DNA of 37,319 nt from Eubacteriales bacterium (GTDB lineage Bacteria; Bacillota; Clostridia; Lachnospirales; Lachnospiraceae): NCBI GenBank assembly GCA_030537135.1, contig JAUNOP010000028.1:1-37319 (forward strand), in the 5' to 3' direction. Within the stretch, counting starts at the first letter, position 1; the number at the start of each line of letters is the position of its first letter. Positions 1 to 37,319 of the stretch are shown here, one piece after another. The position numbers were made by a program, and so were the translations under genes. The notes under the pieces are model-generated. The model did not search any database. It saw only the letters and a program-made list of their open reading frames with translations, and was not told where the DNA came from.

Positions 1-126
1 CCCGCCGAGACCGAAAAAGAGTCTGTAAAAACGGAAGAAGAACCCTCCAAAGACAACGAAGAAGCCTCCTGTCCGGAATGTGAAGACACAGAAAAAAAAG
101 AAGCCGAAGCTCCGGAAGCACAATAA
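1..126 (+). CDS. C-terminal end of an unknown protein, acidic tail (partial)
   Basis: An open frame runs from the left edge to a TAA at 124-126 and encodes about 41 residues. It is dominated by Glu, Lys, Ala and Pro and contains one CPEC pair. A strong inverted repeat follows directly, which supports a real gene end. The tail is low-complexity and probably disordered, so it says nothing about function; the body of the gene lies outside the window. It is convergent with glnS. Confidence 0.6.
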   Translation, partial: PAETEKESVKTEEEPSKDNEEASCPECEDTEKKEAEAPEAQ

Positions 127-153
127 TTCGGAAGCTTTTCAGATTATATAAAG

Positions 154-202
154 GCCGCAGATTCTGCATCTTGATATGCTTACCTGATGCAATATCTGCG
201 GC
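154..202. terminator. Bidirectional terminator between the edge gene and glnS
   Basis: A 17-bp inverted repeat (154-170 with 186-202, two internal mismatches, core GCCGCAGAT) has a 15-nt loop. A T-rich run follows on the plus strand and an A/T-rich stretch flanks the other side. It lies between two convergent genes, so it can serve both. Confidence 0.7.
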
Positions 203-265
203 TTTGTTTATCTTTCTTTGTATCTGTCATACAGATACTGTTCACCAAAAAGCTGCCTTGTTTTT

Positions 266-1933
266 TTATTTTACCGGAAGCTTAAAGGAGCTTTTCAGAG
301 ACACAATTCTGTTAAATACCGGCTGACCCTCTCTGGAATCATGAATGTCTGCACAGAAAAAGCCGTTTCTTACAAACTGATAGCTGTCGTATCCCTTTGC
401 CTCCATCAATGCAGGCTCCACATAAGCGGTCACCTCTTTGAGAGAATTGGGATTCACATTAACCTTTCCTGTTTCCTTATCATATACCCCTTTTTCCTCG
501 TCCACAATATTCTCATAAAGGCGTACCTTTACCGGACGGGCGTCCTCTGCTGATACCCAGTGAATGGTTCCCTTTACCTTTCTTCCATCCGGAGCATTTC
601 CTCCCTTTGTTGCCGGGTCATAGGTGCAATGTACAAGGGTTACGTTTCCCTGTTCATCTGTTTCATAGCCTGTACAGGTCACAAAATAAGCATTCATAAG
701 ACGTACCTCATTGCCTGGGTACAGTCTTTTATATTTCTTAATCGGAACCGGCATAAAGTCTTCCCTCTCGATATACAACTCTCTTCCAAAAGGAATCCTT
801 CTGCTTCCAAGGGCTTCATTTTCCATATTATTGGGCGCTTCCAGCTCTTCCCTCTGTCCCTGGGGATAATTGTCAATCACAAGCTTCAGCGGATCTAAGA
901 CAGCCATCATACGGGGGCGCTTAAGCTTCAGGTCGTCCCGAATACAATATTCCAGAGCCGCATATTCTGCCGAGCTGTCCGCCTTTGACACTCCGCACAA
1001 CTCCACAAATCTCTGGATGGATTCCGGCGTAAAGCCTCTTCTTCTCAGAGCGGCAATAGATACCAGACGCGGGTCATCCCAGCCGTCCACAATTCCCTCT
1101 TCCACAAGGCTCTTAATGTATCTCTTTCCTGTAACTACATTTGTGAGATACAGCTTTGCAAACTCAATCTGCTTTGGCGGATGCGGGTACTCCAGCTCGC
1201 GCACTACCCAGTCATAGAGCGGTCTGTGATCCTCAAATTCCAGAGTACAGATAGAGTGCGTGATTCCCTCAATCGCATCTTCTATGGGGTGAGCAAAATC
1301 ATACATCGGATAAATGCACCACTGATTTCCTGTATTATGATGCTCCACATAATCCACACGATACAGCACAGGGTCTCTCATGTTCATATTCGGAGAAGCC
1401 ATATCGATTTTTGCCCGGAGAACCTTCTCTCCCTTTTGATATTTTCCATCCTTCATATTCTGGAAAAGCTCCAGGTTCTCCTCTACGCTTCTGTTTCTGT
1501 AGGGGCTCTCCTTTCCTGGTTCTGTCAGAGTTCCCCTATATTCGCGCATCTCCTCAGCCGATAAATCGCACACATAGGCCTTGCCCTTTTTGATAAGTTT
1601 TACAGCCGCCTCATACATCTGAGGAAAATAATCAGAGGCAAAAAACAGCCTATCCTCCCAGTCTGCGCCAAGCCAGAGAATATCCTCCTTAATGGATTCC
1701 ACAAATTCTGTCTTCTCCTTTGTGGGATTTGTGTCGTCAAAACGCATATTGAATTTTCCATGATATTTCTTGGCCAGCCCATAATTCAAAAGGATAGATT
1801 TGGCATGTCCGATATGAAGATAGCCGTTAGGTTCCGGCGGAAAGCGGGTATGAACAGTATCATAAACACCTTCTGCCAAATCTTTTTCAATAATGTTTTC
1901 AATAAAATTTTTAGAACCAGTCTCGTTCTCCAT
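266..1933 (-). CDS. glnS: Glutaminyl-tRNA synthetase
   Basis: Class I aminoacyl-tRNA synthetase that attaches glutamine to tRNA-Gln in the cytoplasm. The 555-residue length is normal for the family. The N-terminal third has the HIGH-type signature ([15 protein letters not shown]). The catalytic core also shows DDTNP and GWDDPRL, typical of GlnRS. The C-terminal half is the beta-barrel anticodon-binding region. The KMSKS-like loop reads VVTGKRY where E. coli has VMSKRK; the Lys-Arg pair is kept. The ATG at 1931-1933 has an AGGAGG Shine-Dalgarno 7 nt upstream. The gene stands alone with its own promoter and about 135 nt of leader; I saw no T-box elements there. Confidence 0.96.
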
Positions 1934-2074
1934 TCTATTCCCTCCTCAATTTTTTATTTCCCGACAACTGAATTACCGAGAATTCTCGCTTAGTTTCCTA
2001 ATCTGGATAAGCCAGAACCAAAATTTTACCATTTTGCGCAAGATTTCATCGTTAAGCGCCTAATCATCAGTACA

Positions 2075-2103
2075 AGTATAAGCGAAGTGAACAAAAAAAG
2101 CAA
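2075..2103 (-). promoter_or_regulatory. Promoter of glnS
   Basis: On the minus strand a -35 TTGCTT (2098-2103) and a -10 TATACT (2075-2080) are separated by exactly 17 bp. The predicted transcript starts near 2068 and leaves a leader of about 135 nt. That leader holds only a small palindrome at 1977-1988. Confidence 0.6.
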
Positions 2104-2199
2104 TTAAAAGATTTTCCCGAAAAAAATCTCAAATTATGCTTATTTTTTTTATAATTCATACATTTTTAAAATTTTTATCACACTTTCATCATATTTCTA

Positions 2200-2208
2200 T
2201 GGTATAGT
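2200..2208 (+). promoter_or_regulatory. Extended -10 promoter of the DUF305 gene
   Basis: TGG followed by TATAGT forms an extended -10 element (TGnTATAAT type). There is no good -35 box at 16-18 bp, as expected for extended -10 promoters. The transcript would start near 2215, about 190 nt before the ATG. Confidence 0.45.
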
Positions 2209-2258
2209 ATGGTTTGTAGAAGGCAAATAACCTTTTTACAAATTTTCTTTTTCATACG

Positions 2259-2314
2259 CCAGCACCTGCCGCAAGGTGCTGGTCTCCTTCATTTACAGGA
2301 CTTTTTTCTGTCCT
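2259..2314 (+). promoter_or_regulatory. Two-hairpin leader of the DUF305 gene (possible attenuator)
   Basis: First hairpin: a perfect 9-bp stem, CCAGCACCT (2259-2267) with AGGTGCTGG (2274-2282), loop of 6. Second hairpin: a weak 5-bp stem, AGGAC (2297-2301) with GTCCT (2310-2314), followed by a run of T, which resembles a weak intrinsic terminator. The rest of the 1934-2402 gap holds the two promoters and AT-rich DNA. Confidence 0.4.
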
Positions 2315-2402
2315 TTTTCCTCCTGACGTCATATACTGAAAGTAAATCCCTGAAAATAAATCCCAAAGTAAGTTCTATATTTTGTTTGAGAGAGGAACTG
2401 CT

Positions 2403-3062
2403 ATGAACAAGAACTGCCCTCTTACAGACGACGCACAGCTCTATCTGCGCCATTTCCATCAGATTCTGGACAATATGATTCACAACATGACCTGTGCCGA
2501 ATTAAACGAAAGCGTTTCCCACAATTTCATTACACAGATGATTCCTCACCATGAGGGCGCTATTGAAATGTCCCGGAATCTTCTATGCTTTAGCCCGAAT
2601 GCTGTCCTTAGAGATATCGCTTTGACTATTGTCACAGAGCAGACCCGCTCTATTCAAGACATGCTGGCAATTCTCTGCAAATGCAGAGAATTCACGAACT
2701 GTCGGCCAGCCCTGTGCGCTTATCAAAACCAGGTAAAGGACATTTTCCGCCGGATGTTCTGCTCTATGCGAAACGCCTGTGCAGATACTAACATTGACAA
2801 CAATTTTATGCGTGAGATGATTCCTCACCACAGAGGGGCAGTAGAGTTCTCTGCTCTTACGCTCAAGTATTGTATCTGCCCGCAGCTCAAGCCTATTCTG
2901 CGGCAAATTATTGTTTCGCAGAACCAGGAAATCTGTGAGATGGAGCATTTGCTCAGATGCAAAAGTATCGCAGGTACAAAGCACCTGACTTCCATTTATG
3001 GAGATGATTCGAGCGAGAAGCAAAGCGTTTCCATTTGCACTGAAAATAAGCGGACAGATTAG
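2403..3062 (+). CDS. DUF305 family protein, cysteine-rich
   Basis: A 219-residue soluble protein with two copies of the DUF305 signature: MIPHHEGAIEM at about residue 45 and MIPHHRGAVEF at about 138. DUF305 forms a ferritin-like four-helix fold, and the paired histidines are thought to bind metal. No signal peptide or membrane segment is seen. Cysteines are unusually frequent for a clostridial cytosolic protein (LCKC, CICP and others). The ATG at 2403 is preferred over an in-frame TTG at 2382 because AGAGG lies 7 nt before it. The metal-related role is an inference from the family. Confidence 0.8.
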   Translation: MNKNCPLTDDAQLYLRHFHQILDNMIHNMTCAELNESVSHNFITQMIPHHEGAIEMSRNLLCFSPNAVLRDIALTIVTEQTRSIQDMLAILCKCREFTNCRPALCAYQNQVKDIFRRMFCSMRNACADTNIDNNFMREMIPHHRGAVEFSALTLKYCICPQLKPILRQIIVSQNQEICEMEHLLRCKSIAGTKHLTSIYGDDSSEKQSVSICTENKRTD

Positions 3063-3072
3063 CGGCCGCACA

Positions 3073-3121
3073 AAAATCAGCACCTCCAAAGGTTTTTTCG
3101 TCTCAGGGAGGTGCTGATTTT
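3073..3121. terminator. Bidirectional terminator between the DUF305 and DUF1810 genes
   Basis: A perfect 15-bp inverted repeat (3073-3087 with 3107-3121, core TCAGCACCTCC) has a 19-nt loop. It is flanked by A runs on one side and T-rich sequence on the other, between convergent genes. Confidence 0.75.
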
Positions 3122-3136
3122 GTGATTTTCAAGGCT

Positions 3137-3568
3137 TTATTTTTTTCTGTTTTTTAGTACTGCCAGGGTACGTTCGTCCGGCTTCCCGCCAAAATATTTG
3201 TCCAGAACAGCCTGGAACACCTTGTTTTCAGGCGCAATCTGTGCAAACAGCGTCATAGAAGATCTAAGCTTCAGATTGTCCGGCGCCCCCAGAACCGCTA
3301 AGGCATCGTTTGATTCCAGCTCAAGCAGCGCCCTGGAAATCTCCATCAGATGTCCTCCAAGCACAGGGTCATGCAGATAAGCGGCCGCCTCTTTGGCGTC
3401 TGCGATCGAATAATACTGCGCTACAGAGCTTCTTCCAAGTCCTGCAATCTGAGGAAAAATATACCACATCCAGCAGCTCGTCTTCCTGCCTTTTTTTATT
3501 TCTGCCAGCGCTGTCTCATAATCATGCTGGTGTGCTGAGTGAAATCTGCTCAAATCCACTTCTCCCAT
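3137..3568 (-). CDS. DUF1810 family protein
   Basis: A 143-residue protein that matches the DUF1810 pattern along its whole length: the N-terminal RFHSAHQHDYETALAEIK, the central WMWYIFPQIAGLG, and the C-terminal segment with SMTLFAQIAPEN. The biochemical role of the family is not established. GGGAGG stands 7 nt before the ATG. It starts 23 nt after the stop of the AraC-type regulator gene on the same strand, so the two are probably co-transcribed. Confidence 0.85.
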   Translation of the reverse strand: MGEVDLSRFHSAHQHDYETALAEIKKGRKTSCWMWYIFPQIAGLGRSSVAQYYSIADAKEAAAYLHDPVLGGHLMEISRALLELESNDALAVLGAPDNLKLRSSMTLFAQIAPENKVFQAVLDKYFGGKPDERTLAVLKNRKK

Positions 3569-3591
3569 AGCAGCCTCCCTTTTCTTTGTAT

Positions 3592-4821
3592 TTATTTTTT
3601 ATCTGTTATCTTTCGATACGATTCCGGGCTGCAGCCATAATATCTCCAAAAGCTGCGATAAAAATAGGACACATTGGAAAAACCGACAGCCTTACTTATC
3701 TGAACTATATTCTTATCTGTAGTGCAGAGCAATTCTCCAGCCTTTTCCATGCGAAATACCCGGATAAATCTTTTTAGACTGATTCCGGTTTCTTTTTTAA
3801 AAAGATAGCTCAGATAACCAGGGGATAAATCAAATCTGTCGGCAAGCATATCTATGCCCAGATTTTCTCCATAATGCTCGTAAACATAACTCTTTACAGC
3901 AGGAATTTTGCTCCTCAATTCCTTCATGGAGTATTCCAGAAGTTCTTCAAACTGTGCAATACTGCCTTCTGTCAGCGCCAGAACCTCATCCATATTGCTG
4001 CAGCGATAAAGCTTTTCTACCTCCCTCTCAAGCTTCCGCTCTTCTGCAAACTGCTGATCCTGGCACAGCTCCTGAATAACACTGGAAAACACAAATTTAA
4101 CATACATGGCAGAATGTTTGTTTTTCTCTCTGTATTTATCTGCCAGAATACGGAAATGCTCTCTGAGCTGCTCTGGATCCTTTCTTCGGATATCCTCGGA
4201 GATTTTCTGCATAATCTGGGAATCCTGACTTTCTGTTGGGCGGCGGTATTGCTCCTCCTCATCCTCTGAGAACACATTTTTCTGAGAATTATAAAATTTC
4301 CCCTCAAGAAGCTTCTCCAGCTCCTCCAGAACAGTCGGCATCTCCTGCATTTTCTCAAAATGCCGACTCACTCCCACATAAAAGCCTCCGATATATTTCT
4401 GCTTCAAGAATTGGTAAATCTGTCTGGCAACCAAAAAATAGTCACAATAAACGTCTGAAAAAAACAGAAGAGACTGCGTGGCTCCTATATTAAGATAATA
4501 GAATTTCCTATGTATAGTATCTGAGAGAGCCTCTAAGAAAAATCTCTCCCCTGAGTCAAAAAAATTCTTATCTGTCTCTATCATGATCATCCTGTTCCAG
4601 GATTTCCACTGATCCATATCTACAAATTCTTCTGCCTGACTTAAAATTTCCTGGTTTCCGCTATATAAATAATTTTGCAGAAAATATGGGGGAAGAAAAT
4701 CTCGTTCTTTTTTTTCTGTCTCTTGCTCCCAGGCTTCTGAATACAATGCACTTTTTATATCTTCTTGCTTTGTTGTTTCATCATTTACAGTTAATTTCTC
4801 ATCCATTGTTCGTAATTTCAC
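3592..4821 (-). CDS. AraC-family regulator, YesN-like but without a receiver domain
   Basis: A 409-residue DNA-binding regulator. The last 100 residues form the AraC/XylS double helix-turn-helix (IDMLADRFDLSPGYLSYLFK and ISKAVGFSNVSYFYRSFWRY). The region before it resembles the linker of YesN-type response regulators (FYVGVSRHFEKM, then a helical segment). The protein starts where those would follow a CheY receiver, and no receiver is present. It may respond to a ligand or partner instead of phosphorylation. The GTG start has AAAAGG only 2-3 nt upstream; an ATG at 4806 is the alternative, so the exact start is unsure. Its place beside the sugar locus suggests control of carbohydrate genes. 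Confidence 0.82.
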   Translation of the reverse strand: MKLRTMDEKLTVNDETTKQEDIKSALYSEAWEQETEKKERDFLPPYFLQNYLYSGNQEILSQAEEFVDMDQWKSWNRMIMIETDKNFFDSGERFFLEALSDTIHRKFYYLNIGATQSLLFFSDVYCDYFLVARQIYQFLKQKYIGGFYVGVSRHFEKMQEMPTVLEELEKLLEGKFYNSQKNVFSEDEEEQYRRPTESQDSQIMQKISEDIRRKDPEQLREHFRILADKYREKNKHSAMYVKFVFSSVIQELCQDQQFAEERKLEREVEKLYRCSNMDEVLALTEGSIAQFEELLEYSMKELRSKIPAVKSYVYEHYGENLGIDMLADRFDLSPGYLSYLFKKETGISLKRFIRVFRMEKAGELLCTTDKNIVQISKAVGFSNVSYFYRSFWRYYGCSPESYRKITDKK

Positions 4822-4837
4822 ATCCTTTTCTGTATGT

Positions 4838-4866
4838 ATTTTACCACTACAGAGAGAAAATGCAAA
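4838..4866 (-). promoter_or_regulatory. Promoter of the AraC-type regulator
   Basis: On the minus strand a -35 TTTGCA (4861-4866) and a -10 TAAAAT (4838-4843) are separated by 17 bp. The predicted leader is only about 10 nt, which fits the cramped ribosome binding site. Confidence 0.5.
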
Positions 4867-4887
4867 GCAAATCTAATGAAATATTAA

Positions 4888-4998
4888 TTACTGTTGACCT
4901 GCGTTCACAGCAACCCCCTTCGCGCCGCTCATTTCGGGATTTTCATGTCAGAAATACGCAAGCGCCTCGCAAAGCAGCTGCCCTTGAATAGTAATAAA
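4888..4998. repeat. Intergenic repeat, family C, copy 1
   Basis: This segment shares TTACTGTT followed by TTCACAGCAAC and CTTCGCG with 13367-13426. Its second half (GGATTTT, GTCAGA, AAGCG, CAAAGCAGC, GAATA) aligns with 16411-16468. It is GC-rich compared with the AT-rich gap around it. Confidence 0.5.
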
Positions 4999-5000
4999 TA

Positions 5001-6038
5001 TTATTTTGACACTGCACATGAAGACTCTCTAATCAGAATTTCGCCTTCAAAAATCCTGTGCTGTACTCCGCAATTATTTTCTATCTCATCAAACAAAATT
5101 TCCGCCGCTGCCTTTGCCATTTCCTGAACTGGCTGTTTTACTGTGGTAATGGTTGGAATATAATAGGACGCCATCTCAAGTCCGTCAAATCCGACAACAG
5201 AGTAATCCTCTGGCACTTTTTTTCCCTCTTCCTTAAGAGCCCTGCAGATACCTATTGCAATTGCGTCTGAAATTGCATAGATAGCAGTAAAATCTATGTT
5301 TTCTTTTAGCAGCTCCTTCATATCCTGGTAGCCGCGTTCCATTGTATATGCATTCTCGCCTGTTTCAGTATAGCGTATCAATTCATCACAAACTGGCAGT
5401 CCATTGTCTGAGAGTGCCTTCCTGTAGCCCTCCAGACGCTGCGCGCTGATACTTTTATCCCCTCTTGTAGCAACAAAGGTTGCAATACGCTTATGTCCTG
5501 ACTTACACAAATAATCAACTATTCTATAGCTTTCCTTGATATCGTCCACATGCACACAGGAGCAGATGCTGCTGCTCTTCTCGTCAATACTGCCGCCCAC
5601 TGTACATATCACACAGGGAAGACCAAGCTGTTTCAGTTTGGCTTCTGTATGCTTAAAATAGCCTCCAAGGAAAACAATTCCCTTTGGTTTCTTCTCCAAA
5701 ACCAGTTCGGACGCCACCTCAATCTCATCCTCATTTTCATTTACTCCCTGCAGTATAAACGTATACTTACGCTTATGTACTATTTTTTCCAGCGTTCCCA
5801 TCATGGGCTGAAAAAACGGATTGCCTATGCCCTTGACTAAGACAGCTATGGAATGATTCTCCAGCTTTTTCAGATTTCTCGCACTGTTATTTGGTATGAA
5901 CTGCTTCTCGCGAACAACCTCCATAATCCGTTCTTTTGTATCCTGGTTAATGCCAGGATAATTGTTCAGCGCTCTTGAGACAGTCGTAACGCTCACCCCG
6001 CATATTTTTGCAATGTCCTTGATTGTCAAAGCCCCCAT
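5001..6038 (-). CDS. LacI-family transcriptional repressor
   Basis: A 345-residue LacI/GalR protein. The N-terminal helix-turn-helix and hinge are complete (IKDIAKICGVSVTTVSRALN, then NNSARNLKK). They are followed by a periplasmic-binding-protein-like sensor domain with the usual VVGFDGLEMASYYIPTITTV near the C-terminus. The ATG is preceded by GAAGGG. It lies downstream of malQ on the same strand and probably represses the glucan operon by binding the tandem operators before the binding-protein gene; that link is inferred from context. Its own promoter is not clear, so it may depend on read-through from the operon. Confidence 0.92.
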   Translation of the reverse strand: MGALTIKDIAKICGVSVTTVSRALNNYPGINQDTKERIMEVVREKQFIPNNSARNLKKLENHSIAVLVKGIGNPFFQPMMGTLEKIVHKRKYTFILQGVNENEDEIEVASELVLEKKPKGIVFLGGYFKHTEAKLKQLGLPCVICTVGGSIDEKSSSICSCVHVDDIKESYRIVDYLCKSGHKRIATFVATRGDKSISAQRLEGYRKALSDNGLPVCDELIRYTETGENAYTMERGYQDMKELLKENIDFTAIYAISDAIAIGICRALKEEGKKVPEDYSVVGFDGLEMASYYIPTITTVKQPVQEMAKAAAEILFDEIENNCGVQHRIFEGEILIRESSCAVSK

Positions 6039-6104
6039 ACCTATTATCCCTTCTTCATTCTCAATTCGACCTCTTTTGGCTCTGGTAACAGAATATACAG
6101 CAAA

Positions 6105-6140
6105 TAGTGCTGTGCTTCGATACGATGAAGCACAGCACTA
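6105..6140 (-). terminator. Hairpin after malQ (terminator, possibly leaky)
   Basis: A perfect 14-bp stem (6105-6118 with 6127-6140, arm TAGTGCTGTGCTTC) has an 8-nt loop. On the minus strand only TTTGCTG follows, a weak U tract, so some transcripts may continue into the repressor gene. Confidence 0.55.
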
Positions 6141-6169
6141 AAATTATTATATTCTTTTTTTTTCAAAAG

Positions 6170-7654
6170 TCAATATCTTCCATACACTTCAGCCAGAGAA
6201 CGAATTTTTTTCCTGATTTCAGGGGCAAACGCATCCCTTTTCATTCGCCACTTCCAGTTCCCTGACGGCACAGAAGGGATATTAATTCGGGCTTCGCTTC
6301 CCAGCCCAAGGTAGTCCTGTACTGGGATAATGCAGATGTCCGCAACCGTTGCCAGGGCGCAGCAGATATAATCCCAATGTATCTGTTCCTCAGGCGTATA
6401 CACATTATTCAAATACATCTTTGCTACCGCTTTATCCTCGGCGCTAATGCTTTTATACCAGCCTGCGATTGTATCATTATCATGCGTCCCTGTATAGACA
6501 ACACAATTGGAAGGATATTTATACGGCATGTAGCACCCTTCTTCCCTTGAATCAAAAGCAAACTGCAGAATTTTCATTCCAGGATAGCCTGTATCCTCGA
6601 GCAGCTTTTTCACAGAATCTGTAACATAGCCCAAATCCTCTGCAATAATCTCTGCTTCCCCCAGTTCCCTTTTAATGCTCCTGAATAAATCAGCGCCGAT
6701 TCCTTTTTCCCAGTGTCCGCCTGCAGCCGTTGCATCGCCATAAGGAATCGAATAATATTCGTCAAAGCCTCGAAAATGATCAATACGCACAATGTCAAAC
6801 AGTTCGTACAGAGCCTTCATTCTGTCAATCCACCAGCGATAGCCTGTGTTTTTGTGGTATTCCCAGTCATACAGAGGATTTCCCCAGAGCTGTCCGTCTG
6901 CTGCAAAGGCGTCCGGAGGACAGCCTGAGACAGCTACCAGCATATTTCTCTCATCTAGCTGAAATAGTTTTGGATTGGCCCATACATCTACACTGTCAAA
7001 GGATACATAAATAGGGATATCTCCGATAATTTTGATATTTTTTTCATTGGCATATGCCCGCAGCTCTCTCCATTGCTTCTGAAAGAGATACTGCAAAAAA
7101 ACATAAAATTCAATTTCTTCTGCCAGCTCCTCCTCATACCTGGAAACAGCCTCTGCATGTCTCATGCGAATATCCTCTTCCCACTCTGACCAGCACAGAC
7201 CGCCTTTGCTGTCTTTTATAGCCATAAACAGCGCATAATCCTTAAGCCAAAAGCTGTTTTTTTCAAAAAAGCTCTGAAACTCTCTGTCATTTTCAACCGA
7301 GTAACGCTTATATGCCTTTTTCAGAATCTTAAAGCGAGAATTGTAAATTTTGTCATACTCAATCACTTCAGAACCGCTGCCCCAATCACAGCTGTCGCAT
7401 TCCTCTTTTGTCAGCAAGCCCTCCTGAATTATTTTTTCCAAATCAATAAAATACGGATTGCCTGCAAAAGTTGAAAATGACTGATACGGCGAATCTCCAT
7501 ACCCTGTTGGACCAATCGGAAGCACCTGCCACAGACTCTGACCGGTTTCATGAAGCATATCAATAAAATCATACGCTTCTTTAGAAAATGTACCGATTCC
7601 ATATTTAGAAGGCAGGCTCGCAATTGGAAGCAGCATACCGCATTGTCTTTTCAT
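6170..7654 (-). CDS. malQ: 4-alpha-glucanotransferase (amylomaltase)
   Basis: Glycoside hydrolase family 77 enzyme. It moves alpha-1,4-glucan segments between maltodextrins and releases glucose in the cytoplasm. The 494 residues are typical of the short bacterial form. Conserved stretches run in order: GTFSKEA, WQVLPIGPTGYGDSPYQS, GCPPDAFAADGQLWGNP, VRIDHFRGF (nucleophile Asp, about residue 290), IIAEDLG (acid/base Glu, about 337) and YTGTHDNDT (about 388). The ATG at 7654 is 7 nt from AGGAGG; a GTG just before it is too close. It is the last metabolic gene of the transporter operon, which points to maltodextrins as the imported substrate. Confidence 0.96.
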   Translation of the reverse strand: MKRQCGMLLPIASLPSKYGIGTFSKEAYDFIDMLHETGQSLWQVLPIGPTGYGDSPYQSFSTFAGNPYFIDLEKIIQEGLLTKEECDSCDWGSGSEVIEYDKIYNSRFKILKKAYKRYSVENDREFQSFFEKNSFWLKDYALFMAIKDSKGGLCWSEWEEDIRMRHAEAVSRYEEELAEEIEFYVFLQYLFQKQWRELRAYANEKNIKIIGDIPIYVSFDSVDVWANPKLFQLDERNMLVAVSGCPPDAFAADGQLWGNPLYDWEYHKNTGYRWWIDRMKALYELFDIVRIDHFRGFDEYYSIPYGDATAAGGHWEKGIGADLFRSIKRELGEAEIIAEDLGYVTDSVKKLLEDTGYPGMKILQFAFDSREEGCYMPYKYPSNCVVYTGTHDNDTIAGWYKSISAEDKAVAKMYLNNVYTPEEQIHWDYICCALATVADICIIPVQDYLGLGSEARINIPSVPSGNWKWRMKRDAFAPEIRKKIRSLAEVYGRY

Positions 7655-7725
7655 CACTTTTCCTCCTTCCTTATTTATTATCGCTATCTGCAGCTATTTT
7701 GCATCACCAGAGCCTCTGATGTCCG

Positions 7726-7757
7726 GCGCAGCTTATCCAATACCTGATAAGCTGCGC
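7726..7757 (-). other. Stem-loop between the MalG-type permease gene and malQ
   Basis: A perfect 12-bp stem, GCGCAGCTTATC (7726-7737) with its complement (7746-7757), has an 8-nt loop. No U tract follows on the minus strand. It is more likely an RNA-stability or processing element than a terminator. Confidence 0.45.
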
Positions 7758-7775
7758 ACATGCGCACACGGTCTG

Positions 7776-8612
7776 TCAGCCCTTAACTGCGCCTGCTGCA
7801 ACACCTTCAATGATGTATTTCTGGCCAATGATATAAATAATAATGACAGGAACAATTGCCAGCACAATACATGCCATGATTGCACCCATATCAACAGAGC
7901 CGAATCCGCCCTTCAGATACTGGATAACAATCGGAATTGTTTTATATTTCTTAATATCCAACACAAGATACGGCAGAAGATAATCGTTCCAAATCCACAT
8001 GATTTCCAGGATACCTACAGATACAAAGGTTGGCTTCATAATCGGCAGAATTACCTTAAAGTACATCTGCAGCGGATTGCATCCGTCAATATTGGCAGCC
8101 TCTTCAATTTCAATTGGCATACTCTTCGCAAAATTAGAAAACATAAATATGGCCATACCTGCGCCAAAGCCCAGGTATACAATAACAATACCTACCGGAT
8201 TATTTAAATGAAGCGTATCTGCTGTCTTTGCCAACGTAAACATAATCAGCTGAAACGGCACTACCATAGAGAAAATGGCGGCTGACTTTAATGAATTGGT
8301 AAATATATTTTTTACACGCGTCACATACCATCCGCACATGGAACACAAAAGCAAAATAACAAGTACAGATGCAATTGTAATAAATAAACTATATCCGAAA
8401 TATTTGAAAAATTCAACCTTTTCAATGCCTTTAATATAATTTTCAAAGCCTACGAAGGATTTTTCATCTGGCAGGGCAAATGGCCTTAAATTGATGCTCG
8501 TCTTTTTCTTGAACGAATTGATTATAACAAGCACAATCGGAAAAACATATATCAGCGAAATAATGCTGAATACAACCGTCAAAATTGACTTATAGGTTTT
8601 CTTGTTCTTCAT
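7776..8612 (-). CDS. Carbohydrate ABC transporter permease, MalG type
   Basis: A 278-residue inner permease of a CUT1-type sugar importer. It has about six hydrophobic helices, beginning with SILTVVFSIISLIYVFPIVL. The cytoplasmic EAA loop that contacts the ATPase reads EEAANIDGCNPLQMYFKVIL. An excellent GGAGGA site precedes the ATG and lies inside the end of the upstream permease gene; the two genes are 2 nt apart. No ATPase gene is present in the locus. Many Firmicutes share one MsmX/MsiK-type ATPase among several such importers. Confidence 0.92.
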   Translation of the reverse strand: MKNKKTYKSILTVVFSIISLIYVFPIVLVIINSFKKKTSINLRPFALPDEKSFVGFENYIKGIEKVEFFKYFGYSLFITIASVLVILLLCSMCGWYVTRVKNIFTNSLKSAAIFSMVVPFQLIMFTLAKTADTLHLNNPVGIVIVYLGFGAGMAIFMFSNFAKSMPIEIEEAANIDGCNPLQMYFKVILPIMKPTFVSVGILEIMWIWNDYLLPYLVLDIKKYKTIPIVIQYLKGGFGSVDMGAIMACIVLAIVPVIIIYIIGQKYIIEGVAAGAVKG

Positions 8613-8614
8613 AA

Positions 8615-9454
8615 TCAGTCCTCCTTTCCTGCTGTCAGTCTCATCTGAATCATACCTACGATTGCCAGTGCGATTGCAAAGATTACTGCCTTTGCCTGAC
8701 CAACGCCTCTATATGCAGCAGTACTGCCATAGAAGGTATTATAGATATTCAGAGCGACCATTTCTGTTCCATGCGACGGCTCGCCGGCAGTCAAAGCAAG
8801 GTTCTGATCAAAGAGCTTAAAACCATTTGTCAGAGACATAAACGTACAGATTACAATCGTTGGTCTGACAGATGGAATAATAATGTGGAAGAGACGCTGC
8901 GCGCCTGTAGCGCCGTCTACCTGTGCTGCCTCCAGCATATCGCCGGAAATATTTTGAAGTCCTGCAATATAAAGAATCATCATATAGCCAATCTGCTGCC
9001 AGCTAAGAAGAATAACAAGACCCCAAAAGCCGTAAGCAGAGCTATAGGTCAGAGTACGGTTAAAATACGCAAGTATACCGTTGAACAAAAGCTGCCATAC
9101 ATAACCAAGCACAATACCGCCGATCAGGTTCGGCATAAAAAATACAGTTCTGAAAAGGTTTGTGCCTTTAATTTTCTGAGTCAGACACATGGCAACCGTA
9201 AAGGCCAGCACATTAATTAAAATGACCGTAACAACTGTAAATATCGCTGAAAATCCTACTGAGTGAAGGAACACCTTGTCTTTAAATACTTCAATATAAT
9301 TATGTATTCCTACAAATTTTGCATCATTGACTGTTGTAAATGAGCAGAAGCTTAAATACAGTGCCATCACAAATGGAACAATAAAGCCGATAATAAATGC
9401 TGCGGCCGTAGGTAAAACAAACACCGGAAAATATTTTTTTAACGCTTTTTCCAT
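8615..9454 (-). CDS. Carbohydrate ABC transporter permease, MalF type
   Basis: A 279-residue permease partner of the MalG-type protein. It has six predicted membrane helices: VFVLPTAAAFIIGFIVPFVM near the N-terminus, then others through to the C-terminal VIFAIALAIVGMIQM. The EAA loop is LEAAQVDGATGAQRLFHIII. It lacks the long periplasmic insertion of E. coli MalF, as is usual for Gram-positive homologues. The ATG has AAGG 4 nt upstream. It follows the binding-protein gene after a 169-nt gap that contains a strong stem-loop. Confidence 0.92.
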   Translation of the reverse strand: MEKALKKYFPVFVLPTAAAFIIGFIVPFVMALYLSFCSFTTVNDAKFVGIHNYIEVFKDKVFLHSVGFSAIFTVVTVILINVLAFTVAMCLTQKIKGTNLFRTVFFMPNLIGGIVLGYVWQLLFNGILAYFNRTLTYSSAYGFWGLVILLSWQQIGYMMILYIAGLQNISGDMLEAAQVDGATGAQRLFHIIIPSVRPTIVICTFMSLTNGFKLFDQNLALTAGEPSHGTEMVALNIYNTFYGSTAAYRGVGQAKAVIFAIALAIVGMIQMRLTAGKED

Positions 9455-9522
9455 AGGACCTTTTTTCCTTTCATTTATGGTGCTGATTCAACCAAAGAGA
9501 GAATCTTTTCCGTTTAGATTTA

Positions 9523-9555
9523 GAAAAGAATAGCCAGCTTATGGCTATTCTTTTC
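9523..9555 (-). other. Stem-loop between the binding-protein gene and the permease genes
   Basis: A perfect 14-bp stem (9523-9536 with 9542-9555, arm GAAAAGAATAGCCA) has a 5-nt loop. It lies inside the operon. The U tract on the minus strand is part of the stem and only TAAAT follows. Such hairpins commonly protect or over-express the upstream binding-protein message relative to the permeases. It would also work as a terminator on the plus strand. Confidence 0.55.
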
Positions 9556-9623
9556 TTTTATCATGCCATAATTATGATGTTGGGGTCAAAAGGTATTTTA
9601 CCCCCTCTGATACAGACTGGTTT

Positions 9624-10925
9624 TTATCTGTTTTCCCACTCAGTAGCAAAGTCTTCTGTAAATACCTTTTTAACAACAGACCAGTCTGCTGTTCCCTGAG
9701 AATATTCAATCAGAGCAGAACCAAGGGCAGATTTCCAGTTCTCGGTTGGAAGGCTTTGTGTACCAATCCAGGAAACGGCTGTCTTACCAGCTGCCTCATA
9801 CTCATTTGCACTTGTAAACAGCGGATTTGCAAGCTCATAATCCTCAAAGGTATCAAACGGTACGTTGAATGCCATCTTGTTAGCCAGTGTGTCCTTGCCC
9901 TCGTCAGAGGAAACTACCCACTCAAGGAAATCAAGAGTTGCCTGAATATCCTCTTCAGAGGAGTTCTTGTTCACGCACCAGTAGTTGCCTGTTCCTGTAC
10001 ACACGCCGATATTCTCTTCTCCTTCTACGCCTGTGTACAGCGGCAGGAAGGCAATATTGAGTGCAGCAATGTCTCCGTCCTCTGTCCATGCCCATGTACC
10101 ATTCTGATAGAATACTGCCATCTCATCACAGAACTCTGCCAGAGAATCGTCACCGGTCTTGCCGCTGAGCAGAGCAGAATCACAGGTAGAATCTGTGAAA
10201 TAAAGGTCAATCAGGTTCTTGTAGTTCTCAACATAGGTTCCATCAAGGGAAGTTGCACTTGTCACTCCCTTTTCTGTGAGTTCCCAGTAAATAGGCATAT
10301 TTGCAAGATGTGTTGTAAATCTCCAGTTGGAGGAACCATCAAGTCCTGCGGAAGAGAAAGCGCCCTCAACGCCGAGTTCGTCCTTTCTTGCCTGAATGTC
10401 ATCTGCAACCGCCTTGAGTACCTCAAAATTGTTGATGTCTGACGGACTGGAGATAACCGCGTCGTCCATCTCACAGTACTCTTCCAGAAGGTCTACATTG
10501 TAAATAATTCCATAGCTCTCTGTAGCAAACGGCACTGCCACCACCTCAACGCCCTCCATAGAAAGTGTATCAGCTGTGGAATGCTCTGCAATAAAGCTGC
10601 CTGACAAATCAGCACAATACTGTCCCCAGTTGTCCAGCCAGGACTCATTCTCTACCTGAAAAAGTGTAGGTGCTTCGGATTTCGCGATCTCAGATGTCAG
10701 CGTCTGCTCATATGTGCCGGAAGCTGCTGTAACGACTGTTACCTCAACGCCAGTCTGCTCTGTATAGGATGCAGCTAATTCCTGCCACTGCGCATCTACC
10801 TCTGGTTTGTAATTCAGATAGTAAACACTCCCCTTTTCATCTGCTGAGACTAAATTATAGCTTCCGAGTACACCTGTTGCCAGAGCTGCCATGGCTGTTA
10901 CTGCTACAATCTTTTTTGTTTTCAT
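9624..10925 (-). CDS. Extracellular sugar-binding protein of the ABC importer, no lipobox
   Basis: A 433-residue MalE-type solute-binding protein. A signal peptide is clear: MKTKK, a hydrophobic stretch, then NLVSA before DEKG, a likely signal peptidase I site. The lipobox cysteine expected for a Gram-positive binding protein is absent; the matching position reads TGVLGSYN. No LPxTG motif or C-terminal membrane segment is seen. The body looks like an SBP_bac family protein (VYYLNYKPEVDAQWQEL, WVVSSDEGKD). AGGAGG stands 7 nt before the ATG. It is the first gene of the operon, with promoter, operators and a cre-like site upstream. The ligand is probably a maltodextrin, judged from malQ. Confidence 0.9.
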   Translation of the reverse strand: MKTKKIVAVTAMAALATGVLGSYNLVSADEKGSVYYLNYKPEVDAQWQELAASYTEQTGVEVTVVTAASGTYEQTLTSEIAKSEAPTLFQVENESWLDNWGQYCADLSGSFIAEHSTADTLSMEGVEVVAVPFATESYGIIYNVDLLEEYCEMDDAVISSPSDINNFEVLKAVADDIQARKDELGVEGAFSSAGLDGSSNWRFTTHLANMPIYWELTEKGVTSATSLDGTYVENYKNLIDLYFTDSTCDSALLSGKTGDDSLAEFCDEMAVFYQNGTWAWTEDGDIAALNIAFLPLYTGVEGEENIGVCTGTGNYWCVNKNSSEEDIQATLDFLEWVVSSDEGKDTLANKMAFNVPFDTFEDYELANPLFTSANEYEAAGKTAVSWIGTQSLPTENWKSALGSALIEYSQGTADWSVVKKVFTEDFATEWENR

Positions 10926-10979
10926 TTCGTTTCCTCCTTTTTATTTTCAATCTGCTCATCAGATTGTTTTGTTGTTAAC

Positions 10980-11003
10980 GTTATCGGTAATGTTATCGGT
11001 AAC
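10980..11003 (-). promoter_or_regulatory. Tandem LacI-type operators
   Basis: Two head-to-tail 12-bp units lie side by side: GTTATCGGTAAT (10980-10991) and GTTATCGGTAAC (10992-11003). Each is a near-palindrome around a central CG, as LacI-family sites are. A half-site GTTAAC precedes them. They lie just downstream of the predicted transcription start, a good position for repression. The LacI protein encoded at 5001-6038 is the obvious candidate to bind. Confidence 0.6.
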
Positions 11004-11010
11004 GTTTTCA
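10997..11010 (-). promoter_or_regulatory. cre-like site for CcpA
   Basis: On the minus strand TGAAAACGTTACCG fits the catabolite-responsive-element pattern (TGWAARCGYTWNCW) except at its last base. It overlaps the second operator and sits next to the predicted start site, which would allow glucose repression. Confidence 0.4.
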
Positions 11011-11017
11011 TATTCGT

Positions 11018-11046
11018 ATCTTATCATACTTCTAATGATTTGACAA
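11018..11046 (-). promoter_or_regulatory. Promoter of the sugar transporter operon
   Basis: On the minus strand a -35 TTGTCA (11041-11046) and a -10 TAAGAT (11018-11023) are 17 bp apart. The predicted start is near 11011, directly ahead of the operators. Together with the repeat and the radA terminator this accounts for most of the 10926-11267 gap. Confidence 0.65.
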
Positions 11047-11153
11047 CCACAATTTATACAGATTTCATAAAATTGGTAAATATAGACTATTTTTCTGTTT
11101 CATTTTTAGGCGAATTTACTTATCAAGAACTGAACCGATTAGAATGAGAAAAC

Positions 11154-11203
11154 ATCAAGTGGAAATTCACAATCCGCTTCGCTGCTTGCTTGATACGTTA
11201 AAA
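11154..11203. repeat. Intergenic repeat, family B, copy 1
   Basis: An imperfect palindrome bounded by ATCAAG and CTTGAT. Its core AATCCGCTTCGCTGCTTGCT recurs exactly at 31490-31509. Its end, CTTGATACGTTAAAA (11189-11203), recurs exactly in family A copies at 18109-18123 and 34363-34377. Confidence 0.65.
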
Positions 11204-11248
11204 TCCATCCGCGCGGCATGGCAGGCAGCTTTTGCTGTGCGGATGGAT
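11203..11248 (-). terminator. Terminator of radA
   Basis: A perfect 10-bp outer stem, ATCCATCCGC (11203-11212) with GCGGATGGAT (11239-11248). On the minus strand it is followed by TTTTAACG. The short U run is the end of the family B repeat, so the repeat may supply part of the terminator. Confidence 0.5.
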
Positions 11249-11267
11249 AAAAATATAGACTGTATAA

Positions 11268-12650
11268 TCACTTTTTTATTTCGCTTATTGCCTTTATGGC
11301 TTCCCGGACACTTCCCACATAAATCAGACGGATTCCTGAAAGCTCCTTGACCGCCTGTCTGCACACTTCTGGAAGAATCACTGTATCAAATCCAAGCTTT
11401 CTGGCTTCCAGCACTCTCTGGCCGGGCATACTGACTGCCCGAACCTCACCGCTGAGGCCAATTTCTCCGAACGCCATCACTGTATCCGGAATCACAATAT
11501 CACGATAGCTGGACACAACAGCAAGAGCTATGCCTAAGTCTATGGCAGGCTCTGTCATCCGAAGTCCTCCTGCAATGTTCACATATGCGTCTGACTGTGC
11601 CAGATGAACGCCAGCTTTTTTTTCAAGAACAGCCATAAGAAGGTTGACTCTGTTAAAATCAGTTCCCACAGAGGTTCTCCTGGGAATTCCAAAGCTGCTC
11701 TGGCATACCAGAGCCTGAAGCTCTACCAAAATCGGCCGGGTTCCTTCCATGGAGCATGTAACAACCGATCCTGAAGCATTCTCAGGTCTTCCGTTCAGCA
11801 TGAATTCTGATGGATTTTTCACCTCCTGAAGTCCGCTCTCCTGCATTTCAAAAACACCTATTTCATTTGTGGAACCAAAGCGATTCTTGACTGCCCGGAG
11901 GATTCGATAAGAGGCATGTCTGTCTCCTTCAAAATATAATACTGTGTCTACCATGTGTTCCAGAACCCTGGGACCTGCCACGTTTCCTTCTTTTGTGACA
12001 TGCCCCACAATGAAAATCGTGACTCCAAGTCCCTTTGCCAGCTGCATCAGCACATTTGTGGATTCGCGCACCTGGGATACGCTTCCTGGGGCAGAAGAAA
12101 TTTCTTCATGAAACATAGTCTGTATGGAATCAATAACAACCACAGAAGGTTTCCTTCTTTCAATGATTTCACGGATATTTTCCAGATTTGTCTCACACAA
12201 AAGGGAAAGAGTGTCCTCAAAGCTCCCGATTCTGAGAGCGCGCAACTTAATCTGGCGCAGAGATTCCTCACCGGAAATATACAGAACCTCCACCCCGTCC
12301 CCGGCCAGGTTGCGGCAGACCTGAAGAAGTAGCGTGGATTTTCCAATTCCCGGATCTCCTCCCACCAGCACCAGAGAACCCTGCACAATTCCTCCTCCCA
12401 GCACCCTGTCAAGCTCCTCCATTCTGCTGGTCTTTCTGGTATCCTCTTTCAAATCAATTTCCCGTATCGTAACAGGAACAGCCATGTCCTTCTGTCTCTG
12501 AGGCTTTCCTGCTCTTGCCGCTGTTTTTTGTGGAAGCGGCTCCTCCACAAAGGTATTCCATTCCCTGCAGCCTGGACACTGTCCCATCCATTTGCTTGAT
12601 TCATAGCCGCAGTTCTGGCAGAAAAAAATGTTTTTTGACGCTTTTGCCAT
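11268..12650 (-). CDS. radA: DNA repair protein RadA
   Basis: A RecA-like ATPase that acts in homologous recombination and branch migration. The 460-residue length is typical. An N-terminal zinc finger (CQNCGYESSKWMGQCPGC) is followed by Walker A GGDPGIGKST (about residue 100), the RadA signature KNRFG (about 253) and the Lon-protease-like C-terminal domain (GLRMTEPAIDLGIALAV). The ATG at 12650 is chosen because AAAGGAG lies 8 nt before it and the zinc finger starts at its usual distance; the frame stays open 21 codons further upstream. radA near clpC is a common Firmicutes arrangement. Confidence 0.96.
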   Translation of the reverse strand: MAKASKNIFFCQNCGYESSKWMGQCPGCREWNTFVEEPLPQKTAARAGKPQRQKDMAVPVTIREIDLKEDTRKTSRMEELDRVLGGGIVQGSLVLVGGDPGIGKSTLLLQVCRNLAGDGVEVLYISGEESLRQIKLRALRIGSFEDTLSLLCETNLENIREIIERRKPSVVVIDSIQTMFHEEISSAPGSVSQVRESTNVLMQLAKGLGVTIFIVGHVTKEGNVAGPRVLEHMVDTVLYFEGDRHASYRILRAVKNRFGSTNEIGVFEMQESGLQEVKNPSEFMLNGRPENASGSVVTCSMEGTRPILVELQALVCQSSFGIPRRTSVGTDFNRVNLLMAVLEKKAGVHLAQSDAYVNIAGGLRMTEPAIDLGIALAVVSSYRDIVIPDTVMAFGEIGLSGEVRAVSMPGQRVLEARKLGFDTVILPEVCRQAVKELSGIRLIYVGSVREAIKAISEIKK

Positions 12651-12709
12651 CTTTCTTTCTCCTTTCATGGCACTCGCCTGCCTGTTGCTTTTGTACAAAA
12701 AGAAACAGG

Positions 12710-12738
12710 GCATCTTCAGAGATAGCCTCTGAAGATGC
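12710..12738 (-). terminator. Terminator of the small beta-rich protein gene
   Basis: A perfect 12-bp stem, GCATCTTCAGAG (12710-12721) with its complement (12727-12738), has a 5-nt loop. On the minus strand it is followed by CCTGTTTCTTTTTG. It separates this gene from radA. Confidence 0.75.
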
Positions 12739-12811
12739 TCTGTGTTCTCCTTGTTCCACTCAAATCAAAGCCCCCGCAGCCTTCGCCAAATTTCCGCACA
12801 GGTGCGGCTAA

Positions 12812-13225
12812 CTAATTCACCTTTTCGATGCGCACCTGCACAGCAGTCTCTCCCAGCTCTGCGCTAAAGGAAAGCTTGCCTCCCAGATTGGTCTTCATCC
12901 TGCCTGCTGTCGCTCCGTTCAGGAAGATCTCATACTCAGTATCGCCCTCCATCTCTACAGTAATCTGTGCGTCTTCAGGTCCTTCCACTGAAAAGCTCAT
13001 CTGGTCTCCATCCTGAAGCATATTGAAAACAGCGGTTCCTGGAACAGATTCATAGACAAAGGTTCCATTTTTCTCAAGCTTGGTAATCTCAGAAAAGGTC
13101 TTCACCTTGTACATATCTCCCTGATGCTCATAGTCAGAAAGCTTGGATTTCTTTCCCAGCTCATAATCACCAAAGCTGATGGTTCCGTCAACTTCTGTTC
13201 TCAAAAGTTCTTTCACTGCTGACAT
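12812..13225 (-). CDS. Small conserved beta-rich protein of unknown function
   Basis: A 137-residue soluble protein that begins MSAVKELLRTEVDGTISFGD. Alternating hydrophobic and polar residues suggest an all-beta fold. Two similar-looking halves can be guessed: an N-terminal part ending near YESVPGTAVFNML and a C-terminal part with EGDTEYEIFLNG and GKLSFSAELGE. No signal peptide or catalytic motif is visible. I believe related proteins occur widely in Lachnospiraceae, but I cannot name a function. It has its own promoter, a strong GGAGG site, a 5' hairpin and a strong terminator, all signs of a well-expressed single gene. Confidence 0.8.
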   Translation of the reverse strand: MSAVKELLRTEVDGTISFGDYELGKKSKLSDYEHQGDMYKVKTFSEITKLEKNGTFVYESVPGTAVFNMLQDGDQMSFSVEGPEDAQITVEMEGDTEYEIFLNGATAGRMKTNLGGKLSFSAELGETAVQVRIEKVN

Positions 13226-13260
13226 TTTTCTTATCCTCCGTTATAAATTATGCGCTTTTG

Positions 13261-13303
13261 CTGCATGAATGCAGATTCATGCAGGACACTTTTGCTTATT
13301 ATA
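13261..13303 (-). promoter_or_regulatory. Promoter -10 and 5' leader hairpin of the small protein gene
   Basis: On the minus strand a consensus TATAAT (13298-13303) is followed a few bases later by a perfect 10-bp hairpin, CTGCATGAAT (13261-13270) with ATTCATGCAG (13275-13284), loop of 4. The -35 is poor. A hairpin at the very 5' end of a message usually slows decay. Confidence 0.5.
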
Positions 13304-13366
13304 TAATAATTTGTCTTCAATTACCAGTATCTTTTACAAATTCATATTTTCCTCTTCATGGCAGAG

Positions 13367-13426
13367 TTACTGTTCACTGCTTTCACAGCAACACGCTTCG
13401 CGATGCACAGAAATGCCGCTTGCAAA
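13367..13426. repeat. Intergenic repeat, family C, copy 2
   Basis: TTACTGTTCAC, TTCACAGCAAC and CTTCGCG match copy 1 at 4888 in the same order with only small length changes. The element lies between clpC and the small beta-rich protein gene. Confidence 0.5.
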
Positions 13427-13464
13427 AACTAACCTATCCTCTGACAGAAATAAAGTTTTATTTC

Positions 13465-15921
13465 TTAGTTCTCCTCTGTTGTAAAAATAATCTGCTTTTT
13501 GGAGAACCTGACCTGCACCTGATCGCCGGACTTGATTCTTCCCTCCAGAATTTCGTTTGCCATGGCATCTTCAATTTTGGTCTGAATCGTGCGGCGGAGA
13601 GGTCTGGCTCCATATTTGCTGTCATAGCCCGTCTCTGCAATATAGTTTCTCACAGGGCCCGTGATTTTCAGAGTAATATTCATCTGCTCAAGGCAGCGCT
13701 TTTCCAGATTTTTGAGAAGAAGATCCACAATGCTCCGAATATCTTCCTTGTTCAGAATTCTGAAAACCATAATCTCATCGATTCGGTTCAAAAATTCCGG
13801 ACGGAACATGCGGCGGATTTCCTCCATAACACTGCTCTTCATCCTCTCGTAGTCCTTTTTTTCGTCCTCAGAAGCTGAAAAACCCAGACGCTTTGGCTCT
13901 ATAATGGACTGAGCGCCAGCATTGGAGGTCATAATAATAATCGTCTGTTTAAAATCCACCTTTCTGCCATGAGCGTCTGTGATATGTCCATCATCCAGAA
14001 CCTGAAGCAGAATATTGAATACGTCTGGATGCGCCTTTTCGATTTCGTCAAAGAGCAGGACACTGTACGGATTTCTTCTGACCTTTTCGCTGAGCTGTCC
14101 TCCCTCATCATAGCCCACATATCCCGGAGGAGAGCCAATCAGCTTGGAGACACTGTGCTTTTCCATGTACTCGGACATATCGACTCGAATCATGGCCTGC
14201 TCTGTGCCAAACACTGCCTCTGCGAGAGCCTTGGAAAGCTCTGTTTTACCCACGCCTGTAGGCCCCAGGAATAAAAAGGAGCCAATCGGTCTGTTGGGAT
14301 CCTTAAGTCCTACTCTTCCTCTCTTCACAGCCTGGGCAACAGCCCTGACGGCCTCCTCCTGGCCGATAACACGCTTCTGAAGAACCTTCTCCAGTCTTGC
14401 AAGCCTTCTGGATTCAGCTTCTGCAAGCCTCTTTACCGGAATCTTTGTCCACTGAGATACAATCTCTGCCACTGTGTCCTCATCCACAACTCTTTTCTTT
14501 CTTTTGGCGCTCTTATGCGCCTTATCCTTCTTTTTCTCTATCTCAGCCTCCAGGCTCTCCTGTTCTCGCTGAAGCTGCTTTGCCATTTCAAGATCTGCCC
14601 CCTTCAAGGCGCTCTCCTTCTGCACAAGGATTTCCTGCACCTGCTGCTCCAGCTCCAGAACATCCTCAGGACTTTCATATCCCAGAAGCTGAACCTTTGA
14701 CGCGGCCTCGTCAATCACATCCAGAGCCTTATCAGGCAGAAAACGGTCGCTGATGTAGCGCCTGGACATCGCTGCCGCAGCCTTGAGCGCTCCGTCTGTA
14801 ATGCTCACTCCATGATGGCGCTCATAGTGTGAGCGAAGTCCCTGAAGAATCTCTACAGTCTCCTCCTCTGTGGGTTCCTCCACAGTTATCGGCTGAAATC
14901 TTCTCTCAAGGGCAGCATCCTTTTCAATATATTTTCTGTATTCCTCCAGAGTGGTTGCTCCAATCAGCTGAATCTCTCCTCTTGACAGAGAGGGCTTTAA
15001 AATATTGGAGGCATCCAGGGCTCCCTCTGCGCCGCCTGCACCGATGATGGTGTGCAGCTCGTCCACAAACAGAAGAATCCCTCTGTGTTCTCTCACTTCA
15101 TTCACCAGGTTTTTGATGCGCTCCTCAAACTCTCCTCTGTACTTGCTTCCTGCAACCATACTCGACAGATCAAGAACAGCAATCGTCTTGTTTTTTACTG
15201 TATCAGGAACCATTCCCATTGCAATTCTCTGTGCCAGTCCCTCCACAATAGCAGTCTTGCCAACGCCAGGTTCCCCCACAAGGCAGGGATTGTTCTTTGT
15301 TCTTCTGCTCAAAATCTGGATAAGCCTGGAAATTTCCTTTTCCCTGCCTATCACAGGGTCCAGCTCCCCCTTTGCCGCCATCTCTGTAAGATTTCGGCTG
15401 TACTGATCCAGGGTCGGCGTATTCACTGCTGCGCTGGCTTTGAGCGCTCTTCCGCTTGCCAGATCCTCCGGACTAAAGCGTGCGCTTTCTCCCATGGCCT
15501 GCACAAGCGCAGAAAACATCTTGGAAATCTGCACTCCCATTGTGTACAAAAGTCTAGTAGCCACACAATCTGTCTCCTTCAGGATGGCAAGAAGCAGATG
15601 CTCTGTTCCTGCCCCCTGTGCCTGAAAGCTCTCTGCCTCCCTGCAGGCTGCCTCCAGAATCCGCTGCGCTCTGGGGGTATACTGCGGCGCTTCATCCAAA
15701 AGCACCTTAGCGTCCGGCGTCACCAGCTTATCTGTCAATTCCAGAAGCTTCTTCTCATCCACCCCAAACTCTGCCAAAATTCTTCCTGCTGTTCCTTCCT
15801 TCTCCTTCAGAAGTCCCATCAAAATATGTTCTGTCCCTATATAATTATTTCTACAATACTGCGCGGCCTTCTTCGCCAGCATCAGAGCATTCTGTGCCTG
15901 TCTGGTAAATATATCCTGCAT
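13465..15921 (-). CDS. clpC: ATP-dependent Clp protease ATPase ClpC
   Basis: Hsp100 unfoldase that feeds damaged or tagged proteins to the ClpP protease. The 818 residues hold a double Clp-N domain (NNYIGTEHILMGLL and GTEHLLLAIL), a first AAA+ module (GEPGVGKT at about residue 220; VDELHTIIGAGGAEG), a middle coiled-coil domain, and a second AAA+ module (GPTGVGKT at about 552; FDEIEKAHPDVFN). The ATG at 15921 is preferred because GAGGAGG lies 5 nt upstream and MQDIFTRQA is a normal ClpC start; the frame stays open 18 codons upstream. It begins 10 nt after the GntR-type regulator gene and shares its transcript. No ctsR, mcsA or mcsB genes are next to it. Confidence 0.97.
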   Translation of the reverse strand: MQDIFTRQAQNALMLAKKAAQYCRNNYIGTEHILMGLLKEKEGTAGRILAEFGVDEKKLLELTDKLVTPDAKVLLDEAPQYTPRAQRILEAACREAESFQAQGAGTEHLLLAILKETDCVATRLLYTMGVQISKMFSALVQAMGESARFSPEDLASGRALKASAAVNTPTLDQYSRNLTEMAAKGELDPVIGREKEISRLIQILSRRTKNNPCLVGEPGVGKTAIVEGLAQRIAMGMVPDTVKNKTIAVLDLSSMVAGSKYRGEFEERIKNLVNEVREHRGILLFVDELHTIIGAGGAEGALDASNILKPSLSRGEIQLIGATTLEEYRKYIEKDAALERRFQPITVEEPTEEETVEILQGLRSHYERHHGVSITDGALKAAAAMSRRYISDRFLPDKALDVIDEAASKVQLLGYESPEDVLELEQQVQEILVQKESALKGADLEMAKQLQREQESLEAEIEKKKDKAHKSAKRKKRVVDEDTVAEIVSQWTKIPVKRLAEAESRRLARLEKVLQKRVIGQEEAVRAVAQAVKRGRVGLKDPNRPIGSFLFLGPTGVGKTELSKALAEAVFGTEQAMIRVDMSEYMEKHSVSKLIGSPPGYVGYDEGGQLSEKVRRNPYSVLLFDEIEKAHPDVFNILLQVLDDGHITDAHGRKVDFKQTIIIMTSNAGAQSIIEPKRLGFSASEDEKKDYERMKSSVMEEIRRMFRPEFLNRIDEIMVFRILNKEDIRSIVDLLLKNLEKRCLEQMNITLKITGPVRNYIAETGYDSKYGARPLRRTIQTKIEDAMANEILEGRIKSGDQVQVRFSKKQIIFTTEEN

Positions 15922-15931
15922 CCTGTCCTCC

Positions 15932-16306
15932 TCATTTTTTTTCATAGTCGTCAAAAACAGCGTCCACCAGCTCATGAACTTCTTCTCTGGAGATGTTCCT
16001 GCATAACCCTCTGGCCAGAATCACAGCCAGGTTTTCCCTCATTTCCTCAAGAGCGCGACGCTTGTCTGCATCTATAGAAATAATCGCCCCCCTTCTCCGG
16101 TCTATTGTCACAAATCCATCCTGCCGAAGAACTGTATAAGCCTTATTCACTGTATGCATATTGATTCCAATAAGATCTGCCATCTGACGCACAGAAGGAA
16201 GCGAGTCCCCTTCCTGAAGACGAGCCATGGCAATCTCCAGAATAATCTGATTGGAAAGCTGCATATAAATAGCCTCATCACTGTTAAAGTCAATGTCAAG
16301 ATACAC
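15932..16306 (-). CDS. GntR-family regulator, YtrA type
   Basis: A 124-residue regulator with an N-terminal winged helix (IYMQLSNQIILEIAMARLQ, then LPSVRQMADLIGINMHTVNK) and only a short helical C-terminal tail, which marks the YtrA subgroup. The GTG start has GGAGG 7 nt upstream. It is the first gene of an operon with clpC, the place ctsR occupies in Bacillus, so it may control clpC expression; that is an inference. A perfect palindrome just upstream could be its own operator. Confidence 0.9.
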   Translation of the reverse strand: MYLDIDFNSDEAIYMQLSNQIILEIAMARLQEGDSLPSVRQMADLIGINMHTVNKAYTVLRQDGFVTIDRRRGAIISIDADKRRALEEMRENLAVILARGLCRNISREEVHELVDAVFDDYEKK

Positions 16307-16327
16307 CCAATCGCCTCCAAATCTTTT

Positions 16328-16339
16328 GTATGATCATAC
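16328..16339 (-). promoter_or_regulatory. Candidate GntR operator
   Basis: GTATGATCATAC is a perfect 12-bp palindrome 22 nt before the GTG start of the regulator gene. Its spacing fits autoregulation by a dimeric winged-helix protein. Confidence 0.4.
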
Positions 16340-16359
16340 TGCTGTGTGCAGCATCCTTT

Positions 16360-16470
16360 TTGTTACTTTTCACAGAAGCGGCATTCTGCACGTTTCGCAC
16401 TGCCTGTCTCTGGATTTTTGCGTCAGAGACAGGAAAGCGTCCCCCAAAGCAGCCTCCATGAATAATAACT
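16360..16470. repeat. Intergenic repeat, family C, copy 3
   Basis: It begins near GTTACTTTTCACAG and its second half follows copy 1 (GGATTTT, GTCAGA, AAGCG, CAAAGCAGC, GAATA). Inside is a perfect 10-bp stem, CCTGTCTCTG (16403-16412) with CAGAGACAGG (16424-16433). It falls within the predicted leader of the gntR-clpC transcript. Confidence 0.5.
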
Positions 16471-16499
16471 GCTTTTTCTGTTTTGCAGCTGTTATATAT

Positions 16500-16528
16500 A
16501 TATTAGCACATCTGCTCTTGTTTTCCAA
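16500..16528 (-). promoter_or_regulatory. Promoter of the gntR-clpC operon
   Basis: On the minus strand a -35 TTGGAA (16523-16528) and a -10 TAATAT (16500-16505) are 17 bp apart. The predicted leader of about 185 nt carries the family C repeat and the palindrome. This explains the 16307-16636 gap together with the mntP terminator. Confidence 0.5.
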
Positions 16529-16543
16529 GTAAAAAAAGAAAAA

Positions 16544-16571
16544 GGAAAACGATTCCAGCCAACCGTTTTCC
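16544..16571 (-). terminator. Terminator of the sseB-like/mntP transcript
   Basis: An 8-bp stem, GGAAAACG (16544-16551) with CGTTTTCC (16564-16571), has a 12-nt loop. On the minus strand it is followed by TTTTTCTTTTTTT, a classic intrinsic terminator. Confidence 0.8.
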
Positions 16572-16636
16572 ATTTTTCTTTCATCTGATGCCTTCACAGT
16601 CATATCCATTTTCTCTGTGTGTTTGGCAAAGCCCTG

Positions 16637-17203
16637 TCAGATACTCAAAATTCCAAGATGCTCCAGAAGAATTTTTGTTCCAAGACAGACAAGAATCAAT
16701 CCTCCTGCCAGCTCCGCGCGCGCTCTGTACCTGCTTCCAAATACATTTCCTATCTTAATTCCCACTGCCGAGAATATAAAGGTAGTTACTCCGATAAAGG
16801 TAACAGCAGGAACAATCTGTACACGCAAAAAAGCAAAGGTAACACCAACTGCAAGTGCATCAATACTGGTAGCCACTGCCAGAAGAAGCATGGTTTTCAC
16901 ATCAAAGGAATCATCCAGAGCCTCTGAGTCCTCTTCTCTGGACTCCTTAATCATATTCAGCCCGATAAAGCCGAGAAGAATAAAAGCAATCCAGTGGTCT
17001 ATGCTGGAAATCGCCTTCTCAAACTGACTTCCAAGCAAATATCCAAGGAGCGGCATTCCCGCCTGAAAGCCTCCAAAATACAAACCCGCCAAAAGAGCGT
17101 TTTTCCATTTCATCTTTGCCATGGATAAGCCCTTGCAGATAGACACAGCAAACGCGTCCATGGACAAACCTACAGCCAGTATAAATAACTCAATCAGTCC
17201 CAT
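16637..17203 (-). CDS. mntP: Manganese efflux pump MntP
   Basis: A 188-residue membrane exporter that removes excess Mn(II). It has six hydrophobic helices arranged as two repeats. Each repeat begins with a conserved acidic signature, [13 protein letters not shown] (about residue 14) and [13 protein letters not shown] (about 112), as in MntP/YebN. The linker between the repeats is acidic ([12 protein letters not shown]). The ribosome binding site is weak (AGAAAG). It begins 13 nt after the upstream SseB-family gene, so translation may be coupled. No yybP-ykoY manganese riboswitch is visible in the short gap. Confidence 0.93.
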
Positions 17204-17216
17204 GGCTTTCTAATCA

Positions 17217-17981
17217 TCATCCTTTAATTTTGTCAACCTGAACCTTGCTGAGGGCAAGATTAAATCCAAGCGGATTGATGACATAGCCTTCCGCATTGGG
17301 AATCATCAGCTTCTTTAAATCCTGGAAGGGAACCTTCAGAATCCGCATTTTCTTCCCCTTAATGAATTTATCAAGCTCCATGGCGTCTGTGAAAATCGGC
17401 TGAAAGATCTTTCCATCCTTATTTTTCAGATAAGGCACCTGCACCTTTTTCTGCCCCTGCTCATCCTCAATGGAATCCAGCGCCATCAGATAAAAGGATT
17501 TTTTCATATTTGCAAGAAGCTCCTCCTCCAGCTCGCGGATATTTCTTCTCTCCTCAGGCTTCACAGGTCTTCTAAGCTCCTGCATAAAATAAATGCCAGA
17601 GAGCTGAAGGGTCGGGTTAAGAAGCGGTCTCTGATTTTCCGGAATTTTAGACAGATCCGCCTGTCTGGCTATATCTGTCAGCTCAATTTCCAAGGTCTCA
17701 CCTTCTCTGGTATAGACAACGCTGTTCACACCGATTGCATGAAGCGTTCCATAGAATCTTGGATACTGCTTTTTCACCACCTGAACTCCCACAAGAAGGG
17801 TCTTATCCTCCAGACATTTCTTTCCAAAGGCCTTCACCTCTTCTTCTGTAGAGAAAATCCAGACCTGGTCATTAAAGCTCTCCTCGTCACAAGTAACGTA
17901 CGGGAGCTGCGTGAATCTGGAAAAGGCGGCAAAAATGTGTTCGTCTGTCTGCAAATGCTTGATTGCTTCTTCTTTTATCAT
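17217..17981 (-). CDS. SseB-family protein
   Basis: A 254-residue cytosolic protein. The C-terminal 80 residues match the SseB domain (IFQPIFTDAMELDKFI, then VINPLGFNLAL). The N-terminal half is an alpha/beta region with VWIFSTEEEVKAFGKK that looks like a diverged second copy. SseB is named from an E. coli serine-sensitivity phenotype and its molecular role is not settled. The ATG follows AGAGGAAAGAG. It is probably co-transcribed with mntP. Confidence 0.8.
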   Translation of the reverse strand: MIKEEAIKHLQTDEHIFAAFSRFTQLPYVTCDEESFNDQVWIFSTEEEVKAFGKKCLEDKTLLVGVQVVKKQYPRFYGTLHAIGVNSVVYTREGETLEIELTDIARQADLSKIPENQRPLLNPTLQLSGIYFMQELRRPVKPEERRNIRELEEELLANMKKSFYLMALDSIEDEQGQKKVQVPYLKNKDGKIFQPIFTDAMELDKFIKGKKMRILKVPFQDLKKLMIPNAEGYVINPLGFNLALSKVQVDKIKG

Positions 17982-18056
17982 ATCTCTTTCCTCTCAATTT
18001 CATTAACGTTCATACCTGTTCAGCTTTCTCACAAATGAAATACAGGCAAAAGTCCA

Positions 18057-18123
18057 GAAGTTCCCCACCCACCGCTTATTTCTCTGCGAAATTGAAGTAG
18101 GGGACTTCCTTGATACGTTAAAA
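18057..18123. repeat. Intergenic repeat, family A, copy 1
   Basis: The outer stem is GAAGT/CCCC (18057-18066, one bulged T) with GGGGACTTC (18100-18108). A 23-nt core at 18075-18097 is shared with 18813-18835 (one mismatch) and 34329-34351 (exact). It ends in CTTGATACGTTAAAA. It lies between the rrf2-type gene and the sseB-type gene. Confidence 0.7.
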
Positions 18124-18241
18124 GACCTGCGCTGTGCTTTGCGGTGAGGATACCGCTGCCTGCCAAACAGTTACTAACATTCTTCTATTCTATTACAAAG
18201 TCTGGCAAAATTCAATAAATTTCTGACAGCCTTCCTGATTC

Positions 18242-18649
18242 TTATTTATGATTTTTAATAATATCTGCCAATGTCACGCTGTCCGCATATTCATTGATTA
18301 CTCTCCACATCCCCTCCCAGAAAGGAAGTGTAAGGCATTCCTGGCTCCTGGTACAGCGGTTCGGATGATCCTCAATACACGCAATGGGTGCAAGACTTCC
18401 CTCAGCCGTTCGCAGAATATCTCCCATTGTATACTCCTTTGGGTTCCTGGCAAGCATATAGCCCCCATTATTCCCTCTGTAGCTTCTCACATAGCCGGCC
18501 TTTGTCAGAAGAGGCATAATCTGTTCGAGATACTTGATTGTAATTTCCTGCCTCTGCGATATTTCCTTGAGTCTTATATATTCTCCACAGTCATTCAATG
18601 CCAAGTCCACCATGATTCGTAATGCGTAGCGACCCTTTGTTGAAATCTT
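18242..18649 (-). CDS. Rrf2-family regulator, IscR-like with Fe-S cysteines
   Basis: A 135-residue transcription factor. It opens with the Rrf2 winged helix (MKISTKGRYALRIMVDLAL, then IKYLEQIMPLLTKAGYVRS and GNNGGYMLA). Three cysteines, C92, C100 and C106, stand in the loop where E. coli IscR binds its [2Fe-2S] cluster, so a cluster-sensing role is likely. The ATG at 18649 is chosen for GAGGTGA just upstream; the frame stays open 16 codons further. iscS and iscU do not follow, so its targets lie elsewhere. Confidence 0.92.
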   Translation of the reverse strand, partial: KISTKGRYALRIMVDLALNDCGEYIRLKEISQRQEITIKYLEQIMPLLTKAGYVRSYRGNNGGYMLARNPKEYTMGDILRTAEGSLAPIACIEDHPNRCTRSQECLTLPFWEGMWRVINEYADSVTLADIIKNHK

Positions 18650-18697
18650 CATCTGTATCACCTCACAATTGCTTTCTCCAAATATTTCCCCCATCAT

Positions 18698-18725
18698 TTT
18701 ATAACACTTTTATCTAAATATGCAA
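18698..18725 (-). promoter_or_regulatory. Promoter of the Rrf2-type regulator
   Basis: On the minus strand a -35 TTGCAT (18720-18725) and a -10 TATAAA (18698-18703) are 16 bp apart, with a leader of about 40 nt. Confidence 0.45.
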
Positions 18726-18792
18726 TGCCCCACGCACAAAAATCAGCAGAAAAAACAAAAAGCATGTTACTGTTCGCTTACATTTTCTGAAA

Positions 18793-18850
18793 CAAGCAAG
18801 CCCCCACCAACACTTATTTCTCTACGAAATTGAAGCGAGGGACTTTCCTG
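18793..18850. repeat. Intergenic repeat, family A, copy 2, running into mcrC
   Basis: CAAGCAAG, the 23-nt core (18813-18835) and GAGGGACTT follow in the same order as in the copy at 34314. The 3' half is diverged after ACTT. The part from 18822 onward is coding sequence for the last residues of McrC. Confidence 0.65.
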
Positions 18851-19883
18851 CTGCATCAAAGTACAGCTCTGCTATCTGGTTCAGCTGTCTTTTTATCTGG
18901 GAAAAATCTGCATTCAAATTCAAAGTTTTGGCACTGATCTGGTTGCCGCTCATAGAATAGGTATTATCCGGCAAAAGCGCCTCCTCTGTTCTTGCATACA
19001 GCAAAAGGCCGGCAACTTTGTGAGGCTTTCCTGCCAGCTCTGCCTCTTTGTTCTTGACATAGGCAAATATCTGATACAGATTGTCTGAATGAAGCTTATG
19101 CACTCCAAATCGCGTCTGTGTGGTATGAGAATAATACTTTGCATCTATAATCAATATATCGCTTCCTCTTGAGAGCATAACATCGCTCTGCATCACAGGC
19201 AGCAAATCCCCTGCTCCGTTGTCCAGCTTCCAGGCAATCTGAGACGGCTCTGCCTTTATGAAGGGAAACTCTTTTCTATAATACCCCAATATAAACTTCT
19301 CATACAGCCGGCTCATCTCCTGCTCATCCAGAAACTCCATAAGCCTCTCGGCTCCATCCTCCTGCTTCTGAAGCAGCCCTTTCAATACCAGACGGCAGAC
19401 AAAAATCAGCATCTGATAGGTCTGGTTGCCGCGGTTATATACAATTCTCCAGTTAATTCTATGAATATCCAGGGTATCCACCCCTTCAAGGAATACCATG
19501 GATTTTCTAAGATCCCGTTTTCTTTTGGAGGATATACGAGAGGAAAGCAGCACTCTTCCGGTTGTCTTGATAATCTGGTTCAGGTAAAAATCAACCGAAA
19601 ACTCGTCAAAAATACATACGAGCTGCTTTTTGCGAAGGCTCTGCGTCTTAATGGATTCTGAAATATTGATTTTTCCGCGAGGAACGCTCAAAAGCTCTGT
19701 TCTCTGTACATAGTCTCTTCCCAGCCCGCGCTTTACCTGCATGTCTAGTCCTTTTGCAAGAATAGCAGCCAAAAGCTCGCCTGTATTTTCAAATTTCTCG
19801 CAGGAGAGACTCTGGTATGTCTGTTCACGTAATACCTGAAACGCATATGCCAGCATATAATAAATGTTTTTTATCTTAATCAT
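18822..19883 (-). CDS. mcrC: McrC, nuclease subunit of a modification-dependent restriction system
   Basis: A 353-residue partner of McrB. The N-terminal beta-rich part (IKIKNIYYMLAYAF) is the McrB-contacting region. The C-terminal PD-(D/E)xK nuclease motif is intact: QSDVMLSRG followed by ILIIDAKYY. The ATG at 19883 overlaps the mcrB TGA as ATGA, typical translational coupling; an in-frame GTG at 19895 is a weaker choice. The last codons (KSLASIS and stop) lie within a family A repeat, so the natural C-terminus may have been altered. It is the last gene of the nine-gene run. Confidence 0.92.
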   Translation of the reverse strand: MIKIKNIYYMLAYAFQVLREQTYQSLSCEKFENTGELLAAILAKGLDMQVKRGLGRDYVQRTELLSVPRGKINISESIKTQSLRKKQLVCIFDEFSVDFYLNQIIKTTGRVLLSSRISSKRKRDLRKSMVFLEGVDTLDIHRINWRIVYNRGNQTYQMLIFVCRLVLKGLLQKQEDGAERLMEFLDEQEMSRLYEKFILGYYRKEFPFIKAEPSQIAWKLDNGAGDLLPVMQSDVMLSRGSDILIIDAKYYSHTTQTRFGVHKLHSDNLYQIFAYVKNKEAELAGKPHKVAGLLLYARTEEALLPDNTYSMSGNQISAKTLNLNADFSQIKRQLNQIAELYFDAAGKSLASIS

Positions 19884-21985
19884 CGAATTGCACACCGCAG
19901 GTTTTCACTCCAATCCCTTACCTTGACAGGCTCGTCAAACCAATATTCCTTTAGAAGAGGAATCAGCTCAAATTCCACCACTGACTGCATCCACTCTTCA
20001 TTAATAGTTGTTTTTGTGCAGAAATAGCTATGTCCGATTTGAAAGCCCTCTCTCAGAGATTCGTCTGCTGAAATGGCTTCATTGAGCTTTTCCACTGTCT
20101 GAATCAGCCTATCAAATTTTTTGTTGCCTGCTTTTGCGCGATACGCCCGAAAACCAGCGGACTGAAAGGCAGGAACAAATTCATAGAAGGCAAATCTGCG
20201 ACGCAGGGCATAGTCCAGCATAGCCAGACTTCTGTCCGCTGTGTTCATCATCCCAATAATATAAACATTATTAGGAATAGCAAACTGCTCATCCTTGTAC
20301 AGAAGCTGAAGTTCTACGCCTCTCTTGTCATTTTCAATGAGCATAAAGACTTCGCCGAAAATCTTACTAAGATTTCCCCTGTTTATCTCGTCAATAAGAA
20401 AAAAATATGGACGGTCGTCTTCCTCTGCCTGCTTGCAGAACTCATAAAAAACACCGTTTTTCAGTTCAAAGCCGTTTTCCTTTGGCCTGAAGCCCATAAT
20501 AAAGTCCTCATAGCTGTAGCTCTGGTGGAACTGCACCATCTTCACGCGGTTTGTGTCCTTTTCTCCCATAATGGAAAAGGCAAGGCGCTTGGCTGCAAAG
20601 GTTTTTCCAACTCCAGGCACTCCCTGAAGAATAATATTTTTCTTTGTTAAAAGAAGCCTGCATAAAATATCATACTGTTCCTCGCTAAGATACACGTCCT
20701 CAAGGAACTCCTCCTTTGAGTAGGGATCATAGGCATATTCCGGCTCCTCCCTGTCCGGGGCTGTCTCCAGAAACAAAGACAGAAGCTTTTTCACATATTC
20801 TGTGTAGCCTGTGATATCTGTGAGTGTTTTCATGGCAGCCTGCCCTGGATGCTCCCATTCTCCTTTGTCTGTCCAGTTTACCTGACGCACATTCCTATAG
20901 GTGCTTCTGCCCTCCTCATAGATATAATCACTGCTCACAGTCCCCTTTCCAATCACCTTGCTCATTCCCTGCTTGACAATGACAATATCTCCTATTTTCA
21001 TATCATTTACAAACTGCCATACAGCATGCACCTGATTTTTGAAGGAAGAATCTGTGCCTCTGATTTCCTGCAGCCGATTTCGTATCTCATCCTTTGTATT
21101 ATACTGCGACAGGTCGCCCATCTCGTCCCAGCCAATCGCCATAATTCCCTCTGCATAATCCTTTTCCCAATTTGCAGAATTGTCTCCTGCGGAATAGAGC
21201 CAATAATGAACAATATCCCTGCTCTCTGCAAGCGCATCGTCTGTTGTCTGCTCTGGAATGATTCCATCAAAAATATCGTCACCAAAGCTCACCTCTGCCG
21301 GACTCTGCTCCAGAAGCTTTCGGCAGCCCCGGAGAATGCTGTTGGATTTGTTTCCTGTTTTTTGATAATAGTAAAGAACATTATTTCTTACAGCCTGAAG
21401 GGCGTTTGTGTATGCCCTCTCTCCAAAATCCTCTCCGATTTTGCGGATAAAATACAGGGTAATGCTGGTATTTACTCTCCTCTTATAGTCCCTGCCGTCC
21501 ACCATACAGGCAAAGAGCATAATGGTTATCTTCAGGGAGGTGGCGCTGAAATATGAGATCCGTTCAGAGAGCTGCTTTACCGCCTCCTGAATATCCATCT
21601 CCCCCTCATAGACCCTTTTGCTGAAGCTATATAAAATCTCGTCTGCATCCAGTTCCATTCCAACGCGCGCCCTGATACTGCCGTATTTCTCATCTATATA
21701 TTTCTTGAGCATACAGAGATCCGCATAATACCCTTCGGTTCTCTGTTCGGCCTTATCAGACATCACATCATTTTTCAGATAATCGTAGATTTCCTTTTTT
21801 GCTTCCTGCATGGCCGCGTCCGACACAAGGCAGTCCCAGAAGCAGCCGACCAGGGTATTATTCCAGATGTAAAAGGCATCGGATACATGCGTTTTTACCG
21901 TGTTTTCCGCCCATTCGGGATGCTGCTCCTTCAAATATTCTCTATATTCATTTCGGATTTCATGTATTGTTTGTGATACCAGCAT
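19880..21985 (-). CDS. mcrB: McrB, GTP-dependent motor of a modification-dependent restriction system
   Basis: A 701-residue AAA+ GTPase. The N-terminal 250 residues are helical and unrecognised. A region at about 260-358 (HYWLYSAGDN, AIGWDEMGD, IGDIVIVKQG, VIGKGTV) resembles an EVE/PUA-like modified-base reader. The motor follows: Walker A GVPGVGKT (about 452), Walker B FFLIDEINRGN (about 529) and the McrB-type GTPase signature MNTADRS (about 580). The ATG at 21985 is preferred because AAGGAG lies 4 nt upstream; a frame open 28 codons further would overlap the AAA gene. With McrC it should cut DNA with modified bases; the exact modification is unknown. Confidence 0.9.
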   Translation of the reverse strand: MLVSQTIHEIRNEYREYLKEQHPEWAENTVKTHVSDAFYIWNNTLVGCFWDCLVSDAAMQEAKKEIYDYLKNDVMSDKAEQRTEGYYADLCMLKKYIDEKYGSIRARVGMELDADEILYSFSKRVYEGEMDIQEAVKQLSERISYFSATSLKITIMLFACMVDGRDYKRRVNTSITLYFIRKIGEDFGERAYTNALQAVRNNVLYYYQKTGNKSNSILRGCRKLLEQSPAEVSFGDDIFDGIIPEQTTDDALAESRDIVHYWLYSAGDNSANWEKDYAEGIMAIGWDEMGDLSQYNTKDEIRNRLQEIRGTDSSFKNQVHAVWQFVNDMKIGDIVIVKQGMSKVIGKGTVSSDYIYEEGRSTYRNVRQVNWTDKGEWEHPGQAAMKTLTDITGYTEYVKKLLSLFLETAPDREEPEYAYDPYSKEEFLEDVYLSEEQYDILCRLLLTKKNIILQGVPGVGKTFAAKRLAFSIMGEKDTNRVKMVQFHQSYSYEDFIMGFRPKENGFELKNGVFYEFCKQAEEDDRPYFFLIDEINRGNLSKIFGEVFMLIENDKRGVELQLLYKDEQFAIPNNVYIIGMMNTADRSLAMLDYALRRRFAFYEFVPAFQSAGFRAYRAKAGNKKFDRLIQTVEKLNEAISADESLREGFQIGHSYFCTKTTINEEWMQSVVEFELIPLLKEYWFDEPVKVRDWSENLRCAIR

Positions 21986-22025
21986 TTGTCTCCTTCCGTA
22001 CGTCCACGCCGTCTTCTCTTCTTTT

Positions 22026-23909
22026 CTATCTGCTTCTTCTGAGATAAGCCCGGAACATTTCCTCCTCAAATTCCGGAATCATGGATTCCATAAGAGGCGT
22101 AAGGAGCCGCTCCACGGCTGTGTCATAGTTTCCCATGTTTTCAATTTTTCCTTTGTGCAGAACAGTCTTTTTGCTGTCCCTGTCATAATCATAGCCGCTA
22201 TATATGGCCTGTCCTGTTGTTGACACAAAGCCCAGATTCAAAAGCTGAATATAGGTCTTGGCTATCTGAATACGATTTTCCTTTCCATCGCCATACACAT
22301 TGGTTTTCTTGAGGATTTCCTCGATCTTTTCCTTCATCTCCCATTTTGTAACAGACTCCCTGCTGTTTCTTCCTCTGTCTGTGGCTATCGCTGCCAGCGC
22401 TTCATTAACCAGCTTTTCTATGTCTGCTCCAGTCACGATTCTTGTCTGTCCCTGTGTGTCTGTTCCTGCAAAAAGCTCGACCAGCTCTCTTAAATCCCTT
22501 GTGTTTTTATGCCAGTCCTGCAAAAAGAGCTGCTTTCTCTTTTTTGCGTTTTTTTCCTTTTCTTCAAGCCTTACTCTCAGAATTTCTATACATTCCTCTT
22601 CTGTCGGCAGGTACATGGCATAGAGCCTGTCAAAACGCCCACTCCTGAAAAACTCTGAAGGAAGCCCTGTCAGGTCATTTGCAGTGGCAAAAATAAAGCA
22701 CGGCTTTGTCTTGTCCTGCATCCACCCCAGAAGCCGTGAGAACATCCTTTTAAAAGACCCTGAATCATTTTCATTTCCGTTTTTTGAGCCGCTGAAGGCC
22801 TTATCCAGTTCATCAATAAACAAAATGCAAGGAGCCATTGCCTCTGCTATTTCCAGCGCCTTCTGCATGTTGTGTTCAGATTCTCCCTGGTATTTTCCCA
22901 TCAGCATTCCCACGTCGAGCTTTAGCAGGGGCAGTCTTAATTTTTTTGCCGCAAACCTTGCTGCAAGAGACTTTCCACAGCCGGGAATGCCGCAGAGGAG
23001 GATTCCCTTTGGAATCTCTGTTCCAAAGGTCTCTCTTCTCCATCGCTCCTCTTTCATGGCAAAATCAATCTCTTCCACATATTCCTTGAGTCCCCTAAGA
23101 CCGCCGATTTGGGTTCGGACATTCTCTGTGTCCAGAAGCTCCAGGATCTCATTTCTCTTTATCACCTGCTCCTTTACCTGAAAGAGTTTTTTCTTGACAG
23201 CATTGCCGCTTGCAAGCTCACTGTCATCCATGAACTTGATACGGCGAACCATACGATAGACCTCGGTTCTGTTCAAGCCGCAAAAATCTGTAAAAAGAGA
23301 ATCATCGATCAGAAGAGACTGCAGCAAGGGACTTTCCTGAAACTCCTCCTCAATGATAGAGCGGATTTCCTCTTCTCTGGGAAGCTTTACATCAATATAT
23401 TCGGTGTATTGCTGCAGGAATTCGGGAATATAATTCTTCTCTGAATACAAAATCACAGCGCTTCGCCTGAGAATGCTGCCCTCAGGAGCCGCTGCATAGG
23501 CTCTCACATAGCTTTCCAGCCTCTCCAGATTCTTCTGGTTCTGCGAAAGCCGTAAGTCTCTGATGTCAAGCTCTTCACCGCGTGCAAGCGTCAGATGGCT
23601 GCAGTCCCATTTTAAAAATTCCAGAGGATTTGTCTCGTCCGGACTTAAAGAATTCTTTCCCGGAAGACTTCGATTCTCAAGACCCTCTGAATAATTCCAC
23701 GGAAGGGCCTTGGTCTGACTGTCATCGTAATCTACCAGCCCTCCGCTTTTGCTTCTCATTCTTCGCTGAACAATCTCATCCAGACTGACGAGCTGATGCA
23801 TCAGCTCTGTCTCATAGGTCCTCACATAAATAATCGGAATCCCGGCAAAGTATGCATTGCGGCAGTCTCTGCTAAGCTGTTCCAGCACAGTCAGATGCTT
23901 CTGTTCCAT
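22026..23909 (-). CDS. AAA+ ATPase of the Ycf46/FtsH-like type
   Basis: A 627-residue protein. The N-terminus (AYFAGIPIIYVRTYETELM) resembles the Ycf46 group, where a degenerate nucleotide-binding domain precedes a classic AAA module. The AAA module has Walker A GIPGCGKS (about residue 306), Walker B ILFIDELDKAF (about 364) and arginine finger RSGRFDRL (about 423). No protease motif or membrane segment is seen. A helical region of about 150 residues follows. AAGGAG stands 8 nt before the ATG. It begins 58 nt after the preceding gene and ends 40 nt before mcrB. It probably remodels another component of the operon. Confidence 0.85.
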   Translation of the reverse strand: MEQKHLTVLEQLSRDCRNAYFAGIPIIYVRTYETELMHQLVSLDEIVQRRMRSKSGGLVDYDDSQTKALPWNYSEGLENRSLPGKNSLSPDETNPLEFLKWDCSHLTLARGEELDIRDLRLSQNQKNLERLESYVRAYAAAPEGSILRRSAVILYSEKNYIPEFLQQYTEYIDVKLPREEEIRSIIEEEFQESPLLQSLLIDDSLFTDFCGLNRTEVYRMVRRIKFMDDSELASGNAVKKKLFQVKEQVIKRNEILELLDTENVRTQIGGLRGLKEYVEEIDFAMKEERWRRETFGTEIPKGILLCGIPGCGKSLAARFAAKKLRLPLLKLDVGMLMGKYQGESEHNMQKALEIAEAMAPCILFIDELDKAFSGSKNGNENDSGSFKRMFSRLLGWMQDKTKPCFIFATANDLTGLPSEFFRSGRFDRLYAMYLPTEEECIEILRVRLEEKEKNAKKRKQLFLQDWHKNTRDLRELVELFAGTDTQGQTRIVTGADIEKLVNEALAAIATDRGRNSRESVTKWEMKEKIEEILKKTNVYGDGKENRIQIAKTYIQLLNLGFVSTTGQAIYSGYDYDRDSKKTVLHKGKIENMGNYDTAVERLLTPLMESMIPEFEEEMFRAYLRRSR

Positions 23910-23967
23910 CCTCGCTTCTCCTTCTGTCTAAGGAAGAGTCAAAAAGCTTTTTGTCTCCTCCTGTGTC

Positions 23968-24738
23968 TCACTGATTCAAATATCTCTCTCTCATTTCCAT
24001 AAATGTTCTTCCAAGCTCCTGTCCCAGATGTTCATATTCCTGCGGTGTACATCCAGGAGTCGGATTGGTCAGAGTTCTCATAAGTTCTGCTGCATGCCCT
24101 GTCCGAAGCTCGCCCTCTATCTTCTCATAGGTTTCCCGTTTTTCTTTTTTTCTTCGCTCTGCGCGGGTGTTCCTGCCAAGGCTGCTCAAAATCTGTTCCA
24201 TCCTCCCTGCCCTCTTATATAAATCAGGCTCTGCTTCTATATTGATATGATTTTTTCTGAGATATTCCAGATATTCCTGTTTTCCCCAGCTTTCTTTTTC
24301 TTGTGTCTGTGGATCTGGCAGCTTCCTGAGAGCAGAATACAGAAAGCTAAGGCTTCCTCCAACCAACAGCTTCCTCATATCCTCTACAGAGCCTGCCGCT
24401 GCTCCCAGTTCTTCTCCCACAGCCCTCTCATAATGGCTCATGCATTCCAAAACGCCGCCCTCTCCTGCAAAAGCCTTCCTGTATGCTTCATTTCTTTCAG
24501 GCTCCAGGGACAGATATTCGTTCTGGCTGTCTATGCATTCCTGCAGGACAAGCTCATAATGCGCGTCTGCCTCTTCCTTTCCTCTTATACTGCCCGCCCG
24601 ATTTTTGGGGAGCGCTGCCTGTTTGTCTCTGAAGCGTTTGGAGCCTCTTGCTTTCTTTATGTAGTATACCATACAACCTACAACAACGGCAACTGCCAAT
24701 AAAATTCCCACATTTTTGAGCATATCTGACGTTTCCAT
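23968..24738 (-). CDS. Membrane-anchored unknown protein, paralogue of the 285-residue protein
   Basis: A 256-residue protein with one N-terminal membrane helix (NVGILLAVAVVVGCMVYYI, about residues 9-27) followed by a basic, helical cytoplasmic domain. The region around YRKAFAGEGGVLECMSHY aligns with YRKVFCDEGGVIDCMKRY of the protein encoded at 26971-27828, about 15 identities in 26 positions, and the similarity continues on both sides. I do not recognise the domain. GAGAGGTG stands before the ATG. It follows the Hsp70-like gene by 35 nt. Confidence 0.8.
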   Translation of the reverse strand: METSDMLKNVGILLAVAVVVGCMVYYIKKARGSKRFRDKQAALPKNRAGSIRGKEEADAHYELVLQECIDSQNEYLSLEPERNEAYRKAFAGEGGVLECMSHYERAVGEELGAAAGSVEDMRKLLVGGSLSFLYSALRKLPDPQTQEKESWGKQEYLEYLRKNHINIEAEPDLYKRAGRMEQILSSLGRNTRAERRKKEKRETYEKIEGELRTGHAAELMRTLTNPTPGCTPQEYEHLGQELGRTFMEMRERYLNQ

Positions 24739-24773
24739 ATACGCACCTCTCTGATTTTTCTTTGTCCAGGATT

Positions 24774-26807
24774 TCAGCCATAGAAAGCGATTCTGTCAAA
24801 GGCCTCTTCCAGCGCTCCGGCAATAAGCTCCTCCAGAGGAAGCTCTCCTGTCTGTCTTGCAGCTTCCATGCTTTTTTGTATTTCCGGACGAATGTTTGCC
24901 CTGAGCTTTTCCAGATATCCTTCCTGTGCTTTTTTCTGCATTTTTTTCCTCTTTCTGTCCGAAAGCTCTCTCTCATTAATATAATCTGAAACATAGTCTG
25001 ACAAATTTTTATTAAAAACACGGTCAAGGAGCATGAGCGGAACAAGAACAGCAATCGCCAGCACCATCTCAAGAGCATTTAAATTAAAGAGATCCGGCAT
25101 GGTAGAACTGCAAAGCTTTTGGGGCCTGCACCTGGCAATCAACGCCTGCCACGCTGTCTCATCCAATTGATAGGAATCCTTGTCAAGACGATTGCAGTAT
25201 ATTTTCTCCAGTTTTTTATTTACCTCCTCCTGAATGCTTTCCCTGCATTTTCCCATTGTCTCCCTGTAGCTTTCTGTCAGAAGCCGCTCTATTACAGAAG
25301 CCTGCACTCTCTCCTGATATGCAAGTCTGATTTGTGCCTTTAGATATGCTGTATTTCGCTTTCCCTGGGGTGTCTTCTCTGAAGATACCCATTGGTTCAT
25401 AATCTTCATTGCTTCCCTATAATAAATTTCTGCAATTTTTTCTGCCGCTGCATCAGAAAACCTTCCAAGCTCCTGTTCTATTCTGGGGCGCAGGGCTTTT
25501 TTCAGACTTTCCCTCACAGCCTCTGCATTCATATCATTAACAGCTGCCATGGCCAAGCCGCGCGATACGCTAAGGGACGGTTCATCCGAGCGTTCCACTG
25601 AAACCGCGCCATAGCCATAAGCCTTATCAAGCTCCCTCTGACAAATCTCCCTGATAAATCCCATCTTGCTGGCGCCGCCTGTCAGAATGACTGCCTGGCA
25701 GGCGCATTTTGCACTCTTCATTTCCTGTATGATTTCCCGGACAAATTTCTGGCAATGTCCTGCCCAGCAGTCTACGTCTCCGCTGCTTCTCAGCGCGAAT
25801 TTTTCTGCATTTTCCCCACAAACACTGCCTGTAATACTGCCGACAACTCTTTCCATAAACTCTTCGTCAATGTGGACGCTGATATTTTCCTTAAGCTTCT
25901 TTATCTTCTTTCCTGTCTTTTGATTTGCTGTTTCCAGAACATTTCCCATACTGTCTGTATCATAAATCTGTATCACGCTGGTATCAATCATCTCGTGATT
26001 GTAAAACAGCTCCTTTATTCTGCGGAACGTCCACTTATAATAAAGCTTCTGTTCCAGGGACAAATAAGACAGGTCATAACCTGCGTCCTTCAGAACCTTT
26101 TCCAGCATCATCCTTTCAATTTCTGAAGCTCCAAGCCGCCAGCTCTTCTCAATCGGCTCCTTTCCTGTCTGCATCCAGGTCGCATCTGCTGTGGAAGAGC
26201 CAAAGTCCAGCACCAGAATTCCTCTGTTCATGTACAGGCTTCGTTTCTGTGCAACATTAATAAAAGCCGCTCTGGATTCTGGAAGTATGACTACCCTGGT
26301 CTCTGGAATATACTTTTCTGCTGCCTCCTGAATCATATCTGCATACTCCCTCTTATGAGACAGCCATTCCTCCTCTGAGGATGGGCAGCCGACAAGCAAA
26401 AGCAGCTTTTCTTCTGTGCCCGTAAAGTATCCTTTATTGTTTTCCATCACGACCTTAATCAGCTCTGCCAGAAAATCCTGCATGAGCTTCTTTTTGGTTC
26501 TTCCGCATACATTGTCATCAAAATATTGGGGGCTGTCCTTAAAATAATAAATACACCCCTCTTTTCCTGCTGCCTGCCTTCCAATCGTAATACTGTCGCC
26601 CTCATATCGGATTGCCGTAGGAATAATCAGATTTTCATTGTCAAATACCAAATCCTTGTTCTGGCTTCCCACGCCTCCCTTATCTACATTGCATATAGAA
26701 CACTGTCCATGGCCAAAATCCAAAGCCAGAATCACAACATCCTCTAAAAGCTTCCAGGTGTCTTTGTCCCTGAATTCTGAAATATCAAATCCATTCCACA
26801 AGCTCAT
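24774..26807 (-). CDS. Hsp70/actin-fold ATPase with a C-terminal hydrophobic segment
   Basis: A 677-residue protein. The N-terminal 400 residues have an actin/Hsp70 nucleotide-binding fold: phosphate loop 1 LALDFGHGQ (about residue 26), phosphate loop 2 VLDFGSSTADAT (about 200) and the adenosine motif LTGGASKMGF (about 371). The second half does not look like the DnaK substrate-binding domain: it is helical, with a hydrophobic stretch ALEMVLAIAVLVPLMLL (about 577-593) and a very charged tail. It may be membrane-associated. The ATG at 26807 lies close behind GGAGGAGG and GAAGGA. It sits between two paralogous genes, which are likely partners. Confidence 0.85.
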   Translation of the reverse strand: MSLWNGFDISEFRDKDTWKLLEDVVILALDFGHGQCSICNVDKGGVGSQNKDLVFDNENLIIPTAIRYEGDSITIGRQAAGKEGCIYYFKDSPQYFDDNVCGRTKKKLMQDFLAELIKVVMENNKGYFTGTEEKLLLLVGCPSSEEEWLSHKREYADMIQEAAEKYIPETRVVILPESRAAFINVAQKRSLYMNRGILVLDFGSSTADATWMQTGKEPIEKSWRLGASEIERMMLEKVLKDAGYDLSYLSLEQKLYYKWTFRRIKELFYNHEMIDTSVIQIYDTDSMGNVLETANQKTGKKIKKLKENISVHIDEEFMERVVGSITGSVCGENAEKFALRSSGDVDCWAGHCQKFVREIIQEMKSAKCACQAVILTGGASKMGFIREICQRELDKAYGYGAVSVERSDEPSLSVSRGLAMAAVNDMNAEAVRESLKKALRPRIEQELGRFSDAAAEKIAEIYYREAMKIMNQWVSSEKTPQGKRNTAYLKAQIRLAYQERVQASVIERLLTESYRETMGKCRESIQEEVNKKLEKIYCNRLDKDSYQLDETAWQALIARCRPQKLCSSTMPDLFNLNALEMVLAIAVLVPLMLLDRVFNKNLSDYVSDYINERELSDRKRKKMQKKAQEGYLEKLRANIRPEIQKSMEAARQTGELPLEELIAGALEEAFDRIAFYG

Positions 26808-26828
26808 CTTCCTTCGGCCCTCCTCCAA

Positions 26829-26970
26829 AGCTTATTTGTGCTGTTTTTTTCTATTCGTATCTGGTCAGTATCTCCGCAGATACGGGCGAAAATCTGATCA
26901 AGCGGAAATTCGCACTACCCACAGGATGCAACGTCCGCTTTGCTGCCTGCTCATAATCATATGGCTGATC
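26829..26970. repeat. Within-operon gap with a family B repeat, copy 2
   Basis: The segment 26897-26955 (ATCAAGCGGAAATTCGCA, then TCCGCTTTGCTGCCTGCTCATA) matches family B with an extra 18-19 nt in the middle. It folds as AAGCGGA (26900-26906) with TCCGCTT (26934-26940). A second 7-bp hairpin, GTATCTG (26857-26863) with CAGATAC (26877-26883), lies beside it. Neither has a terminator tail. Confidence 0.5.
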
Positions 26971-27828
26971 TTAGCTCTCATATTCGAGTTCTATTAATAT
27001 TTCATGAAATATGCTATCTACCTTCTGGGCAATTTTGAGATATGTCCTCATTGCGCACTCTTCTTCTGCAGTCTCTAATTCCGAATCCTCTAATTTTAAT
27101 TGTTTGAAATATACCTTCATTTCATCACTTTCGAGCCTTTTCCTCACAGCCTCATATTTTTTTCGGTTTTTCCGCTTTTTTTCCTCTGCTTTTATGTTTT
27201 TATTACAGGTATTTAAAATCTCCTCTAATCTGGATGGTTCCAGCCGTACTGCACTTGCCTTTAAATACTTTCGATATTCTGCAATACTGTCAAACATGGT
27301 CTCTTTTCTTTCGTCTGCTCTCTCAAGCTGCTTCAGCGCATAGCTGAGATACTGCAGATTGCTTCCCCATAAAATATATTTCATGGAAGAGAGACTCTGC
27401 GCAAAGACAAGCTCATTCTCTACTAGCCTGTGATATCGCTTCATACAGTCTATCACGCCGCCCTCATCGCAAAATACCTTTCTGTAAAAATCGTTTTTTC
27501 CCGGTTCATATCCAAGATACGTATTGTAGAGCTTCATACAGCGCTCAAGCTGGTTCTCCAGCTCCAGTCTTTTTTTTCTCTTCTGAGCGTCTCCCATTTT
27601 CCTGTCATTTTCTATTAGACGCTTCATGAGCTGGCTGGGCTTTCCCTGGGTCTGCCTCGCATATTCGCGAAACATACTCATGGCATGCTGCATATCGCTT
27701 TCAAATTGCTGCCTTGAAAGACCTCCTCCCTTTTGCCTGTCTAATAAAGAAGCCTGTCCCTTGTCTAAGCCCAGAAGATTTCCGATATCCTTTGCCAGAC
27801 TTTTTCTCTCGCTAAAATCCTGCGCCAA
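26971..27828 (-). CDS. Unknown helical protein, soluble paralogue of the membrane-anchored 256-residue protein
   Basis: A 285-residue charged helical protein with no membrane segment. The first 80 residues (LGLDKGQASLLDRQKGGGLS and an Arg/Gln-rich helix) are unique. The central domain, about 90-175, matches the protein encoded at 23968-24738, including YRKVFCDEGGVIDCMKRY. The start is TTG at 27828, directly after the stop of the previous gene, with AAGGGGG 7 nt upstream. I do not recognise a function. The two proteins may form a pair, one soluble and one at the membrane, around the Hsp70-like protein. Confidence 0.78.
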   Translation of the reverse strand: MAQDFSERKSLAKDIGNLLGLDKGQASLLDRQKGGGLSRQQFESDMQHAMSMFREYARQTQGKPSQLMKRLIENDRKMGDAQKRKKRLELENQLERCMKLYNTYLGYEPGKNDFYRKVFCDEGGVIDCMKRYHRLVENELVFAQSLSSMKYILWGSNLQYLSYALKQLERADERKETMFDSIAEYRKYLKASAVRLEPSRLEEILNTCNKNIKAEEKKRKNRKKYEAVRKRLESDEMKVYFKQLKLEDSELETAEEECAMRTYLKIAQKVDSIFHEILIELEYES

Positions 27829-29130
27829 TTAAAATCCCCCTTCCGATAAGGCAATCGCTGTGTCTTGCCTTGTGTATAACGACTTGAAAGCCAGAGGAGA
27901 ATTGCTTATAATTCCCCCGTCCCTTTTTAAGAAGAAATAGTATCCGTCCTCTATCCAGGTCTCTACTACTTCTGTTTTTCTGTCCTTCTCATGATTAAGC
28001 ACATTGTCAAAGTAAATCATGTCCTCCATCACATATTCCAACAGAATTTTTCCATCCTGTACTGCCAAGAAGCCCCCCTTGCCGTCAGCGGCAAAGCTCG
28101 TAATCCCCCTGCACTGTTCCTCTGACCATTCCCTGACAGGCTTGTCTCCTCTGTGAGGATTTTGATCTCTGTGAAAGAGCAGAAGGCGCAAGTCTCCCTT
28201 TCCAGGCCGCAAAATAATATCCTCCCTGTTAAAACTCATATAAGGGAGAACCCGCAAAACGGTTCCTCCCCTTGTTACCAGTATATCACAGAATTCGCCT
28301 TCCTTTAGCACGATTCTTTTCACTTCTGTCTCTTTTTCCTGCCTGTCCGTACAAAAGCAGACAGTTACAGGCTCTGCTGTGCTTCCGTCTCTCCTATACA
28401 GCCGTTTCAGCCGAATAGGCGCCTTCTTATAAAGTTCCTGTCCATTATCTGTCAGCAAAAGATATGGCATGGAATTTTCCAGAGGAAGGAGTTCAATTTC
28501 ACTCTCTTCTCCTGTCAGGCGGTTTATCATATGCTGCGAAAATCTTCTTTCTCCCTCCATACCATTCAAAAACAGCTCCAGTCTCTGAAATTCCACAGGA
28601 TATTCTTCATACAGAAGCTCGAACCGGCAATAAAGAGCGGTCAGCATATAAAAAAGCCACTGCTTTCTATTCTCCTGAATCCGGGACTTTTCCACTTCTC
28701 TGAAAATGCTTCTTTTGTTTTTGGCACAAATCCAGTAAGGGTATTCGGGATTTTTTTCTGATATTATGGCAGGTGTTTGTTCGTATTTTCTGATTTTTGC
28801 ATTGAGGAATCCAAAGATCTTTTCCTCTGTCGGCTTAAAGCCACTTGCATTTTTGTCTGAGAACATATTGGGTTCCAGATTTCCCATATCCTCAGGATTT
28901 CTCTTTTCCTTCAAAATATAATCCAAATAGTCATTCCTGCACTTGAGCATAGGAGGAAGCAGGCTAACGCCCGCTTCCTTTGTTTCCTGCTCAATAAAGG
29001 CAAGCATCCTGTCCCATTGCTTATGAAATTCTGTAAAATCCAGGAACTTCCTGTCTGTTACATATTTTTTCACATCCTTCCTGTTATTTACAGGCTTTCC
29101 TCCCAGCTTCCACGGTTCTCTAATCATCAT
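27829..29130 (-). CDS. Unknown 433-residue protein of the McrBC-associated operon
   Basis: A soluble protein without signal peptide or membrane helix. The first 200 residues are helical and rich in aromatic and charged residues (CRNDYLDYILKEKRNPED, YWICAKNKR). The second half looks beta-rich, with repeated phrases such as GGFLAVQDGKILLEYV and GYYFFLKRDGGII that recall beta-propeller blades. I found no catalytic motif. Two adjacent ATG codons can start it (29130 or 29127); AGGGG is just upstream. It begins 14 nt after the preceding gene and abuts the next one, so it clearly belongs to the operon. Confidence 0.75.
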   Translation of the reverse strand: MMIREPWKLGGKPVNNRKDVKKYVTDRKFLDFTEFHKQWDRMLAFIEQETKEAGVSLLPPMLKCRNDYLDYILKEKRNPEDMGNLEPNMFSDKNASGFKPTEEKIFGFLNAKIRKYEQTPAIISEKNPEYPYWICAKNKRSIFREVEKSRIQENRKQWLFYMLTALYCRFELLYEEYPVEFQRLELFLNGMEGERRFSQHMINRLTGEESEIELLPLENSMPYLLLTDNGQELYKKAPIRLKRLYRRDGSTAEPVTVCFCTDRQEKETEVKRIVLKEGEFCDILVTRGGTVLRVLPYMSFNREDIILRPGKGDLRLLLFHRDQNPHRGDKPVREWSEEQCRGITSFAADGKGGFLAVQDGKILLEYVMEDMIYFDNVLNHEKDRKTEVVETWIEDGYYFFLKRDGGIISNSPLAFKSLYTRQDTAIALSEGGF

Positions 29131-29144
29131 CTGCCCCTGCTCTT

Positions 29145-30635
29145 TTACTCTGTCACATAGTCTCTCTCTGCATACAGTTCCATATTCTCTTCTGCTTCTT
29201 CGTTCTCTTCTGTTTCTTTTCCTGTATTCTCCTCTGCCTCCAGAGCCATTTCTTCTGTATCCTCTTCGGCTGCCAGAGCTTCCTCTGCCTCCTCTTCGAC
29301 TTCCAGGGTCAGCTCTTCTTCTCTATCTTCTTCGGCTGCCAGATTCGGCTCTTCTTCTCTATCCTCCTCGGCTGCCAGAGCTTCCTCTGCCTCCTCTTCG
29401 ACTTCCAGAGTCAGCTCTTCTTCTCTATCTTCTTCGTTCGCAGCTTTTGTCTCTTTGTCTGTGTTCTCCTCTTCCATGCATTCCTCTGCCTGACATTTTC
29501 TCTGTACCCTTGCATTTATCCTTGTTCTTATGCGCTCTGCATATTCCAAAGCCTTTTCTCTTGCCCATGCAAAGAATTCTCTTATTTTATCTATTCCAGA
29601 TTTCAGAAGCTCAAAGCTGAAGGAAACAAACTCTCCAAATGCATCTGCCGTGTCTCTCACAACATTGTCCATAAAGCCGTCGGCAAGTGTATCTGAGAAC
29701 TTAAAGCCGTATTTGATTACCCAATAGCCAAGACTCATGACCATAATAACGGAAAGAATCGACGTCATCACACTGCCGAACACAATGGCAATCACCTTAA
29801 AGCCGATCTCTGCCGCAACAATGACCAGCCTTGTCATTGCCACAATTCCAATCACTTCCAGAGTAAACCTAGCAATCTTCCATGCAATGCTGCCCTCTTC
29901 TGCTGCCTGCACTGTCTTGCTGCTTTCATACATTGCGCAAACCATGATTGTGAGTTCGTCCAGAGTAACCTCTGACGGAACCTCGTCCAGCTTTCCTTCC
30001 TTTGCCGCAATATATGCCGCCATTGTCGTCACTGCAAGCAAATCCCGTTCTTTATCTTCCTCATATTCATATTCTGCTCCTTGTGTGTCTCCCATGCTCT
30101 CTGAAGCATACTCAATCATACTCTGTGTGAGCTTCTGCATTAATGCACTGTTGTGAAGTATCAGTTCCTTCAAGGCCTTTTTCAGTTCTTCCTCACAGCT
30201 CTCGTCTGCCGCCTGCCCAGGTACGTAGATGCGCTCCAGCCTTTGCATAAACTCTTCCACATCATACTCAGGAATGATTTCCTTAATTGCCTGCGCATAT
30301 TCCCTTGCCATATCATAGAAAGCTTCGCAGGCCTCTGCCGTGGTTTTGCCTGCCACTGTCCTGGTCAGACTTTCTTCTACCCAGGTCTCCGGGTTCTCCT
30401 CTGCCTGAGCCAGTGCTTCATAAAAGCTGTCGATTCCCATATAAATACGCTCCACCATCATCTCGCCCTGACTCTCTTCCTTGTCTGGCAGATGTGTGAC
30501 ATATGCAAAAATCATTCTGTCGCGGGCAGAGCGCTTCTCCTCTGGACTGCCCTGCTCAGTCTGTATTCCTTCTGCATTTATTTCTTCTACCAGACTCTTG
30601 ATTTCCTTCATTTCCTTATCATTGAATGTTCTCAT
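29145..30635 (-). CDS. Membrane protein with an acidic repeat tail, unknown function
   Basis: A 496-residue protein in three parts. Residues 1-250 are helical and acidic (MRTFNDKEMKEIKSLVEEIN). Residues of about 255-315 are hydrophobic with two or three membrane helices (ARFTLEVIGIVAMTRLVIVA, VFGSVMTSILSVIMVMSLGY). An amphipathic helix and a basic stretch (RIRTRINARVQRK) follow. The last 110 residues are almost only Glu, Ala, Leu and Asp and include a 34-residue repeat. Such tails are disordered and may bind basic partners or metal. AAAGGAG precedes the ATG. It is the second gene of the operon, 89 nt after the HTH-like gene. Confidence 0.78.
   Translation of the reverse strand: MRTFNDKEMKEIKSLVEEINAEGIQTEQGSPEEKRSARDRMIFAYVTHLPDKEESQGEMMVERIYMGIDSFYEALAQAEENPETWVEESLTRTVAGKTTAEACEAFYDMAREYAQAIKEIIPEYDVEEFMQRLERIYVPGQAADESCEEELKKALKELILHNSALMQKLTQSMIEYASESMGDTQGAEYEYEEDKERDLLAVTTMAAYIAAKEGKLDEVPSEVTLDELTIMVCAMYESSKTVQAAEEGSIAWKIARFTLEVIGIVAMTRLVIVAAEIGFKVIAIVFGSVMTSILSVIMVMSLGYWVIKYGFKFSDTLADGFMDNVVRDTADAFGEFVSFSFELLKSGIDKIREFFAWAREKALEYAERIRTRINARVQRKCQAEECMEEENTDKETKAANEEDREEELTLEVEEEAEEALAAEEDREEEPNLAAEEDREEELTLEVEEEAEEALAAEEDTEEMALEAEENTGKETEENEEAEENMELYAERDYVTE
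29261..29436. repeat. Tandem 102-bp coding repeat in the acidic tail
   Basis: A 74-bp unit at 29261-29334 recurs at 29363-29436 with two differences; the period is 102 bp, or 34 codons. The encoded unit includes EEDREEELTLEVEEEAEEAL. The 28 bp between the units is a shorter, related copy. Near-identity at DNA level points to recent duplication and probable length variation between strains. Confidence 0.8.
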
Positions 30636-30724
30636 AAAAATCTCCTTTCCAGGCTTGTCTCTTTGTTTTCTGCAACCATTTTACTTCACGAACTTCCGCA
30701 AAAGGAAGCATTTTGTGAGACATT

Positions 30725-31279
30725 TCAGGAATCGCATCTGTATATGTTCTGAAACCTGCGTCCCTTTCCATTTTCTGTTTTTGAAAAATATTCCAGAATC
30801 TCATATATATCCTCTGGGGCATAAATATTATTGCGCATGCATGCCACAATCACTCTGTCACGAAAATCATAATAATTCAAGCTATTGGATGCTTTTGCCA
30901 TAAGCTCGTTCGATTCCTCTGGCGTCAGCTTCAGTCCAATCACGATTTTCAGGAGAGTCTCCTTGCCCGGCTGATTTCCGGTATGATCCTCAGACCATAT
31001 TCTTAGATGCGACCATGTGGTTTTTGAAATTCTTGCATACTCATAAAATCCCGCATAGTCAAGCTTGCCGCTTTTTTTCACAAATCTTTTCTCAAAAAGC
31101 CATCCCTCCAATACCTGGAAAAAGCTTTTCTCTGGCTCAAAGTCTGCAATCATTTGGCTTATCCTCTGATATTTATCATCTGATTCCTGATTTTTCTTAA
31201 ATATTTTCTCTGCATTCTTCTTTGCCAGAAGATTCAGCGTCTCTTCCATGTAATACAGCTTCTGTCTGTCCTTCGCCAT
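30725..31279 (-). CDS. Helix-turn-helix-like protein, first gene of the McrBC-associated operon
   Basis: A 184-residue helical protein. Residues of about 78-135 (GFYEYARISKTTWSHLRIWS, then KETLLKIVIGLKLTPEESNE) resemble an XRE-type helix-turn-helix with its usual LTPEE turn. A helical C-terminal domain follows (RDRVIVACMRNNIYAPEDIYEIL). The N-terminal 60 residues look like a coiled coil. GGAGGTGAGAAA precedes the ATG. As the first gene of the run it is a candidate regulator or a DNA-sensing component. The assignment to a helix-turn-helix is by pattern only. Confidence 0.72.
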   Translation of the reverse strand: MAKDRQKLYYMEETLNLLAKKNAEKIFKKNQESDDKYQRISQMIADFEPEKSFFQVLEGWLFEKRFVKKSGKLDYAGFYEYARISKTTWSHLRIWSEDHTGNQPGKETLLKIVIGLKLTPEESNELMAKASNSLNYYDFRDRVIVACMRNNIYAPEDIYEILEYFSKTENGKGRRFQNIYRCDS

Positions 31280-31610
31280 TTTCTCACCTCCGTGTCAGAG
31301 CCGATTGTCTTTTTGTATTGTTTATCTGCTCCTGTGATTTATGCTTTTGCAATCCTTAGCCCTTTCCGTTATTTTATCTGATATATTTTGTGAAAAGGAG
31401 CCATTCTGTGAGACCTTTGCCTCTATTACTGTTCATTCCATTTGAAAAGCAGGTTTGTCTTATTTTCATCGGGGCAAGCGAAAATTCGCAATCCGCTTCG
31501 CTGCTTGCTCATAACCAAATAACTGCTTATTGCTTTTCGCAGCCCAAGCAGGGGACTTACTTGATTTGGTTGCACTGTGTTTTCCATTTTTTCGTAAAAC
31601 AAATTGTCTA
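31280..31610. other. Gene-free stretch with repeat remnants
   Basis: This is the proximal part of the 31280-31875 divergent gap. I see no convincing promoter for the minus-strand operon; some AT-rich patches near 31360-31400 are possible. The stretch contains TTACTGTTCA (31428 on), which recalls the family C start, and two A/B-type repeats (31475-31571). The open frame 31390-31629 is made mostly of repeat sequence and is not called. Confidence 0.5.
31475..31571. repeat. Intergenic repeats: family B copy 3 and a diverged family A element
   Basis: Family B core AATCCGCTTCGCTGCTTGCT at 31490-31509 is identical to 11171-11190. Next comes an 8-bp inverted repeat, AACCAAAT (31513-31520) with ATTTGGTT (31564-31571), enclosing GGGGACTTACTTGAT, which resembles the end of family A. 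Confidence 0.6.
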
Positions 31611-31638
31611 TTTACAAGTCCTTGTTTAATGATATAAT
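31611..31638 (+). promoter_or_regulatory. Promoter of the FrhB-like/pyruvyl transferase gene
   Basis: A -35 TTTACA (31611-31616) and a consensus -10 TATAAT (31633-31638) are 16 bp apart. The transcript would start near 31645 and have a leader of about 230 nt. Confidence 0.65.
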
Positions 31639-31684
31639 TAAATTATTAATTTTGTCAAATAATATCACCTTTTCTTTAAGAAAA

Positions 31685-31853
31685 AGGATATATAAACTCG
31701 CAATTACTTTGCGAGGCAGCTGTTGTCAGCAGGTTTAGAACCCTGGCGCCTATATCCTGACTACAAAGAAAATTATTTTTTGCAAAATCCTTAAGAATAT
31801 AAAAGAGCACAAAAACACAGCATTTCTTCACAACTTATTTGTGCTTTAAACGA
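31685..31853 (+). promoter_or_regulatory. Structured leader, riboswitch-like, unidentified class
   Basis: A perfect 8-bp closing stem, AGGATATA (31685-31692) with TATATCCT (31751-31758), encloses three hairpins: CTCGCAA/TTGCGAG (31697-31715), GCTG/CAGC (31719-31730) and GGTT/AACC (31732-31742). Downstream, ATCCTT (31787-31792) can compete for the same AAGGAT strand. AGCACAAA (31806-31813) can pair with TTTGTGCT (31838-31845), just before the ribosome binding site. This is a plausible aptamer plus switch, but I cannot match it to a known class. Confidence 0.45.
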
Positions 31854-31875
31854 AGCGAAAGGAATGATAGAAAAT

Positions 31876-34200
31876 ATGAAAAAAAGCATCGAACATTTGG
31901 GAAAAAGGGAATGTTATGGATGCAGTGCCTGCCAGCACACCTGTCCTGTGAAGGCTATAGACATGAAACAGGACAAGGAAGGCTTTGGGTATCCAGTAGT
32001 AAATAACGATTTATGTATAGAATGCGGCAAATGCACAAGGGTATGTCCGTCTATTCAAGGAAAAAAGACAGATAACACTTCAAAGCCAGAGTGTTATGCC
32101 CTCCAAGCACCTGATTCCGTGCGAAAATCTGGCAGTGCTTCTGGAGGAGCCTTCGTACTTCTAGCAGAAGCCATTTTAGAACAGGGTGGGGTTGTGTGTG
32201 GTGTAGTGATGGATAAACAATTCAAAGTATACCATACAATTGTAGACAATAAGCAAGCTCTGCAGCCCCTTAGAGGTTCCAAGTACGTTCAAAGCGATTT
32301 GAGACAGGTATTCCCTGAAATCAAAAAATATTTGAACAAAGGAAAAAAAGTATTGTTTACTGGAACTCCCTGTCAGGTTGCAGGACTAAAAAACTATATA
32401 GGAAGCAATCCTGAAAATCTGCTCACCGTAGATTTAGTATGTCATGGCCCTACCTCTCAATTGGTATTTGAAAGGTATCTGGAAGAAAATTTCGGGAAAG
32501 AAAACGTAGAAAAATTCCTGTTCCGTCCAAAGGCTTACGGTTACAATGGCGTAACCTGCGAGGTTACGCTGAAAAACGGCAAAAAATATGTAGGGCACAA
32601 GGACTTCGATGTTCTGGAGCAGGGTCTTTTTCATTCCCTGTGCCTTAGACAGACCTGCGAAAATTGCGTCTATGCAGAGCTTCCCAGAATCGGAGATTTT
32701 ACCATGGGAGATTTCTGGGGCCTGCGCTTCTATAAACCAGAGCTTACCAGCCCCCTTGGGACCTCCGTGCTGTTGGTGAACAATGAAAAAGCCAGAGATT
32801 TTCTCAAGCTGATAGCGCCCAAATGTAAACTGCTGGAGCAAACTCCTTTCAAGGCCGCTCTCAGAAACCGTTTTCGCAGCCAAGGACATGCTCATCCTGA
32901 AAGAGAGCGTTTCTTTGAAATGCTCTCCTACACTACAATGAACAAAGCCGTTACTTACTGTATGCACAGGCGCTACGATGTCGGCATTCTGGGAATCTGG
33001 TATGGAACCGGCTACGGCAGCATTGCCACCTACTATGGTCTGGCAAAGGTTTTAGAAAAAATGGGACTCTCTGTTCTTATGATAGAAAAACCAGGAATCC
33101 AAAAAGAGGAAAAGCAACTTCAGGCAGAAAGACCTTCCAGAATTTTTGCAGAGAAACACCTTCATGTAAGTTCTTCCTATTCCCTAGAAAATATGCACAT
33201 GCTCAACCAGATATGTGATATTTTCGTTGTCGGCTCCAACCAGGTATGGAATTATGGCGTAGGAAAAAGCGCTGGAAGAAGCTTTATGCTGGATTTTGCG
33301 CGAAATGAAAAAAAGAAGATCTCCATTGCTTCCTCATTTGGACACAGTGTTGACTTCAGAGGAGAATTGGATCAAATTATAGACAGAATGTTCCTGAAGC
33401 AATTTGACGCTGTCTCTGTTCGCGAGGATTCTGCCGTAGGATTGTGCAAATCCATTTTTGGAGTACAGGCCGAACGCATACTGGATCCTGTTTTTCTGGC
33501 AGGTCGGCAGATCTACGATTCTCTGACCCGAAAGCTTTCTATTCCGGAATCAGAGCCTTATATCTTCAGCTATATCCTGGATCCTACTCCTGAAAAGGAA
33601 CAGGCGCTGGAATATATTAGGAAAAAAACCGGAAAAAAGGTTATCACTGTTTTTGGCGAAAGCTATGCGCCCGGTATGGAAGAAAACTGGGGCAGTATTC
33701 CTGAAAATATTTCCTTCCCTGAGTGGATAAATCACGTAAAGAACAGCAGCTATATTTTCACGGACTCCTGTCAGGGAATGAATTTCTCTGTGCTATATCA
33801 AAAACCATTTGTTATAGCTGGAAATCTTAGAAGAGGAATGACCCGTTTCCACTCATTCCTAAAGCTGATTCATCTTGAGAATCATCTTCTGAAAAATCCG
33901 ACAGATATTAAAACAAAGGAAGGTTTGCTGGATTCTATAGACTATACAGAAATCAACCGTATTCTGAAAAAGGAAAAGGAACGCTCACTCAAGTGGATTC
34001 ATAATGCTGTCTTTTCGCCGAAAGTCACGACTGAATATCAGGTTTTTGATGCAGAAATTACTTCTCCGTTTTCCGTGCAGGACAAGCATGTGCCAGAAGA
34101 CAGCTATTATAAAAGAAACCTGCCTGTAAAAATTATTCAGAAAATACGCAGAAAATCCCAAAGTCTGCTTGAGGATGGAAAGATTCCTTTCCGCAAATAA
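31876..34200 (+). CDS. Fusion: [4Fe-4S] ferredoxin/FrhB-like domain plus polysaccharide pyruvyl transferase
   Basis: A 774-residue two-part protein. Residues 1-60 hold two [4Fe-4S] motifs (CYGCSACQHTCP and CIECGKCTRVCP). Residues of about 65-355 match the coenzyme F420 hydrogenase/dehydrogenase beta-subunit family (SGSASGGAF, LFTGTPCQVAGLK, CENCVYAELPRIGDFTMGDF); in bacteria without F420 this flavoprotein probably acts on another substrate. From about 366 a WcaK/CsaB-type pyruvyl transferase follows (YDVGILGIWYGTGYGSIATY, VVGSNQVWNYGVG, FTDSCQGMNF), which adds pyruvate ketals from PEP to surface glycans. An earlier ATG at 31864 sits right against the AAAGGA, so the ATG at 31876 is preferred, though its spacing is long. 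Confidence 0.9.
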   Translation: MKKSIEHLGKRECYGCSACQHTCPVKAIDMKQDKEGFGYPVVNNDLCIECGKCTRVCPSIQGKKTDNTSKPECYALQAPDSVRKSGSASGGAFVLLAEAILEQGGVVCGVVMDKQFKVYHTIVDNKQALQPLRGSKYVQSDLRQVFPEIKKYLNKGKKVLFTGTPCQVAGLKNYIGSNPENLLTVDLVCHGPTSQLVFERYLEENFGKENVEKFLFRPKAYGYNGVTCEVTLKNGKKYVGHKDFDVLEQGLFHSLCLRQTCENCVYAELPRIGDFTMGDFWGLRFYKPELTSPLGTSVLLVNNEKARDFLKLIAPKCKLLEQTPFKAALRNRFRSQGHAHPERERFFEMLSYTTMNKAVTYCMHRRYDVGILGIWYGTGYGSIATYYGLAKVLEKMGLSVLMIEKPGIQKEEKQLQAERPSRIFAEKHLHVSSSYSLENMHMLNQICDIFVVGSNQVWNYGVGKSAGRSFMLDFARNEKKKISIASSFGHSVDFRGELDQIIDRMFLKQFDAVSVREDSAVGLCKSIFGVQAERILDPVFLAGRQIYDSLTRKLSIPESEPYIFSYILDPTPEKEQALEYIRKKTGKKVITVFGESYAPGMEENWGSIPENISFPEWINHVKNSSYIFTDSCQGMNFSVLYQKPFVIAGNLRRGMTRFHSFLKLIHLENHLLKNPTDIKTKEGLLDSIDYTEINRILKKEKERSLKWIHNAVFSPKVTTEYQVFDAEITSPFSVQDKHVPEDSYYKRNLPVKIIQKIRRKSQSLLEDGKIPFRK

Positions 34201-34283
34201 GCCCCATCTCCTGAAGGTAATGCCATTTATCCCACTACCTAAATCTCATGGATTTTCTGACTGAAATATTATAAAAAGCAGCT

Positions 34284-34313
34284 TCTCAGAAGGGACTTAC
34301 ACCCCTTCTGAGA
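34284..34313. terminator. Terminator hairpin between the convergent polysaccharide genes
   Basis: A perfect 11-bp stem, TCTCAGAAGGG (34284-34294) with its complement (34303-34313), has an 8-nt loop. On the minus strand a U run (CTTTTTAT) follows after a few bases. It is directly adjacent to the family A repeat. Confidence 0.6.
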
Positions 34314-34377
34314 CAAGCAAGTCCCCCGCTTATTTCTCTGCGAAATTGAAGCGAGGGACTTGCTTGATACGTTAAAA
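34314..34377. repeat. Intergenic repeat, family A, copy 3 (best palindrome)
   Basis: A perfect 12-bp inverted repeat, CAAGCAAGTCCC (34314-34325) with GGGACTTGCTTG (34355-34366), continues inward as CGCTT/AAGCG and ATTTC/GAAAT around a TCTGC loop. It then ends in CTTGATACGTTAAAA. The TAA stop of the minus-strand gene (34372-34374) lies inside this last box. Confidence 0.75.
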
Positions 34378-37212
34378 TTTCGCAAAAACCTCAAAAAACA
34401 TCGGTACATTTTCAAATGAAACAAACCGTCTTATATTCTGATCAAATTCCTCTTTGTTGGAAGCTGTCAAATACGTAAAGCCCAGAGTCTTTACCCATTC
34501 TCTGATTGCTGTTCCACTCCCGGCTTTCCTGTTATTACACATGATAATACGCATATTTCCCTTTAAAGCCTTATCCCATACAGCATTCATATCACAGAAA
34601 AAACTCATATCGCTGATGATTAAAAAGCTCAGTCTGTCGCTTGCCGCTGCATATCCCATAAAGGTTGAGGCAGCTCCATCGCTTCCATTTGTTCCCATAT
34701 TGCAGAATACTTCCACTGTAGGATTTATCAAAAAGCGGCTTGCAAATACGCTGGTGTTTGCAATTCCGTAATGCAGGCACGAATTGTCCGGCAGACTTTT
34801 TACCGTCTTTTCTACCACGTACAACTGAGAATATTTATTGGTCTGCTGTACAGCATATCTTTTTTCAGCTCTTTTCCACGTTTTCACATATGCGCTGCCA
34901 TTCTCGCATTCCACAGGTGCCTTCACAAAGCGCTCAAAAAACTGCTTTGCAGAACACTCGAATACTCTACTGAGCTTTCCATAGGTGTCTATAACCAGTC
35001 CATCCTCTGCAACTCTCCAATGTGCAAGAGGCGGCTTCTGTGAACAAAGCCTGGTAAGAGACGGGTCATTCTGTATACGCCTTCCTCCTATTGTAATAAC
35101 AATATCAGGCGCAAAGTCACGATCAAATCTTTCCTGGCTAATCCCCCGAAGTACAAAGTATGGTATAACGGAAAAATTATTTCTGAAATTGGATAAGTGA
35201 TCTGTTAGCACCACACAATGATACTTCTCGCAGAATGCATCGATAACTCTCTGTTCCTCTGCCCCGACAGGACGTTCTTGGCCATAAACCAACAGGATTC
35301 TTTTCATAATAGACAGCCGTTTTGCTCTGCTATTCCAAGCCTTATCAGAAGCAGCCAGTGTAATTCTTTCAATTCTCCTCAAGGGCTTTCCAAGCTCCAG
35401 TGCTGAAAGCTCAGGCTCTGCCGAATCTATGGACGCAATTGGAACATTAATATGAACAGGGCCTTTGCCATGGTGCGCAGTCTCCAGAATGGCATCGCAA
35501 ATTGCCCGATGTGTCTCTCTCTCCCCTGCTGCATCTGCGTTCATAGGCAGAGTGACGCTCTTTTTACATACCTTCTGATATTTATTCATCTCAGGTATTG
35601 CCTGATTATCATTCTGTCCTGAAAAATAAGAATAGGTATCTGTAGTAATTACAATGAGCGGTATCTGCTGGTAAAAAGCCTCTGCAACTGCCGGCAGATA
35701 ATTGGCGGCAGCAGTTCCTGATGTACAGCACAGAACCACCGGCTCCTGTGTCTTCAGTGAGATTCCCAGAGCATAAAAGCCGGCACTGCGCTCATCAACA
35801 ACTGAATATACCTTAAAGCAATCGTTTGCTTCAAACAGCCGTGCAAGACTCAAATTTCTCAGCCCTGTAGAAAGGACAATATTTTTAATTCCATAATCTC
35901 TAAGCAGAGTAACCAGCATTCTGCATCTTGCAAAATCAGCTAGGCCTTCCTGTGTTATATCCTGCTTCTTTTGTTCCTTTTCAAACCTTCTTGGAATACT
36001 CAGTGTGTTTTTCAGCCACCGCTTGGGTTCTTCCTTTACTGTGTTCCAGATGTGCCTGTAATCAATAGGCTCTCTAAAGCCAGCATCCTGCTGAACATTC
36101 CTTGCATCATTTTGCTTTCTAAGCTCTTCCTCTGATTTTTTTGGAGCATTCAAAACATTTTTCAGCCATTTATAGCAACGTCTGCGTTCTTCCTTCATTA
36201 CAGCGTCTATATATTGATAGTCAATCGGTTCAAGAAGTGTTTCATCCTGTAAAATACGTTTCGGATCTGTGACCAAATGAGAACCAAAGCCAAACAAGTC
36301 TGACAGCGATTTAAATCTGGAATATCCTCTTCTCTTGTTTGTAATTGCAATAAAATTTCTCTTAAAAATAATAGCAAAGCTTGCGCCATGGCAGGAATCT
36401 GTCACAACAAATCTAGCATTTTTAATAAAATACAGCCAATCCTCTACCTGAAGGTTTTCCACACAGTTCGGCAAATCCATCAGCGCTTTATTTTTTGCAA
36501 AAAGCCAGGGAAGTCCGTCCAGCATATTGATGATTTTAATTCCTCCCATCTTCTGAGAAAGATGCAGCAAGGCTTCTCTCTTCTCAGGTGTAGGATCCAA
36601 AATATAAGCAGCAATATATGGTTCTTCTTCGCGATGCTTAGACTGCTGTGCCAGTTCTTCAAAAATCTTGGGTTCTGCCACAAATACAGGATCCAACACC
36701 TGTTGCGCGGCAATTCCATATTCGTCTCTGCACAATCTGACTCCATCAGCCTCTCTGACAGAAATGCCGTCAAATCTGCTCATATAATTTGAAATGATCT
36801 CTCTCTGTTCCGGAGGTGCAAAATCAACTCCATGTCCAAAAGAAACCGCATATGCAACTTTCTTCTTATTATCCTCTGCAAAATCTAAATAAAAGGCTTT
36901 TCCAAAATTTTTGCTGATGCCATAATTCCATACCTGGTCTGAACCAATCACAAAAGCATCGCATATAGCATTCAATTTGGAGAGTTCCTGCAGCCTGTAC
37001 TGCTCACTGATATGATAATGCTCTCGTCCAAATCTTCTGGAATGCGTTTCTTCTCTTTCTACATCCTTTTCTGACAATATAGGCTTGTCAATCATCAGAA
37101 CAGATTTGCCCATAGACGATATTATCTGATTCAAGGCATAATAAGTAGCAATACTTCCATAGTTACAGCCACTCCATACACCCAAAATACCGACATCGTA
37201 TTTTTTTTCCAT
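34372..37212 (-). CDS. Fusion: polysaccharide pyruvyl transferase plus MenD-like thiamine-diphosphate enzyme
   Basis: A 946-residue two-part protein. Residues 1-360 form a pyruvyl transferase closely similar to that of the convergent gene (YDVGILGVWSGCNYGSIATY, VIGSDQVWNYG, VTDSCHGASFAI). After a basic linker with repeated RHIWNTVKEE-like text, residues of about 425-946 match MenD-type enzymes: STGLRNLSLARLF, VVDERSAGFYALG with the ThDP-activating Glu (about 473), CCTSGTAAANYLPAVAEAFY, and the metal-ThDP motif SDMSFFCDMNAVW with CNNRKAG (about 870-895). No men genes are nearby. The ATG at 37212 has GAGGTG 5 nt upstream; a GTG one codon earlier is possible. A role in building or capping a surface glycan is inferred. 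Confidence 0.88.
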   Translation of the reverse strand: MEKKYDVGILGVWSGCNYGSIATYYALNQIISSMGKSVLMIDKPILSEKDVEREETHSRRFGREHYHISEQYRLQELSKLNAICDAFVIGSDQVWNYGISKNFGKAFYLDFAEDNKKKVAYAVSFGHGVDFAPPEQREIISNYMSRFDGISVREADGVRLCRDEYGIAAQQVLDPVFVAEPKIFEELAQQSKHREEEPYIAAYILDPTPEKREALLHLSQKMGGIKIINMLDGLPWLFAKNKALMDLPNCVENLQVEDWLYFIKNARFVVTDSCHGASFAIIFKRNFIAITNKRRGYSRFKSLSDLFGFGSHLVTDPKRILQDETLLEPIDYQYIDAVMKEERRRCYKWLKNVLNAPKKSEEELRKQNDARNVQQDAGFREPIDYRHIWNTVKEEPKRWLKNTLSIPRRFEKEQKKQDITQEGLADFARCRMLVTLLRDYGIKNIVLSTGLRNLSLARLFEANDCFKVYSVVDERSAGFYALGISLKTQEPVVLCCTSGTAAANYLPAVAEAFYQQIPLIVITTDTYSYFSGQNDNQAIPEMNKYQKVCKKSVTLPMNADAAGERETHRAICDAILETAHHGKGPVHINVPIASIDSAEPELSALELGKPLRRIERITLAASDKAWNSRAKRLSIMKRILLVYGQERPVGAEEQRVIDAFCEKYHCVVLTDHLSNFRNNFSVIPYFVLRGISQERFDRDFAPDIVITIGGRRIQNDPSLTRLCSQKPPLAHWRVAEDGLVIDTYGKLSRVFECSAKQFFERFVKAPVECENGSAYVKTWKRAEKRYAVQQTNKYSQLYVVEKTVKSLPDNSCLHYGIANTSVFASRFLINPTVEVFCNMGTNGSDGAASTFMGYAAASDRLSFLIISDMSFFCDMNAVWDKALKGNMRIIMCNNRKAGSGTAIREWVKTLGFTYLTASNKEEFDQNIRRFVSFENVPMFFEVFAKF

Positions 37213-37215
37213 CAC

Positions 37216-37319
37216 ATCACCTCGTATATTTCATTTTCAGTATCAATATATACTTCCCAATAATTTGTGAACTACCCATCGCCGTCGAGTAGGTATGCCC
37301 CTTACAAGGCATACCCCTC
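37216..37319. other. Right edge: upstream region with an inverted repeat
   Basis: An 8-bp inverted repeat, GGTATGCC with GGCATACC (loop CCTTACAA), stands at 37292-37315, close to the edge. GTGAACTACCC nearby resembles subterminal sequence of some IS200/IS605-type elements, but too little is present to call one. No convincing promoter for the gene at 34372-37212 is seen. Confidence 0.3.

Follow-up and report, generated by a model that had tools for sequence, protein, structure and literature searches.

A nine-gene run of a Eubacteriales bacterium that reads best as two units, an apparently undescribed module of ATP-driven proteins and an ordinary McrBC pair

Introduction

In McrBC, a type IV restriction system, McrB carries its own recogniser and GTPase, and a further ATPase is not required. 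FtsH is a membrane AAA+ metalloprotease that holds the AAA+ and zinc protease parts in one chain. The IetAS anti-phage system consists of an ATPase and a subtilisin-like protease and, to our knowledge, contains no ASKHA or 2TM genes. The GTPase-centric (DO-GTPase) and MoxR-vWA NTP-dependent conflict systems are described as built on an NTPase core that stays constant, to which membrane components and changing extras are added, and HSP70 without a peptide-binding domain is described among such systems (Kaur et al. 2020, PMC7159879). In CoCoNuT/NxD McrBC systems, McrB carries NxD and either McrB or McrC is fused to Hsp70; one type III-A extension carries a CDC48/SpoVK-like AAA+ (PMC11090510).

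The window analysed here is a single contig of 37,319 nucleotides (JAUNOP010000028.1), one of 103 in the draft genome of a Eubacteriales bacterium (GCA_030537135.1). It contains a run of nine genes that is best explained, with a probability of about 0.55, as a conserved seven-gene module followed by an ordinary McrBC pair, the former acting by the mechanism proposed below. The original prediction had stated that no described system has this gene set, and nothing in the literature searched describes it or contradicts that statement.

Results and discussion

Layout and transcription of the run

Nine minus-strand ORFs were confirmed where they had been predicted (Table 1). Their coordinates bear out the predicted gene order, the gaps of 89, 14, 0, 142, 35, 58 and 40 nt, and the ATGA overlap of the McrB stop with the McrC ATG. 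The 142-nt gap is measured from a TTG start of the Hsp70-like gene at 26828; an alternative ATG at 26807 gives 163 nt. The identities first assigned to McrB, McrC, the AAA+ protein, the membrane paralogue and, through profile matches, the Hsp70-like protein also stand, whereas the HTH label finds no family support in Pfam or NCBIfam.

Table 1. Genes of the nine-gene run and a neighbouring regulator
Feature	Position	Strand	Remarks
HTH-like small protein, 184 aa	30725-31279	-	First gene; family common to other module loci
2TM acidic protein, 496 aa	29145-30635	-	Two hydrophobic stretches, acidic C-terminal tail
unk1, 433 aa	27829-29130	-	N-terminus variable, C-terminal region β-propeller-like
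unk2, 285 aa	26971-27828	-	Paralogous to mp2; may correspond to p310 of other loci
Hsp70-like (ASKHA) ATPase, 684 aa	24774-26828	-	Profile matches to DnaK/BiP
mp2, 256 aa	23968-24738	-	Predicted membrane-anchored paralogue of unk2
AAA+ ATPase, 627 aa	22026-23909	-	CDC48/FtsH-like AAA domain, PF00004
McrB GTPase subunit, 701 aa from ATG	19880-21985	-	Matches solved McrB and AAA_5; separate unit
McrC nuclease subunit	18822-19883	-	ATG start; PF10117; separate unit
Rrf2/IscR-like regulator	18242-18697	-	ORF outside both units; label by eye

The terminator scan found no minus-strand terminator-like site in the 40-nt gap between the AAA+ and McrB genes, so that one transcript is likely here. Overall, the promoter and terminator scans gave counts equal to those of shuffled sequence (23 vs 21.0; 12 vs 11.1) and therefore speak neither for nor against a single transcript. 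McrBC is probably co-transcribed with the module, yet it is not a fixed partner of it (see below).

An assembly error that fused two unrelated pieces of a genome in many contigs would also produce such a run. This is scarcely credible, as the join sits in a normal intergenic gap, the flank downstream of the run is genus-typical in comparison with relatives, and the GC content of McrBC (0.437-0.445) agrees with that of the module (0.400-0.467). Composition was also rejected as a sign of a separate origin of McrBC, since neither GC nor GC3 differs clearly. The comparison for an empty insertion site covered the SseB side, and the other boundary was not found.

An ordinary McrBC pair

McrC matches PF10117 (1.3e-35) and scores above the NCBIfam McrC cut-off; its gene adjoins that of McrB, and its SDV...IIDAK stretch, judged by eye, fits the PD-(D/E)xK motif. 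McrB matches AAA_5 (2.8e-23) and the solved McrB (1.4e-87). Its Walker A motif GVPGVGKT and NxxD signature MNTAD identify it as a McrBC type IV GTPase. The part ahead of the GTPase domain gives no alignment to the solved E. coli-type McrB and matches PADLOC PDC-S02. The pair is a canonical McrBC type IV restriction system, complete in the window, and differs in nothing essential from those described. A McrBC and an Hsp70-like domain also occur together in CoCoNuTs, but in the window the Hsp70-like protein is encoded by a separate gene and the association is known from one genome only; membership of CoCoNuT/NxD McrBC, as characterised in PMC11090510, was rejected on this unfused gene and on MNTAD, which is NxxD.

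None of the 23 further loci that encode the AAA+ protein of the module carries McrB or McrC. Across the genus, McrC matches in 8 of 64 species, seven of them strongly with the window among these seven, whereas the 2TM profile of the module matches in one. At the six McrBC loci outside the window, the stretches inspected (7.8-19.6 kb) hold no gene of the window module. McrBC was accordingly rejected as a constant partner of the module. The original prediction had preferred one defence or quality-control system joining chaperone-type ATPases with McrBC; shared strand, short gaps and the ATGA overlap favour such an integrated system, but the tally largely refutes it and makes it very unlikely. 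The data instead favour the other possibility raised in the original prediction, in which a seven-gene membrane/chaperone module is followed by McrBC as a separate cargo. By the prediction's own test, a module conserved without McrBC and a sporadic McrBC would point to two operons, which is largely the pattern observed. If this reading holds, a common McrBC is also set apart from a false system call.

Proteins of the module

The recurring parts of the module are the ASKHA ATPase, the CDC48/FtsH-like AAA+ protein, the helical 2TM protein, unk1, the helical partners of ~300 aa (unk2 and mp2, perhaps p310) and the small HTH-like protein. For 2TM, unk1, unk2 and mp2 there was no Pfam or NCBIfam family above cut-off and no PADLOC match.

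Pfam gave no Hsp70 match for the window Hsp70-like protein alone. When two homologues are added to it, the resulting profile finds DnaK/BiP at 4.4e-10, and a 19-row profile does so at 4.3e-5, identifying an Hsp70/ASKHA nucleotide-binding domain with the conserved stretches DFG, DFGSST and LTGGASKM. The C-terminal part of ~250 aa has one hydrophobic segment (583-601); no substrate (peptide)-binding domain was matched past the nucleotide-binding domain among the matches listed, nor in Pfam.

The AAA+ protein matches PF00004 (7.4e-28), and a 17-row family profile matches CDC48/p97 (1.8e-56). It has Walker A GIPGCGKS and Walker B ILFIDE motifs behind an N-terminal part of ~250-300 aa. No protease family was detected in it by Pfam or NCBIfam, in which FtsH models match the AAA part only.

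The 2TM protein has hydrophobic stretches at 271-289 and 293-311 and 49% D/E in residues 385-496. Its AF2 model is all-helical (pLDDT 68.6), and a fold search with it gave no confident match, the best being uninformative designed helical bundles (E 0.065). A SLATT check gave SLATT_4 only for the homologue at L020 (17.4 bits vs a cut-off of 27) and nothing for the window protein. The paralogues unk2 and mp2 match at 1.8e-24, and of the two, mp2 alone shows a hydrophobic helix at its N-terminus (9-27). Alignment of unk2 with the p310 family by hhalign gave a probability of 65% (E 5.9e-5, 83 columns); for the paired ~300-aa genes at L020, L055/L072 and L056, hhalign detected no relationship with either unk2/mp2 or p310 (0.1-2.1%). 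The C-terminal region of unk1 carries propeller-like repeats; the unk1 profile matched nothing in the PDB. Intermediates are needed to connect the window unk1 with the form at L020/L055 (1.9% directly). In the 22 loci compared, the 2TM family clusters at 17 and the HTH-like family at 10, with HTH-like homologues at L020 (1.5e-07) and in G777 (3e-32).

Distribution and co-inheritance

The 23 further loci of the module's AAA+ protein lie in Lachnospiraceae, Oscillospiraceae, other Clostridia and Bacteroidales and amount to ~17 independent groups, as L148/L149/L190, L144-L146, L055/L072 and L135/L136 are near-copies or same-group rows. A labelled Hsp70-like gene is also present at 20 of the 23, and AAA+, Hsp70-like, 2TM and unk1 occur together at 13, as they do in the window; this grouping is therefore not due to chance. 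For all ten pairs of the AAA+, Hsp70-like, 2TM, unk1 and zincin families the distance matrices are correlated (r 0.84-0.93), and no permutation of 2000 in a Mantel test reached the observed r (9 to 16 loci per pair; besides the window, 15 of the 23 loci contributed). The core proteins are thus co-inherited, which can also result from shared species history.

Of the 23 loci, 19 carry a zincin with an HExxH motif, and at 11 its ORF directly follows AAA+ on the same strand. It is absent from L020, L135, L136 and L143, the contig ending at that point in L135. In a 12-row alignment HExxH and later N, Y and E residues are invariant. Two members gave no Pfam family above cut-off, the profile reached only E 0.64 against the PDB, and a membrane helix was seen in one of two copies tested. 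Most other copies of the module have this zincin with a small partner, p130. The window copy is without the pair, and McrB begins 40 nt past AAA+, where the zincin often sits, a position that would fit an exchange of effectors as well.

Proposed mechanism and rival explanations

The arrangement suggests that the 2TM protein and mp2 anchor a complex at the membrane, where unk1 and the ASKHA ATPase may detect a signal or client. ATP-driven switching would deliver the client to the AAA+ ring for unfolding or remodelling, and in most genomes the zincin would then cleave it, as in an FtsH-like machine split across genes. The 2TM protein is a possible membrane-acting output.

A defence role of the module is plausible. 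Its main rival is a housekeeping or envelope-stress machine, serving membrane protein quality control or stress-induced regulated proteolysis with no anti-phage role. Hsp70-type ATPase, CDC48/FtsH-like AAA+ and zincin together follow the logic of protein quality control, and the 2TM family is present in 2/2, 3/3, 3/3 and 2/3 species of four small genera, steadier than expected for defence genes. When 130 flank proteins were scanned with PADLOC and Pfam (no control set; 25 commonest families listed), the flanks did not stand out as obvious defence islands. Against this, the module is otherwise very patchy (1 of 64 species in the genus, 5 confirmed of 397 in the family), 15 loci share only 14-38% identity with the window, several loci have duplicated subunits, and in the AAA tree the copies from Lachnospiraceae are scattered between those from Oscillospiraceae. 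The two strongest single PADLOC flank hits of note, PDC-S01 (6.9e-140) and mREase_IV (5.8e-72), also count against it; they were not located among the 20 of the 130 proteins looked at. The housekeeping explanation is a real possibility, if a somewhat doubtful one.

A different link to McrBC would be a regulated conflict module with interchangeable outputs, in which McrBC replaced the zincin pair and is licensed by the ASKHA/AAA+ core. The position of McrB agrees with this, as does the lack of any zincin match in the same genome (a search without positive control). Differing extras elsewhere also agree: a DO-GTPase2 in G343 (29.2 bits vs a cut-off of 27) with an orthologue in G773, a HerA/FtsK-like ATPase inside the run of L208 and another 3.6 kb before the module of L147, and, by eye, an HD-like fusion at L134. 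The exchange is unlikely, as it is known from one genome, the six McrBC relatives have no module genes nearby, and McrB's own recogniser and GTPase suffice. A new class of prokaryotic immune machine, with a membrane-anchored complex of ASKHA switch and AAA+ ring, a propeller-like sensor, a 2TM effector and interchangeable outputs (zincin, DO-GTPase, HerA/FtsK-like, HD and here McrBC), is likewise rather unlikely. If true, it would be the first case known to us of a membrane chaperone-type ATPase pair licensing a modification-dependent nuclease.

Should the two-unit reading be right, a multi-NTPase, probably membrane-associated module is present in gut Clostridia and Bacteroidales, four of its proteins having no Pfam or NCBIfam family above cut-off and no PADLOC match. 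Two chaperone-type motors, with a zincin in most copies, would be joined in one operon, which makes a role of ASKHA/AAA+ as an immune or envelope switch testable in cultured gut bacteria.

Comparison with described systems

Like FtsH, most relatives of the module combine an FtsH-like AAA+ with a zincin nearby, but these are separate genes with additional ASKHA, 2TM and propeller-like proteins, and the window copy is without the zincin. Like IetAS, the module sets an AAA ATPase beside a protease, and in PADLOC the AAA+ protein hits IetA models best (5e-24), but its NCBIfam IteA score of 75.5 bits is under the cut-off of 510. An NTPase core, membrane parts and variable extras are shared with DO-GTPase systems as outlined in PMC7159879, and DO-GTPase2 occurs in two relatives, but none of the nine proteins of the run gave a DO-GTPase hit in Pfam. 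Neither these proteins nor the scanned L055 proteins had a Pfam hit under the name GAP1, the presence of that model in the library being unverified. MoxR-vWA ternary systems differ in that the window has no vWA or MoxR match and its AAA+ protein is of the PF00004, CDC48/FtsH-like type. Since a DO-GTPase occurs in one relative genus and HerA/FtsK-like ATPases at two loci, the module resembles the published NTP-dependent conflict systems while lying outside their definitions.

Mobile elements and Hsp70-like genes elsewhere

The AAA+ query gave 1015 plasmid records, none covering 80% of the query, and the Hsp70-like query one distant Calothrix hit; the 2TM query had no match in phages. Twelve other species in the genus have Hsp70-like genes that were rejected as the same module, since they form a different group of ~636-669 aa (one of 758). 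The 13 stretches around them hold no recognised module neighbours save one AAA-like hit in L036. A contig search with the single window Hsp70-like protein confirmed nothing; with the alignment it gave 75 loci. At 53 of these, 40 of them cyanobacterial to judge by title, no AAA+ of the module was labelled and, besides the Hsp70-like gene itself, no other module part either, except for a zincin at L155. A few radical-SAM-type or McrB-like cross-hits occur among these 53 loci.

Identity of the nine genes

An ORF check of the window reproduced the nine minus-strand genes of the original prediction, with the coordinates and gaps it had assigned. The final two are canonical McrB and McrC as judged by sequence matches and motifs: McrC matches PF10117 (1.3e-35), and McrB matches AAA_5 (2.8e-23) and a solved McrB (1.4e-87), with a Walker A motif (GVPGVGKT) and the NxxD motif in the form MNTAD. 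The other seven form a module whose parts and motifs recur in other genomes and are inherited together. They encode, in order, an HTH-like protein, a protein with two hydrophobic stretches (2TM) and a tail of 49% acidic residues, unk1, unk2, an Hsp70-like protein, the membrane protein mp2, confirmed as a paralogue of unk2, and an AAA+ ATPase. The AAA+ label likewise holds (PF00004, 7.4e-28), and the best match of a 17-row profile of this family is CDC48/p97 (1.8e-56). The N-terminus of the AAA+ protein may resemble plastid Ycf46.

The Hsp70-like label stands in part. The single window protein has no Hsp70 Pfam match, but profiles built with homologues match DnaK/BiP over the nucleotide-binding domain (4.4e-10 with two homologues, 4.3e-5 with 18), and a Pfam scan of 19 members found MreB_Mbl in nine and HSP70 in three (E up to 0.05). 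For these reasons 'ASKHA ATPase', after the Hsp70-type ATPase superfamily, is a safer name than 'Hsp70'.

Features of the window and of related loci (L numbers denote loci around matches)
Sequence	Position	Strand	Feature	Observation
Window	17217		254-aa gene
Window	18822-31279	minus	Nine-gene run
Window	18822-19883	minus	McrC
Window	19880-21985	minus	McrB
Window	19880-22069	minus	Longer McrB ORF	PADLOC PDC-S02 match (2.9e-20) at residues 289-416; possibly an EVE-type base reader
Window	31864-34200 and 34372-37215		Large neighbour genes	Common motif YDVGILGxWxGxxYGSIATYY, one internal, one near start; apparently polysaccharide pyruvyl transferase-type proteins
L045 (genome G343)	9038-11146		HtpG (Hsp90)-like gene, labelled by eye	Downstream of 2TM gene
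L050	10821-12743		Hsp70-like relative	On conjugative Calothrix plasmid; integrase genes both sides within 4 kb
L134 (Enterocloster bolteae MAG)	7088-9169		unk1-like domain fused to extra N-terminal part	Extra part HD-like by eye
L147	249-3521		HerA/FtsK-like ATPase	3.6 kb before first module gene, three ORFs between
L208	12020-14797		HerA/FtsK-like ATPase	Inside module run

Probable separation of McrBC from the module

The original prediction joined the chaperone-type ATPases and McrBC in one system. This is not supported by the 25 module loci tallied below, none of which contains McrB or McrC. Its alternative, that McrBC is a separate unit, is favoured by the absence of module genes from the McrBC loci read in the genus. 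A McrC search matched 8 of 64 genus genomes, seven of them strongly (the window and six at 46-60% identity); at E 1e-10, none of the window's module genes occurs in these six, each read over 7.8-19.6 kb, and the remaining match (G235) was weak. On the evidence of gene neighbourhoods, McrBC is probably a unit separate from the module. The 254-aa gene is present in 62 of 64 genus genomes. Its surroundings were read in 12 relatives: 11 of them (all but L125) have at least one of the genes that follow it downstream in the window, and the genes on the opposite side have no match in the window.

Distribution of the module

Searches with the Hsp70-like protein gave matches in 5 of 200 family genomes and 13 of 64 genus genomes, own genome included. 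When neighbours were read with the window's proteins, G105 (L020) alone had module genes. The remaining matches in the genus were rejected as copies of the module, as they belong to a different ASKHA group, for which the 13 stretches read gave no recognised module neighbour except one AAA-like hit in L036. This separate group (L007-L019, L024-L036; approximately 636-669 aa, one of 758 aa) occurs in 12 of 63 other genus genomes, and a 280-304-aa gene lies directly upstream of its ASKHA gene in 8 of 13 stretches read.

When the family was searched with a two-row 2TM profile, 7 of its 397 genomes gave a match. Neighbourhoods were read for six of these (not G047); AAA+ lies near 2TM in G000, G105, G343, G316 and G161, and module genes are absent from the stretch read in G397. 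With a six-row profile, matches came from 2 of the order's 392 genomes (own genome and, weakly, G651), from 1 of the genus's 64 and, in the small genera of other carriers, from 2/2, 3/3, 3/3 and 2/3 species; in G775 and G776 the contigs with the 2TM genes are 5.4 and 6.6 kb long and have no AAA+. From these counts, module presence is patchy across the family and steady inside some small genera. In genus g162, three species (L074, L075, L047) have an HTH-like gene and a tandem pair of 2TM genes; to the extent that the short contigs allow, AAA+ was seen beside them in G161 alone.

Gene content and order

A four-sequence Hsp70-like alignment found 75 loci on contigs of named genomes. Profile labelling identified the module's AAA+ in 20 and did not find it in L134 and L152, which have Hsp70-like and unk1 genes, or in the other 53, 40 of them cyanobacterial. 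The 20 loci, L134 and L152, with L020, L055 and L072 from whole genomes, form the tally set of 25, which contains near-copies. L138 and G772:C3 (Clostridium sp. chh4-2), and L183 and G316:C94 (MCC353), are very probably the same records, and each was counted once.

AAA+ is present in 23 loci (approximately 17 independent groups) of the 25, accompanied by a labelled Hsp70-like gene in 20; AAA+, Hsp70-like, 2TM and unk1 occur together in 13, and AAA+ with an HExxH protein (zincin) in 19. At 11/23 loci (L138-L141, L147-L151, L183, L190), the zincin is the first ORF to follow AAA+ on the same strand. The zincin family has an invariant HExxH and later an invariant N, Y and E (12 aligned rows), and two members scanned matched no Pfam family above cut-off. 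L020, L135, L136 and L143 lack a labelled zincin, and a zincin search of the window's own genome, run without a positive control, gave no match. The full Clostridial order (L140, L141, L150) is HTH, 2TM, unk1, p310 (perhaps the counterpart of unk2), Hsp70-like, AAA+, zincin and its small partner p130; AAA+ lies ahead of Hsp70-like in L135-L137, and the order is rearranged in Bacteroidales copies.

By hhalign, the window's unk1 matches an 11-locus unk1 family (97.8%, E 1.3e-12), which in turn matches the L020/L055/L072 form (91.8%); directly, the window's unk1 and that form give only 1.9%. The unk2/mp2 pair reaches only 65% with p310 (E 5.9e-5 across 83 columns). Neither is matched by the paired genes of approximately 300 aa in L020, L055/L072 and L056 (0.1-2.1%).

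Co-inheritance

For each of the ten pairs among the AAA+, Hsp70-like, 2TM, unk1 and zincin families, compared over 9 to 16 loci, pairwise protein distances correlate, with values of r (0.84-0.93) that hold for a core group, as the comparison comprised the window and 15 of 23 loci and the most diverged are among those left out (L020, L055, L072, L142, L146, L149, L190, L208). None of 2000 permutations reached the observed correlations. The correlations are evidence for a single inherited unit, not for protein contact, since shared species history alone can yield such correlation. A quickly built tree of 22 AAA rows, with SH-aLRT as its only support measure and several long branches (the window's included), has the Lachnospiraceae copies dispersed among Oscillospiraceae copies, which fits some horizontal spread.

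Proposed function and flanking genes

The gene set was not found described in the literature searched, most subscription papers being outside its scope, in agreement with the original statement of knowing no such described system. Kaur et al. (2020; PMC7159879) describe GTPase-centred systems, some with HSP70 and one with an HSP70 that lacks its peptide-binding domain; their MoxR-vWA systems include propellers or FtsH-type ATPases. The window's gene set falls under neither definition. The CoCoNuT systems (PMC11090510) have Hsp70 domains fused to McrB or McrC and NxD motifs, whereas the window has neither the fusion nor the NxD motif.

The core of the module is proposed to be a membrane-associated ASKHA/AAA+ remodelling switch, with the zincin as its probable output in most genomes. 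The products would form a complex at the membrane and act on a client; the module would in effect be an FtsH-like machine encoded in several genes and supplemented by an Hsp70-type ATPase. Its role may lie in defence or conflict (probability roughly 0.5). Quality control or envelope stress is a less probable role. The patchy presence, duplicated subunits, varied extras and divergence of the module (14-38% identity to the window) favour defence; its regular occurrence in four small genera weighs against it, as do flanks not shown as defence islands in a scan without a control set.

Extras include a DO-GTPase2 (PF19993, 29.2 bits against a cut-off of 27) in G343, with an orthologue (7e-179) in G773 of the same genus; in PMC11237479, envelope-stress operons are noted to include a protein of the DO-GTPase family. 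The unk1 fusion of L134 adjoins the closest Hsp70-like homologue (47% identity), in a locus without AAA+.

The flank scan covered 130 proteins from 148 flank ORFs of at least 150 aa at 19 loci (L149 and L190 omitted as near-copies). Pfam identified Dynamin_N in four and EcsC in three. The PADLOC defence-gene models gave 102 families; among the 25 listed, a single UvrD helicase (L137) accounts for many as cross-hits. PDC-S01 (6.9e-140) and mREase_IV (5.8e-72) matched one protein each, and their carriers were not among the 20 of 130 proteins scanned singly. A kinase-like flank protein of L148 matches PD-T4-6 models (1e-27). Large proteins related to one another flank the module at three loci (L136, L141, L147), the one in L147 matching LeoA, and a family of approximately 280 aa occurs in arrays at three (L136, L137, L143).
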